Below, in pieces: positions 1 to 64,000 of a stretch of DNA of 64,000 bases (position 1 is its first letter; each line of letters begins with the position of its first letter). A model generated the notes under the pieces. It searched no databases, was not told where the DNA came from, and saw only the letters and a list, made by a program, of their open reading frames with translations. Position numbers and translations under genes: made by a program. Source of the DNA: Undaria pinnatifida (lineage: Eukaryota; Sar; Phaeophyceae; Laminariales; Alariaceae); NCBI GenBank assembly GCA_012845835.1, contig JABAKD010000023.1, positions 9,961,840 to 10,025,839 of the forward strand. Direction: 5' to 3'.

Positions 1-2930
1 AATTTTACACGTGTTCATTGGTTTCGCTTCGACTGTGAATCGCGAAGATCAGCCTAGCCGTTGCGTGCGGGAAAAATTTTAGTGGTAAATACTAGCAGCC
101 AATTTTTCAATAATATCAGTGGTGAGAATGGCCTGATGCTGGCGCTGTGTTGGGTTGAGGTTGTCAATGAATGAAGTCGGGTCTGCACGAAAAAAAAAGG
201 TCGATTCGAGCGGACCACTATGTATTTTTCGAGGTTTTACCCGGAAATATGCTGCAGGTAGCTACGTTCGGTTTTCACTGCACGTGATTGACACGGAATT
301 GAGCTAAGTTCATGTGGTCTGTGGAGTGGTAGCATCTGTTGTAGACGGCGTTACTCCTTGCGGTGGCCGATACTTCTGTTGTACGAGTAGTCGCTGATGA
401 TACCTGGTCGGTATTGCCGTTTGGAAACTGCTGTGCGATGAGGTCGACGCCTCATGTATCGCCTATGCCTTCTCCACATTGGATGTATTTACAGTCGTGC
501 GGGTAGGACTTGGTGACGTCTTGTCGATGGTAGTATTACTGGTGGGAGCACCACGTTTGACATAGAACGTGACGGCATTTGTCGCGTTGTGTTCATGGAA
601 AAAACGTAAAGGTGCTATAGCCGCGTCGGCTTGTCCTGCGTAGTACACTGCTGTATGCAGTTTGAGGTAATTATAACTGATCTACATACGTTGGGCCGCC
701 TCTCCGCTGCAACGACAGTATTGTTTACAGATGAAGTCGATGTATGTAAATACCCCAGACCTACGGAAGGTGTTGCTCGCGGACCAGGCTGTGTAGCCGC
801 AGATCTGTCGGCCTGAAGTGTTTCCACCGTGTCGTACTGAGTGCCCGATGCCAATGCCCTGGCTGCGTGTGATAGCTTGTGTAGATCTTCTTGAGGTAGA
901 TGGTCGAGGACGAATATATTCGGATTCGGCAATATTGTCGTCCGTCCAGAACGTCAGAGATCCAGGAATGACGCATGAATGACTCTTTTGCATGGTTGTA
1001 GCTTGGAAGTGTCCAGCAGAAATAAATAAATGTCTCTTCGTCTTACGAATGCTTTCAACTTGTAGGAATTAAGGCAGCCGGAGATGGTATATGCTTCGTT
1101 TGGGCTGAGTTGTCGACGACCTTGGTGCACGTCTACACCTGTTGGATTCGTTTTTTTGAATTGCACGAGGGAAAAATGTGTTTCATGCTTCGTACCACTT
1201 GGTAGCTTGGGTTTTACACACAACCTTGCGCGTCCAACAGTTCTCCCGAACCCGCACTCCCTACCTGGTTTTCGCGTGAAAGCGTTAAAGCAGTCTCTTC
1301 TCTATCCCTGACAGGCTTGGTGTACTTGTAGATGCGAGGCCTCCCCTGTGTCGAGGCGGAGCTTGCTTCTTGAAGATAATTCCAAAATTCCGCTGCACTT
1401 AATGAAATACGGACTCTTTCCCGAAGTTCTAGGAAACGGTTGGCCAACTCAGCGGACTCTGTTGCTTGGGGCCAATACACATATAGATGAATGGTCGAGG
1501 CTCACAACCTGAACGTTTGACACGTCTCGAGACTCAGTGTTTCAGAGCCTAGGGTTGTAGAGGTGCAAGATGGTTTGAACTTGGCGCTTACGTGGTCATA
1601 CATGGTAGCGAAGGAGGGAAGACGGACAAATGAGGAGACATAGAAGGAGGTAAGAGGGTGTAGGGAGTGATCGAGGTAGGGTTGACCGTGAACCAATCAA
1701 TATGGCACAATGCCTATGTTACGGGCAGATTTAATCTACGGGTTGTTGTGCTTATACCGACAAACCGTCCTTAAGTAACATTATTTGTCATGTTTCCTGC
1801 AACGATCCCCGATACATATGGTGGGAAGTTGGTTACAAGTTACATATGCAACAGACGTGAACTAGCAAACAGAACCCCCCACATATTTGGTTTCTCTGGA
1901 TCTAGATTGCGATTGTTCGTGCACTCAAGCTAATGACTACGGATCAAATGATATTGATAGACTGCAAAGTCCACGTTCCAAGAGACACGAGCTCTTTCTC
2001 ATGTGAAGAGACTAGACGTCACTCAAAAACGATTTTAAGCAAAACAAAAATCGCAGCCGGATATACCAACCGGTGACCTAGGTAACACCAAAAATATATA
2101 TGTAGCAAGAACAACCTTGCGACGACTTGGGGATAAGGTGCTTCGTCGTTCAAAAACATTTTTATCGAAAAAGTGCTTTACCTCTATCGTAGCCCCGCGT
2201 CCGTTCCACTCCCTCTTTCCGACGAGATCAAGACGACTATGTAAATGACAATCAGAAATTGCTGTCCTCGCCTACTTTCTAGACCAACGATTCCGCAGCA
2301 CTGTAACGCCGTGTCCGCGAGTGTCCTCGATTACCAGTAACTATCCCGCCCTAGGGATTGCATGTTTTGGGGCAAAATGTTGCTAGTCGGTTTACCTCCT
2401 CAAGTGAGGAACTATCTGTTAGTCTCGCAATGTTACGAGTACATTTGGGTTCTGGAACTAGGGCATAAACGTGTCGCGGTCCGTGAAATAATGCCTTCCA
2501 AGTCTGTTTCGGGTGATACCATGAGGTTCTTATGTTAGGAGCTCCAGAACTCTATGCTGCACCCCTATAATAGTGGGAGGCTTCCAATATTCAGGTCGAG
2601 AACGAGGCGGCGATGGTTACTCTGATCAGCACAGGAAATGGATGAAAACATCTGTTCAATCGAGGAATATATCCGATCTAGAGGCAGAGGCGTCAATGTA
2701 AAACGTCCACGAACGTTTTTGATTTAGAGCAATCGCACTGCAGGGGCTGAACTTTTTGGGCCAAAGGGTTCTGACCTTTTGAGCTCCTCGAGTGTGGGAC
2801 TATCGAGTAAAAGAGTAACAACGTGACAGATACATTACTTTTAGAACCAACGCGGGGTGGATGTGCTTGTAAGGATGCGCGATTGAAAGCTTGCAAATAA
2901 CTACAAGGTCGCGTGTGTTATGTAGGGTCC
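1..2930. other. No confident gene; unassigned DNA
   Basis: I see no recognisable domain, RNA gene or clear repeat array in this stretch. Only a possible decayed coding tract on the minus strand (listed separately, 463-1480) stands out. From 1,700 to 2,900 no reading frame is longer than about 67 codons. Confidence 0.5.
463..1480 (-). pseudogene. Possible decayed coding tract, unknown family
   Basis: Reading right to left on the minus strand, four or five short open frames follow each other with little gap (1480-1214, 1223-954, 993-682 overlapping 932-615, 648-463) in changing frames. Their translations have fairly protein-like composition (for example the segment ELANRFLELRERVRISL near the start, and LDHLPQEDLHKLSHAARAL near 870-920). 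This pattern could be an old frameshifted gene or retroelement fragment. No domain is recognised, no start or splice signal was established, and it may be chance. Confidence 0.15.
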
Positions 2931-2937
2931 GTACAAA

Positions 2938-3345
2938 CCGTACCCGGGGTATTCACCCCTACGAAGAACCTCTGTATGTTCTGTAGCGCATTTATACCCG
3001 TACCCGGAACTTCTGGGAGTTTTTTACGACATTCTTACCTGTACCCGGAACTTCTGCAAGTTCTGTACGCCCGTGGCCACAATACCCGGGGTACGGGTAC
3101 AGCATGTTTAGCAACCGCTCGAAACTTCTGTGAGTTATGTATGCCTGTGTCACAACAACCCGAAAATCTACAGGTTCTCTAAGACACCCGCACCCGTACC
3201 CGGAACTTCTGGAATTCTGTGAGATCCTCATACCCCTTCTCGGCAATTCAATGACTCCTGGAAGACTGTGGCACAATTGCCGCGGGACGGGTATACCTTC
3301 TTTACAATACCCGGAGAGCTCTGTATTCATTTTCAGGTTATTCTG
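2938..3345 (+). repeat. Rep-A minisatellite array 1 (TACCCG/GGAACTTCTG units)
   Basis: Degenerate units of about 30-45 bp, each built from TACCCGTACCCGGAACTTCTG followed by a variant of GNAGTTNTGTACGCC, repeat about ten times. The units alternate with GTGCCACAATACCCGGGGTACGGGTA. The 3' end (CAATACCCGGAGAGCTCTGTATTCATTTTCAGG) is shared with the arrays ending near 11.92 and 21.21 kb, so the arrays belong to one dispersed family and are not independent microsatellites. Confidence 0.8.
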
Positions 3346-3762
3346 CAATATTTAGGATGTCATGTTTTGTCAGTGCCGCAAACCGACACAGAACACGGCA
3401 AGCAGTACGTCTCATACAACAAGAGCACCTACTGCTGTACCTGTTGTTGATGTTTCTTTTGTTTCTAAACGGACGTATTAACGTGTTAACGAACGATATT
3501 TTTGAATCGAAATTAATATATTTTGTGAATCGAATTGAATTCAATTCGATTTGTTTCAAACATCGCCTTTTCCCTACTATCGTATTGCGTATTGTAAACG
3601 CTATTTTTCTGATCGGAAAAATGCAGATCTCGCCATCATTTCATCGCGGTCCCCAGATATTCTCCGTGTTTAAAATAGTGGTTTAGCTTCATTTTTGTCG
3701 TGGAACTTGCCTTATCGTGCTAGTGGAACAGTTGGGCTCGCGACCGCCGTTTTATATTCTTA
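3346..3762 (+). repeat. Rep-A 3' tail, interrupted by a MITE
   Basis: This stretch aligns with 11,936-12,660 once the Rep-B insertion at 12.1-12.43 kb is removed. Shared blocks include the CACCGAACA/CGTA-like block, a TTTTTCTGATCGGAAAAATGCA-type block and the CGACCGCC end. In this copy the match breaks exactly at the TTA (3760-3762) that precedes the MITE and resumes after its other end at 4558. Confidence 0.6.
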
Positions 3763-4557
3763 GGCCATTTCTTACACAGTTGGATTCCGCCAGTCGAAAA
3801 CGGCCCTTTTCGACTGGACTTCCGACTGGATTCTTCTGGTCCTTCTTCTTACCATCAGCCGGGTCGAATATATAGTTTTTGTGCTCTTCCTCGAGGCGGT
3901 TAGTTTGAGGGAGTACTGCTGTATGGCGCTCGAAACTCAGTTGGCAGCTCTGTGCTTCGCGCGTTCCTCGTGAGCAACGCATGATTTAAGCGCGACGAAC
4001 CATCGTCCAAGCGGGTTGGTGGCGTTGGGCTCAGCCGAAAACCGCTCAGGCTACATTTGTGGCGTTGCACTCAGCCGAGAGGCGCCAAAGCTACAGCAGG
4101 CGTAGCCGTTGTTGGCAAAATGACATCGAAAACGCGCGCTACTGCTGTCGTGTGATACATGCTGCTGGCGAGCGGAGCTAGGAGTGCGCCACGCCGACTT
4201 GCAGCCGGAAGCAACAGCAGTGATAGCCAAGGCAGCGTCAGCGTTGTTGTATGATACTGCTGTGTGGTACCCGGTATGGGTGTGTGGGCGTGTGGGTGGG
4301 TGTTTTGTGGTGGGATAAGCGAAGCGATGGGTTCAAGAAACAAGTGTAGAAGTTTTTTGACTGAATTTTTCGACCGACAGATCCAGTCCAAAAAGTCGAG
4401 TTTTTCGACTGGATCCCCCAATCGGAAAACTTAGTCGAAAAAAGTTGAGTCAAAAAGCATTTTATTTTTTCGACTGCGAAAGAAAGCCCGATTTAGGCTT
4501 CATTCAGTCGAAAAAGGGTGTTTTCGATTGACACATCCGACTGTGTAAGAAATGGTC
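3763..4557. mobile_element. Harbinger-like MITE, 795 bp, TTA target duplication
   Basis: Terminal inverted repeats of about 55-60 bp are visible. The left end reads GGCCATTTCTTACACAG and the right end, reverse-complemented, GACCATTTCTTACACAG; the similarity continues through CAGTCGAAAA and TTTTTCGACTG. A direct TTA flanks the element at 3760-3762 and 4558-4560. Three-base TWA duplications with GGSC-type termini are the signature of the PIF/Harbinger superfamily. Subterminal TTCGACTGG motifs recur. No transposase frame is present, so it is non-autonomous. A paralogous empty site exists near 12,660-12,675, supporting both the boundaries and the TSD. The superfamily assignment is inference from termini and TSD only. 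Confidence 0.75.
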
Positions 4558-4560
4558 TTA

Positions 4561-4785
4561 AGCGCCACAGCCGGGGTACTGTGGTATGATCTGTGTTACA
4601 GAAGAACAGTACAGTAGTAACCGAAGTAGTGCACGTGCGTGTTATTTCCTGTAAGTGCATTAGTCTAGTGTATATACTCTGCCGCAGTAATTAGAAATGC
4701 GTTGACCTTTGTGTATTTTTTTCACCAGGTCAACCTGTTGTTTGTACGCCCCCTACCAGTCAACTTGGTTTTAGGCCCAATTTGA
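4561..4785 (+). repeat. Rep-A sequence continuing past the MITE
   Basis: The first 60 or so bases (GCGCCACAGCCGGGGTACTGTGGTATGATCTGTGTTACAGAAGAAC) match 12,672-12,730 and show where the interrupted Rep-A copy resumes. The remainder up to the next array holds nothing I recognise. Confidence 0.5.
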
Positions 4786-4792
4786 GGCGGGT

Positions 4793-5440
4793 ATTTACCC
4801 GGGAGTTATCCGAACCCAGGACTTCTGTGACTTCTGTACAGCCCTACGTAGACCTGGATCGTCTTTGAGTTTTGTACGACATTCATACCCGTACCCGAAC
4901 TTTCTGTTTTCGTTATGTCTGTAGGGCGCACACAAAACCATACCAGGGGTATTTACAACCCCGGGAATTACCCTACAAAGAAGTTCTGTTTTTTCCGTAG
5001 GATACTCATATCCGTACGTGAAACCTCTGGAAGTTCTGTACGCCGGTGCCACAAAGACCCGGGGTGTGGGTACAGCATGCCTGTACTTGCCCGGAACTTC
5101 TGGAAATTCTGTACGCCCACACCCGGAACTTCTGGAAGTTTTGTAAGACTTTCATAAACCTACCCGGCTGGAACTTCCGGAAGTTTGTAAGACTTCCATA
5201 CCCGTACCCGGAACTTCTGTGAGTTTTGCAAGACCCGTGCCACAATACCCGGGGTACGGGTACAGCATGTTTTGAACCCGCGCGGAACTTCTGCGAGTTC
5301 TGTATGCCTGTGCCACAATACCCGGAACGTCTGGAAGTTATGCATCACTTCCATGCCCGTGCCGGAAACTTCTGGAAGTTCTGCAAGACCCCCATATCCT
5401 TACCCGGAATCCACAAAAACCTACAGAACTTAAGCGTGAA
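4793..5440 (+). repeat. Rep-A minisatellite array 2
   Basis: About fifteen degenerate units of the ACCCGTACCCGGAACTTCTGNAAGTTNTGTANG type, with interspersed GCCACAATACCCGGGGTACGGGTACAGCATG blocks. This is the longest of the seven arrays. The unit length drifts between about 30 and 45 bp and there is no constant reading frame, so the small open frames inside are not genes. Confidence 0.8.
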
Positions 5441-5718
5441 TTATTATTCTCCGGTTGGGCATAGAGCTTTCCATGTTCGGAGCTCAGAAACGTGTGATGT
5501 GCACACCCATAGCGTGTGAATGACTGTTGTTGGGGTGACGTCCATGGTACGTTGACGATGACGCTTGCTGCACGGTACAGGTAGCGCGTACGCTTTCTTA
5601 TCATCTTCATTGCGGTAGCCCCCCCCAACGTTTCTTTAACGATATCACCGGTTTTTAATACAGCTCCCGGTCGTAGCTGTTCAAATACAGTGCCCCATAT
5701 GCCACCCCCCGATGTCAT
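5338..5718 (-). CDS. Doubtful ORF, 126 aa, unknown
   Basis: A single open frame starts at an ATG at 5718, with an in-frame stop just upstream. Its first 85 or so residues have normal composition, including LKTGDIVKETLGG and RTRYLYRAASVIVNVPW; the last 35 are translated Rep-A repeat. A weakly similar motif (RKTGDVLQQMFHGG) occurs on the minus strand near 7,550-7,590. It may be a remnant of a repeated coding sequence whose 3' end was lost to the repeat. No family is recognised, and chance is quite possible. Confidence 0.2.
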   Translation of the reverse strand: MTSGGGIWGTVFEQLRPGAVLKTGDIVKETLGGATAMKMIRKRTRYLYRAASVIVNVPWTSPQQQSFTRYGCAHHTFLSSEHGKLYAQPENNNSRLSSVGFCGFRVRIWGSCRTSRSFRHGHGSDA

Positions 5719-7639
5719 CGTTCATTCAATAGTCCTTAGCATTAAGAAGACATATGACGACATTTCAAACAGCACCCTTGTCGTCTCGCACAGGGATGGA
5801 AGTTTCCTCAAGAAAATCGCAAGTTTTAGGGGGCGAGGCTATCATCGTGGAATACGTTTGTCATAGACTTTCATGATAGGACAACACGTTGGTAGCGGCG
5901 GTATTGGGCAGAAAACACATGTTACGTTGGGATTGCAATGTTTTTCTGTTTCTGAGGTGTAGGTGTGGAAAAATGCTACCGTGGAGGACCTTCATTTCGA
6001 ATTCCAAAACGAAGGTTTGTACAGAAATAGAGAAGCGCGACCTGACGAGCAAAATCTTTGCGTAGACCATGCCTACGGTTGGGGGAATGTTAAAACCCCC
6101 ATTGTAAACGCCGGGATTTCGCCACTCGCACGAGCCACTGTGCACGGCACATATGAGAAATGCATTGACTGTTTTTTCTGCGCAGCGTACGTGGCTGACA
6201 ATCCCATTGCGGATTCGCATCGCAAAGGTAAGCATCGCGAAAGCTCAAGGTCGCAGAGGAACAGTGAGGTCACCCGCGCGAGTGACCCCGAGCCACCGAG
6301 AAGAAGCCCTGAAAGTGAAAGTGACACCCACCCGTAGCCTTGATCCCTAGCTATACACTACGAACGAAGATACCGCACAATATGAAGGACATTTCGGTGA
6401 TTTCGAGATAGGTAAACCCGTCATGAAGAAAAACAAAAAATCACCTAAATCTGCTGCCTTGATCCTAGATCGCGCCGGATCCTTAAAGCTGAGGATCTCC
6501 GCCACGCACGATGAATAAGCACGGGCTCCGAGGTTCAACTTCTACCTAAGAGCAGTTCTGACCGCGATGAACATGTTTCCGACAGAGGGTATGACTACGC
6601 TAAATATGCTGACGATAGTGCGTATCGTTCCCGCATACAGACCCACTCTAAATGCCCTACGATGTTTACCGCTCTGGCCAATTCTCGCACGCAACGCCCG
6701 TAGGCTCATCTCCGCAAAATGTTGTTACAGCTCAAACCATGTTCATGTTCGTAACAACTGTAGGAGTTGATCACCGGGTGCGTCTAAAAGCAGCCCTAAG
6801 ACCCGAAAGGATGAGTCGACGAAGTAGACGATTTTTCTTCTCCATCGGCGCACGACTGATGCAACTTGCCGATTGCCCTCGAACCCCACCAGAGCAAGCA
6901 CCCCGCAGGAAAAAACACGCCTGATGCATGATGCACTCCGAGTCCCCCTATCACGTGAGCGTTCAAATTTTTCCAAGAAGCCAAGCACAAAAACAAATGC
7001 TTGGCACGACGGCGGTGTCGACCGCCACACACAAACAAGCCATCATCGCAAACGCCTCCGGGCCGGTGCAATACGAGACCTTCAACGCGATTGCCTGGCT
7101 GCGACGTTTTCCCAGGGTCGACGAAGCCGGCACCGTCTAGCGTTGGTCGGCGCGTGTTACTCTCCGTTTAATCTCTTTTCCTGGCCCAATATTTGTTGCA
7201 GCACGACCGGTCGCCTTGACATGCGTTTGGATTGGCTTCATGAGGACAAGTTGTGGTGCTCGTAGCGGAGCCCAATCTTAACAACAGCAAAACAATGCCG
7301 CTAGATGAACACGGTTTCCTCGTCACCACCGGGGACTGGGGAGTTGTTGAACGGTAGCTACCCCGTTTTATCCATAACACTCCCTGGTTGAAAAACTGCC
7401 TCCTCGCCGAATCTGTCGACGTATGGTGCCCTTTTCCACCCCCGACATATTATGTAGTTCCATAGTCCTTTGCAATCAAGAAATATAGTCTATATGAAGA
7501 TCATTATGTTATAGAATCCCTCTTCGTCTCGAGCCGCCATGAAACATTTGTTGAAGGACGTCACCGGTTTTTCGAGGAGGGTCTATTGAAGAAGCAGTCT
7601 GAGCCACGAACAAGGCTTCCATGTGCGTATTGCCCATGT
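5719..7639. other. Unassigned, with a palindromic repeat near 6.0-6.3 kb
   Basis: No recognisable gene. An imperfect inverted repeat (ACCTTCATTTCGAATTCC... AAAACGAAGGT) lies at about 5988-6017. A near-palindrome GGTCACCCGCGCGAGTGACC at 6268-6287 belongs to a dispersed motif also seen at 9.0, 23.5, 26.9, 61.9 and 62.3 kb. Short overlapping open frames at 6,570-7,270 on the plus strand show no domain. Confidence 0.4.
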
Positions 7640-8095
7640 TCAGCCCCACAGGAACAGCGGCATCAAAACCATCACCGAACAGAAAGCCGTGACCACCGGC
7701 GAGACGCCACCTAGGCTGAGACCAGCGCCGCTGCAAGTAATTTCGTCGTCGAAGCAGTCATGAGTCTGTTGAAGAATGCAGAGCCACAATTCTTCAAACG
7801 CGGCATTGTCCAGACATTCCTCGTCGGAGACCTCATGAACGCAACAAACTACGTCCATGAGGTGGGAGCAAGTTAGAGTAGAGCTCGTGACCTCATCAAG
7901 GCCGAGGTCCGCAGCACACTCTTCAATCTCGGCGTCACTTTCATCAGCCACACTAGTACAGCTGACGCACGTTTCGTCGATTTGACAGGCGGCCGCTTCC
8001 GACGAACATGCAGGGGCAGAGTCGTCGCTTACACCGTTGATGGCAAGGAGAAGGAGCCCCGACGTCAGGACACGAAGGAAGCGCGAGAACACCAT
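7640..8095 (-). CDS. Small secreted Cys-rich protein, possibly GPI-anchored
   Basis: The frame encodes 151 residues from the ATG at 8095. That ATG was chosen over the upstream one at 8266 because it has a good eukaryotic context (GCCATGG) and is followed at once by a classic signal peptide: MVFSRFLRVLTSG, then LLLLAINGVS. The mature part is acidic (many D/E) and has about 15 cysteines, in CxxxxxCxxC, CC and similar spacings, consistent with a disulfide-bonded extracellular domain. The last 20 or so residues are hydrophobic (VVTAFCSVMVLMPLFLWG) after a small-residue stretch (SGAG), as in GPI-attachment signals. No introns are needed. No known domain is recognised, and function is unknown. It is the best candidate for a non-transposon gene in the window. 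Confidence 0.55.
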   Translation of the reverse strand: MVFSRFLRVLTSGLLLLAINGVSDDSAPACSSEAAACQIDETCVSCTSVADESDAEIEECAADLGLDEVTSSTLTCSHLMDVVCCVHEVSDEECLDNAAFEELWLCILQQTHDCFDDEITCSGAGLSLGGVSPVVTAFCSVMVLMPLFLWG

Positions 8096-9384
8096 GGCTG
8101 GTGTATCCTGATGTGTGGGTGTGAAAGAGGTGAACGCTAGCGCCTGTGGATGGGGGCGGGGGGAGGGGGGTGCAATGAACGATAGGCGATCAAAAGAAGG
8201 GGTAAACGTTTCGGAGCGGTAAGCGAATGTCCCCGAGGTCATCACTAGATTAACGCAGAGAATCACAACAACTGAAACCTCTCATGTTTTGTATAGGCTT
8301 TACCTTTAGGAAGCTGAACCCCTTTAGGGCACGAGGAGAAGGAGGGGGTGGGGCGGCTATGAGCTGTTTTTTTTTCCAAGGAATGAGGACAACATTTCCG
8401 ACGCCTGCCATTGTAAAGCTGCGCTATGCCATGTTTATGACGGTCCCCACTACTGTGCATATATTTGTAGTTGCCTCTCGCTGCTTTATAGAGCAAGGAG
8501 CCTTGTACCTCGTCAGAAAAACGGTTATCCAAACTCGTCAAAAATCTTTACCTGGGTTTAGAACAAGAAAAGTAGTAAAATCAGCAATGAGGCTTTCCTG
8601 CAAACAATTTGGGCTATGGAACCCCGCCGTTCAGAAACCATAGATTAAGATGTGGGTGTATAGGCCTCTCGCAGAAAGCGTGCACATAAACCGGTCCAAG
8701 GTGGAGTTCTAGAGAGAGATTAGCGGTCACTGTTTTGGTGTCTGAACATGCTTTCGCAGCACACATTTAACGTGCTGAAAAAGGATAGGCTTTCGCTGTC
8801 AACGACGAACCTACTGTTGTAAACGTGACGGGTTGATTGCGTCACGTTTCGAAGGACAGCGGCATATTGACGCATGCTGCAATGGAGGCGCGCCAACTCT
8901 TTAGTGAGGCTCCTCGCTGGAGGAGCTCTACTCTATACCACACACTTGCCTAAGAACTGGTTGTGAGAAAGGACTGAAAATAACAAAGCCAACTCTTTTG
9001 AGAACCAAGGGTACAGGTAAGGGCTGGTACGCCCACATTCACTAGCACGAGTGACTCTGTACGAAACGAAAAAAGACAGCATATGACAATTATATTGCCT
9101 CAGCTTGGCTGATTTAGGCGCACATGAAAAATAGCACGATTTCAAGCTGAAGGTCGCAATAAGGAACAAAGGGGTCACCGGAGGGAGTGACCTCGAGAGC
9201 CCGTGCGAACCCCTGGCCGTCAGAGTTATCCCCTTAACTTAGCCTAGCCCAAGTCGGAGGAGCTCTATGCCTTCTCAAGCAAGTCCTGGTGGTGGGTAGA
9301 CTGAAAACCCAAAGCGACCAGCAAACCACTCGTTGAAAGGAAAGAAAAACAATCACTATTTCCAGACGATAATATATAATCGAC
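8096..9384. other. Intergenic; fragment of a dispersed repeat at 8.93-9.24 kb
   Basis: Upstream of the secreted-protein gene there is a G/C-rich tract at 8,150-8,175 but no promoter I can defend. The segment at 8,930-9,240 carries TCACTAGCACGAGTGACT (9040-9057) and GGGGTCACCGGAGGGAGTGACC, members of the dispersed GTCACTCG palindrome set. Nothing else is recognised. Confidence 0.4.
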
Positions 9385-10160
9385 CTAAACCTCTTGAAGC
9401 CCCCCCCTCCCCCCCCTTCCCCGCCCCCCCTTTATTTTAATATTATTCTTTTCCTCGCTTCCTCTTGCTTTAACGCCCCACCTACTATCGAAATCAGCCA
9501 GAGTAATAAACACTTCCACACCCTGGATATCGCCTCGTTATAGTTTTAGAGCCGTCCATTCCGCTGCTGCAATTCCCACCCACCCCTGCCCCCAACGCCC
9601 CCTCCTTCCCCACCACCCGCACCATCGCCTAGACCTAGCACCACGCGTATAGCAAACCCCTACATCTATGCGACTTAAAGCCCTCCCCCCCCCGCCCCCG
9701 GCCCCCCTCGCCACAATCCCCTCCCCTCCCCCACGAGAAATATTTATGGTTTCCACGCATAAATTGGGATGCCCCACCCGTCCCCTCCCCCCCCCTCCCC
9801 CCCTCCCGCCCCTTTTTGATCAAAATCAGGCCCCTACGTCCCTAAGAACTCCGCCCTCCCCTCACCGGATATTCGACTTACAAGATTCAATTGATAAACT
9901 GATGCATTTCCTTCCACAGCTGTCAGATTTTGTCCCCCTCAGAAAAGAGTTTAATAGTTGCCGCGCACAGACTGACTAACATCACCCTGTTGACCCTGAT
10001 AGCTACACTGTAGTTGCAAGAGGAGTCGCCGACCTGTGTCCTTAATGAGGACACACAACCCGTAATACGCGCGATCGGAGTATCACACACAGCTTGCAAA
10101 GACGAGTTTCGACAAAATTTTCGACCTCACAGCTGGAGTGTATTTTTATTTTTATAATTT
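9385..10160 (+). mobile_element. Rep-B long-inverted-repeat element end, plus orientation
   Basis: This ~770-bp segment runs from C-homopolymer tracts through CCATCGCCTAGACCTAGCACCACGCGTATAGCAAA, TTTTTGATCAAAATCAGGCCCC and CTACACTGTAGTTGCAAG to the terminal block CGACCTCACAGCTGGAGTGTATTTTTATTTTT. The same ordered blocks occur reverse-complemented at 22.7-23.5 and 31.0-31.8 kb, and forward at 35.8-36.2 and 36.2-37.0 kb. It behaves as one arm of an inverted-repeat transposon. No transposase frame is present. Confidence 0.65.
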
Positions 10161-10236
10161 TTTTTTTAATAATCAGTAATGATAGGAGTACTAATAAAAA
10201 ATATATACGGAGTATATTCTTATTTTCACTTCTGTT

Positions 10237-11115
10237 ATGCACCCGCTAAACGTCTCTCTAGACAGTAGTATCGGTTCTTGGATTCCTCTTAACTTCTTCC
10301 ATATTTTCTTGACTACCTCCACCCATCTCATCCCAGCTCGCCATTTCTATACTTTCTCCCATACAGCCCTACCTGGTATGAGCTATGGCCTGGCAACATC
10401 GTTTCTGTCGTATTCATCGCTGTGTATTGCTTTTCAATTTTTTCGCGTCTCAGTGTGTTTACGTTTTAGGGGCATGCATTCCCACTTCTGCTCGTATTAG
10501 TAGTACTACTGCGTTATTCGTGGTACTCGAGCATCTCCTAGTAGTAGTGCGTATTTTGCTGATGTCAAGTGCACTATTTCCAGTTGTTTTCGTATGAACT
10601 TCGTGACCCATTCCCATACTTCTCCTGCATACTCTAGCTTTGGTACAACAACATTAATTAGAATACTTAATGTAATCCTAGTGTAAAGGTGCCAGTCCGT
10701 TAAGATCGCATCCATATTGCCTACTTACTTGTAGTTTACCCTTTCCCCTTAATTTTTATTTATGTGCATGCCAGGAGCACTGCCTTGAGATCTCTACGTC
10801 AAGGTTCGTATATTGGTCTACGATCGGCAGGTACGTGTACGATCGGTGGGTCATATCCTTTCCACCTAACGTGGAAGGTCTCCGGGTCACTTGTTGTTCG
10901 TTACCTTCATGTCCTGCGTACCGTTTTACGTTCGCTGCCACTGCCACTCTCAATTCCCTTTTACTCTTGTGCTCAAGTGTGTTCCTGCAATATTCCGGGT
11001 GTTTCTCGCATCCTCACGAAATCATCCGCAAACATCAACCCCGACACTGCTGTATATTCCCCGATCGTGACTCGTCGCACTGCTGCTTCCACCGCTACCA
11101 TGATGCATTATTGTA
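10237..11115 (-). pseudogene. LINE-type reverse transcriptase relic, lineage 1
   Basis: On the minus strand the reverse transcriptase palm motif FADD is readable at 11021-11032, inside GLMFADDFVRM. It is followed out of frame by LPIVDQYTNLDVEIS (about 10,795-10,840) and by DAILTDWHLYTRITLSILI and VVPKLEYAGEVWE (about 10,600-10,715). A tail with recognisable AVWEKV, GMRWVEVVKKIWKKL and IQEP segments runs down to about 10,250. The order FADD, thumb, C-terminal tail is that of a non-LTR retrotransposon ORF2. At least four frameshifts and several stops make it a pseudogene. The endonuclease and the 5' part of the RT are missing. It differs from the lineage at 13-18 and 32 kb. Confidence 0.75.
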
Positions 11116-11629
11116 TATACTCTGGATAGATTGGGTGATATTTATGTTGCACATCCATCTCTGTCCGCCACTCCTGGTACAATATCAACATATATCTGTA
11201 GATATTTCCCGTGGGCAGAAGGAAGGGGGATTTCCACCATTCAATATTTTTTGGCCGCCAAAACTGAAAGGAGCTTATTGTACGCGTGGAGATACATATA
11301 GCGGGATGGAGGAGGTGGCGAGGAAGGGAGGGCTGGAGGGAGGTTAGTTTGAACTCGAAAACCACATCAACGGATTGGATGCGATGCACGGATGGTTCGA
11401 AAGGTCCATAGGTGATATCATCAGTCGTGTATTGTTTATCACGCCGGCAGCTTTTCTTTTAGGTGGGGCGGCGGGGTAGGGGGGGGGGGGGGGTGTTTGT
11501 GAGTGTTTGGACGGGGGGTTGGTGCGGCGGCGGGAAAGGTGTGTGTGTGGGTAACCCATTACGTTTTCTGGCTGTATGTAGTCGTGTGGCCATAGATAGG
11601 CCTTCGTATTCAATTTTAGGTGGGGAGAC
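11116..11629. other. Unassigned
   Basis: No gene is recognised. A G-rich tract with GGTGTG and GGCGG runs lies at about 11,463-11,552. The flanking sequence has no match that I noticed elsewhere in the window. Confidence 0.4.
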
Positions 11630-11935
11630 ATTCAGACCCGTACCCGGAACTTGGAAATGTTCTGTACACGCCCGTGGCACTTTACCCACGTCATGTTTTG
11701 TACACGCTCGGAGCTTCTGTGAATTTTGTACGCCTGCGCCACAAGACGCGGAATTTCTGGAATTTCTCTACGATTCCCGTACCCGTACCCGGAAGCTTTG
11801 TATGTTTTGTTAGATCCCCATAGCTTTACCCGGAACATTTGTGACTTCTGTAAGATTGTGGCACAATACCCGGGGTACGGGTACGCCTTGTTACAATAAT
11901 ACCCAGGGATCTCTGTATTCATTCAGGTTTTATCC
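11630..11935 (+). repeat. Rep-A minisatellite array 3
   Basis: About seven units of the ACCCGTACCCGGAACTT type, ending in ACAATACCCGGGGTACGGGTACGCCTTGTTACAATAATACCC and CTCTGTATTCATTCAGG. The same terminal block closes the arrays at 3.3 and 21.2 kb. Confidence 0.8.
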
Positions 11936-12780
11936 GTAGCCTGCATTGTGCATCATCATGACGTCAAATTTTTTATCAGCCACACAAACCAAACACCGAA
12001 CAGCAGTGCGTGTTACACAACAATAGCACCTGTTATTCATGCTTCTTTTAATTCTAAGGCCTCGTATTATCGAAGAGCACACTTTTCCACCGAAAATATA
12101 GACTTTATATATCCCCCCCCCCCCCCGCCCCCCTCCAAACCCGCTCGCTTTTGATCAAAACCAGGCCCCCCCTTTCCCTTCACAGCTGTCAGATTTTGTC
12201 CCCCTCAGAAACGGGTTTTATAGTTTCCGCGCACAGACTGACTAAAATCATCCTGTTGACCCTGATAGCTACACTGTAGCTGTAAGGGGAGTCGCCGACC
12301 TATATCCTTAATGAGGACACACAACTCGTAATGCGCGCGATCGGAGTATCACACACAGCTTGCAAAGATGAGTTTCGACGAAATCTTCGATCTCACAGCT
12401 GGAGTGTATTTTAATTTTTATAATATATATTTTCGATTTAAATTCGATTCGAAGATGATGGAAACATACTAGTAATTTTCGTCATATCGGGAAAACCCAT
12501 ATTATTGCGAATTGTCATTGCTTTTCTGGTCGGAATAATGCACATATCGCCACTATGATGCCATCGATTCTGCTGAAGTCTCTGTGTTATCCGTATCTTC
12601 GCTTCGTTGCCGCGGCACCTGGCTTATCGATGGCAGAGGTGGGCTTTCGACCGCCATTATCTTCTTTGAGGCACCCAAGCCGGGATACTCCGTGGTATAA
12701 ATCTGTTATTGCAGAACTAACTCAAGACGTGACCGCGGCTGTTGCCCCGGTCGTCACTCGTTGAGGTTACCGATTTAACG
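11936..12780 (+). repeat. Rep-A 3' tail with nested Rep-B insertion
   Basis: Outside 12,110-12,430 this sequence aligns with 3,346-3,762 plus 4,561-4,620. It therefore gives the uninterrupted version of the Rep-A tail across the MITE insertion point. Within it a truncated Rep-B copy is nested (listed separately). Confidence 0.6.
12110..12430 (+). mobile_element. Rep-B arm, truncated, nested in Rep-A
   Basis: The order is a C-homopolymer, then TTTTGATCAAAACCAGGCCCC, GTCAGATTTTGTCCCCCTCAGAAACGG, CTACACTGTAGCTGTAAGGGGAGTCG and GATCTCACAGCTGGAGTGTATTTTAATTTTTATAATATA. This is the terminal 300 bp of the Rep-B arm. It sits within a Rep-A tail, so it was inserted after that Rep-A copy was formed. 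Confidence 0.7.
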
Positions 12781-12814
12781 CGTCGGTGGTGGTTATCGAT
12801 AGCCCTCAAAGGTT

Positions 12815-13182
12815 CGACGGATTGCTTCGGGGACGTTGGCCAGGTGAGAACATGCCATGCAAATTGGATGAAAAATACTCTACACCAGATCGAACTCCAC
12901 CCCCGTTGCCGCGTACTTACCTGGGTATTACCCGTACCCGGAACTTCTGTAAGTTAGGTAGGACAGTCATTCCCGCACCCGGAAGTTCTGTAAGTTCTGT
13001 ACACAAGTGCCACAAATATGCGGGGTACGGGTACAGTATTTTCATACCTGCCCGGAACCTCTGTAAGTTCTGTACACCCGTGCCGCAATACCTAGGACTT
13101 CTGTGGGCTCTGTAACACTTCCGTACCGTACCCGGAGCTTGTTGGAGCCCTGTAAGACGTTTATACCCGTAGTGCGGGTTGT
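12815..13182 (+). repeat. Rep-A leader and minisatellite array 4
   Basis: A non-repetitive leader (CTTCGGGGACGTTGGCCAGGTGAGAACATGCCATGCAAATTGGAT, then CGAACTCCACCC and CTGGGTATTACCCGTACCCGG) precedes about six array units. The same leader occurs inverted at 37,420-37,545. The Rep-A element therefore has a conserved 5' flank as well as a conserved 3' flank. Confidence 0.7.
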
Positions 13183-13184
13183 TT

Positions 13185-14660
13185 TGGTTGTTGTTATTGT
13201 CCTCACATACATGTACTCGCAAAATCAAGTCTGTGGTCACAGGACAGGCTCCAGTCGCTCTGAAGCTGAGGAATACCGCATAAAATAACACCAAGAGACC
13301 AAAAGCGTTGAACGCATATATCACAGCCGACGCAATTCATGCCTCCACCAGAAACAAAAAAATGTGAAATTGAGATTCAGCCTACGGTGTTCCAGGTCCA
13401 TACCGGTGCATATATATGTCGCACTACTTGCGCCTGGCAAAACCGACTACACTGCTCGCCACCCAAGAAAGTCTACCACGTATATCTTGCACATAGTACC
13501 TATCACTACGCATAGGCATGACAGACGTAAATCAGTTCGACAAAAGAAACAAAGCAAAAAAAAAAAGCTATAAGAAAAAAAAAAAAAGACAAGAATGCAA
13601 AAAAAAACGGGAAAGGAATGGAAGGAAAAGAAGAGAGGACAAAAACAAGAAAAGACAAGGCAGAAGAGAAAGCAAAGAAAAGGAAAAAATAAAAAGGCAT
13701 GGACTATAGCAGACCCTAGACACTGACTAAAGACGGCATTACGCTCATAGCGGCTATCAAGTGCATCATGAATGGCACTGGGGATAACGAAACATGGCGA
13801 AGACGTCAGGGCGGTATTACGCTATCTTGTGACGGCTATCGGAAGGCCTACAATTTTCAAGACGGTGATGGCCAGACCCCAGACTTCAGCCTCTTGGGCA
13901 TGGCGCCACTCCCCCCCCCCCCCCCCTTCCCCCCTTCACCCCTGCCCCCTCCCCCCTTCCCCCACCCGCTTGGAGATGCCGACGGTGGATGGCGCTAGCT
14001 TAGCCTTAGCGCGTCGCTCGGCAGCTTTGCGTCTCTCCGTCCCATGCCAATTCCGCATGAACAACTCAGCTCCCTCCTCTTCTCGTCGAAACCATGGGCC
14101 GGCCTTCTGCTCAACCTTTCGCCATCCTTCGAATTGCACTCCAGAGACCGACACATCCTCATTCAGATGAGCCATCCAGCCCTTTTTTTAACCCCCTGAG
14201 TATCCCTTACCCCCAACAAGCTCCATAAATATCACCCTCTGTGGCAGATACCTCCCTCTTATACGTGCTACGAATCCCGCGAACAATATCCTCCGTTTGT
14301 GCACCATCGCCTCGGTGCTCTTGGGGGCTGTCTTGGCACGCGCGTCAGCGTACGATAGAGTGTGGTCATCGCGATTCCGTTTCCGCTATCCGAAGCATCG
14401 GATGAGCATGGAGAGGTGAACCCATCGTACCCTGCCATAGTCATGCTTGTCCGGGCTCCAAGTCATCCTTCCGTAAAGCAGTGTTTCGACCACCTCAGCT
14501 TTCATCCACTGCACCTTTAGCCGTAAGCGCACACCCGGGCGATCATAGATTTTCATCTTGTACCGGATACAGCATGTTGTGTACCCGCCTGGAACTTGTG
14601 TGAGTTCTGTACGCCCGTTCCACAATACGTGGACCTTCGGTAACACTTCCATACCTGTAC
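13185..14660 (-). pseudogene. LINE-type reverse transcriptase 3' end relic, lineage 2, copy A
   Basis: Minus-strand translation gives, in order: KIYDRPGVRLRLKVQ and LKVQWMKAEVVETLLYGR (about 14,500-14,580); RKRNRDDHTLSYADA and HKRRILFAGFVARI (about 14,240-14,390); FMELVGGKGYSGG; and FEGWRKVEQKAGPWFRREEE with a charged end ERRKAAERRAKAKL near 13,990. This is the C-terminal, post-palm part of a non-LTR retrotransposon RT. A stop follows RCFG and another follows YSGG, so it is dead. The 3' untranslated part to 13,185 contains a long polypurine tract (13,548-13,700 on the plus strand) and C-homopolymers at 13,911-13,965. It is paralogous to 16,985-18,180 over about 1 kb. Confidence 0.75.
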
Positions 14661-14760
14661 CCGAAATTTCTGCTGGTTATGTAAGCCTTCCGTGCCCTTA
14701 CCCGGAATCCATGAACCCTACAGAAGATACCGTTGCCTTTATTCATGGCTTCTGAGTAAA
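14560..14760 (+). repeat. Rep-A minisatellite fragment, array 5
   Basis: Four or five degraded units (TACCGGATACAGCATG, CCACAATACGTGG, ACCTGTACCCGAAATTTCTG, CTTACCCGGAATCC) adjoin or overlap the 5' break of the LINE relic. The ACCCGGAATCC end resembles the end of array 2 near 5,405. Confidence 0.6.
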
Positions 14761-14779
14761 TCTTGCAGATTTTACGGTC

Positions 14780-15890
14780 TCCCGCACTAGTTGTTTTTTG
14801 CGTGGAAGCTCATGAAAGTTTCCGTGTAAGAATCCACCGTGGAAGCAATGGAAGCCTTCATGAAAGAATTTATGGAAGATTGAAATCATGAAAGTTATGA
14901 AAGCTTCGATGGAAAAGAAAACGCAATTTTTTCACTCAAGTCATGAAAGCTTCCGCGAAAGCTTCCAAGAAAGTAGTTTCCACGACAGCTTCAACGGAAG
15001 CAATTTTGGAAGTGCTGAAAACGTCCGCGGAAGTGACGTCCACGGAAGCTTCCACGGAAGCTTCGTCGAAAGCTTCCACGAACGATTGGGGGTTAGGGTT
15101 AGGGTTATGTTTAGGTTCCGTGAAAGGTCCCGCGAAAGTTTCCGTGGAAGCAAGTTTACTCCCGCGAAAGCTTCAGTGAACGCAATTTACTTCCACAAAA
15201 GCTTCCGCGAAAGCTTTCGTGAACGCTTCCGTGTAAGATTCCGCAATAAGTTTCGTTGGAGCAAAATTACTATAGTTTGGAAGTTTCGGTAGAAAGCTTC
15301 CACGGAGGTAACGCCCACGAAAGCTTCCACGAACGCTTCCACGAAGGGTGAGGGGTTAGGGTTAAGGTTAGGTATTGGTTGCGTGAAAGCCTCCGTAAAC
15401 TCTTCCGGGGAAGCAAATATACTTCCGCCAAAGCTTCGGTGAAAGCGATATTCTTCCTCGAAAGCTTCCGTAGACGCAACTATACTACCACAGAAGCTTC
15501 CGTGAAAGTCATTTACTTCCATGACAGCGTCCGTAAAAGCCTCCGTGAAAGCTTTCACGGAAGATTCCACGGAAGCTTCCGTGAAAGTAGGTTTCCTCAG
15601 CAAGAGCTTCCCTGGAATCATCCGTAAAAGCTTCAGTGAAGGAAAATTTACTTCCTCGAAAGCTTCAGTGGACGTTTCCGTGGAATAAACTTTTGTGGAA
15701 GCTTTCACAGAGTCTTCCGTGGGAGTATATGCCGTAGAGGTTTCCGTCAAAGCTTTCACGGAGTCCTCCGTGGGAGTAGCTTCTGTGGAAGCTTCACCGA
15801 CAAAATTCTACGGAAACTTCCACGCTTTTATGCCGTGCAAGTTTCCATGGAAGCTTCCACGCTTCCGTGGAAGCATTTTCACCATGAATG
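14780..15890. repeat. GGAAGCTTCC-type palindromic minisatellite region, 1.1 kb
   Basis: Nearly the whole segment is composed of variants of GAAAGCTTCCGTGGAAGC and CTTCCACGGAAG. Because the units are near-palindromic, both strands look alike and both give long serine/alanine/lysine-rich pseudo-ORFs of 130-190 codons. Units of 12-35 bp drift without a fixed period. Two telomere-like GGGTTAGGG runs are embedded at 15,087-15,106 and 15,350-15,374. I regard the open frames as composition artefacts. Confidence 0.75.
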
Positions 15891-16984
15891 CAGAGAGTGC
15901 AGGTAGGCCAGATTCGACGGACAAATAGAATATATTGGTAAAACCTCCGAGAACATACCAGAAAAAGCAAGAGGAACAAAACGAGGCCGCTCGCCCCACT
16001 ACTGGCTGTGCTTTCACCTTACGACAAGGTAAAACAATTTACTACTACTGTAGACTTTGTCCTGGTACGTGTTTTGCTGCACTTGCCATACGACAACCAC
16101 CCCCGGCGTATTGGAAGTATACGTACGCCTATATCGCGTGCTTAACATAGACGTTCCGAAAACGAGACACTGTAAATCACTCACAGGCAAAAAACAAGCG
16201 TACCCAAAAGACAGCGTATGAAAAGGAAGCAAACAAGAATCCGCCGTGTGATCGAGGACTTCGTCGAAACTTCTCTTTGCAGCTGTGTGTGATTGTTCCA
16301 TCGCGCGTGTTGCGTGCCAGACGATAGCGACAAGGATGGATGGAACCGCCTGTCTGAGGGAATGTCGGAAAACGATCTACAAACGTTTGGCGAAATCAAG
16401 CTGCTGGTGGTGTTGCTGCTGCTACTGCTGCTGGTGTCCTGCTGTGCGCCCGCTTCATGCCCCACGTTTAAAGTTGTGGTCCTGCCTACAGACGTGGACG
16501 AATTTTGGCCTTCGTCCCCCGTCGGGCTGGACCCTTGGCCACGGCTGCTACTGCCGTTGGGCTGTTGTTTTGTGCCCCACGGCCCTGTACCGATCGTCGG
16601 TCCCGCACAGTGTGTTGGGTATCTCGATGCGTGAGTTGCTTTGAACTGCTTTATAGATATTCTACGCAGGTTGCCCGCAGGACTTGTACGATGTACTGCA
16701 CAGGGGACGTGGTTTAGGTTTGATGAGTCGTGGTGCCGGGAGGGTGTGAGGGATGGGACGCAGGGGAATCAACTTCGCTTCGAGACAAAACCGGTTCTTC
16801 TTTGAAAATTTCTTATTATTGGCGCTGAGCTATGAGAAGCTCGAGGAGACAAGAAAGGAGGGGTGAGACCATGGGGGTGCGGTGAGGCTCACGGAGTTCG
16901 TTTCCCCAACCATCGCTGCTGTTCTCTTTTCTGGACATTCACCTATGGAACGTACAAGGAACGTTCTGTTAGATATTCCATATT
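15891..16984. other. Unassigned; short Rep-B end and CTG-rich stretch
   Basis: A 75-bp Rep-B terminal fragment (GTGATCGAGGACTTCGTCGAAACTTCTCTTTGCAGCTGTGTG) lies at 16,249-16,320, minus orientation. A CTG-rich microsatellite (GCTGCTGGTGGTGTTGCTGCTGC) lies at about 16,400-16,442, producing Leu/Ser-rich pseudo-ORFs of up to 119 codons. No gene is recognised. Confidence 0.45.
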
Positions 16985-18180
16985 CCTCGTTGTTGTTGAT
17001 CTCACATTATCTTGCGTAATCAAGTCCGTGGTCACAGGACAGGCTCCAGTTGCTCTAGAGATGAGGGATACCCCAGGAATAAACACAACAATCCAAGGTG
17101 GTACACGCATGTATCACATCTGATACAATTCACGCCTCCACCAGGAACATTGGAAAGTGAAATCGGGAGCCAGACTACGATGTGCCAGGTCAATACCGGT
17201 CCATACGTCTTGTTACTCACGCCTGGAAAAACCGACTATACCGATTGCCACCCAAGGAAGACTACCACGTATACACTAAACGTAGTACCTATCTCTACGC
17301 ATATTCACGACAGACGCAAGTAAATTGGATAAAATAAACCAAGAAAAGAGAACAACATAAAAGAAAGGAAAGAAAGACAAGAAATCGAAAGAAAAACGAA
17401 AAAAGGAAAAGAAACAAAAGAAAAGACAACAGAAGCAAGAAAAGACAAGACAAGAAGAGGAAGCAAGGACAGGGGAAGAGGAAAAATATGTCATACTAGC
17501 AGACCTTAGGAACTGACTTACAGCGGCATTGGGATCACAGAGGGTGTCAAGTGCATCATCAATGGTCCAGGGGAAAGAAGGTAACATGGCGAAGAAGTCA
17601 GGGCGGTCCTACGTTATCTTGTGACGGGTATTGGAAGGCCCACAACGTTCAAAACGATGATGGCCAGGCCCAGACTTCAGTCTCTTGGGCATGGCGCCCC
17701 CCCTCCCCCCCCCCCCCCGCCTCCTTCCCCCCTTCCCCTCTCGCCCCCTTCCCCCCTTCCTCCGCCCCCCCCCCCTTCCTCCGTCCCCCCCCTTCCCCAT
17801 GCCACATGCCGCTTAGATAGTCCGACGGTGGATGGCCCTGCCGCAGTTTTGCCCTTCGCTCTTCAGCTTTGCGTCTCTCCGTTTCAAGCCAATTCCGCAT
17901 GAACAACTCGGCTTCTTCCTCCACCATCCGAAGCCATCTGCCAGTCAGTCTTCTGAGCAGCCTTTCGCCACCTTTCGAAATTCTTTCCAGAGACCGACAT
18001 ATCCTCTGGGTGCTTAAGGCGGTTAACTCTATTTCTCTTGTCCAGAGGAGGGACGTTCCTTCACCAAGAACCCTCCTGTGGTGTAAGCTACGATTCTCTG
18101 GGCTACCTTCTCCACTCAGAATATCCCGTCTACGAGAATATTTTCGTGGCCAATAGACCAGTACTCTGGCGCCGGCTATT
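16985..18180 (-). pseudogene. LINE-type reverse transcriptase 3' end relic, lineage 2, copy B
   Basis: The segment is collinear with 13,185-14,170: GGTCACAGGACAGGCTCCAGT, then AATTCACGCCTCCACCAG, CCACGTATA and a polypurine tract, then C-homopolymers at 17,697-17,800, and finally coding remnants. On the minus strand SRRRDILSGEG, ERISKGGERLLRR and EEEAELFMRNWLETERRKAEE correspond to the end of the copy A protein (EEGAELFMRNWHGTERRKAAE). It starts further 3' than copy A, as expected for 5'-truncated LINE insertions. Confidence 0.7.
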
Positions 18181-19455
18181 TTTTCGAATCTATTGCCAGC
18201 TGTACTGACACTCCATTACATAGGGTACAGAACGCCACCACCTTCGCGGTATCCAGGGGTGAAAAGGCCAGTACCCGGATACTCGATACTCGCGAGTTGG
18301 CGGGTACTCGAGCCCAAAATACCCGGCATTTTGCTATTTGTTATTGCACCTGTATGGAGTATTCACAAAGAGAGTTTGTTCTCGCGAGTACACACACGCG
18401 TATTTTTTCTAGTAGGGGTACAAGTGTAGTATGCACTACCTGCGTTATAGCTTCGCGGTGTGTTGTCGTACAGGGATCAGGCAGTTAGCCGTAAGACAGA
18501 ACATTTCTATAGGTACAACCATGTAGTACCACTATGACGACTGGTTCATGGTGACTTGTATGGGAAGCTTGCGAAGCATTTCTGTTGCGACATACTACAA
18601 CAATAGGTATCATTACGTCAAAAACCGCGTGCCAGATAGTATCGCTATTCTGAGGCAACATATTGCAATACCGAGATACAGACCGCAAATACAACACGCA
18701 ACGTCGTGATATGGCCATGCTCACGCGAGAGAGGCGCATTGCTTGCCAATACAGCGGGCAAGGTGACGTGGTCGTCAAGTAATGCCACCGACCGGCAATG
18801 AACACTAAGGGGGGAAGTGTAAATAAGCACACGTTTTAAAGGAACGCTCGATGTTTTATTTCGTTCGGCATGGATAGTAGACATACTTGGATTTTTTTCT
18901 TGAAAGTGCCTGGTTGGTGCAACCCTGGCATGTCCGGGGGTCCCACTTCGACATCGCCTCCGTGCATTACTTGCGCAACGGTCCAATTTTTCTTTGGTTT
19001 CTTGCTCGGCCTTGTTATTTTTGTTCCTGCTCGTTTTGCCAGTTGTTTCTTTACTCTTCAGCTGCTCCCTGCAAATTTGTTTTTTCTGCCAACACGATTT
19101 TGAACTATTTCGCGAGTGTAAGTGTGCCTTTTTGCATTACGTCAAGAGCAGAAGATTGGTCACTTCGGAGCAGCAGCAGCGATCGACGCCCACCGCATGT
19201 TCCACCATGACTCGACAGCACTAACAGCCCGAGCATCAGGCCTGGGCTTGACCTCCACTGGCCCGCAACATGTAAAAGGGGGACACAGAACCTTGCGTAC
19301 AAACCTCGGTAGACCCAAGTACCCCACTCCAAAAGCTACTCAAACTGTAACACTATATTTTTCATTCATAGTGAAATCCACACATGTCATGTCTGTTTTA
19401 TCCCCTTCAATGGGGGATATATACACAGTTTCTGTGCGCAAAACAAGTCTGGACG
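18181..19455. other. Unassigned
   Basis: No gene or repeat I can support. A short stretch at 18,690-18,790 (GCCATGCTCACGCGAG, GCCAATACAGCGGGCAAGGTGACGTGGTCGTC) faintly resembles the fold-back arm near 34,090-34,130. Confidence 0.4.
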
Positions 19456-19612
19456 TCTTAGTATTAGTCTTAGTCTTAGTGTTAGTCTTAGTGTTAGTCT
19501 TAGTGTCATTCTTAGTCTTAGTCTTAGTGGTTAGTGTTAGTGTAAGTGTTAGTCTTAGTCTTAGTGTAAGTGTCAGTCTTAGTGTTAGTGTTAGTGTTAG
19601 AGTTAGTGTTAG
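19456..19612 (+). repeat. TTAGTC/TTAGTG hexamer microsatellite
   Basis: About 25 copies of TTAGTC or TTAGTG in irregular alternation, with a few interruptions. In two frames this gives VLVLVL and SVSVSL strings inside a 201-codon open frame, which is therefore low complexity and not a gene. Confidence 0.85.
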
Positions 19613-19775
19613 TCCTGTTGACCCTATTATTAGCAGGGGAGTCACCGACCTGCATCCTTCGCGAGGGTACACCCCCCCAACACGCGTGATCGAAGTATCA
19701 CACGCAACGTTCAAAGCTGAGTTTTGATGAAATATTTTTTCGGTCGATCTCACAGCTGAATGAAGTGGACTTTTC
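19613..19775 (+). mobile_element. Rep-B terminal fragment, diverged
   Basis: GTTGACCCTATTATTAGCAGGGGAGTCACCGACCTGCATCC, then GATCGAAGTATCACACGCAACG and GATCTCACAGCTGA, match the last 160 bp of the Rep-B arm with about 80% similarity by eye. It directly abuts the hexamer microsatellite. Confidence 0.6.
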
Positions 19776-20789
19776 ATTAAAAAAAATACATGCGCGTGGG
19801 GAAGTAAACGGAGTTAGATACAAGCAAAGTGTTCTATCTGCTGCGTGCTGAACATAGATGTCCAGTAGTATCATATTTGAGTCCTACAAGTTTTATTTAT
19901 GGTACGTGAATATCGTCTCCCTCTAAAAACGTCGAAAACAATTAGGTGTGTACCATACCGCCGTCTCTTTATTATCTAGCATGAAAAACCTATAACGAAC
20001 AGCAAAAATGATACTCCCGAGTATAACCTAACATATATCACGCCCCTCTGGCATAAACAAATTGTGATATCCTGTTATAACATACATGAAGATATAAAAT
20101 AATTTAAGACCGTCCCCTAGAAAAACATCAATAATATAACACGATGGTGTCACCTGAGCTGTAGACAACACTAACCATTTCGGCACACCTACCGCATAAT
20201 CGAAAACCTATGATTTGCTATCTACGAGCTGGTTCCAGCGAGAGCGGGAACGTTTCAGCTTCAAACTTTTGAGCCAATTTGAAAACGAGATAAAACACGG
20301 AATTTGGCAGGGACTGTCGTCCTTCAGAATCGTACGAAAAACTTCATGTTTTAAATTATAAAGTGAAATTTTGGTGATGATGAAGGTATATGTATTATTG
20401 ATACGTTTCTTACACTGCTTTTTTTGTAAATTCTTCCCCAAAAAGTACTGACCGACGAAAAATTCAAAAATAAAGCAGGCCGTTCTCACGGTGGTTCGTC
20501 TTATCGTCAAGAAAAACTCTGCCAAGAATCGTTTTTCAACTCTTACAAGCCTTGTTGGATCTGCAGTAATTTCCGTGAAAACAAAAAAAAGCACAAAGGT
20601 TTTTCAAAGAGCCCAACTCATTGTTCTAGTACTTTGTTTGGCAGGCGTTTAATTCAACAGCCTTGTACGGCTCGCCAAACGAAACACGTGCCATGGACGT
20701 CTTCTACACCTTGCTGAAACGACCATGTCAATATTTCTAGTGTCAAAGTACTCGTAGTATAAACCGATATATAGACTATCTATGCAGGG
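19776..20789. other. Unassigned AT-richer stretch
   Basis: No gene is recognised. The longest open frame (20,208-20,594, minus, 128 codons) is rich in F, K and I with no identifiable domain. I see nothing else in this stretch. Confidence 0.4.
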
Positions 20790-21240
20790 TTGGGTTCTGT
20801 AGGGTATGCAAAACCATACCGCGGTATGTACCCCGGGTATCACCCTACAAAGAACTTGTCGAAGTTCTGTAGGACATTGATACCCGTACCCGGAACCTCT
20901 GGAAGTTCTGCACGACATTCATACCCGTACCCGGAACTTCTGGAAGTTCTACACGCCAGTGCCACAAAAACCCGGGGTGCGGGTATATCTTTTTTTGAAC
21001 GTACCGGGTATGTGAGGTCTGTACGCCCGTGACACAATACCCGGAACTTCTGCGAGTTCTGAAACACTTCCGTACCCGGAATTTCTGTAAGTTTTGTATC
21101 ATCCCCATACCCTGACCCGGAAACCCTGTGACTTCTGTAAGACTATGGCACCATACCCGGGTACGGGTACACTTTTGTCACAATACCCGGGGAACCCATA
21201 TGCATTAATTCAGGTTTAATAACCCAAACAGTGTAGCATG
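20790..21240 (+). repeat. Rep-A minisatellite array 6 with conserved tail
   Basis: About ten units (ACCCGTACCCGGAACTTCTGGAAGTTCT and variants) begin with ACCATACCGCGGTATGTACCCCGGGTATCACCCTACAAAGAACTTG, which mirrors the start of array 2 near 4,935-4,985. They end with the common ACAATACCCGGGGAACCC and TTCAGG tail. Confidence 0.8.
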
Positions 21241-22324
21241 CATTTGAATATGTCACATCTGGTCGTTAGTGAATGCAACCGAACACCGAATATACAGCTG
21301 TAGCAGTACGTATCGTATACTTCAGTATGATAGTACGAGGTATAGTCTACTGTGTAAAGCATTTTTTGCCAGGAAAACCAATGAAAATCGTTTGGTTCAA
21401 TCGTATTACTAGTGGACTAGACTAGACCTATAGTCTAGTCTACTATCAATAGTGGTATTTTTTTTAGAATGCCAGCGTCGACCGGTATATACCGGACAAA
21501 AAAAAAAGTGTAGTCTATACGGTAGCGATCGTATATCACATTTAGTGTCGATTGTATTAGTCTTCTTTGAAGTAAGGGTGGGGAACGTCTTGTATGCCCA
21601 ACAGAACGAAACAGAATCACCCACGTATTAATGTTAATAGTGCGGCCACCACCCACCCACCATCCATCGACCACCCAGTGCACCCACCACCTATCAACCA
21701 CGTACTGACCGACCGACCCACAACAGCAGTACAGCAGCAGTACAGTTGTGCAGGTACGGCAGTACACCGGTTCGCGAGGAGCATGTGGTGTAATTCGGAG
21801 TCTAAACGCGTGGAGGTTTTTCGTGTTTTTTTTATACCCGCCGACACCTCGGGGAGCGAGCGAGCCGTCAAGCAACAAGCACCCACGACCCACTACCCAG
21901 CCACCGACCTACCGAACACAGCAGTACAACAGCAGCACATCATTGAATACCGAACGGCAGTTCAGCAACGCAGCGGCACTGCAGCAGCAAGCAGCACAGC
22001 ACAACTGGAACGCGAGGAGCTGGGTAGGAATTTCCCCTTTCTTGCCATTTTCTGCCTGACCGAGTAAGAGAGCAAGCCCTTGCCATAGACTTTGCACGCC
22101 CCACGCTCGCCGAGTTGGGAACCGTCGGTCGTTGTGTCGCCGGGGACACGGACGAGTTACGTGTGAGGTAGGCGTGGCACGGGCGCGCGATCGCTGGGGG
22201 GCGGGTGCCGATCGGTAAAACGGGTTGTGCGATATGAATATTGTACTGATTCAACGAAGCGGGATGTTTTTAAAGACCTTAAAGCAGACGACGACTAATA
22301 CTATCGACTAAATACCACGACGAC
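21241..22324. other. Unassigned; CAG/CCA-rich simple sequence at 21.64-22.0 kb
   Basis: CCACCCACCCACCATCCATCGACCACC and two clusters of ACAGCAGTACAGCAGCAG (about 21,720-21,760 and 21,918-21,990) give Pro/Thr/Gln-rich open frames up to 157 codons. No domain is visible, and composition alone explains the frames. Confidence 0.4.
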
Positions 22325-22735
22325 GTTAACGTCTCACGAGGTATATATATTAAAAAATGATAATACACTCTAGCTGTGAGATCGAATATTTTGTCGAAAC
22401 TCATCTTAGCAAGCTGTGTGTGATACTCCGATCGCGCGTGTTACGGGTTGTGTGTCCTCATTAGTCTAAGGATATCAATGGATGGGCGACTCCCCTTGCA
22501 ACTACAGTGTAGCTATCAGGGTCAACATGGTGATGTTAGTCAGTCTGTGCGCGGAAAAAATAAAACCCGTTTCTGTGTGGGGGACAAAATGTGACAGCTG
22601 CGGAAAGAATTTAATCCGTTTATCAAGTGAATCCTGTAAGTCGAATAACAGGTGAGGGGAGGACGGAGTTTTGAAGTACGTGGGGGCCTGGTTGTTTTCA
22701 ATGGGCCGCGGGGTTAGGGAAGGAAGGATTTTATA
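22325..22735 (-). mobile_element. Rep-B arm, minus orientation, copy 1 of a tandem pair
   Basis: Starting from CTCTAGCTGTGAGATCGAATATTTTGTCGAAACTCATC, the arm runs through GGCGACTCCCCTTGCAACTACAGTGTAGCTATCAGG and CCGTTTCTGTGTGGGGGACAAAATGTGACAGCTGC to GGGCCTGG. It ends where a second copy begins at 22,736. Confidence 0.65.
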
Positions 22736-23465
22736 TATATTAATATAAATGAGAATACACTCCAGCTGTGAGATCGAAGATTTCGTCGAAACTCATCTTT
22801 GGAAGCTGTGTGTGATACTCCGATCGCGCGCATTACGAGTTGTGTGTCCTCATTAAGGATATAGGTCGGCGACTCCCCTTACAACTACAGTGTAGCTATC
22901 AGGGTCAACAGGGTGATTTTAGTCAGTCTGTGCGCGGAAACTATAAAACCCGTTTCTGAGGGGGACGAAATCTGACAGCTGTGAAGGGAAATGTATCCTT
23001 TTCTCAAGTTAATCTTGTAAGTCGAATAACCGGTGAGGGGGGGGGGGCGGAGTTTTGAAGGACGTGGGGGGCCTGGTTTTGATCAAAAGCGAGCGGGTTT
23101 GGAGGGGGCGGGGGGGAGGAAAGGGGGGGGGGAAAGGGGGGGCAATTTGTGAATGTAAGCTATAAATCCTTTCGAGGGGATGAATCTGACGGTTTTGGCA
23201 CCAGTTTATTATTGGGGGGGGGGGGGGGGGTTGGGGCGGGGGGGGGGGGCGGGGGGGGCAGCTCAATATGTGCGTGGAATTCTTACATTATTTTGAGGGG
23301 ATAAATATGACGGTTTTGGAAATAATGCATCAGTTTATCATGTATATCCTGGGGTAAGTCGTACAATCAGTGAGTAAAGAGAGGGTGGAGTGTTCGAGGG
23401 GGTGGGGTTGGGATGGGTTGCGGGGGGGGGGGGGGGGGGGAAGATCTTTAGGTGAGGGGTTTGTT
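22736..23465 (-). mobile_element. Rep-B arm, minus orientation, copy 2, with G-homopolymers
   Basis: The copy has the same order of blocks as above, but continues through GATCAAAAGCGAGCGGG, GAGGGGATGAATCTGACGGTTTTGGCACC and TCATGTATATCCTGGGGTAAGTCGTACAATCAGTGAG to G-homopolymer tracts at 23,036-23,262 and 23,421-23,440. It is almost colinear with 30,975-31,760 and 32,751-33,320. Confidence 0.7.
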
Positions 23466-23490
23466 ATAGACCTAGGCTACGGTAGGGGGG

Positions 23491-23645
23491 TCCCCTTTTG
23501 GGCCTTTTATTTCAGTGGCCAGGGGTCACTCGTGCGAGTGGTCCCCTTCTGGGTCTTTTACTTCAGTGGCCAGGGGTCACTCGTGCGAGTGGTCCCCTTT
23601 TGGGCCTTTTACTTCAGTGGCCAGGGGTCCCTCGTGCGAGTAACC
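23491..23645 (+). repeat. 51-bp tandem repeat, three copies
   Basis: Units begin at 23,491, 23,542 and 23,593 with TCCCCTTYTGGGYCTTTTAYTTCAGTGGCC and end with AGGGGTCACTCGTGCGAGT. Each copy includes the GGTCACTCGTGCGAGT near-palindrome also found at six or more other places in the window. Confidence 0.85.
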
Positions 23646-25378
23646 CCTTTGTTCCTATGCGATCTTACGCGTATTCTTCATTTTTTACATTGACGAAATT
23701 AATCCAAGATGCAAAGGTGATCTAAGCTGCGCCGAAACAAGTTCCTAAACCATCTTCATCCGTGGGGTACAGAGCCACTCGTGTGAGTAGCTCAAACACA
23801 CCAGTGAAAATGGGGGTACCCCCCCTACCGTAGCCTTGGTCTGCACACGGGGTATATATTCAACATTTGTCATATATAGTCGATTTTGTCACATTACTCG
23901 CGCACCTCAACCTTTTGTCGGTGTATTCTAACGGAAGAAATGGGTGTGAGCCGTCCATTTATTGGCGATGTCGCGGTGAATAATGGCATTGCCAGGGCAT
24001 GCCACGGCTTTGCCATTAGTTAACATGACGCGATATATGACGTGCCGTGGACATGCCATGGCATGCCATAGATAGCCATGGTATGCCATAGGTATTGCTA
24101 TGGTATGCCATAGGGATTGCCATGGTATGACACATGGTGGCATCTGCCCAAAACATGTAAGATGCTGCATGTAGCGGGGCGGCGCACTGTAATTAGACAT
24201 TCACATCTTAGTCAAGATACAGGTCATTTTTTTTATCCAAAGCCCAACGATTTTTACGAGCGGCGGAGTTACGTTCGATTCTTTTTTGGAAGTGTTTCGG
24301 CGGTGATCTTTTTTTGTGGTTTGGCAGCATGTCTATGTAAGGTAGGCATTTTTATCCGGCTTGGTGTTCTCTTAATTTTGGCTTCTGGGCAAGTAAGGGA
24401 GCCGTGAGTACATTACGCTGCAGGCCTGTGTCCCGGACGAGATTCGTTGCGGTGCTATGCACGTTCAAGGTCACTGCGCTCGCTGCCCTCACTCGTTTTG
24501 TCAATGCGTTGCAGTCAACCGCGCGGAGGCGACCAGGTCCTGTTTTTTCGTGTGCGACTGTTCGATACGAGTCTGCGGATATTTAGGGGTTTTCCGTATA
24601 ATGGGGTTTCGTATTTTGTGTCGAGGCATTGTCTGGTGCGTACCTCGGCGTGTGGGGCCGCCTAACTGAGAGGCAGTTACTGGTGACAATCAGGTACGAT
24701 CCAGAATTTTATGACAACATTATGTCCGCATGTTTGTCAGGGTGGTGCGCGTCAACAAGGTCCGACTCAACCCTGTGTGGTTAATGTGTGTGCAGCCTTT
24801 GACGACAGGTGCTGCGCTTCTTCTTTGTGCGTGTCCAAGAGCCTGCGATAACCAGGTGGGGCTCTGTGTTTTATACCGTATAGTATGCTCGTCACCTACT
24901 CCATAGAAGCACTCCACGTGGTTACGTAAAACACAGCATACAGCAATCGAATTCCAAATCGATCATAGAGAGTTTCCGGGCGCAGAGCTAACAGAAGGGG
25001 TGCTCTTCCGGATGAAGAGGAAGAGCTGCTTTCGTCAGCAGTTTTAGAAGATGTCAATGAATCTGGCTGGGGCGAGAGGCGAGTTAAACTGAGCTAAATG
25101 CGAATTTGTCTGATCACGATTCGAGTTCGGCTGAGCAAGATGCGACGTTGGCTAAGCAAGACGCGGCGTTGACAGCGGAGGGGCGTTGAGGATGGCCGCC
25201 GAGGCAGGGGTCCAGAAAGCTACCGTTTGGAGGAGGTCGTATCCCATACAGCAGGCAAGAACTGGACAGCCTATGGCTGAGCATAAGGCAACCGCGACCA
25301 GGCTCCACCGTCGCTCCTCCAGGCTTCTCGAAAGAGTCTGCGGGCGACCAATTTTTCAATGGACGTAGCCAGCTGCAT
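23646..25378. other. Unassigned; palindromic CCATGGTATGCCATAG cluster at 23.98-24.13 kb
   Basis: Between 23,975 and 24,130 the sequence is made of variants of GCCATGGTATGCCATAG and GGCATGCCATGG, a run of overlapping short palindromes. The rest of the stretch has only low-complexity or short frames and no recognised gene. Confidence 0.5.
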
Positions 25379-25909
25379 TTGTGGTCGAGCGGAATTCAAA
25401 GTTTTTATGGCACGCGGTTTGATCGAGGCTCAACCCCAGTCGGACATTCGGAGGCTTACGAGGGAAGGAAAAGCTCAACTGACCAGTCAATTGTCATGGG
25501 CAGCGGGGATTTGATACGTGCGAGATCGTTGAAGGCATGGGAATTCCTGATGAAAACCATGCAAGAAGAACTTGTTGAGGAAAACATGCATGCCCGAGGG
25601 AGGTGGATGGACAGCGATTGCCCCGTCCCCGTCGCAGGAGTGACCAAGCCCAGTAATCGCAAGCGCCCCGAGAAATCGAGGTGTGGCACCACCCGACAGC
25701 AAACGAATAAAAAATTGAGCATGAAAAATCCCACATCTCTAGTACTTTTTTTCCTCGCTAGAACTGTAGTCTGTTCCGTGCTCGCGTTTCATTATTCGAT
25801 CCACGCTGCCCGACGACATCATCGGACGCGTGCTGCGAGAGAGGTTGCACCACTTGCCTTTGATGTTCCTCAATTAGGGGGATTAAGACATACCTCGCCC
25901 AAACGTTGA
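25379..25909 (+). CDS. Doubtful ORF, 176 aa, unknown
   Basis: A single open frame encodes a middle part with normal composition (LKAWEFLMKTMQEELVEEN, near residues 50-68), then a basic region, and near residue 120 a short hydrophobic segment (LVLFFLARTVVCSVLAF). It runs into a segment (25,930-26,110) belonging to a dispersed MITE-like family. No domain is recognised, and it may be a remnant of a transposon protein or chance. Confidence 0.2.
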   Translation: MWSSGIQSFYGTRFDRGSTPVGHSEAYEGRKSSTDQSIVMGSGDLIRARSLKAWEFLMKTMQEELVEENMHARGRWMDSDCPVPVAGVTKPSNRKRPEKSRCGTTRQQTNKKLSMKNPTSLVLFFLARTVVCSVLAFHYSIHAARRHHRTRAAREVAPLAFDVPQLGGLRHTSPKR

Positions 25910-25929
25910 TTAAGAGAAAATAATAACTG

Positions 25930-26110
25930 CTATCAAACCGGATGACGAATTCCATGGCCTTGGCATACGACGAGATTCAAATTTATGTAAGAAAGACACC
26001 TATGTCCGACGATTAACGGTAAAGGAGCCCCACTAGGCAGAAACCATTCCAGACAAAACGTGTCACCTCCATCGCAGCACGGGTCATCGGTACACAATGC
26101 GGTTTGACCT
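25930..26110. mobile_element. Partial MITE-like repeat related to 61.58-61.83 kb
   Basis: GTCCGACGATTAACGGTAAAGGAGCCCCACTAGGCAGAAACC, then GTCACCTCCATCGCAGCACGGGTCATCGG, align with TTCCGACGATTTTGTGTTAAGGAGCCCCATCG and CTATCGTAGCATGCGTCATACCGG at 61,750-61,835. Only the right half is convincing here. Confidence 0.45.
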
Positions 26111-29100
26111 CTCTGCTGTCTGCCAAGACGCAGCTATACATACAACTAGACGCAGGGCAACAGCAGCACCAGCACATCTCTTCAACCTCGTACCCATATG
26201 CTGCACCTACCACGCTGCGAAGTCCGTTGTACACCTCGCAGGCGCCGAAACTTATAATACAGCTCGCCTGACAAAATTCCTCCCGTCTACCAGGGACAAT
26301 ATCGACAAGGGCCAAGGATGAGGTAGGCCGGGCACCACCGTTTCCCGTCGCGGGTTTGAGAGATTCGCACGACAAGTGACTCCGTTGCCCACGGATATAT
26401 GTTGGGGAAATCGGTGGTCGCTATTCGAGAATACAGGATGGTCCGCTTGTGGTCTTTTTGCGGCTGCGTTGGGCGGTGAAGTGCGCTCGAATTCTTGCTT
26501 TACTGGATTTGGAAGGTATCGGGCATGCGGGGGTACTATATTCGTTCAAAGGGGCACTTTATGACCAGTCAAACGGGGGTAGAGGTCAAGTATGATAGAT
26601 TTTGTGGGGTATACCCCCATACGAGTTCGAGTCAAAGGGGGCATTAGGTTGCCCGCTACTTCGCCGCGGCCCCGTGAGCCCCAATACCGTGCCCTGAAAA
26701 AAGCACGAAAGTGTGCGTGGTCGGCATGGGTTGTGGGCGTCAAGCCAGCACGTTAAAAACTGCACTTCAGGCAGTTTGGGGCACGAGAGCAGGCCTGTTC
26801 CGCCGCCGTGTTTCCCGAAATTGCCCAATACTCATATTTTAACAGGTTTTTTTTTAATGCCGAAATTACGATTGAAAATCCTTAATGCAAGTAGCTTATC
26901 GCGATAGCAAAGGAACAGGGGGGTTACTCGCACGAGTGACCCTGAGTCACTGCGATATATTCCCCCAACCGTGACCCCCAGGGTCTAAGCCATCACTTCT
27001 CGCTTTGTTGTTGCGCTCGGCGCGCCACTCTGGGACGTAGTCTCACCGGGCATGACCCACATGGAGCATGGCCCACATACTGCAATCAGTATTTTTTTCG
27101 CCGAAACGCGCAGAGCTCAAGCAGAGCTCCATAATAAAAACTCGCTTTTTTGTTTTTCTTAAAAGTCGAAAATTCCGCACGTGTTTTAATAAAGTCTGTA
27201 AAAAAATTCGCTCTGCCGCTGCTTTTCCTGCTGGATCAATATGTGATCCTTATCCTTTCCCCTGGTAACTAGTCACGTCCGGTGCTTCTGTGCGTGAATA
27301 TTTGTACGCTTTCGTATATAACAGATGTGTCCTTCCAGTGTGTGCGGTCACAAAGAAAGTCAGTATAACACCGGAGCTGCAGTCACAGAGTCAGTCATAA
27401 CCCCAAGCTTCTGTCTGAGCGCCAGTTTGTGTTTACGTACGATTGACAATTCCAACCATTCGCATCCCGCGCAATCATTGCCCTTGCCTATCTTTTACCG
27501 ACCCCTGAGGAGTCGAGTTCTGGGGACACAAACAACGAAGCAGAGATAAACATTGCGAACACGGTAGCGGCTACGGTTGAAGAGAGGGTAGTGGGAGCCT
27601 GATATATCCCTCTTAAATCGGGAGTTCTCCTATATCGTATTGTCTACGATATAAGAGAGCATTCTTATATACCGCTCGCGTTTAGGTGCACCGCCGGGTT
27701 TTTTTTGCGACAACCTGGCCAAGTCTCAAGCCACTGCTTGCACCCGCGGGGCTCTTGCCTTTGCACCCCGAGGAGTCGCCCTTCTCTGGCTACGCCCCAG
27801 CACTACCCGCTCCTCGAGTCTCGCTCTCCCGGGAGGTCGCACAGGTGGGGCAGATGCGGTGCATCTCGCTGGTGCCACGCGGGTCCAGCACACCACAGTT
27901 GTCAGATGGAGGTACTGGCCGCAGACTCCTCGGCATTTGCGATTTGTGAAATGCGGCGGGCCTGGTGTGCTATTGGGGGCCGCTGTGCAGCGACTGCCCG
28001 CTGCGCAGGGCATGGTGTCTGCAGCTGTGTGGGTGTGTGTTCGTCTGTTAATGTGTGTGATCGCTGCGCGACTCTTCCAGAAAAAGTCCGATTAAAAAGA
28101 AAATTTGATGAAAAAAGACAAATTCTCTCTTAAATCGATTTTGGTCGTGTCACGCCAGTTTGATTCACCTAAAAATAAAATCGTTACTTTCTTATGAACA
28201 TTTTCTCTTAAACCGTAGCCGGTACTGTATAGGGGAAATTTGGTTTGGCTATGCAATGGCCATCGCAACGAACACGCTGACAAAAAAAATTCGTGCAAAA
28301 ATGCACGGCAGAATATGTTTGTACTGTATAACATTGTTTCAAATACGAAGCGTGGAGGTTCAGATTGTTTTGTGTAAAAATGAGTAAGATTCGCTGTTTC
28401 CTTACAATGACTTGGCTTAAGTGTAGGATCAAGTTTTTCACTAGCTTCTGTATAATGATGTTGAATATAGGCAGGTCAGATCGTCAATTTTGTTCTAAAA
28501 AAATATCTACTTACATGCTTTGGAGTATGTATGTAAAACGAGGTACGAGAGGGGATGTTTCTCTGTCTACACTGCACTATTAGGTCAAACTGTGTACCGT
28601 GTTTAAAGGAAAATTGAATCATCATACTGAAGTATATTAGTGTTCACCGATCGATGGAGATGGTATGATAATTCTCTCTACAGTAGAGATGCAGAGATTC
28701 CTTGGTCGGATAATCGTCAGAGCGGACCCGTGATTTCTGTTCATCTTGCAGTGGAATATCGTTGTATGGATGCTTAGGCGGTGGATGTTCTCATACGTGC
28801 GCCCTTTGTGGGGAGTCATCCAGTAGAAACATGTACTGATGATGCTAGTACTACTTTGTGGTATGGTATCAAAAGAAGATTTTTGACATTTATTTTGTGT
28901 TGGTGTAGTCTATATGGTATACCTGGAAAAAGGATTACGACTTGGAGTAACCGCATGTATGTAGGAATGTTGTGGAAGTGTTAGGATATAACCAATATTT
29001 GAGTCAATGTTCAGTACACTGCTCTTGTGTATCGTAGATCTCATACGTGTCGGTTCCAGTGTAACGTAGTACGTATGTGTGCTGATCAATTACTTCCGTA

Positions 29101-29280
29101 GGATTCTCCGCTTGATATCCAGGTAGCTCACTCTCTCGTGTGGCTCTCTCTTGTAGATCTTTCCGGATCATAGCTGCCCTGGTCATCTCTGGGAAGCAGC
29201 AGCAGTCGTCTTGGCTCCTGCAACTCTGCGGTTTATATCTGTTTTTATTGGGCGGGTTCCGAGCTAAAGCCGGATATTTT
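26111..29280. other. Unassigned
   Basis: I find no supportable gene. The near-palindrome GGTTACTCGCACGAGTGACC sits at 26,922-26,941. Short open frames at 27.7-28.1 kb (both strands) and a 60-codon frame at 29,004-29,186 (minus; it includes DTYEIYDTQEQC) are the only protein-like segments, and none shows a known domain. Confidence 0.35.
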
Positions 29281-30974
29281 TCACGAGATTTTCAGAACGC
29301 GGCAACCACGAGGATTTGAGCTCTGAAAAATCGCACAAACTTCCTCTAGGTTATGGGAATTACGAAAATATACTTCTTTTTTTATTTGGCCGTCGTGATG
29401 GTAAGTTACTCGCGAATAATTATCTAAAATTGAGGTAAAATAGCATCCGCGGGCCCCCCAAGAAAATTTCAAACGCCTCCGAATCTTATAAACTTTTCAG
29501 GTTGTGGTAATTTTGGGGTGTAGATCACGAATCTGTCGTTAGATTTTTGATCGGGATCGATTTGACCTTAATACAGCTGCGCACAGATACGTGCAAAAAG
29601 AGGCCATAACCTGGGATTTACTAGGGATTAGACTGAAAAACTCCCACCCGTGGAAAACGATCCACACGTTGATTAGAGCTCTGTAAAACTTCGATTTGAG
29701 GTGATTTTAGGGTGGGGGACACGAAGATAACAGTGGATTGTCCTAGTTATGCTTTTGGGATCGACTTACGGCTGCCCAAAAGCTGACCTTAGTTGAGCAA
29801 TTTCAAATTTCCTGGGACTTTTTATTCTCGGTTCCGGGCTCGAGTTTTTGTCTGAACAACTTTCTGAGTGGCTCTACCCCCCCTAATTCGACCAAGCGGA
29901 AGCGATTGCCGCCATGTCCGAGAAAAAAAAAGTTCGGCAATGCGGAGAAAAAAAAAGTTTAACCCGAAGGGAAACTTTTTTTTTTGGGGACATTTTTTTA
30001 GACGCCGTTTTTGGCCGTTTGAAAGCGAACCACGAAGTCAATTTTTTTTTTTTTTCTTGATTCCAAGCCCGGAAGAGCAATCCGGCTTTAGCTCGGAACC
30101 CGCCATTGATTGGCCAAATTGGGCGCCACCGTTGTACTGTTCAACATCTTCTCTACATCTCGAAAGCACTTCGTCTTCCGGGCTATCCTCTCGCTCCGTG
30201 TCATCACCTCTACAAACATCGACGGCACAGCCTCTCAAACCACCGTGCCAGGGTATCACACATTATCAATTACAAGGGCATTTTATTGTTGTATGATAGA
30301 CCAAAGAGATATTATGGCATACGAGAGTCTGTGGGTATTTTTTGGGATTGAGACGAGGAGGATTTCAGACTCGAGACGGATGACGCCCCCTTTCGTCACT
30401 TCCCTTTTCCCCTTACTTCCTTCCTCTCGTATTGGGGACTTTCAATTTTTACAACCCCCTGCCCACCGTCTTCTCAGTCAGGAGGAGGCAATCATATTAT
30501 ACATATGTTTACCTCTTCTTCACGACGAGCGTCCATGGGTGTATTGGGAATCTTCTGTCTACGCTATTGATCCACACGAGTTTTCCGAACATGGAGTACT
30601 CCCAACGCGATCGTGCAATACGCGGAGCAATTTGTTTTCGCCCCCACTTTGAACAAGCCTGGGTAGGTGTTGAAACATATTAGGCTTGTCATTGGTCGAC
30701 GTGAATTTCGATCTTCTAGAGACACCCCAAGGCGTTGTAAAAAAACAAAATTGGCCATGTCAATCTTCTTCCGCTAGTCATAGAGGTCAGCATAACGTGA
30801 CACGTTCACCATAAATCTAGTTATTGCGTGCGACACTCGAGGGGGCTCCAGACAAATTGCATATTTATACTTTCACCAACCTGTAACAACGCCCCCACAA
30901 GAGATTTTTGGATAAACTAAAATTGCTAACCGATGTCCACCAACTTACGGGTGAGGCATATGCACACATATATA
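29281..30974. other. Unassigned; possible degenerate ~400-bp duplication
   Basis: Two stretches share a loose pattern: GAGCTCTGAAAAATC followed by GTAATTTTGGGGTGTAGATCACGAA at 29,321-29,540, and GAGCTCTGTAAAACTTC followed by GTGATTTTAGGGTGGGGGACACGAA at 29,668-29,735. Homopolymer A and T runs occur at 29,928-30,058. A 180-codon open frame at 30,110-30,652 has no recognisable domain. Confidence 0.3.
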
Positions 30975-31853
30975 TATATATTATAAAAAATAAAATACAA
31001 TCCAGCTGTGAGATCGAAGATTTCGTCGAAACTCATCTTTGCAGGCTGTGTTTGATACTCCGATCGCGCGCATGACGAGTTGTGTGTCCTCATTAAGGAT
31101 ATAGGTCGGCGACTCCCGTTACAACTACAGTGTAGCTATCAGGGTCAACAGGGTGATTTAAGTCAGTCTGTGCGCGGAAACTATAAAACCCGTTTCTGAG
31201 GGGGACGAAATCTGACAGCTGTGTAGGGAAATGTATCCCTTCATCAAGTGAATCTTGTAAGTCAAGTAACCGGTTAGGGGGGGGGGGCGGAGTTTTGAAG
31301 GACGTGGGGGCCTGGTTTTGATCAAAAGCGAGCGGGTTTGGAGAGGGGGGGAGGAAAGGGGGGGCATTTTGTGCATGTAAGATATAAATCTTTTCAAGGG
31401 GATAAATCTGACGGTTTTGGCACCAGTTTATTATTGGGGGGGGGTGGGGGGGGGTTGGGACGGGGGGGGGGGGCGTGTGGGGCAGCTCAATATGTGCGTG
31501 GAAACTATACATTACTTTGAGGGGATAAATGTGACGGTTTTGGAAATAATGCATCAGTTTATCATGTATATCCCGGGGTAAGTCGTACAATCAGTGAGTA
31601 AAGAGAGGGTGGAGTGTTCGACGGGGTGGGGTTGGGATGGGTTGCGGGGGGGGGGGAGGGGGGGGGTGGGGGGGGGGGAGGTGGGGGGTGGGGGCGGGGG
31701 GGGGGGCGAAGGGGGGGGGGGAAAGGAAGGGCTTTAGGTGAGGGGTTTGTTATACGTGTTGTGCTAGGTCTAGGCTATGGTGCGGGTGATGGGGAAGAAG
31801 GGGGCGTTCGAGGCGGGGGGGGGGGGGGGGAGGGGGCACAGCGGCATGGATGG
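30975..31853 (-). mobile_element. Rep-B arm, minus orientation, with extreme G-tracts
   Basis: The arm runs from AATCCAGCTGTGAGATCGAAGATTTCGTCGAAACTC through all Rep-B blocks to TTATACGTGTTGTGCTAGGTCTAGGC. Runs of 8-17 G occur at 31,280, 31,437-31,472 and, almost uninterrupted, 31,646-31,722 and 31,816-31,836. The assembly gap begins 18 bases after the last run. Confidence 0.75.
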
Positions 31854-32353
31854 NNNNNNNNNNNNNNNNNNNNNNNNNNNNNNNNNNNNNNNNNNNNNNN
31901 NNNNNNNNNNNNNNNNNNNNNNNNNNNNNNNNNNNNNNNNNNNNNNNNNNNNNNNNNNNNNNNNNNNNNNNNNNNNNNNNNNNNNNNNNNNNNNNNNNNN
32001 NNNNNNNNNNNNNNNNNNNNNNNNNNNNNNNNNNNNNNNNNNNNNNNNNNNNNNNNNNNNNNNNNNNNNNNNNNNNNNNNNNNNNNNNNNNNNNNNNNNN
32101 NNNNNNNNNNNNNNNNNNNNNNNNNNNNNNNNNNNNNNNNNNNNNNNNNNNNNNNNNNNNNNNNNNNNNNNNNNNNNNNNNNNNNNNNNNNNNNNNNNNN
32201 NNNNNNNNNNNNNNNNNNNNNNNNNNNNNNNNNNNNNNNNNNNNNNNNNNNNNNNNNNNNNNNNNNNNNNNNNNNNNNNNNNNNNNNNNNNNNNNNNNNN
32301 NNNNNNNNNNNNNNNNNNNNNNNNNNNNNNNNNNNNNNNNNNNNNNNNNNNNN
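31854..32353. other. Assembly gap, 500 N
   Basis: Exactly 500 unknown bases, a length often used as a placeholder for a gap of unknown size. It follows an extreme G-homopolymer region and interrupts a LINE reverse transcriptase relic, so part of that relic is hidden here. Any open frame running through the Ns is meaningless. Confidence 0.99.
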
Positions 32354-32750
32354 ATTTCAGTGCTAAGGTTTCTGTCTGCGGTGATAGTCCCGCCCAAGTA
32401 TACAAACTGGATTGTTTGTTTGTAAACCTGGCCGGCTGCATTGATCGTGAAGGACACCTTCCCCCCGCTTTTGGTTTCCAGGCACATTATCTCTGTTTTT
32501 GCCTCGGATACTGTAAGCCCGAACGACAAGCACGCAGTCACGATCGCCGTCATCATCCTCTCCAGCCCTTTCTGATGATCGCGATACGATGCCCGCATCG
32601 TCCGCGTACAACATACCCCACAATCTCTGCACCCCCTCCCCCTCCTTCCCCCTCCGTCCGTCGACTTTGCCTGTGGTGCGTGAAGTGCCCTTATTCTCGC
32701 CTTCCTTCTTTCCTTGGAGCTGCACCATGTTGTCCGTGATGGCTGCATCA
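32354..32750 (-). pseudogene. LINE-type reverse transcriptase palm fragment, lineage 2
   Basis: The minus strand encodes LWGMLYADDAGIVSRSSE, with the catalytic YADD at 32,597-32,608. After one frameshift it continues GLERMMTAIVTACLSFGLTV, KTEIMCLETKSGGKVSFTI and QFVYLGGTITADRNLSTE up to the gap. This is the part of the RT immediately upstream of what copy A preserves (IYDRPGVRLRLKV). The fragment is truncated at 32,750 where a Rep-B arm begins, and is cut by the gap on the other side. Confidence 0.8.
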
Positions 32751-33336
32751 GCGAGGATATAGGTCGGCGACTCCCCTTACAACCACAGCGTAGCTATCAG
32801 GGTCAACAGGGTGATTTTAGCCAGTCTGTGCGCGGAAACTATAAAACCCGTTTCTGAGGGGGACAAAATCTGACAGCTGTGAAGGGAAAGGTATCCTTTT
32901 CTCAAGTAAATCTTGTAAGTCGAATAACCGGTGAGGGGGGGAGGCGGAGTTTGGAAGTACGTGGGGGCCTGGTTTTGATCAAAAGCATGCGGGTTTGGAG
33001 GGGGGGGGAGGAAAGGGGGGGCAATTTGTGCATGTAAGCTATAAATCTTCTCAAGGGGATAAATCTGACGGTTTTGGCACCAGCTTATTATTGGGGGGGG
33101 GGGGGGGCGGGGTCGGGGCGGGGGCCGGGGCGTGTGGGGCAGCTCCATATGTGCGGGAAAACGATACATTATTTTGAGGGGATAAATGTGACGGTTTTGG
33201 AAATAATGCATCAGTTTATCATGTATATCCTGGGGTAGGTCGTACAATCAGTGAGTAAAGAGAGGGTGGAGTGTTCGAGGGGGTGGGGTTGGGATGGGGG
33301 GGGGGGGGGGGGGGGATTTTTCAGGAGGTTTAGGTC
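32751..33336 (-). mobile_element. Rep-B arm, minus orientation, 5'-truncated
   Basis: The copy begins abruptly inside the arm (GAGGATATAGGTCGGCGACTCCCC), lacking the CAGCTGTGAGATCGAAG end. It is then colinear with 31,097-31,640, including the GATCAAAAGCATGCGGG block and G-tracts at 33,096-33,108 and 33,297-33,315. Confidence 0.7.
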
Positions 33337-36205
33337 ACAAAAAATATTCAAATACACTTCGGCTGTGAGATCAAAGATATGTAGCAGCTTGTTATACGCG
33401 TGGTGCTAGGTCTAGGCGATCGTGCGGGTGGTCGGAAAAGAGGGGGCGTTGGAGGGGGGGGGGGGGGGGGAGAATTGAACATTACGTCATGGATGGTCAG
33501 AAAGATAATGACGTGATATCAACTGCGTATAGGTGCTTATTACTCAGGCCGATTTCGATTGTGAGTGGGGCGTTTGGACAAACTAGGCGGAAGGGGGGGG
33601 GGGGTCGTGGGACGGGGGGGGGGGGGGAGAGAGTTTGGGTTTTTCATGAACAAGAGGGGTCAGGAGGGGGGGAGGGGAGGGGGGGGGGGGGGAGGGGGGC
33701 GGGATTTTTCAATATGTGCGCGGAAACTATAAATCCTCAAAGGGGACAAACCTGACGATTGAAGCAATAAGACATCCCTTTATATCATCTGGCTTGTAAT
33801 GTTTACTATTCTAGAAGGTTTGATGTTAGATGCAGCATGCAACCCAGTTATTAAGTGTAGTAAATAACGTGTTAAATCTTCATATTTTGTTGTATGATAC
33901 ATGGATCGAAAGCAAGACTATTTTATAGAATATTTTTAGTTACCATTATTTTCTGACATCTCTAATTATGAGAAAGAGATACGCATTGTCAAATACAACA
34001 GGCGAGGTGATGTGGTCATGCACTGTTTGTCACCATCATCATACAGTTACCATTATTTTCTGACATCGCTGATTATACGAAAGAGATACGTATTGCCAAA
34101 TACAGCATGCGACGTGATGTATGTGGCCATGTACTGTCTCCGCCATTGAGCATTATACATGTGCTCAATTACGTTACCTCGTTAGTCATACTTGGTATAC
34201 ACCCGCTCAATTACGTTACCTCGTTAGTCATATTTCTCTTGGCATAGGTTGGGAGGCGATCATGCAGACGGTATGTACGAAATACCCTACGTAATGGGTT
34301 GGTAAGGTTGTTCACCGCGATTTTAACACATCTGCCTGTGACTCCTTTTCCAAATTATTTTTTGTTTCAAATAAATGTACGATTTCACGCTTAGGATTTT
34401 ACCTTGTCGATGTGGGGCTCTATATATACAACCTGGATTGATGTAAACGAAAGAAACTCCACTCAGCGATCATCTACCACACGCTAGAGCATGTTTTCAT
34501 GAGCACCACTAACAACAGCACCAGATATGCATGCGACATCTACATGAGACCAAAAAATCTTCGACGACAGTGGGGAGAAAACAGGGCTTACAGCAGTCGT
34601 ACACTACTAGACACAATAATTAAAATGTGAAGAGGAAGTACAGACAGATATGTCAACACTGCGATACCCCACACCACCCACCTATTACGCAGGGTATTTT
34701 GTGCCTCCGGCCGTCTGCATGGTCGCCTGTCGACCTCTACAAAACGCAGTAGCATATATATGCCTATCGAAGAAGGTGAAGTCACCCTCGTGTTCAATAG
34801 TGGTGAAATTGCATGTTCACATCACCTCGCTTGCTGTATTTGTAAGATGTACCTCTGTCTTAGAATTGGCGACCTCAGAGCCCCACATCGGCGTGATGGA
34901 AATCATGGGTGTAAAATTGTACATTTGAGCCAATATAAGTGAGAAACGGAAGTACAGGCATATATATATTTTGTCCCCTTCAGAAACGGGTTTTATAGTT
35001 TCCGCGCACAGACTGACTAAAATCATCCTGTTGACCCTGATAGCTACACTGTAGTTGTAAGGGGAGTCGCCGACCTATATCCTTAATGAGGACACACAAC
35101 TCGTAATGCGCGCGATCGGAGTATCACACACAGCTTGCAAAGATGAGTTTCGACGAAATCTTCGATCTCACAGCTGGAGTGTATTTTAATTTTTATAATA
35201 TATATATGTTAAAAATGCGGTAGACCATATTACCAACCCATTACGTAGGCTATTTCGTACATACCGCCTGCATGATTGCCTCCCAACCTATTATAAACGC
35301 GGTATGACTAACGCAGAAACGTAGTCGTGTGCGAGTACACCAAGCGTTCCTTTCAAAACACTCACGATTCGCACTTCTCCCTCTCGTGCTCCAATTGTGG
35401 TGACATTGCATGACCACATTACCTCGCCTGTTGTATTTGGCAACATGAATCTCCTTTATATAATTAGTGATGTCAGAAAATAATGGTAACTACATGGTTG
35501 TACCTTTCGATTGAAATATTTTATCTTGCGATCCATGTCAACAACATGTTATGAATCTTTATCACGTTGTTCACCACGCCTAAAACGTGTTGCATACCAC
35601 ATCTAACATCAAATATTCTATATTAATAAGAGAAATATTCAATACCAGGCAAGTCATATAAAGGCATGCCTTCTGCTACAACCGTTATATCGGATTTATA
35701 GCTTACGCGGACATATTGAAGTGTCCCCCTCCCTCCCCCTCCCGTCCCTCTTGTTCGAACGCCTAACCTATAATCGAAATTTGCCAGAGTAGTAAACACT
35801 ACCAGCCAGCTGATATCACCTCATTATATTTCTAGCCATCCATGCCGTAACTCCAATTCATTTCCGCTCCCCCCCCCCACCGCCTTCTTTTATCCCCCCC
35901 GTCCCTTTGTTCAAACTACTCACCCACAATCGAAATCGGCTTGAGTAATTAACACTTCTATGCAATTAGAATCACGTCATTGTCTTTCTAGCCATCCCCG
36001 ACGTAGCTTTCATTCATTTTCCCCCCCACCCCCCCCAACGCCCCGTCCTTTCCCACCACCCGCACCATCGCCTAGACCTAGCACCACGCGTATAGCAAGC
36101 CCCCACATATATGCGTAATTCGCATGATCGTATATATCACACTCAAGGTTGCAAAGATGAGTTTCGAATAAGTCGTCGATCTCACAGCTGGAAAGTATTT
36201 ATATA
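33337..36205. mobile_element. Fold-back (long inverted repeat) Rep-B element, ~2.9 kb
   Basis: The left arm, 33,337-34,330, is an imperfect inverted copy of 35,215-36,205. Matching pairs include CTTCGGCTGTGAGATC with GATCTCACAGCTGG; TATACGCGTGGTGCTAGGTCTAGGCGAT with its complement at 36,070-36,100; GATAATGACGTGAT and CCGATTTCGATTGTG with the complement at 35,930-35,990; and GTTACCATTATTTTCTGACATC with the complement at 35,475-35,500. ACCAACCCATTACGTAGG also pairs (35,230 with 34,300). The central 880 bp carries another Rep-B terminus (34,968-35,215). No transposase frame is present. The arms also contain short direct repeats of about 105 bp at 33,938-34,150. Confidence 0.7.
34331..34967. other. 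Core of the fold-back element, no gene
   Basis: Open frames here are below 95 codons and show no domain. The segment 34,750-34,945 partially resembles the arm sequence (TGGTGAAATTGCATGTTCACATCACCTCGCTTGCTGTATTTG with 35,398-35,440), so even the core contains arm-derived material. Confidence 0.45.
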
Positions 36206-37015
36206 TTATATGTGACCTCTAAGCCTCTTTAAAACCCTCCGGCCCGCCTTTTTTTGCTCTCACTCCCTCTTACTCGAACACCCTACCTAACATCGAAATC
36301 TGCCAGAGTAATAGACACCAGAACGCACTTGATATCACCTCATTATCTTTCTTTCTAGAGCCATCCATGCCGCTGCTGCAATCCCCCCCCACTCCCCCAA
36401 CGCCGCCTCCATCTCAACCACCCGCACCATCGCCTAGACCTAGAACCACGTGTAAAGCAAACCCCTACATCTATTTGACCTAAAGATGTTGAAAAAACCA
36501 CCCCCCCCCCCCCCCCCACCCTCCTGCCTCCCCCCCCCCACCCAACCCTCACCCCCTATAACGCGCCGCCCTCTCACCACTGGTTGTACGACTTACAGGA
36601 TGGGATTTATAGTTTCCACGCACAGATTGAGCTGCCCCGCCCGTCCCGCCCCCCCTCTCCCTCCAGCTCCCTCTTGATCAAACCCAGGACCCCATGTCCT
36701 TAAACACTTCACCCACCCCTCACCGGATATTTGACTTACAGGATTCACTTGATAAACTGATGCATTTCCTTCCACAGCTGTCAGATTCGGACCGTCTCAG
36801 AAACGGGTTTTAAAGTTTCTGCGCACAGACTGCTTAACATCACCCTGTTGACTCTGATAGCTACACTGTAGTTGCAAGGGGAGTCGCCGACCTATATCGC
36901 TAATGAGGACACGCACCCCGTAATACGCGCGGTCCGAGTATCACACACAGCTTGCAAAATTGAGTCTCGACAAAAAATTCGATCTCACAGCTGGAGTGCA
37001 TTTTTATTATATATT
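36206..37015 (+). mobile_element. Rep-B arm, plus orientation
   Basis: The arm runs ACCTCTAAGCCTCTTTAAAACCC, then ACCATCGCCTAGACCTAGAACCACG, a C-homopolymer at 36,500-36,516, CTTGATCAAACCCAGGACCCC and CACAGCTGTCAGATTC, to GATCTCACAGCTGGAGTGCATTTTTATTATA. It is colinear with 9,385-10,160 and ends just before the inverted Rep-A array. Confidence 0.7.
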
Positions 37016-37039
37016 TTTTCAAGGTTATGTTCTGTAGCG

Positions 37040-37550
37040 TTTGTTGATTCTGGGTAAGGGTATGGGAGTATTTCAGAACTTCCAAAAGTTTCGGGTACGG
37101 GTACAAAAGTGTTACAGCACTTCCAGAAGTTCAGGGTATTGTGGGACGGGCGTACAGCACTCACAGAAGCTCCGGGGGAGTACGAAAGGTGCTGTCATAC
37201 CCCTGGCGTTGTGGCACGGGGTGTACAGAAGTCACAGACGTTCCGAGTACGGGTATGAATGTGCTACAGAACCAACAAAAATTCGGGTACGGGTATGAAA
37301 GTCCTACAGAACTTCCAAAAGTTTGGGTATTGTGGCACGTGCGCACAGATCTTACAGACGTTCCTGGTACGGGCATGAATGCCCTACAGAACTGACATAA
37401 ATTCCGGGTACGGATAATACCTGGGTGGGAGTTCAGCCCGTCGGGTGGGAGTTCGATTTGAAGTCGAGGGTATAATCCAACTTGCATGGATGACATGTTC
37501 TCACTGGGGCAATGTCCCCGAGGCGATACGTCGTAGCTTTAAGGGGATTA
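37040..37550 (-). repeat. Rep-A array 7, inverted, with leader; cut by the LTR element
   Basis: The reverse complement of this segment reads like 12,815-13,180: leader CTCGGGGACATTGCCCCAGTGAGAACATGTCATCCATGCAAGTTGGAT, CGAACTCCCACC, then ATTATCCGTACCCGGAA units. The leader similarity stops at the edge of the LTR retrotransposon at 37,551, suggesting that the retrotransposon inserted into or beside this Rep-A copy. Confidence 0.65.
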
Positions 37551-37819
37551 TGTGAAATTAAAGGTGGGGGACACAGAGTGCCCCCTGCAGGTCTGCCAAT
37601 TGAGCAGGTCCTCGGAGAGTACTCACTTTCGTTTCTTCGTAGAGATGTAGCTTTATTCGTTTCCACCAGAGCCCGGGATAGCTTCTGAGATCGGAGGCGC
37701 GTGCCTCCGATCTAATTCCTAACTTCCCCGAATATAAACCGCCAACCTTATCATACGAAACCCATCCAAATGATCTCAAATTCGGATACATACAGGCCTT
37801 TCGAGGCCGTATCTTAACA
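37551..37819 (-). repeat. 3' LTR of the giant retrotransposon
   Basis: The LTR is 269 bp with TG and CA ends. On the transcribed (minus) strand it shows a TATA-like TTTATATT at 37,731-37,738, then a perfect 10-bp inverted repeat GATCGGAGGC-GCGT-GCCTCCGATC at 37,689-37,712, then a polyadenylation signal AATAAA at 37,652-37,657. That order (promoter, start region, poly(A) signal) fits U3-R-U5 read from right to left. Confidence 0.9.
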
Positions 37820-37831
37820 CTAGCCCACCCT
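37820..37831 (-). other. Candidate polypurine tract
   Basis: Immediately inside the 3' LTR the minus strand reads AGGGTGGGCTAG, a G-rich mostly purine tract in the position where plus-strand DNA synthesis is primed in LTR elements. It is not a perfect purine run. Confidence 0.35.
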
Positions 37832-38673
37832 GATGAGTCGCATATGCAGAAACATGGGAGAGTCGGGGAAACTCCGGTTCTACGAACTAAACCATGAGTC
37901 GAAGATGCGGCTCCTCAAAACCCACTCCCTCACCTCTACCCGTCTGGCTATGGAGCCAGGAACATGCGAAAAAAAGCAGTTGAAAGAAAAGCAGACCGCA
38001 ATAGTCACCCATCAAAAACCTGCCGCATGCCGCCGGCGTGGCGGGGGGGCAGAAAAGGCTCTAGAACATGCCACATGCCGCCGGTGTGGCGGGGGGGGGC
38101 AGGAAAGGCTCTACGGTAAACCAACCACAGAAACGGTACTATGGCGAGGCGAGCCCTCGTCGATATAGAGGGGGACACAGGCGCTAACACAAGAGAGAAG
38201 TCATGCGAAAAACCTCCCGCGGGCCATCGGCAAGACGGGGGGGTTAGACGAGGAAGCGACGAATACCCGGGATGGAAGGTGTCAACACCTACAACCCCGC
38301 TAGGGGAGGAAGTGTTTAGACGAAAAAAAAAAAAAAAAAAAAAAGCAGAACAACCACAACACACAAAACATAAAAGAAGACACACAGACCCGTATACTGG
38401 TCGCCCCCCGGCTCTGGGCTGAGGAGGGCGTCGGCAGGGCGAATTTGAACTATGACAAAAAGACGGCAACCCTGCGCCTCAGATAGCGGCGTTTTACCCG
38501 AACCCTGACCCGGCACTGGGCAGGGGGTTCGGCAGGACAGAAAAAAAATGGAAAGAACCGCCCCAAAACTCGATGAAGACCCTCAGGACACTACGAACGA
38601 CCCAAAGACAAAGACGCAAAACTCATACCTCAACAAAATGAAGAATTATCGTGAAGCGGTGGTGGCTTGGAAG
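37832..38673. other. 3' untranslated part of the retrotransposon
   Basis: No coding domain lies between the end of the pol tail and the 3' LTR. There is an imperfect direct duplication, ACATGCCGCCGGYGTGGCGGGGGGGCAG with AGGCTCTA, at about 38,026-38,113, and a 22-base A run at 38,323-38,344. The 154-codon minus frame across this area is composition-driven. Confidence 0.5.
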
Positions 38674-39556
38674 TCAACTGGCCACGGCCGCGCCTCGAGA
38701 TTCGTCTACGTTACGTTGAATTCCCCGAGGAAACGCACTGGCGATGTGAACTTGCAAGCACCAAGAGCCTCGTACGGCTCCCGTTGAAGTCGTGTAGCGC
38801 GCCGGGGGAAGAGGGAGTTTAATCGGTCCCGGGTCGTCCAGAAAGCGGACCAGGTATACCTTGTCCTCGGTAGTGCTCGCGCTGATTTTTCCTAGCCCCC
38901 ATAAACCATCGTCTTCCTTGTACCAAAAGTGGGCTCCCTTAGGAAGTACGGTGTCGTGGTAGCGACGGAGCTAATCGGTGCGGGAAACACAGGCGTAGCC
39001 CGGCGCTAGGAAACGTTCCCCGTTGTTGCGGAAGAGCTCACGCTGTGCCGCCCCGATCCGCATTCAGCGGTAAAGGCGATTTGTTTGGCGGTGCTGGTCC
39101 GGGGTTCCGGCCCAATAACGCAAGATGTGGGAGCGGGAGAGGTGAAGGTCCATTTCCCGCTCCCTGGACGGTTCGGAGAGTCCCGCCCAATGCGTCTTGT
39201 ATAGCACCGCGATGACGCCACCTCGCCCCCGTACTGACTGATGACCAGTGATCTGCTCCACCTCCAGCCGTTAGAGGGGAGTCGAAACGTCGTCTTGAGT
39301 GACGTGGTACGGCGGGGACTTCTTGGAAAATTTGTTGAGCACATACTGTGTCAGCCCCGCCGGTAGGTATTTGGGCATGTCCCCGCTGTCGTGGGGGTTG
39401 GCACAGGGTTTGCAGCGCTCGATAGCCACACGCCGACGAGCGTCCGAACCAGGCAGGTCGGAAGGGAGATCCAAATAAAGGAGGTTGCTCCCGAGCGGCG
39501 AGCCGTCCGGGGTCTCGGCGGCGGAACAGGGACCGACGGCCAGGACCTTGTATGGG
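38674..39556 (-). pseudogene. Pol C-terminal tail: GPY motif and post-integrase region, degenerate
   Basis: After a one-base frameshift near 39,555 the minus strand continues the integrase with a GPY-type motif (LNWT, GPYKVLAV), then LLYLDLPSDLPGSDARRRV, GDMPKYLPAGLTQYVLN, GHQSVRGRGGVIAVLYKTHW and ERFLAPGYACV. The last part is HFWYKEDDGLWGLGKIS and YLVRFLDDPGPIKLPLPPA, ending at a TGA at 38,674-38,676. The WYKxDDGLWGLGK and YLVRFLDDPGP pieces resemble a small Tudor/chromo-type barrel often found at gypsy pol C-termini. That is inference. In-frame stops lie at 39,271 (TAA), 39,064 (TGA) and 38,971 (TAG). Confidence 0.7.
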
Positions 39557-41993
39557 GCGTCCAGTTAAGCGCGAGTTTGGCCTTGAGTACCTTGGCGTCG
39601 GTATTCGCTTTCACCCTGGCGGATGGTAGAGGCAGATTTGTATACCCATGCCCAACCACCCACAGTGAAGTTAGGTGCTGGACGCAGCGCGTCGGCGAGG
39701 GCGGAGTTTCTGCGTGTCTACGGGGAACGGTGAGGGTGTGGTGTGCGCGGACAATGTCGTTCGCGCGCTTTTGCCGGTCGGTGGCCAAATCGCAATAGGC
39801 CAGGTGGTCACGGGCCAGACTCTGGTGTCCCACGACACCTTTGCGGTCGAAAGTCGTCAGGGGGAGCGGTGGGAGTCTGCCCATGTGGACCTCGTTGGGC
39901 GCCAAACCCGTCGCCGCGCTGACAGAGTTGTTGTAAGCGAATTCGACGTGGGGCAGATGCAAGTCGCAGTCGCCTTGTCGCTCGTTGACGACCATAGCCA
40001 GCATTTGTGCCATAGTGTGTTTTACCCGCTCAACGCCCCCGTTACAGTTGGGATGGTAGGAGCTTGTAGCAAGCTTGTGTACACCTAACAGCTGATATAC
40101 AGCTTGTGAAAGCTTGAAGCAGAACTGCAGTCCGTTGTCCGAGAGTATGGTGCGCGGGCACCCCCACAAGGGGATGTATTGGTTCACCAGGATATTGGCT
40201 GTACCTTCCGCGGTGAACTCAGCGGCAGTGACGGGGGACATGTCGGCCCGACGACTGAAGCGATCGGTGAACAGCAGGATGTAGGTGTTGCCTCGCGGTG
40301 TGACCGGAAGGGGGCCGAAGTAGTCAACACTGACGGCGATACCTGGACCTTCCGGCAGAGGCATTGTGATGATGGGCCAGCGGACAGTCAGCCGTTGGGT
40401 TTTTCGCGCTTGGCACTTCAAGCAGTGGCGAAGCCACCACCGGGTACACACACTCATGTCAATCCACCAATAAAAACGCTCCAGCTTGCGCAACGTGCGC
40501 GTGGTGCAAAGATGGCAGGAGGCCGTCGAGTGGCCAGCTTGCATGATCCAAGGGCGCATGAGCAGGGGAACGTAGATGCGAACTGGCTCGTTGTTTAGCA
40601 AGCTAGCAGCTCGCCCCACAGAGTTCGGTTTGTCAGAGCTTGTTTGCGGGAGTGTCGGTTTACGGACGAGCAGGACAAAGTCGTCGTCGGTTGTATGTAG
40701 TCGACCCTTATCCGCCAGTTCCTGGATGTCTGAGAGAGAGGGACGCTTGGGCGAGAGGTGGCATGCCAAAAAGTCCGGTGGCAGGGCTGACGGCCGGCCG
40801 ATAGAGATGTAACGTATCGTGGCGTGGCACGTCGGCTCTGCGTGTTGTTCGCGCTTCCAATCGGCATGTGAATAACGCGGGACGGAATCCGCGAATCGCA
40901 ACTCAGCAGCGTCGCCGAGGGCATCCGACCTTGTAAGTGTAGCCGGCGTTTCACCAGGAGGAGGCGTAAGCCGTAGGAGCGGAGTTCCCATAGGCTCTGC
41001 GTGGTCGTGGTCGGACGGAAGTGGTACCGTGCGGGCCGGCGGGTCGGCAAGAGTAGGGGTCGCGGCGACTGACGGAGCCGGCCGCGGCCGTCGGGCTCGC
41101 GGCGGAGTTGTAACTCGTCTGGGCGATGACTGGGGAACCCCGCCGGGCCCGAAGCCATAGTCGACAGCAGGAGGTGCCTTACCAGCTGCTGTTGCTGAAC
41201 GCCGGCGCGTCCGAGTGGAGATGAGGTCGGAAAAGGGCGTCATCGTCTGGGGCGCCGGAGATCCAAGCGAGGTTGGGACGGACGCGGTCGGGCCCCTGGG
41301 CTCGACGGGGTTTGTCCCTTGTACCGAGCTCCGGGAAGGAGTCGGTTGGGCCACTGATGTCGTGGCAGCCGGGGCTTCGGCGGAGTCCTCCTTGGTCACG
41401 ATGGGTACAGCAAAAACCGAAGCGAAATTGTAGTCGGCTGTACGCGAGCCCCCGCCTCGGCCGGGCGAGCTATCGACGGTGGCGGTGGATGCAGAAACAC
41501 GAGCGACGAATCTCCTGGAAGGAGTAGGAAAGTCGTCGAGCCTCATACGTGGACCGTGTGTGCGAAAATCGCAAAAGTCGGCAAGAGTGAGAGGAAGCCC
41601 ACCCAAGGCATTACTTTCGGTGCGGGGCATTAGCCCACCCAAGCCGACACCCGGTATCGGAGAAGAAGGAGTGTACAGCCCGCAAGCCCGTATGAGGTAT
41701 ATACCACCATCCTCAACAGGGGTAAGGCTCGTCGAACCATTGCGGTCGTGTTCCGTGGCAGGCTCCGGCAAGCGAGACAGGAAGTCAGCGTTGCCGTTTG
41801 CGCTTCCTTTTCGGTATTCGAGGGTGTAATCGAATGCGGTGAGGAACTCGAGCCATCTCTGGACTCGACCGTTGTGATTCCCAACTTTGCCTACGTTTTC
41901 CAGAGCCTTGTGGTCTGAGAATATTCGGACCTTGGTGCTCCAAAGGTAGCCGCGGAGGCGCTTGAGAGCCCAGACGATGCTGCCAGCCTCCAA
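39351..41993 (-). CDS. Pol: RNase H C-terminus, Pro-rich spacer and integrase
   Basis: The open frame is 880 codons. Residues 1-78 finish the RNase H and connection domain (IFSDHKALENVGK, YRKGSANGNADFLSRL). Residues 80-470 are a Pro/Ser/Thr-rich, probably disordered spacer, unusually long for this position. The integrase follows: a zinc-binding HHCC module at about 488-527 (H488, H494, C524, C527), then a DDE core with D557 (VSVDYFGPLP), D619 (ILSDNGLQF) and E655 (GGVERVKHT). LPHVEFAYNNS, at about 680-690, is typical of gypsy integrases. The frame leaves the true reading near 39,555 by a one-base deletion, so the final 70 or so residues are spurious. The start Met is internal; the real protein is a polyprotein continuing from the RT frame through a one-base deletion near 42,018. 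Confidence 0.85.
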   Translation of the reverse strand: MEAGSIVWALKRLRGYLWSTKVRIFSDHKALENVGKVGNHNGRVQRWLEFLTAFDYTLEYRKGSANGNADFLSRLPEPATEHDRNGSTSLTPVEDGGIYLIRACGLYTPSSPIPGVGLGGLMPRTESNALGGLPLTLADFCDFRTHGPRMRLDDFPTPSRRFVARVSASTATVDSSPGRGGGSRTADYNFASVFAVPIVTKEDSAEAPAATTSVAQPTPSRSSVQGTNPVEPRGPTASVPTSLGSPAPQTMTPFSDLISTRTRRRSATAAGKAPPAVDYGFGPGGVPQSSPRRVTTPPRARRPRPAPSVAATPTLADPPARTVPLPSDHDHAEPMGTPLLRLTPPPGETPATLTRSDALGDAAELRFADSVPRYSHADWKREQHAEPTCHATIRYISIGRPSALPPDFLACHLSPKRPSLSDIQELADKGRLHTTDDDFVLLVRKPTLPQTSSDKPNSVGRAASLLNNEPVRIYVPLLMRPWIMQAGHSTASCHLCTTRTLRKLERFYWWIDMSVCTRWWLRHCLKCQARKTQRLTVRWPIITMPLPEGPGIAVSVDYFGPLPVTPRGNTYILLFTDRFSRRADMSPVTAAEFTAEGTANILVNQYIPLWGCPRTILSDNGLQFCFKLSQAVYQLLGVHKLATSSYHPNCNGGVERVKHTMAQMLAMVVNERQGDCDLHLPHVEFAYNNSVSAATGLAPNEVHMGRLPPLPLTTFDRKGVVGHQSLARDHLAYCDLATDRQKRANDIVRAHHTLTVPRRHAETPPSPTRCVQHLTSLWVVGHGYTNLPLPSARVKANTDAKVLKAKLALNWTPHTRSWPSVPVPPPRPRTARRSGATSFIWISLPTCLVRTLVGVWLSSAANPVPTPTTAGTCPNTYRRG

Positions 41994-43483
41994 ATCGAGA
42001 GGAGTCCAATGCCTTTCGAGTCGAGCGTAGCTCGACTGATGTATGCGATGGGTTTTATGGAGCCGTCCGTCTGCTCCTGTTCGAGAGCGGCTCCGAACCC
42101 GTCGATGCAGGCATCGCAGTACACATGGAACGGGCGAGTGCCGTCAGCGACGGCGTCCCAATCAGGGAAAACTAGGACCGGCGGGGTCGTGAGCTCCGCC
42201 AAGATTTGTCTCACCAACTTCTCCATATCAGGCGTGAAGGCAAACTTTACCCCCTTCCGAAGGAGTGCGTTAATAGGACGAAGTCTCTTCGATAAGTCGG
42301 GCAAAAAATTGCGGTAATAGTTGATACCACCCATGAGTGCGTGCACCTGCTTAACGTCAGTGGGCATCGGCATATTGGTCAATGCCGACACTTTTTCCGA
42401 ATTTGGGCGTAGGCCTGCTGGAGAAATGGAGTGGCCTAGAAAGTTCGCATCGGTAGCGCCCAAACGCGCCTTCGAGGGCGAAAGCTTGAGATTATGCTTT
42501 CGAAGGCGTTCGGAGAGAGAGCGAATCGTCCGAACATGCATTACCGGGTCGGAATCGAACACGATGACATCGTCGAGGTAAGCTGCAACCTGTGTCAAAC
42601 CCTTGATCACCTCATTGATAACCTTGACGAACCACCCAGACGAGGAGCTGCTACCCTGGGGCATAACGAGCCACTCATAAAGGCCCGTGGGTGTGCAGAA
42701 CGCTGTGAGGGGAACTGTGTCCTTGTGTGCCGTTATCTGGTGGAACGAGGAAACCAAGTCGAACAGGGAAAACACCCGACCTGAGCCCAAGGAGTCCAGG
42801 ACCTGGTCCACGCGCGGAATCGGCAGTTGACTGAGCTTGCTAATTTGGTTGAGCTTCTTGTAGTTCACCATGATCCTCACACCGCCAGATTTCTTCGGGA
42901 TGACCACCAGCGGGCTCGAGTACGGTGAGGTCGAGTGCTGAATCAGCCCAGCCGCGAGGTACTGGTTAAGGGTCGCGTCCACTTCTCTGGCCAGTATAGG
43001 GTTTATGCGATGGGGCCGTGAAGTGACCGGAGCGCTGCCCTCCGGAACCGAGATTTGAAAGGGCATTAGGGAGCATGACCCAAACTCCGTCTTCGAGGTG
43101 GAGAACACGTCAGAAAAGTCGCAGAGCACATCCCCCAGTTGCTCAATGGTCGGGGGGTCCCAACCAGGGTCGTGTAAGTCGAACGCAATCTCCCGCAGGT
43201 GCGGTGGGAGTCGGGCCCAGACGCGTAGAAATGCAGAACGTTGGACCGGGTTCAAACGTTCCATAAGCGTCGGCGAGGGCGACGGTACGGCGGGAACTAT
43301 CTCCTCCGCGCCGGTCGGGCTCGCGACCGCAGAGACCTGGCTGTCCGAAGTCTGGCCAGGGTGATGACCCGCAGCCTCGATGGGGTGTTGCAAGGCACCC
43401 AGCGGGATGCGCAAAAGTGGGGCGTCGGCGACCCCGATAAGGTCGCCTGGCTCGAGGTCCGCGACACCTATGACGGGAAGCAC
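41891..43483 (-). CDS. Pol: reverse transcriptase and RNase H N-terminus
   Basis: The open frame is 530 codons. Residues about 115-350 form the RT: FSDVFSTSKTEFG, SPYSSPLVVIPKKSGGVRIM, SLFDLVSSFHQI, WLVMPQGSSSSSGWF and the catalytic AYLDDVIVFD with YLDD at 302-305 (42,569-42,580). The connection segment FLGHSISPAGLRPNSEKV and the RNase H start FHVYCDACIDGFGAALEQ, with Asp457, follow. The order and motifs are those of Ty3/gypsy. After about residue 489 (TLDSK) the frame is wrong: the expected ERHWTPLDLEAGS is readable one base away, so one base was lost near 42,018. It is separated from the upstream protease frame, in phase, by a single TGA at 43,493. Confidence 0.9.
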   Translation of the reverse strand: MLPVIGVADLEPGDLIGVADAPLLRIPLGALQHPIEAAGHHPGQTSDSQVSAVASPTGAEEIVPAVPSPSPTLMERLNPVQRSAFLRVWARLPPHLREIAFDLHDPGWDPPTIEQLGDVLCDFSDVFSTSKTEFGSCSLMPFQISVPEGSAPVTSRPHRINPILAREVDATLNQYLAAGLIQHSTSPYSSPLVVIPKKSGGVRIMVNYKKLNQISKLSQLPIPRVDQVLDSLGSGRVFSLFDLVSSFHQITAHKDTVPLTAFCTPTGLYEWLVMPQGSSSSSGWFVKVINEVIKGLTQVAAYLDDVIVFDSDPVMHVRTIRSLSERLRKHNLKLSPSKARLGATDANFLGHSISPAGLRPNSEKVSALTNMPMPTDVKQVHALMGGINYYRNFLPDLSKRLRPINALLRKGVKFAFTPDMEKLVRQILAELTTPPVLVFPDWDAVADGTRPFHVYCDACIDGFGAALEQEQTDGSIKPIAYISRATLDSKGIGLLSIWRLAASSGLSSASAATFGAPRSEYSQTTRLWKT

Positions 43484-43492
43484 CTGTCCTCC

Positions 43493-45364
43493 TCAAGCAA
43501 CAAAGTGTTTCTGTCCCGAAAGAACATCCGGCTGCGGCAGTATGTTGACAAGATAGTGTCCTGTGAGCGCAGGAGAGCCGTTACTGCGCACCAAGTTGAC
43601 CTCGAGCAGTTGGGGCTCGTCCGACAAAGTGACGCCTGTAAAGCCATCATAGCGAAGGTGGAGAGCACCGTTCGATGCTGCGGGGTCGACGGCATAAGCC
43701 GCTACGCCTGCTGTGGCGTGGTGGGACAACGTCAGCTCGCCCAAAACCCGATTATCGAGAGGACGAGGGCGCAGGGCGCGGTACGAACGGGTGTTGAAGC
43801 GCATCCAACTGTCGCGGCCCAGCAAGACAGCGTGCTGCATGACCGAAGGAGGGACCACGCATGCCCACACCGCGAGAGAGCATGTTGGTTCTTTTTCGAG
43901 GAAGAATTGAACGCTCAGACGGATGTGGGTCGCGGTCCGTAAAGGGGCGGATTCGCAAAAGCAACCCCAGGAGCGAGGGCTGCTAGGCCGCTCGCACGTC
44001 GATGAGGCGGCACCTACCGATAGCATACGATCCAACACGTCACGGCGGATGAAGGTTTGGGGGGAGCCAGTGTCAAGCAGCGCTGTACATATGTAGGGCG
44101 CAATAGCGTCCCCTCCGCTATGTATTGCAATATCGGTAGTGAAAGAATCGTCGTCCAGCGTCACGGTACCCCCAACGAGGCAGGGGCCATGTTCTGGCAG
44201 TGCGCGGTCTGAGGTGCCGCGAGAAGCTACCGCCAAAACCTCCGGGCTTTGATCGGCGGGTGTACCCGAAAAATAGGCCGAAGGAGGGCCTTGGGCAGCG
44301 CCGACCGCGGTCCCCAAGCGCGACTGCTGAGCGGACGAAAATTCATGGATTCCAGCATTCCCGGTGGGCCTGCGGAACCGACGAGGGGAGGCCGGGTGTG
44401 GCGATCCGTCCTCGCAGTCGCGAATTGCTTCGCGAACGGCAGAGAGTGCCTCACCGAGCGAATGTTTTCCTCTCCACTTGTGTGGATCCTTGGCGTGGGG
44501 GTCGTCCGCCCGGAGACCAATACCCCACACAGTGTCTAGAAGACTGGCCTCTGCCAGAAATTTGTTGCCTGTGCTCAAAAGGTGATTTTTCATGGCTGGG
44601 TTCTGCGTAAATTTGGCATAGTTGCCAGATAACACGGCATTTTGCTTCTCCCTGTCCCAAACGGCGGCGTCAAAATTGCGCACACCTCGACCGACGCGTT
44701 TGTGTGTGCTGGGGTCAGACGATGACATGATGAGCTCCACTGCGCGATGGTCTTTAAAAAGCCGAGACTTTTCAGCCATCATAAACTGCTCCGCGCAAGA
44801 ATATGAGACGTCGTCGACGACAAACGACGAAGGAGACCACTGCGAGAAAAAGGACGGCGATCGCCAGAACAAAACTACTTTGTCTGTAGAGTATTCGAGG
44901 GAAGGGTCCAAAGTCGACGGTGCCAACCCGTCGGAGGCCGTGTTAGGCATATGAGCTTGTAATGTCCCCGTCTGGGGACACCAGTCTCTGGCACTTTGGG
45001 CCTGCAGCGTCCCCGTCTGGGAACGCCCGGCCTCGGGAGCACGACGCGAGCCCGAACCCACGGGTGGTCGCGTCGTGGCCTTGTCGCTCTTTGGCGTAAA
45101 ATCGCAAGGAACTGCTCTCACTGCACCCGAAGGGACAGGGGGCTCGGAGCTGTTACTGCTTGACGAGAGGCGCGATTCTTCCGTATCTTCACGGGAATAG
45201 CGTCCAGCTGATCGGGCTGGAGGCCGTGGCGTCACCACTGGCCCGTTGCGCAGTGTCGGATCTATATCCTGTGCCACTGGGGCAGACGTAGCCTGATGCA
45301 CGTGGGTTAGCGTGAGCAGGGCCCGTAGACCCTGTGGGTGTCTTCGAGAGCGGGGCTCGGGCAA
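43493..45364 (-). CDS. Polyprotein part: NADAR domain plus retropepsin-like protease
   Basis: The open frame is 623 codons. Residues 1-155 are a low-complexity linker with a duplicated QTGTLQA motif. Residues about 161-318 form a NADAR (YbiA/DUF1768) domain (separate entry). After a short linker, residues about 394-525 are a retropepsin-type aspartic protease: VTLDDDSFTTDIAIH, the active-site LLDTGSPQTFI with DTGS at 431-434 (44,063-44,074), and the C-terminal ILVD-like HAVLLGRDSWMRF at 511-523. The region ends in ILPQPDVLSGQKHFVA then TGA at 43,495-43,493, in phase with the RT frame that follows after three codons. The Met at 45,364 is probably not a real start, because the linker frame upstream (45,189-45,785 and 45,554-45,994) reads on in other phases. 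Confidence 0.85.
   Translation of the reverse strand: MPEPRSRRHPQGLRALLTLTHVHQATSAPVAQDIDPTLRNGPVVTPRPPARSAGRYSREDTEESRLSSSSNSSEPPVPSGAVRAVPCDFTPKSDKATTRPPVGSGSRRAPEAGRSQTGTLQAQSARDWCPQTGTLQAHMPNTASDGLAPSTLDPSLEYSTDKVVLFWRSPSFFSQWSPSSFVVDDVSYSCAEQFMMAEKSRLFKDHRAVELIMSSSDPSTHKRVGRGVRNFDAAVWDREKQNAVLSGNYAKFTQNPAMKNHLLSTGNKFLAEASLLDTVWGIGLRADDPHAKDPHKWRGKHSLGEALSAVREAIRDCEDGSPHPASPRRFRRPTGNAGIHEFSSAQQSRLGTAVGAAQGPPSAYFSGTPADQSPEVLAVASRGTSDRALPEHGPCLVGGTVTLDDDSFTTDIAIHSGGDAIAPYICTALLDTGSPQTFIRRDVLDRMLSVGAASSTCERPSSPRSWGCFCESAPLRTATHIRLSVQFFLEKEPTCSLAVWACVVPPSVMQHAVLLGRDSWMRFNTRSYRALRPRPLDNRVLGELTLSHHATAGVAAYAVDPAASNGALHLRYDGFTGVTLSDEPQLLEVNLVRSNGSPALTGHYLVNILPQPDVLSGQKHFVA
44411..44884 (-). other. 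NADAR (YbiA/DUF1768-like) domain inside the retroelement polyprotein
   Basis: About 155 residues show the full NADAR pattern in order: VLFWRSPSFFSQWSPSSFVV, DVSYSCAEQFMMAEKSRLF, DPSTHKRVGRGVRNFD, VWDREKQNAVLSGNYAKFTQ, LLSTGNKFLAEASLLDTVWG, IGLRADDP, and the C-terminal WRGKHSLGEALSAVRE. The conserved FW, S-x-x-E-Q, the L-x-x-T-G-x-x-x-L-x-E-A-S-x-x-D-x-x-W-G-I-G block and W-x-G-x-x-x-L-G are all present, with no stop or frameshift. Family members are N-glycosidases: YbiA acts on riboflavin-pathway intermediates, and other NADARs remove ADP-ribose from guanine bases in nucleic acid (DarT partners). In this element it may reverse host ADP-ribosylation of element nucleic acid; this is inference. 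Confidence 0.92.
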
Positions 45365-45994
45365 GTGGAAAAAAATTCTTCGCCCGAGAGGGCTCCTTCC
45401 AGTTAGCCCTCTTGGAGGAGAGAGACGAGGTAGCTAAGCTTGTCGGCTGCTCCTTGATGGGAAAAAGGATAGAGCGCCCGCTACTATCGCGAAGAGACAC
45501 CGACTCAAATCTTGGAAAAGATCTCGGTGCATATGGGTTGGCTTTCCCACACCTCAAGCCAACCGCCGCTTTACGGTCAGGAAGAGGTGGAGACGAACCC
45601 GCTCGCGTATGGGGGCGATGCGTCGTCGCCGCAGTCTTCTTGCTGCGCGACGCGTGCCTGAGGGGAGCGTGCAAGGTGGAGGCTCCTGAGTCATGGTTAA
45701 GGGGGGCAGCGTTAGGGGCGCGTGCCTCCGTTGTCGAGCTTGAGCCACGGCAGGGGTTAACGGCGTTGGAAGCACTGGTCCCCATTGCCGAACTCGGACC
45801 ATGATCGAGGGGGCGTCACTTTGGGCGCGCACCCCCTTCGTAGAAAATGTAACCTGGCTGGGGGGGGGCATACTGGGAGCCCTGGTCCCCACCGCCGGCA
45901 TTGCGCCGTGAAAGTCATCAGGCGACGTAGGAGCCCTTGGGCTAAGTAATTTGTGCCGCGCCACGTGTAAGGCGAACGACAGGCACACGAGCAT
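45189..45994 (-). other. Linker coding region between gag and NADAR, phase uncertain
   Basis: Two minus-strand frames overlap here: 45,994-45,554 (starting MLVCLSFALHVARHK) and 45,785-45,189 (starting MGTSASNAVNPCRG). Both are Pro/Ser/Arg-rich and low complexity. A continuous polyprotein would need one phase change just after the gag stop at 45,942 and one or two more before 45,364. Whether these are programmed shifts, decay or separate genes cannot be decided from one copy. Confidence 0.5.
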
Positions 45995-47390
45995 CTTGTG
46001 AAATCAAAGGAAGTGTCCCCGACAGTGCCGTCGGCGTACGGGTCGGGTGTGCCGTACCGCCGTCGCCCTGTTTGTTGCCAGTGCGAAAGGTACCTGGTTG
46101 GCGCGCGTTGGGGTTTCCGCTCGGATTGTGGGTTGCCCCGAAACGTTTCCCCGGAGCAGACACGGACGCCGAGGAGGCTGGCGAGGGCGGGACAGCACCT
46201 TGTTGGCCAGGCGTGTATGTGCTGTTGTTGTTACCGCTGTGGCTGTTTGTCTGTCCCTGATCCCGTGGGTACCCTCGTGATTGGTTTGAACGATTTCGGC
46301 GATTTTTGTTGTACGTTTGCGAGCGAGAAGAGCGTCCGTCGCGGCGGTAGCTAACCATACGTGCTTGCCACCGTCGGAAAACGTCATCATCGCCAAGTTG
46401 GCAAAGTTCAGGGTTTAGACAGCTGCCGGCGTTAATAAAGGGATGCCTACAGTTGCGTAAGGAATGAGTGTCTTCGTGGCAGCTGAGGCAATGACCTCTG
46501 TTTTCTCGGAGAGCCGCGGCGCGGGCAGAGGGCGTGAGGAGGTCGCTCCAGAGGGCAGGGTCGTCGGTCTTAAACGAGGCACTAACAGCGAAAACTTCTG
46601 CATAGTGTTGTTCTTCTAGGGGCCAGCAGTTGGACATTTTGTCGAGCCAGGGGTCGGTGGAAGCAACAATCGGCATGACAATCGGATTATGGCTCGAACC
46701 CGTCTGCCAAGAAGGCGACTGGGACAGCACTCGGCCCTGGCCGCGCCCATGAACGGCGGGCCGGGGCCCCGACGGGGCGGATGACCGCGATCCCGTCGAA
46801 GAAACAGGTAGAGAAAAATGTTTTTCGCCGTTGACGGCAGGTGTCTTATTGTGCGCCAAGTCACTGAACGCTTTCCACCTGGCATCCAACGAGGCGTATG
46901 GCCGTGGGTTCGTAGCCTTCGAGCCAGGGTATAACGTAGGCATGAGCGTCGGAAACTGCTCGTTGACCGCCATCCTAACCACCTCCAGCACGACATCCGT
47001 CCCCGGGGACAAAACACGCTCACTCCCCGTGACTGCCGATACTAGCACACGGAACTCCCGACTGAAATCAGAAAAAGGCGTGCCGTTACACACTCCAAAA
47101 GTGTGCAACTTAGTGTAGCCTTCGCCCGTGTCGACCCGGTCAAAGTGCGTCACGAGCAGGCGTAGCAGGAGGGTGAAAGCCTCGGGCCCAGATGCTCCTC
47201 CGTCCAACGCTCTTGACACCGGTCCAAACCAATCGTCGATCAAGGTGGTCATGCGAGCGTTCGTGGGCCTGTCAGGTGTTATGGCACGGTTGAATGCCAG
47301 GCGGAGGGGGTGGATCCAACCGGGAACCCACGTGGGGGCACGTACACCCTCTTGACAACTTTCGTCACAGCGCATGAGTATGTCAGTCAT
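45942..47390 (-). CDS. Gag C-terminal half: capsid-like region and zinc knuckle
   Basis: The open frame is 482 codons. Residues 1-160 are mostly helical in character (GWIHPLRLAFNRA, LIDDWFGPVSRAL, AFTLLLRLLVTHFD, FSREFRVLVSAVTG) and resemble a retroelement capsid domain. Residues 301-314, CLSCHEDTHSLRNC, form a perfect CX2CX4HX4C zinc knuckle, the nucleic-acid-binding signature of Gag. They are followed by HPFINAGSCLNPELC and a basic Arg/Asn/Gln-rich tail. The frame is in the same phase as the upstream gag frame, with only one TAG (47,433-47,435) and 14 sense codons between that stop and this Met. The two halves were very probably one protein. Confidence 0.85.
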   Translation of the reverse strand: MTDILMRCDESCQEGVRAPTWVPGWIHPLRLAFNRAITPDRPTNARMTTLIDDWFGPVSRALDGGASGPEAFTLLLRLLVTHFDRVDTGEGYTKLHTFGVCNGTPFSDFSREFRVLVSAVTGSERVLSPGTDVVLEVVRMAVNEQFPTLMPTLYPGSKATNPRPYASLDARWKAFSDLAHNKTPAVNGEKHFSLPVSSTGSRSSAPSGPRPAVHGRGQGRVLSQSPSWQTGSSHNPIVMPIVASTDPWLDKMSNCWPLEEQHYAEVFAVSASFKTDDPALWSDLLTPSARAAALRENRGHCLSCHEDTHSLRNCRHPFINAGSCLNPELCQLGDDDVFRRWQARMVSYRRDGRSSRSQTYNKNRRNRSNQSRGYPRDQGQTNSHSGNNNSTYTPGQQGAVPPSPASSASVSAPGKRFGATHNPSGNPNARQPGTFRTGNKQGDGGTAHPTRTPTALSGTLPLISQDARVPVVRLTRGAAQIT

Positions 47391-47432
47391 GGCAGACCGA
47401 ACCGAACGTGTGAGTTGCTGTGTGCCGTCAGA

Positions 47433-48983
47433 CTAGTTCAAAGAGGCGGGGAACGGTAGCACAGAAATGCGTGATACGTCCTTGTGGGAGAGCTTAACAT
47501 AGGCGCGCCTAACCGAGTTATCGAGCGTGGATTTAGCTAGAGCCGCGGCGGTAGCAAGTACGGCGGTACGCTCGCGAGCCAAATCCGAAGAAACAGGCTT
47601 GGTGTGGTCACCCGACACAGTTAGTTTGCTCAGCCGGTCGGCAGACGAGGCAATATCCACCAGGGAAGGAATTACTTGCCTCCTGCCAGCTACCACGGTT
47701 ACCTCCCCGTGGTCCGTGTTCGAGCTCGAAGACGAGCGGGAGGACGTTGACGACTCGTCCCACGCTGAGGGCCCTCGTGTGCTGTTTCGCCGTCCTCCGG
47801 TGCCTCCTCCCGAGCTGCGACCGCCGCGCCGGTTGGTTCGGGCCTCGTTGCTCCCTTGGCGGCGCTGTGGGCCACCACCCGTACCCGACGCTCCTCCCGC
47901 GCTTCCGCCACCGTTGCCACCACCGCGGCGGTTGTGGTGGCCACCACTCCCACAGTTTTCCCCGTTTCCCCCACTCTGGCCGCCACCACCCCCGGAGTTG
48001 CCACCTCCACGGTTGCGGTCCCCCCGATCACGGCTGCCACCGCGCCGCTGTTTGGTGGAGCGCCTTCCTTCCAGCGCTTCCTTTGGAGTCGGCCACAGGA
48101 CTGGGTCAGGGGCGTCGTCGTGGACCAATCGTAAGGCTTTGACCAAAGCGAGGGTAGGTGCTCGCCTCATCTGCCCGAAGGCGGACGATTTGTCCCGGCG
48201 AGCCCAGACTGCTCCGACCGAAAGGTCTTCCGCGTTGAACGACGACCGTCGCTCTGAAGTTAGAAGAGCCTTGGCCGCTGCTATCACCGCCTCCGCCAGA
48301 TGCGCCGAGAACTCGACCCTCGGCGTGGTAGCCATGTATTGGACGCTGCCAGACATGATAACGTCGTCCCCGGGTCGTGTATCTTGGGAGGCAACACTCA
48401 GCGGGCGCGCCGAGGAAGGGGCAGCTCTCGCCGGAGTCGCTGTAGCTGAGAGGGCAACGGCTTGGCGTGCCCTCTCGACCGCGTGGGATGCCTCACGGCG
48501 TCGACGTTCGTCATCTAGCCGTTTGCGTTCCTCTCGTCGAAGCAGGGTCGCGTTGGCTTCGTCGAGAGCTCTTCGCGCCCGAGAAATTTCAGACTCTGAG
48601 TCTGAGGGGCCAGCATGGGAGCGCTGGTCTCCGTAGCTCTGGGGAAGGCGCTCTGTCGAGCGCGGAGAGGTCAGATGTCGACGGTGGTGCTCTGAGGACA
48701 GCTGGAGATGCTCCCTCGAGGCTGGGGATATTTGTCGTCGTGATGTCTCCGCGCCCGGTAGGAGTTTTTCCGCCTCGTCGACCGGCGAGTCGGGGTGGTC
48801 GGACGGTGTGCCGTGTTGTTGACTCGTGTTGGAGTCACTATCGTCGTCCAGGGTTTCGGCGCGTCCTCCTCGTCTCGATTCGCGGGACCCCGAGCGTTCC
48901 CGTCCTTCTCCCTGGGCCTCCTGGATGGGGCGCGTGGAGGACCGCAGCCTGCCCGAGTAGCCCCCATCGTCACTGGTGGACAT
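47433..48983 (-). CDS. Gag N-terminal half, disordered and RGG-rich
   Basis: The frame encodes 516 residues from ATG 48,983. That ATG was preferred over an upstream one at 49,109 because of its ACCATG context and because it begins the acidic/Ser-rich composition typical of the rest (MSTSDDGGYSG). Residues 1-200 are charged and probably disordered, with a helical Arg/Glu segment (REERKRLDDERRRRE). Residues about 230-330 look globular. Residues about 320-445 are a Gly/Arg/Asn RGG-type nucleic-acid-binding region. A helical C-terminus (RTAVLATAAALAKSTLDNSV) runs to a TAG at 47,433. No retroviral matrix domain is recognised. The plus-strand mirror frame of 369 codons is a composition shadow. Confidence 0.75.
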   Translation of the reverse strand: MSTSDDGGYSGRLRSSTRPIQEAQGEGRERSGSRESRRGGRAETLDDDSDSNTSQQHGTPSDHPDSPVDEAEKLLPGAETSRRQISPASREHLQLSSEHHRRHLTSPRSTERLPQSYGDQRSHAGPSDSESEISRARRALDEANATLLRREERKRLDDERRRREASHAVERARQAVALSATATPARAAPSSARPLSVASQDTRPGDDVIMSGSVQYMATTPRVEFSAHLAEAVIAAAKALLTSERRSSFNAEDLSVGAVWARRDKSSAFGQMRRAPTLALVKALRLVHDDAPDPVLWPTPKEALEGRRSTKQRRGGSRDRGDRNRGGGNSGGGGGQSGGNGENCGSGGHHNRRGGGNGGGSAGGASGTGGGPQRRQGSNEARTNRRGGRSSGGGTGGRRNSTRGPSAWDESSTSSRSSSSSNTDHGEVTVVAGRRQVIPSLVDIASSADRLSKLTVSGDHTKPVSSDLARERTAVLATAAALAKSTLDNSVRRAYVKLSHKDVSRISVLPFPASLN

Positions 48984-49431
48984 GGTGCCTAGGTGTAGTG
49001 AAGGGGGGGGGATAGGAACGACGCGTGAAGAAGCTATGGAGACAGATAAATTGTTGTGGTGTTCCTGCTCCAAGGAGCGGTATATCTGTGTTTCAGCAAA
49101 CAGCAACAATATGGGCCTTAACGCCGTCCAGCCTTAGTGATGGTAGCAGCCACGTCAACTAGCCCTATAAGAGAAGTACAGCAGTAACAAGGTACCAATC
49201 ATCATAACCGCAACATAAGAGCAGCGCCCAGTCTGACCGTAGGGTATATGGGTAACGCTCGCACGAACCGCAGTACAAGGAGCCAAACCTGGGCAGCACT
49301 GACCCCAACCGCAGTGCAGGGGGCGCAACACAGTAAAGGTACGTCTGCAGCCATCGCACTTAAACAGGGTTCATTCGACCTAGGCGAGGGGAGGTAGCAC
49401 AGGAGAGCGTCGCCCAAAACGCCCACGCTCA
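48984..49431 (-). other. Leader between satellite array and gag ATG, with degenerate repeat units
   Basis: From about 49,170 to 49,440 imperfect pieces of the array unit can be seen (GCACGAACCGCAGTACAAGGAGCCAAACCTGGGCAGCA, CGCACTTAAACAGGGTTCATTCGACCTAGG). They look like array edge units that have diverged. No start codon in the right phase precedes 48,983 closely. Confidence 0.5.
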
Positions 49432-52400
49432 TCGGACCAAAACGGTCAGCATTTACCCTAGGTGTAGTGTAGGGGTTATCACAAACAAGGTTCGCCCAAC
49501 ACGCCGACGCTCATCGCACCAAAACAGGCAGCATTTACCCTAGGTGTAGTGTAGGGGTGGAGCACAGTGTAAGATCGCCCAACACGCTGACACTCAGCGC
49601 ACCAAAACGGGCAGAATATCCCTTGGTGTAGTGTAGGGGGGGAGTACAGTGAAAGGTAACCCAAAAGGCTGACACTCGTCGCACCAAAACAGGCAGCATT
49701 TAACCTAGGTGTAGTGTAGGGGTGGAAGCAAAGTGTAAGATAGCCCCACACGCTGACACTCATCACACCAAAACGGGCAGCATTTGCCCTAGGTGTAGTG
49801 TAGGGGGGGGAGCACAGTGAAAGGTCACCCAACACGCTGACACTCGTCGCACCAAAACAGGCAGCTTTTACCCTAGGTGTAGTGTAGGGGTGAAGCACAG
49901 TGTAAGATCGCCCAACACGCTGACACTCATCGCACCAAACCGAGCAGAATTTTCCGGAGGTGTAGTGTAGGGGGGGGAGCACAGTGAAAGGTCACCAAAC
50001 ACGCTGACACTCGTCGAACTAAAACAGGCAGCATTTAACCTAGGTATAGTGTAGGGGTGGAAGCACAGTGTAAGATCGCCCAACACGATGATACTCATAG
50101 CACCAAAACGGGCAGAATTTTACCCGAGGTGTAGTGTAGAGGGGGAAGCACAGTGAAAGGTCACCCAACACGATGACATTCGTCGCACCAAAACAGGCAG
50201 CATTTACCCTAGGTGTAGTGTAGGGGTGGAAGCACAGTGTATGATCGCCCAACACGCTGACACTCGTCGCACCAAAACGGGCAGCATTTACCCTAGGTGT
50301 AGTGTAGGGGGGGGAGCACAGTGAAAAGTCACCCAACACGCTGACACTCGTCGCACCTAAACAGGCAGCATTTACCCTAGGTGTAGTGTAGGGGTGGAAG
50401 CACAGTGCAAGATCGCGCAACACGCTGACACTCATCGCACCAAAACGGGCAGCAGTTACCCTAGGTGTAGTGTAGGGGGGGGAGCACAGTGAAAGGTCAC
50501 CCAACACGCTGACACTCGTCGCACCAAAACGGGCAGCATTTACCCTAGGTGTAGTGTAGGGGGGGGAGCACAGTGTAAGATCGCCCAACACGCTGACACT
50601 CATCGCACCAAAACGGGCAGCATTTACCCTAGGTGTAGTGTAGGGGTGGAGCACAGTGTAAGATCGCCCAACACGCTGACACTCAGCGCACCAAAACGGG
50701 CAGAATATATCTTGGTGTAGTGTAGGGGGGGAGTACAGTGAAAGGTAACCCAAAAGGCTGACACTCGTCGCACCAAAACAGGCAGCATTTAACCTAGGTG
50801 TATTGTAGGGGTGGAAGCAAAGTGTAAGATAGCCCCACACGCTGACACTCATCACACCAAAACGGGCAGCATTTGCCCTAGGTGTAGTGTAGGGGGGGGA
50901 GCACAGTGAAAGGTCACCCAACACGCTGACACTCGTCGCACCAAAACAGGCAGCTTTTACCCTAGGTGTAGTGTAGGGGTGGAAGCACAGTGTAAGATCG
51001 CCCAACACGCTGACACTCATCGCACCAAACCGAGCAGAATTTTCCGGAGGTGTAGTGTAGGGGGGGGAGCACAGTGAAAGGTCACCAAACACGCTGACAC
51101 TCGTCGAACTAAAACAGGCAGCATTTAACCTAGGTATAGTGTAGGGGTGGAAGCACAGTGTAAGATCGCCCAACACGATGATACTCATAGCACCAAAACG
51201 GGCAGAATTTTACCCGAGGTGTAGTGTAGAGGGGGAAGCACAGTGAAAGGTCACCCAACACGATGACATTCGTCGCACCAAAACAGGCAGCATTTACCCT
51301 AGGTGTAGTGTAGGGGTGGAAGCACAGTGTATGATCGCCCAACACGCTGACACTCGTCGCACCAAAACGGGCAGCATTTACCCTAGGTGTAGTGTAGGGG
51401 GGGGATCACAGTGAAAAGTCACCCAACACGCTGACACTCGTCGCACCTAAACAGGCAGCATTTACCCTAGGTGTAGTGTAGGGGTGGAAGCACAGTGCAA
51501 GATCGCGCAACACGCTGACACTCATCGCACCAAAACGGGCAGCAGTTACCCTAGGTGTAGTGTAGGGGTTATCACAAACAAGGTTCGCCCAACACGCCGA
51601 CGCTCATCGCACCAAAACAGGCAGCATTTACCCTAGGTGTAGTGTAGGGGCGGAGCACAGTGTAAGATCGCCCAACACGCTGACACTCATCGCACCAAAA
51701 CGGGCAGCATTTACCCTAGGTGTAGTGTAGGGGGGGAGTACAGTGAAAGGTAACCAAAAAGGCTGACACTCGTCGCACCAAAACAGGCAGCATTTAACCT
51801 AGGTGTAGTGTAGGGGTGGAAGCAAAGTGTAAGATAGCCCAACACGCTGACACTCATCACACCAAAACGGGCATCATTTGCCCTAGGTGTAGTGTAGGGG
51901 GGGGAGCACAGTGAAAGGTCACCCAACACGCTGACACTCGTCGCACCAAAACAGGCAGCTTTTACCCTAGGTGTAGTGTAGGGGTGGAAGCACAGTGTAA
52001 GATCGCCCAACACGCTGACACTCATCGCACCAAAACGAGAAGAATTTTCCGGAGGTGTAGTGTAGGGGGGGGAGCACAGTGAAAGGTCACCAAACACGCT
52101 GACACTCGTCGAACTAAAACAGGCAGCATTTAACCTAGGTATAGTGTAGGGGTGGAAGCACAGTGTAAGATCGCCCAACACGATGATACTCATAGCACCA
52201 AAACGGGCAGAATTTTACCCGAGGTGTAGTGTAGAGGGGGAAGCACAGTGAAAGGTCACCCAACACGATGACATTCGTCGCACCAAAACAGGCAGCATTT
52301 ACCCTAGGTGTAGTGTAGGGGTGGAAGCACAGTGTAAGATCGCCCAACACGCTGACACTCGTCGCACCAAAACGGGCAGCATTTACCCTAGGTGTAGTGT

Positions 52401-55400
52401 AGGGGGGGGATCACAGTGAAAAGTCACCCAACACGCTGACACTCGTCGCACCTAAACAGGCAGCATTTACCCTAGGTGTAGTGTAGGGGTGGAAGCACAG
52501 TGCAAGATCGCGCAACACGCTGACACTCATCGCACCAAAACGGGCAGCTTTTACCCTAGGTGTAGTGTAGGGGTGGAAGCACAGTGTAAGATCGCCCAAC
52601 ACGCTGACACTCATCGCACCAAAACGAGAAGAATTTTCCGGAGGTGTAGTGTAGGGGGGGGAGCACAGTGAAAGGTCACCAAACACGATGACACTCGTCG
52701 AACTAAAACAGGCAGCATTTAACCTAGGTATAGTGTAGGGGTGGAAGCACAGTGTAAGATCGCCCAACACGATGATACTCATAGCACTAAAACGGGCAGA
52801 ATTTTACCCGAGGTGTAGCGTAGAGGGGGAAGCACAGTGAAAGGTCACCCAACACGCTGACATTCGTCGCACCAAAACAGGCAGCATTTACCCTAGGTGT
52901 AGTGTAGGGGTGGAAGCACAGTGTATGATCGCCCAACACGCTGACACTCGTCGCACCAAAACGGGCAGCATTTACCCTAGGTGTAGTGTAGGGGGGGGAG
53001 CACAGTGAAAAGTCACCCAACACGCTGACACTCGTCGCACCTAAACAGGCAGCATTTACCCTAGGTGTAGTGTAGGGGTGGAAGCACAGTGCAAGATCGC
53101 GCAACAAGCTGACACTCATCGCACCAAAACGGGCAGCAGTTACCCTAGGTGTAGTGTAGGGGTTATCACAAACAAGGTTCGCCCAACACGCCGACGCTCA
53201 TCGCACCAAAACAGGCAGCATTTACCCTAGGTGTAGTGTAGGGGTGGAGCACAGTGTAAGATCGCCCAACACGCTGACACTCAGCGCACCAAAACGGGCA
53301 GAATTTACCCTTGGTGTAGTGTAGGGGGGGAGTACAGTGAAAGGTAACTCAAAAGGCTGACACTCGTCGCACCAAAACAGGCAGCATTTAACCTAGGTGT
53401 AATGTAGGGGTGGAAGCAAAGTGTAAGATAGCCCAACACGCTGACACTCATCACACCAAAACGGGCAGCATTTACCCTAGGTGTAGTGTAGGGGTGGAGC
53501 ACAGTGTAAGATCGCCCAACACGCTGACACTCAGCGCACCAAAACGGGCAGAATTTACCCTTGGTGTAGTGTAGGGGGGGAGTACAGTGAAAGGTAACCA
53601 AAAAGGCTGACACTCGTCGCACCAAAACAGGCAGCATTTAACCTAGGTGTAGTGTAGGGGTGGAAGCAAAGTGTAAGATTGCCCAACACGCTGACACTCA
53701 TCACACCAAAACGGGCAGCATTTGCCCTAGGTGTAGTGTAGGGGGGGGAGCACAGTGAAAGGTCACCCAACATGCTGACACTCGTCGCACCAAAACAGGC
53801 AGCTTTTACCCTAGGTGTAGTGTAGGGGTGGAAGCACAGTGTAAGATCGCCCAACACGCTGACACTCATCGCACCAAACCGAGCAGAATTTTACGGAGGT
53901 GTAATGTAGGGGGGGGAGCACAGTGAAAGGTCACCAAACACGCTGACACTCGTCGAACTAAAACAGGCAGCATTTAACCTAGGTATAGTGTAGGGGTGGA
54001 AGCACAGTGTAAGATCGCCCAACACGATGATACTCATAGCACCAAAACGGGCAGAATTTTACCCGAGGTGTAGTGTAGAGGGGGAAGCACAGTGAAAGGT
54101 CACCCAACACGATGACATTCGTCGCACCAAAACAGGCAGCATTTACCCTAGGTGTAGTGTAGGGGTGGAAGCACAGTGTAAGATCGCCCAACACGCTGAC
54201 ACTCGTCGCACCAAAACGGGCAGCATTTACCCTAGGTGTAGTGTAGGGGGGGGATCACAGTGAAAAGTCACCCAACACGCTGACACTCGTCGCACCTAAA
54301 CAGGCAGCATTTACCCTAGGTGTAGTGTAGGGGTGGAAGCATAGTGCAAGATCGCGCAACACGCTGACACTCATCGCACCAAAACGGGCAGCTTTTACCC
54401 TAGGTGTAGTGTAGGGGTGGAAGCACAGTGTAAGATCGCCCAACACGCTGACACTCATCGCACCAAAACGAGAAGAATTTTCCGGAGGTGTAGTGTAGGG
54501 GGGGGAGCACAGTGAAAGGTCACCAAACACGATGACACTCGTCGAACTAAAACAGGCAGCATTTAACCTAGGTATAGTGTAGGGGTGGAAGCACAGTGTA
54601 AGATCGCCCAACACGATGATACTCATAGCACCAAAACAGGCAGAATTTTACCCGAGGTGTAGCGTAGAGGGGGAAGGACAGTGAAAGGTCACCCAACACG
54701 CTGACATTCGTCGCACCAAAACAGGCAGCATTTACCCTAGGTGTAGTGTAGGGGTGGAAGCACAGTGTATGATCGCCCAACACGCTGACACTCGTCGCAC
54801 CAAAACGGGCAGCATTTACCCTAGGTGTAGTGTAGGGGGGGGAGCACAGTGAAAAGTCACCCAACACGCTGACACTCGTCGCACCTAAACAGGCAGCATT
54901 TACCCTAGGTGTAGTGTAGGGGTGGAAGCACAGTGCAAGATCGCGCAACAAGCTGACACTCATCGCACCAAAACGGGCAGCAGTTACCCTAGGTGTAGTG
55001 TAGGGGTTATCACAAACAAGGTTCGCCCAACACGCCGACGCTCATCGCACCAAAACAGGCAGCATTTACCCTAGGTGTAGTGTAGGGGTGGAGCACAGTG
55101 TAAGATCGCCCAACACGCTGACACTCAGCGCACCAAAACGGGCAGAATTTACCCTTGGTGTAGTGTAGGGGGGGAGTACAGTGAAAGGTAACTCAAAAGG
55201 CTGACACTCGTCGCACCAAAACAGGCAGCATTTAACCTAGGTGTAATGTAGGGGTGGAAGCAAAGTGTAAGATAGCCCAACACGCTGACACTCATCACAC
55301 CAAAACGGGCAGCATTTACCCTAGGTGTAGTGTAGGGGTGGAGCACAGTGTAAGATCGCCCAACACGCTGACACTCAGCGCACCAAAACGGGCAGAATTT

Positions 55401-58400
55401 ACCCTTGGTGTAGTGTAGGGGGGGAGTACAGTGAAAGGTAACCAAAAAGGCTGACACTCGTCGCACCAAAACAGGCAGCATTTAACCTAGGTGTAGTGTA
55501 GGGGTGGAAGCAAAGTGTAAGATTGCCCAACACGCTGACACTCATCACACCAAAACGGGCAGCATTTGCCCTAGGTGTAGTGTAGGGGGGGGAGCACAGT
55601 GAAAGGTCACCCAACATGCTGACACTCGTCGCACCAAAACAGGCAGCTTTTACCCTAGGTGTAGTGTAGGGGTGGAAGCACAGTGTAAGATCGCCCAACA
55701 CGCTGACACTCATCGCACCAAACCGAGCAGAATTTTCCGGAGGTGTAATGTAGGGGGGGGAGCACAGTGAAAGGTCACCAAACACGCTGACACTCGTCGA
55801 ACTAAAACAGGCAGCATATAACCTAGGTATAGTGTAGGGGTGGAAGCACAGTGTAAGATCGCCCAACACGATGATACTCATAGCACCAAAACGGGCAGAA
55901 TTTTACCCGAGGTGTAGTGTAGAGGGGGAAGCACAGTGAAAGGTCACCCAACACGCTGACATTCGTCGCACCAAAACAGGCAGTATTTACTCTAGGTGTA
56001 GTGTAGGGGTGGAAGCACAGTGTATGATCGCCCAACACGCTGACACTCGTCGCACCAAAACGGGCAGCATTTACCCTAGGTGTAGTGTAGGGGGGGGAGC
56101 ACAGTGAAAAGTCACCCAACACGCTGACACTCGTCGCACCTAAACAGGCAGCATTTACCCTAGGTGTAGTGTAGGGGTGGAAGCACAGTGCAAGATCGCG
56201 CAACACGCTGACACTCATCGCACCAAAACGGGCAGCAGTTACCCTAGGTGTAGTGTAGGGGTTATCACAAACAAGGTTCGCCCAACACGCCGACGCTCAT
56301 CGCACCAAAACAGGCAGCATTTACCCTAGTTGTAGTGTAGGGGTGGAGCACAGTGTAAGATCGCCCAACACGCTGACACTCAGCGCACCAAAACGGGCAG
56401 AATTTACCCTTGGTGTAGTGTAGGGGGGGAGTACGGTGAAAGGTAACCCAAAAGGCTGACACTCGTCGCACCAAAACAGGCAGCATTTAACCTAGGTGTA
56501 ATGTAGGGGTGGAAGCAAAGTGTAAGATTGCCCAACACGCTGACACTCATCACACCAAAACGGGCAGCATTTGCCCTAGGTGTCGTGTAGGGGGGGGAGC
56601 ACAGTGAAACGTCACCCAACACGCTGACACTCGTCGCACCAAAACAGGCAGCTTTTACCCTAGGTGTAGTGTAGGGGTGGAAGCACAGTGTAAGATCGCC
56701 CAACACGCTGACACTCATTGCACCAAAACGAGCAGAATTTTCCGGACGTGTAGTGTAGGGGGGGAAGCACAGTGAAAGGTCACCAAACACGCTGACACTC
56801 GTCGCACCAAAACAGGCAGCATTTAACCTAGGTGTAATGTAGGGGTGGAAGCAAAGTGTAAGATAGCCCAACACGCTGACACTCATCACACCAAAACAGG
56901 CAGCATTTACCCTAGGTGTAGTGTAGGGGGGGGAGCACAGTGTAAGATCGCCCAACACGCTGACACTCAGCGCACCAAAACGGGCAGAATTTACCCTTGG
57001 TGTAGTGTAGGGGGGGAGTACAGTGAAAGGTAACCCAAAAGGCTGACACTCGTCGCACCAAAACAGGCAGCATTTAACCTAGGTGTAATGTAGGGGTGGA
57101 AGCAAAGTGTAAGATAGCCCAACACGCTGACACTCATCACACCAAAACGGGCAGCATTTGCCCTAGGTGTAGTGTAGGGGGGGGAGCACAGTGAAAGATC
57201 ACCCAACACGCTGACACTCGTCGCACCAAAACAGGCAGCTTTCACCCTAGGTGTAGTGTAGGGGTGGAAGCACGGTGTAAGATCGCCCAACACGCTGACA
57301 CTCATCGCACCAAACCGAGCAGAATTTTCCGGAGGTGTAGTGTAGGGGGGGGAGCACAGTGAAAGGTCACCAAACACGCTGACACTCGTCGAACTAAAAC
57401 GGGCAGCATTTAACCTAGGTATAGTGTAGGGGTGGAAGCACAGTGCAAGATCGCCCAACACGATGATACTCATCGCACCAAAACGGGCAGAATTTTACCC
57501 GAGGTGTAGTGTAGAGGGGGAAGCACAGTGAAAGGTCACCCAACACGCTGACAATCGTCGCGCCAAAACAGGCAGTAATTACTCTAGGTGTAGTGTAGGG
57601 GTGGAAGCACAGTGTAAGATCGCCCAACACGCTGACACTCGTCGCACCAAAACAGGCAGCATTTCCCCTAGGTGTAGTGTAGGGGGGGGAGCACAGTGAA
57701 AAGTCACCCAACACGCTGACACTTGTCGCACCTAAACAGGCAGCATTTACCCTAGGTGTAGTGTAGTGGTGGAAGCACAGTGTAAGATCGCGCAACACGC
57801 TGACACTCATCGCACCAAAACGGGCAGCAGTTACCCTAGGTGTAGTGTAGGGGGGGGAACACAGTGAAAGGTCGCTTAACACGCTGACACTCATCGCACT
57901 AAAACGGGCAGCATTTACCCTAGGTGTAGTGTAGGGGGGGGAGCACAGTGAAAAGTCACCCAACACGCTGACACTCGTCGCACCAAAACAGGCAGCATTT
58001 ACCCTAGGTGTAGTGTAGGGGTGGAAGCACAGTGTAAGAGCGCCCAACACGCTGACACTCATCGCACCAAAACGAGCAGCATTTACCCTAGGTGTAGTGG
58101 GGGAACACAGTGAAAAGTCACCCAACACGCTGACACTCGTCGCACCAAAACAGGCAGCATTTACCCTAGGTGTAGTGTAGGGGTGGAAGCACAGTGTAGG
58201 ATCGCCCAACACGCTAACACTCGTCGCACCAAAACGGGCATCATTTACCCTAGGTGTAGTGTAGGGGGGGGAGCACAGTGAAAGGTCACCCAACACGCTG
58301 GCACTTGTCGCACCAAAACAGGCAGCATTAACCCTAGGTGTAGTGTAGGGTTGGAAGCACAGTGTATGATCGTCCAACACGCTGACACTCATCGCACCAA

Positions 58401-58497
58401 AACGGGCAGCATTTACCCTAGGTGTAATGTAGGGGGGGGAGCACAGTGAAAGGTCACCCAACACGCTGACAATCGTCGCACCAAAACGGGCAGTATA
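49432..58497 (-). repeat. Satellite-like array, ~108 units of ~84 bp, with higher-order repeats
   Basis: Tandem units of 82-84 bp (mean about 83.8) have the plus-strand consensus GGTGTAGTGTAGGGG, then AGCACAGTG, AAGATCGCCCAACACGCTGAC, ACTCATCGCACCAAAACGGG and CAGCATTTACCCTA. Two alternating subtypes exist: GGGGTGGAAGCACAGTGTAAGATCGCC, and GGGGGGGGAGCACAGTGAAAGGTCACC. A marker unit (TTATCACAAACAAGG) recurs at 49,476, 51,569, 53,163, 55,007 and 56,262, giving blocks of about 25, 19, 22 and 15 units. The blocks 53,163-55,006 and its predecessor share an exact 1,844-bp offset over long stretches, and 49,560-50,550 repeats at +1,090. The array lies inside the retrotransposon leader, upstream of gag. 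Confidence 0.95.
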
Positions 58498-58734
58498 ACC
58501 CTCCCATACAAAGTAGTTTCCCCCGACCGCACTGAAGGGGGACGGTCGCGCCTGCAGTAGTGCTGATTGCTGCAGTATCACTGCTGTGTTCACAGGTAAC
58601 GGTAATTTCAACCGCAACAAGATGGGTAGTGTAGTACCAACACCAGCTGTAGAAAAATGTGCACGCCCACAGTCGAATAGAAAGGCTGTTTGCCCCCAAA
58701 GGTACCGCATTAAACGGGCTGTTCTCCACTGCAC
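57415..58734 (-). other. Longest array-encoded open frame, 439 codons of 28-aa repeats
   Basis: Because 84 is a multiple of three and the unit lacks minus-strand stops, the minus strand stays open over many units, encoding repeats of the type YTTPRVNAACFGATSVSVLG plus DLSLCSPP. The frame starts outside the array (MQWRTARLMRYLWG...) and contains about 14 repeats. Another long one spans 50,040-51,188 (382 codons). Units of 82-83 bp break the frame at intervals. I have no evidence that these are translated. Confidence 0.4.
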
Positions 58735-60402
58735 TAGTAAAAACTGTGAAGTCGCAGTATCTCCGCGAACTGTGTAGTAAGCGCTCTGTAACGGGCAGTA
58801 GCTGTCCGAACATGTGCAGAGAAGAAGAAAAAAAAAATTCCAGCGTAGACCCTAGCAATATCGTGAAGGGCAGCACATGTACGGGCAGGAAGACGGCCTA
58901 ACGCCCTGACAGATGAAAAAAAAATCCGTACCCACTCCCACCGATAAAGGGACAGTTACGTTGACAGCAGTGCGGAGTGCCGCACGGTCACAGCTGTGCA
59001 TACACAGAAAGTTGTATTATAGTCCCCTCGTACCCATGAATGGGAGAATATAGGGCATCGCACACACCAACAGCCTTGCCCAAAAAGCCAGCACAGAGTT
59101 TCAGCGTTCACTAGGTTCAAGTTCTAGTCACAGAGGGGCCAGGACGAAAACAAAACCTCTCGAATCGAACTTGCAAGGAGCACTCGCACAGCAGTGGGGG
59201 GTGTCAGAGCTGCGGTGCTGTAACTGTGGACGCTGGGGCAGTGAAGGGTCGAGCTATGTGGTGTATGAGCAGGAGCAAAGTAGGCGGCTTGGCTGCTGTA
59301 CAGTGACTTCTACAGCAGAGAATCCGGCGGTATATGGCAGGCATTGACAGCGAGCCCATTGTGCTGCACTGTAGTTGGCACCTCTGCAAAAATGATGGTT
59401 CAAGCTACGCGACGCACAGCAGTAGTGGAACGCTATTGATCGAGAAAGATCGGAGAGGGGTCCGAGGTGCGTCAAATTAGTAGCTTGTACTAATTTCGGC
59501 AGAAAGGGGGCAGCTGCTTGTTCGACGCACAAGAATGATCGACGTATGTACTGAAACCCATACGATAACGCGTGTACTGGAAAATTCGCCAAACGAAAAA
59601 TCCTAAACATTCCACGAGCACCGCCTGTTTCTTTCCAGTAGGTAGATCACAAGGAAGGAGCCCCGACATGAGCTCCTAGAGCACGGTGCCCGTAGTCCAA
59701 GGGGGTCCCGCGAAGGACGGTCTGGCACCGACAGCAAGGATGTGCTGGGCGATGGGCTCTCTCAGCGAGCGAAGTCCCCTTCGAAGGTCATTCGAAGGGT
59801 TGATTCCAGTATGCTTGTCCGTGGCATGTCGTGCACATGCCTCCGAGCCCCAAAGCGCGAATAAAAAAGTACGAGTCGATGGCCGATCTTGGGGCTTGTG
59901 CTGGCAACTCGCGGATACGTGCTGTGCAACATGCTGGCAGAGCACGGAGCAAACAAGTCTGATGGGTGGGGCTCGGGCAGTTCCACTGCGGAGTGGTCTA
60001 TGACAAGCTGGCGGTGAACTGATGCGGCCAAAGGCCGGGACGAGGAGTGTTCTCCGAAGAGCAGTGTCGTCCGCCCGTACTCGAAAAGTGTCCTCTGTGT
60101 GATGCGTGCCCAGCAACCAACAGGAGGGACCAAAATTCGAGACGAGGAGTGTGCTCCGCAGTGCAGTGTCGTCCGCACGTACTTGGAAGGTGTCGTCCGT
60201 GTGGTACGTGCGCGGCGACCAACAGGAAGGGCCCCTGCGATCTCACTGCTGTTGTGGTCGCCGTTGTAGGAGGAAGGGCGCTCCCTCCATTGAGAAGCCA
60301 CCCGAGAAGGAACGAGGGTTGTGGGCTCGATGGAAAGCAAAAGCAAAATCGCTACGAAAACAAAATCGGAGAGATTGGAAGAACGCTGCCACAATAGCAT
60401 AT
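58498..60402. other. Retrotransposon 5' leader between LTR and array
   Basis: The leader holds no recognisable domain. A direct duplication of about 95 bp lies at 60,032-60,126 and 60,137-60,235 (GACGAGGAGTGTKCTCCG, GCAGTGTCGTCCGC, GACCAACAGGARGG). It generates a repeated Cys/Arg-rich pattern in a 227-codon minus frame (59,762-60,445), which I treat as a non-gene. A low-level recurrence of CAGTAGTG/CAGCAGT-type words is noticeable. Confidence 0.5.
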
Positions 60403-60419
60403 CAAGCTTGTCGACGCCA
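60403..60419 (-). promoter_or_regulatory. Candidate primer-binding site
   Basis: On the minus strand, two bases after the end of the 5' LTR (CACA), the sequence reads TGGCGTCGACAAGCTTG. Primer-binding sites start with TGG, complementary to the tRNA CCA end, and lie 0-8 bases inside the LTR, so position and start fit. The matching tRNA would end CAAGCTTGTCGACGCCA; I cannot assign it to a tRNA from memory. Confidence 0.4.
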
Positions 60420-60421
60420 CA

Positions 60422-60688
60422 TGTGAAATTAAAGGTGGGGGACACAGAGTGCCCCCTGCAGGTCTGCCAATTGAGCAGGTCCTCGGAGAGTACTCACTTT
60501 CGTTCCTTCGTAGAGATGTAGCTTTATTCGTTTCCACCAGAGCCCGGTATAGCTTCTGAGATCGGAGGCGCGTGCCTCTGATCTAATTCCTAACTTCCCG
60601 GAATATAAACCGCAAACCTTATCATACGAAACCCATCCAAATGATCAAATTCGGATACCTCCAGGCCTTTCGAGGCCGTATATTAACA
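60422..60688 (-). repeat. 5' LTR of the giant retrotransposon
   Basis: The LTR is 267 bp with the same ends as the 3' LTR. It has AATAAA (minus) at 60,523-60,528 and the hairpin GATCGGAGGC-GCGT-GCCTCTGATC at 60,560-60,583 (one mismatch, C to T, compared with the perfect one in the 3' LTR). A TATA-like element lies near 60,602-60,609. The 2-bp TC deletion in TGATCAAATTC distinguishes it from the other copy. Confidence 0.9.
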
Positions 60689-61578
60689 CTAAGATGTGTC
60701 ACATAAAGTCCGACTTTTTTGTGAAGCTACGTACTAAGAAATGATTTCCATACGCCATACGAAGCGCTGGGCACTTGGAAAGCTTCGTAGAGACATCTCA
60801 TCAATGATCGTACCCGGTAGGTGGGCAAAAATCATATATCATCCCAACCCCCAGCGAGATACAAACATATTAGAAAAAATTGGTCAGGAGAAAAGACCGA
60901 ATGGCCAGCAACCGTGTGATCCAAACGTCCCACCTCTCGCGGCGGCACGCCACTACACCACAGTGGGTCTGCGGCTCCTCACACCCCTCACCTGAACATT
61001 AGGTTGAGCTGCCCCCAATAGCATCCGACGTTCAGCACGATGAAAGCATAGCCCCTATACCGAAGGACGACACATCCTACAGTAGGGGTACGCCGAATAT
61101 TTATTTGTATGGTTTCTCTCACATGAAAAAAAATGTCGACAACTTGAGACCGCAAAATTATCAAGCAAGTCGCTGGCGCAAGCCACCCCGAACGACGGGA
61201 AGAATAGGCGCCGCAAAGTGCCCACGCCCTACCCAAACCAATGGTTCTGATGAAACAACCACGCTTTGTTTGCTCCCATGTATGTATGCCCGATGTGCAA
61301 TAACACCGCAGCCTAGGCATAGAGTGAAGAATTTGGAAATCACACACCGAATGCCAGCAGTATCTCGTTTTCCTCGCTTTATGAGAAGACTGTATTCCTC
61401 ACCTCTCCCCCCCCCGCCAAAAAATAGAATGCAATAAACATATATTCGAACAAAAGAAAGTTCAACAAGCCGAAAAATGAACGCCGAGGCTGGCCCAGGT
61501 ATACAACATGACAAACGATCTACAAAAAAAGGCCGACGTTCTGAAGGTACACCGGGCCCCGACGCTACTGTAGGGGAT
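60689..61578. other. Unassigned
   Basis: I see no gene or known repeat in this stretch. The longest open frames (119 and 117 codons, minus, 60,988-61,514) have no recognisable domain. A C-homopolymer occurs near 61,407-61,417. Confidence 0.4.
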
Positions 61579-61828
61579 GGCGCGTGCTACGATAGAGATG
61601 CACCAGTTTTTGTTTGAAACTCTGCACCTTGGGGGAGCTTAGGGCCTCTCCCAAGAACTGATTTGGAGAAAAATAACACTGTTACCGAATGAAACCTTCT
61701 ACGGCCTAGGTACACAACGATAATCATGCAAAAATGAATAGGGCGTATTTCCGACGATTTTGTGTTAAGGAGCCCCATCGTTCACAAACCTTAACGGCGA
61801 AACTGCTACTTCTATCGTAGCATGCGTC
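61579..61828. mobile_element. MITE, ~250 bp, with short TIRs
   Basis: Left end GCGTGCTACGATAGA (61,582-61,596) and right end, reverse-complemented, GCATGCTACGATAGA (61,811-61,825) form inverted repeats. GTAGGGGAT flanks the element on the left at 61,571-61,579 and recurs at 61,852-61,860. The interior block TTCCGACGATTTTGTGTTAAGGAGCCCC is shared with 25,950-25,985. No coding capacity. Confidence 0.6.
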
Positions 61829-62478
61829 ATACCGGGAACCGATGGTACGGTAGGGGATATGTCCCTTTTATCCGCCCTCATGTCGCGGTGGCCCCGGCTC
61901 GCTCGCGTGAGTGACCCCCTCTGTTTCTTGTGCGGTGCTGTCATGAACCATATCCTACGGTAGAGGTGCGTGCACAGCCCAAATTTCCCCGAGTTCCTCA
62001 CAGGATGAGCAAGCTCAACCTCTCATTCACGCGACATGATTTTCAATGCATTCGTTCGCACAATCCGATCAACCATTTATGCCTTAGCCCAAAAATGTAT
62101 GTATGTATGTACCCTGAAATTGCTTGACTCTTGACCAATCTCTAATTCCTCCATTGAGGAGCTCAATCGGACACAAGTGCACTGTTAGGTAAACGAATAA
62201 CTGCAACCCTTGCCCTGCGGCGTGATTCTCATAGGCTTTCGTGTGCTGTTTTACAATCATATCATATAGACCCCCGACGGGACGGTCAGCTACGCTGCCG
62301 AAAATAATTGTCTGACGTTCTTTCGCCGGTGAGGCACGTAGTCCCTCGGGCGAGTGACTCAGCCCCCGCTAGCTGGAAGGCGGTTACTCAATCTACCGCA
62401 GCCTTCACCTTGGCTTGAGGAACCCGTCACTCACATTAAGGTTTTAACGAACAAACGCTTTACAGTAGCATGTGACAA
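61829..62478. other. Inter-MITE sequence with dispersed palindromes
   Basis: No gene. Near-palindromes CTCGCTCGCGTGAGTGACC (61,898-61,916) and GTCCCTCGGGCGAGTGAC (62,341-62,358) belong to the window-wide GTCACTCG motif family. A short ATGT microsatellite lies at 62,096-62,111. Confidence 0.4.
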
Positions 62479-62680
62479 GAGCTACGATGAAGGTGCCCAA
62501 ATTCATTTCTGAGGTCTCTTCTCTTTCGGTGCTTGCGACGTCTCGTAAAGTCTGATCTGGAGAAAAACAATTGACTGCTACACTGAACAATAAAAAAGTA
62601 ATGGCCCATTTGGGACGATTTTCGTCAGACAGTAACTAAAATATTTCCGACGAAAAATGCTACCTTCATCGTAGCATGCG
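62479..62680. mobile_element. MITE, ~200 bp, with 14-bp perfect TIRs
   Basis: GCTACGATGAAGGT at 62,481-62,494 and its exact reverse complement at 62,662-62,675 bound a segment that shares TCTGATCTGGAGAAAAAC and GGGACGATTTTCGTC-type blocks with the 61.58-kb MITE (GAACTGATTTGGAGAAAAATAAC, TTTCCGACGATTTTG). Same family, shorter member. Confidence 0.6.
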
Positions 62681-62791
62681 TCTAAACAAACGGGATACCT
62701 TATTGTTGTTGCACGCACCCCCCGAGCACCAAAGAGTATGCTTCTTTCATCGTTGAAGACGCGGCCCAGTTTCGCAAAAACGTAAAAGGTG

Positions 62792-63517
62792 TTAGCCGTT
62801 GCGGAGGCCGATTATTGTCAAAGACCGACATAAATATCCACACGAATATGTAAACACTACACAGCAGGGGAAGGTTACATTGAGCTCCTCTCTTACCAGT
62901 GGTGCTTCCACGTTTGTTTTGAGGTCCCCCACCTTCCGAGCTTCAGGGACCGCCCCAAAAACTGCTTTGATAAACAAAACTGCCACCAGATCAAACATCC
63001 CATGGCCTAGGCGTACAGCGAGAATCATATGCAAAACCTGACCCATACGTGGCTGCTCTGATTGGTTGCAGGTCCCGAACTTCATTTGTGCGTCGCGAGT
63101 TCGCGTTGTGGCCACTGCCGTGAAATCGCTCGTTTTGATTCGCCAATAGTTAGTGTCGCCAAAAACTAGTGTTCGTGACTCCGGTTTCACGGAGATAAAG
63201 CGCCACTTGCCCGTGTGGAGTGCACCCCCGACGGAGACAATTGGTGTTTCCCCCCCCCCTTCACCGTAGTCGTGCCTATAGAAAAGCAATATACCGCTTG
63301 CTTCAAACAACACTTCCTGTCCTCTCTTGAGCAAAGCGGTGCACAAGCAACTCCTGCTCGAGATTCTCGACCCCACAAGGGGTACTGAAGCGACTGTCGA
63401 AGGTTGACAGTGCGACAGTTTTTTTCTAAAAAGTACGGAGTTTGACCTGGGCAGTACGAGAGTCGGTGACTGATTAGAGGGCCTGTACTCTCCAAGCAAT
63501 TGCGACTTAGAGTGCAT
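62792..63517 (-). CDS. Doubtful ORF, 241 aa, unknown
   Basis: This is the longest frame in the right flank. Residues 60-150 look moderately protein-like (GQEVLFEASGILLFYRHDYG, KWRFISVKPESRTLVFGDTNYWRI). The C-terminal 80 residues are encoded by a MITE-family-like segment (62,880-63,020, with TTTGTTTTGAGGTCCCCCACCTTCCGAG), so at least that part is not ancestral coding sequence. A second minus frame overlaps it (63,187-63,717; 176 codons, with a hydrophobic segment near residues 30-60). One may be an exon of a gene running off the edge, but no splice sites were established. Confidence 0.25.
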   Translation of the reverse strand: MHSKSQLLGEYRPSNQSPTLVLPRSNSVLFRKKLSHCQPSTVASVPLVGSRISSRSCLCTALLKRGQEVLFEASGILLFYRHDYGEGGGETPIVSVGGALHTGKWRFISVKPESRTLVFGDTNYWRIKTSDFTAVATTRTRDAQMKFGTCNQSEQPRMGQVLHMILAVRLGHGMFDLVAVLFIKAVFGAVPEARKVGDLKTNVEAPLVREELNVTFPCCVVFTYSCGYLCRSLTIIGLRNG

Positions 63518-64000
63518 TCTCCCGATTGTTCAAAAACAATTCTGACGATCGAGGCCATTAAGAGGAAAGGCAGAAACGATATAAACTCGCAAGAAAAATA
63601 GGAACCAGTCAAAAAGCCCAAGAATAATGGTACGACTGTAGCTACTCTGCAAGTGGGTTCGTCGCCGGTACCGCCTCCAGTCTCTAGGAGGAATTCATAC
63701 AACGGCGGTTGCTCCAAATATCCCTAGTCGGCAAGATACGTGTTCTAAACGGCCCCGCCGTGGCAAGGGGTGAGGTCGATTCATGCCGCCTGGGAACCCG
63801 TCGAGACCAGAGCAACAGAAGGGAGGGTAAGCAGGATGCTCACTACTTACGTTTGGCCCCTCGCACGAAATGGTGTGTATATCGCCTCCTTAACGTACAT
63901 GATCGATTTGGTTGTTTCGGAGCGCGTAACGATCAATCCAACGACCTCAACAACCACTCAACTTAGCGACTTTCCGCAACTAGATTAGAGAGTTGACCGT
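63518..64000. other. Unassigned edge sequence
   Basis: Overlapping short frames on both strands only. No repeat or domain is recognised. The window ends without any clear feature boundary. Confidence 0.35.

Follow-up and report, generated by a model that had tools for sequence, protein, structure and literature searches.

A NADAR domain of the YbiA subfamily in the Pol region of an apparently degraded Ty3/gypsy element of Undaria pinnatifida

The presence of a NADAR domain in an LTR retrotransposon has been described for Ectocarpus sp. 7 (Dinatale et al., 2025, PMC12477816), the sole report of this combination that was found in a literature search covering titles and abstract openings. In the available portion of that study, NADAR is described in one of the four Gypsy lineages of Ectocarpus (e.g. 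Gypsy-12_Ec32), where it occupies the same region of Pol and is highly conserved across all families. According to the same authors, the nearest NADARs outside Ectocarpus are almost all bacterial, and a role in the processing of the RNA intermediate was proposed. In the accessible parts of the reports on NADARs from bacteria, phages and an oomycete, the measured activity is the hydrolysis of ADP-ribose from guanine in DNA (PMC11543638, PMC11125620). These sources also give a catalytic glutamate (E125 in the NADAR of Phytophthora nicotianae) as the marker of the YbiA subfamily, versus an aspartate in BC4488 or a histidine in the phage enzymes. NADARs embedded in RNA-virus polyproteins were interpreted, in the part of the source at hand, as a counter to host ADP-ribosylation (PMC9503650).

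A comparable arrangement was found in the window, i.e. the whole stretch of 64,000 nucleotides of U. pinnatifida that was analysed (contig JABAKD010000023.1). A preceding sequence-only reading had taken NADAR to be unfamiliar as an LTR-retrotransposon domain; this view was given up, as the domain is already published as lineage-wide in one Ectocarpus Gypsy lineage. The architecture itself is known, having been anticipated by the 2025 study. The features of the element are collected in the table.

Features of the NADAR-bearing element (positions in the window)
Feature	Position	Strand	Basis
5' LTR, 267 bp	60422..60688	-	TG...CA ends; alignment to the other LTR
Candidate primer-binding site, TGG start, 2 bases inside of the 5' LTR	60406..60419	-	read from the sequence
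Tandem repeat array of ~84 bp, leader between 5' LTR and gag	49283..58502	.	self-comparison and repeat search
Gag-like frame, part 1, closing with an in-frame TAG (47433-47435)	47433..49133	-	open frame; no Pfam match
Gag-like frame, part 2, same register as part 1; zinc knuckle CX2CX4HX4C (46449-46490)	45942..47432	-	open frame and motif; no Pfam match
N-terminal part of Pol, NADAR and protease frame, 646 aa, closing with TGA (43493-43495)	43493..45433	-	open frame, Pfam, motif
NADAR domain, YbiA subfamily	44420..44869	-	PF08719 profile and residue comparison
DTGS aspartic-protease motif, starting at residue 454	44063..44074	-	motif
Reverse transcriptase and start of RNase H, YLDD (42569-42580)	41891..43492	-	RVT_1 E 5.7e-26, RT_RNaseH_2 E 7.4e-12
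Remainder of RNase H and integrase, shifted frame (H2C2 zinc finger, rve)	39351..42143	-	RT_RNaseH E 7.8e-14, Integrase_H2C2 E 8.6e-9
Chromodomain-like piece 3' of integrase, flanked by two stops	39067..39270	-	PF00385 E 0.059, sub-threshold
3' LTR, 269 bp	37551..37819	-	alignment to the other LTR

The element would measure about 23 kb, about 9.2 kb of which consists of the tandem array. The flanking LTR pair, as expected for Ty3/gypsy, could be aligned over 267 bases with 8 mismatches and 2 gap columns, giving a Jukes-Cantor distance of 0.031. A G-rich stretch is present ahead of the 3' LTR. The outer flanks read GATTA and CTAAG and do not match, and a 5-bp target-site duplication was thus not observed. 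The long frames crossing the array are explained by the repeat length, as 84 is a multiple of 3. The array apparently belongs to the element and contains repeated, nearly identical blocks of about 1 kb. Scanning the window for tRNA genes (ARAGORN) and for Rfam families (gathering threshold) gave no match. Elsewhere in the window, a dispersed repeat family occurs in both orientations (22732-23440, 30973-31664, 32754-33315, 34968-35206 and 12173-12430), with copies about 90-99% identical over their shared parts. A gap of 500 N is located at 31854-32353, and a frame of 213 aa on the minus strand (7640-8281) looks by eye like a small protein, rich in cysteine, that is secreted or anchored.

The succession protease, reverse transcriptase, RNase H and integrase typical of Ty3/gypsy was recovered from the coding parts. 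RVT_1, RT_RNaseH, RT_RNaseH_2 and Integrase_H2C2 scored above the Pfam cut-offs, while the match to rve (E 3.8e-6) stayed below with 27.5 bits for a cut-off of 32.6. The protease was recognised by its DTGS motif alone, since the top Pfam match of this part, Peptidase_A2B, was non-significant (E 0.2). The frame containing NADAR and the protease motif is in a different register from the gag-like frames, and it shares its register with the reverse transcriptase, which resumes past the TGA. The gag zinc knuckle, the YLDD of the reverse transcriptase and the matching LTRs reported by the sequence-only reading were all recovered. At the 3' end of the coding region, the assignment of the chromodomain-like piece is suggestive only; a PDB sequence search with this piece returned four elastase rows (E 0.65-0.9), which are meaningless. 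Further past it, a stretch with a weak SH3-like match (38677-38970, PF25369, E 0.029, sub-threshold) might represent another domain of the reader type. Gag, pol and the end of integrase contain stops and frame changes, which may be interpreted as post-insertion decay, and the window copy has probably lost the ability to produce Pol. The order of the element would be gag, NADAR, protease, reverse transcriptase, RNase H and integrase, followed by a chromodomain-like tail, and the element would be a degraded Ty3/gypsy copy of the NADAR-bearing kind published for Ectocarpus. Both statements form part of the overall explanation given below, which is tentative as a whole, mechanism included.

The identity of the NADAR domain was investigated by profile search and residue comparison. 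PF08719 matched residues 189-338 of the frame over practically the whole domain (profile positions 2-163 of 163) with an E-value of 2.1e-46 and 158.6 bits, versus a cut-off of 35.1, and the domain is of the NADAR/YbiA fold. This agrees with the complete NADAR domain in one open frame announced by the sequence-only reading for 43493-45364, a span lying inside the 646-aa frame, and the profile check against Pfam that it had proposed thus gave a clear match. The distance to the protease motif was corrected, as DTGS starts 116 residues past the end of the Pfam domain and not within about 75. Eight of the nine residues named for the NADAR of P. nicotianae are identical in the element (E215, K222, K245, R249, W259, E295, D300 and W303). 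The ninth, R93 of PDB entry 8bau, corresponds to K263, in a column which is mostly C among relatives. E295 was aligned with the catalytic glutamate E125, which places the domain in the YbiA subfamily. Four residues conserved at 90% or more are changed in the element (A223 to S, V294 to A, P298 to L and N324 to H), and some of these changes may have arisen after insertion. Judged from these comparisons, the domain is complete, belongs to the YbiA subfamily and keeps nearly all of the compared ligand-site residues.

Conservation was further analysed in an alignment with 87 relatives, unevenly sampled with 49 of them from Bacillota. The relatives had been fetched by six query words of 8 residues, and 86 of the 87 hold EQFMMAEK exactly, so that conservation is built in at these places. 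The word columns were therefore left out of the count, for which the 112 remaining columns occupied in 60 or more of the 87 relatives were used. The element agrees with the consensus in 25 of the 28 columns conserved at 97% or more, in 6/7 at 90-97%, 13/23 at 70-90%, 3/17 at 50-70% and 11/37 below. The contrast between 25/28 and 27/77 columns is significant (Fisher p 5e-7); keeping the search words in gives 37/40 versus 37/103, values inflated by the word-based fetching. As read from the alignment, the changes are distributed as in an enzyme under constraint. Some of the branch leading to the element (length 1.16), along which the constraint acted, may be older than the capture. The absence of stops and frameshifts in the domain had been considered in the sequence-only reading as a hint of selection lasting until recently. 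This argument was rejected: from the divergence of the LTRs, no more than 0.27 new stops are expected in the 450 bases of the domain, with a probability of 0.76 of seeing none (substitutions only), so that a stop-free domain is uninformative. Over the coding pieces counted, about 4.9 new stops are expected. The column conservation is the better evidence for selection.

The same conservation bears on two other explanations. NADAR could have no catalytic job and be retained as a structural or nucleic-acid-binding spacer of Pol. This is consistent with its presence in just one of the four Ectocarpus Gypsy lineages, as given in the available portion of PMC12477816, which implies that Pol can work without it, and the accessible literature describes no assay of a NADAR from a retroelement. 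The conservation of 8/9 named residues and of 25/28 near-invariant columns speaks against a mere spacer, which is considered quite unlikely. A single copy could also have picked up a host or bacterial gene once, without function, which would fit the finding of one copy within the window. Such an isolated capture is very improbable in view of the constraint on the near-invariant columns and of the lineage-wide conservation described for Ectocarpus in that study.

The origin of the domain was addressed with relatives sought in prokaryote, viral and phage collections. A word-based scan of a prokaryote genome collection gave 106 relatives, and the 80 best of these were used further. Among these 80, the 13 best rows belong to Nannocystis, other Myxococcota or deltaproteobacterial bins and Planctomycetota, with 50-56% identity. 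Viral contigs contributed 7 relatives (42-48%), 6 of which fell in the neighbouring group of the tree and one among Bacteroidota. The 660 phage records were all below 60% identity, the best reaching 52% over 74% of the query, and none was placed in the tree. In the tree of 88 rows, the element grouped with 14 Myxococcota/Planctomycetota rows (support 96/80) on a long branch, of which the tree program warned. Two alternative placements, with a group of 8 viral/Polyangiaceae rows (p-AU 0.417) and with the 65 other rows (p-AU 0.42), were not rejected, and for this reason a Myxococcota/Planctomycetota source, first considered from the best matches and the support value, is not claimed. A virus source is likewise possible. 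Taken together, the ancestry of NADAR is probably bacterial-type, the particular source not being settled. Five candidate stretches in viral contigs yielded no confirmed relative of the reverse transcriptase, and no obvious toxin partner was seen beside the bacterial relatives when the ORF lists of 7 of the 80 genome loci were scanned by eye. With relatives that come from bacteria and viruses, a chance resemblance could also be considered, or an assembly artefact fusing a bacterial gene to a retrotransposon. This is scarcely credible, as NADAR and the protease motif share an uninterrupted frame, the reverse transcriptase follows in that frame past one stop, the profile match is very strong (E 2.1e-46), and a parallel is published for Ectocarpus in the available text of PMC12477816.

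The explanation tentatively preferred as a whole is as follows. An ancestral element would have captured a NADAR, probably from a bacterial-type source; the domain would be synthesised within Pol, carried along in the particle and perhaps released by the protease. There it would hydrolyse guanine ADP-ribose in the RNA or single-stranded cDNA of the element, and this removal would lift a block of reverse transcription imposed by a host ADP-ribosyltransferase. The choice of ADP-ribose removal from element RNA or cDNA as the likeliest role follows from the analogy with the NADARs of RNA viruses and the AlkB of orchid Gypsy elements. In the available portions of the literature, no substrate, host ADP-ribosyltransferase or effect on retrotransposition is reported for a retroelement NADAR. 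The sequence-only reading had likewise proposed a NADAR in gypsy Pol which removes ADP-ribose. Its structural part stands, with a real domain next to the protease motif and ligand residues nearly all kept, while the role is plausible and unproven. The main competing explanation, possible albeit doubtful, is that the substrates of NADAR are small molecules derived from NAD or by-products of RNA processing (e.g. ADP-ribose phosphates, NAD-cap products, cyclic ADP-ribose) and not ADP-ribosylated nucleic acid of the element, or that NADAR otherwise serves the processing of the RNA intermediate. As far as the accessible sources go, E. coli YbiA cleaves riboflavin intermediates, orphan NADARs have no known physiological target, and small ADP-ribose derivatives were proposed as targets for the NADARs of phages and other DNA viruses (PMC9503650), while the RNA-processing idea was put forward for the Ectocarpus elements (PMC12477816). 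Against it stands the guanine-ADP-ribose hydrolysis measured for the bacterial, phage and oomycete enzymes.

Returning to the removal of ADP-ribose from guanine, it is conceivable, if unlikely, that hosts tag the guanine of retrotransposon RNA or cDNA with ADP-ribose as a defence and that a particle-borne bacterial-type NADAR erases the tag. Such tagging and erasing, equally unlikely, would be the equivalent in eukaryotes of the arms race between DarT and NADAR, in parallel to the NADARs of RNA viruses and the AlkB of the orchid Gypsy elements. If the domain were an active eraser of guanine ADP-ribose and needed for retrotransposition, this would point to nucleic-acid ADP-ribosylation as a control on eukaryotic mobile elements, of which no report was met in the accessible literature. 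With a ligand site that is nearly intact, such a role lends itself to direct testing.

When compared by description with the Ectocarpus elements, the window copy is a further member of this kind and might even come from the families described there. Gypsy-12_Ec32 is cited as an example with a C-terminal chromodomain. The window element has the sub-threshold chromodomain-like piece, and its leader array of ~84 bp finds no mention for Ectocarpus in the available portion of the study (PMC12477816). Tx1 LINEs of Crassostrea gigas, reported in the same text, likewise carry NADAR in a retrotransposon protein; they are however non-LTR elements with a divergent domain in ORF1. The orphan YbiA-subfamily NADAR of P. 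nicotianae and myxobacterial YbiA have the fold, the subfamily glutamate and most ligand-site residues in common with the element. From what the accessible parts of the reports describe, these are standalone enzymes outside Pol, some of the myxobacterial ones being partners of a YarT toxin (PMC11543638, PMC11125620). Nidoviruses, hepe-like viruses and picornaviruses have NADAR within a replication polyprotein, as in the element, but are positive-strand RNA viruses (PMC9503650, in the part available). Finally, Gypsy elements of Phalaenopsis have captured an AlkB RNA-demethylase domain, also an enzyme removing a modification from nucleic acid and also in a large element (25 kbp). According to the available portion of that work, AlkB differs in having its own frame, in being an unrelated enzyme and in its demonstrated in vitro activity (PMC9289625).
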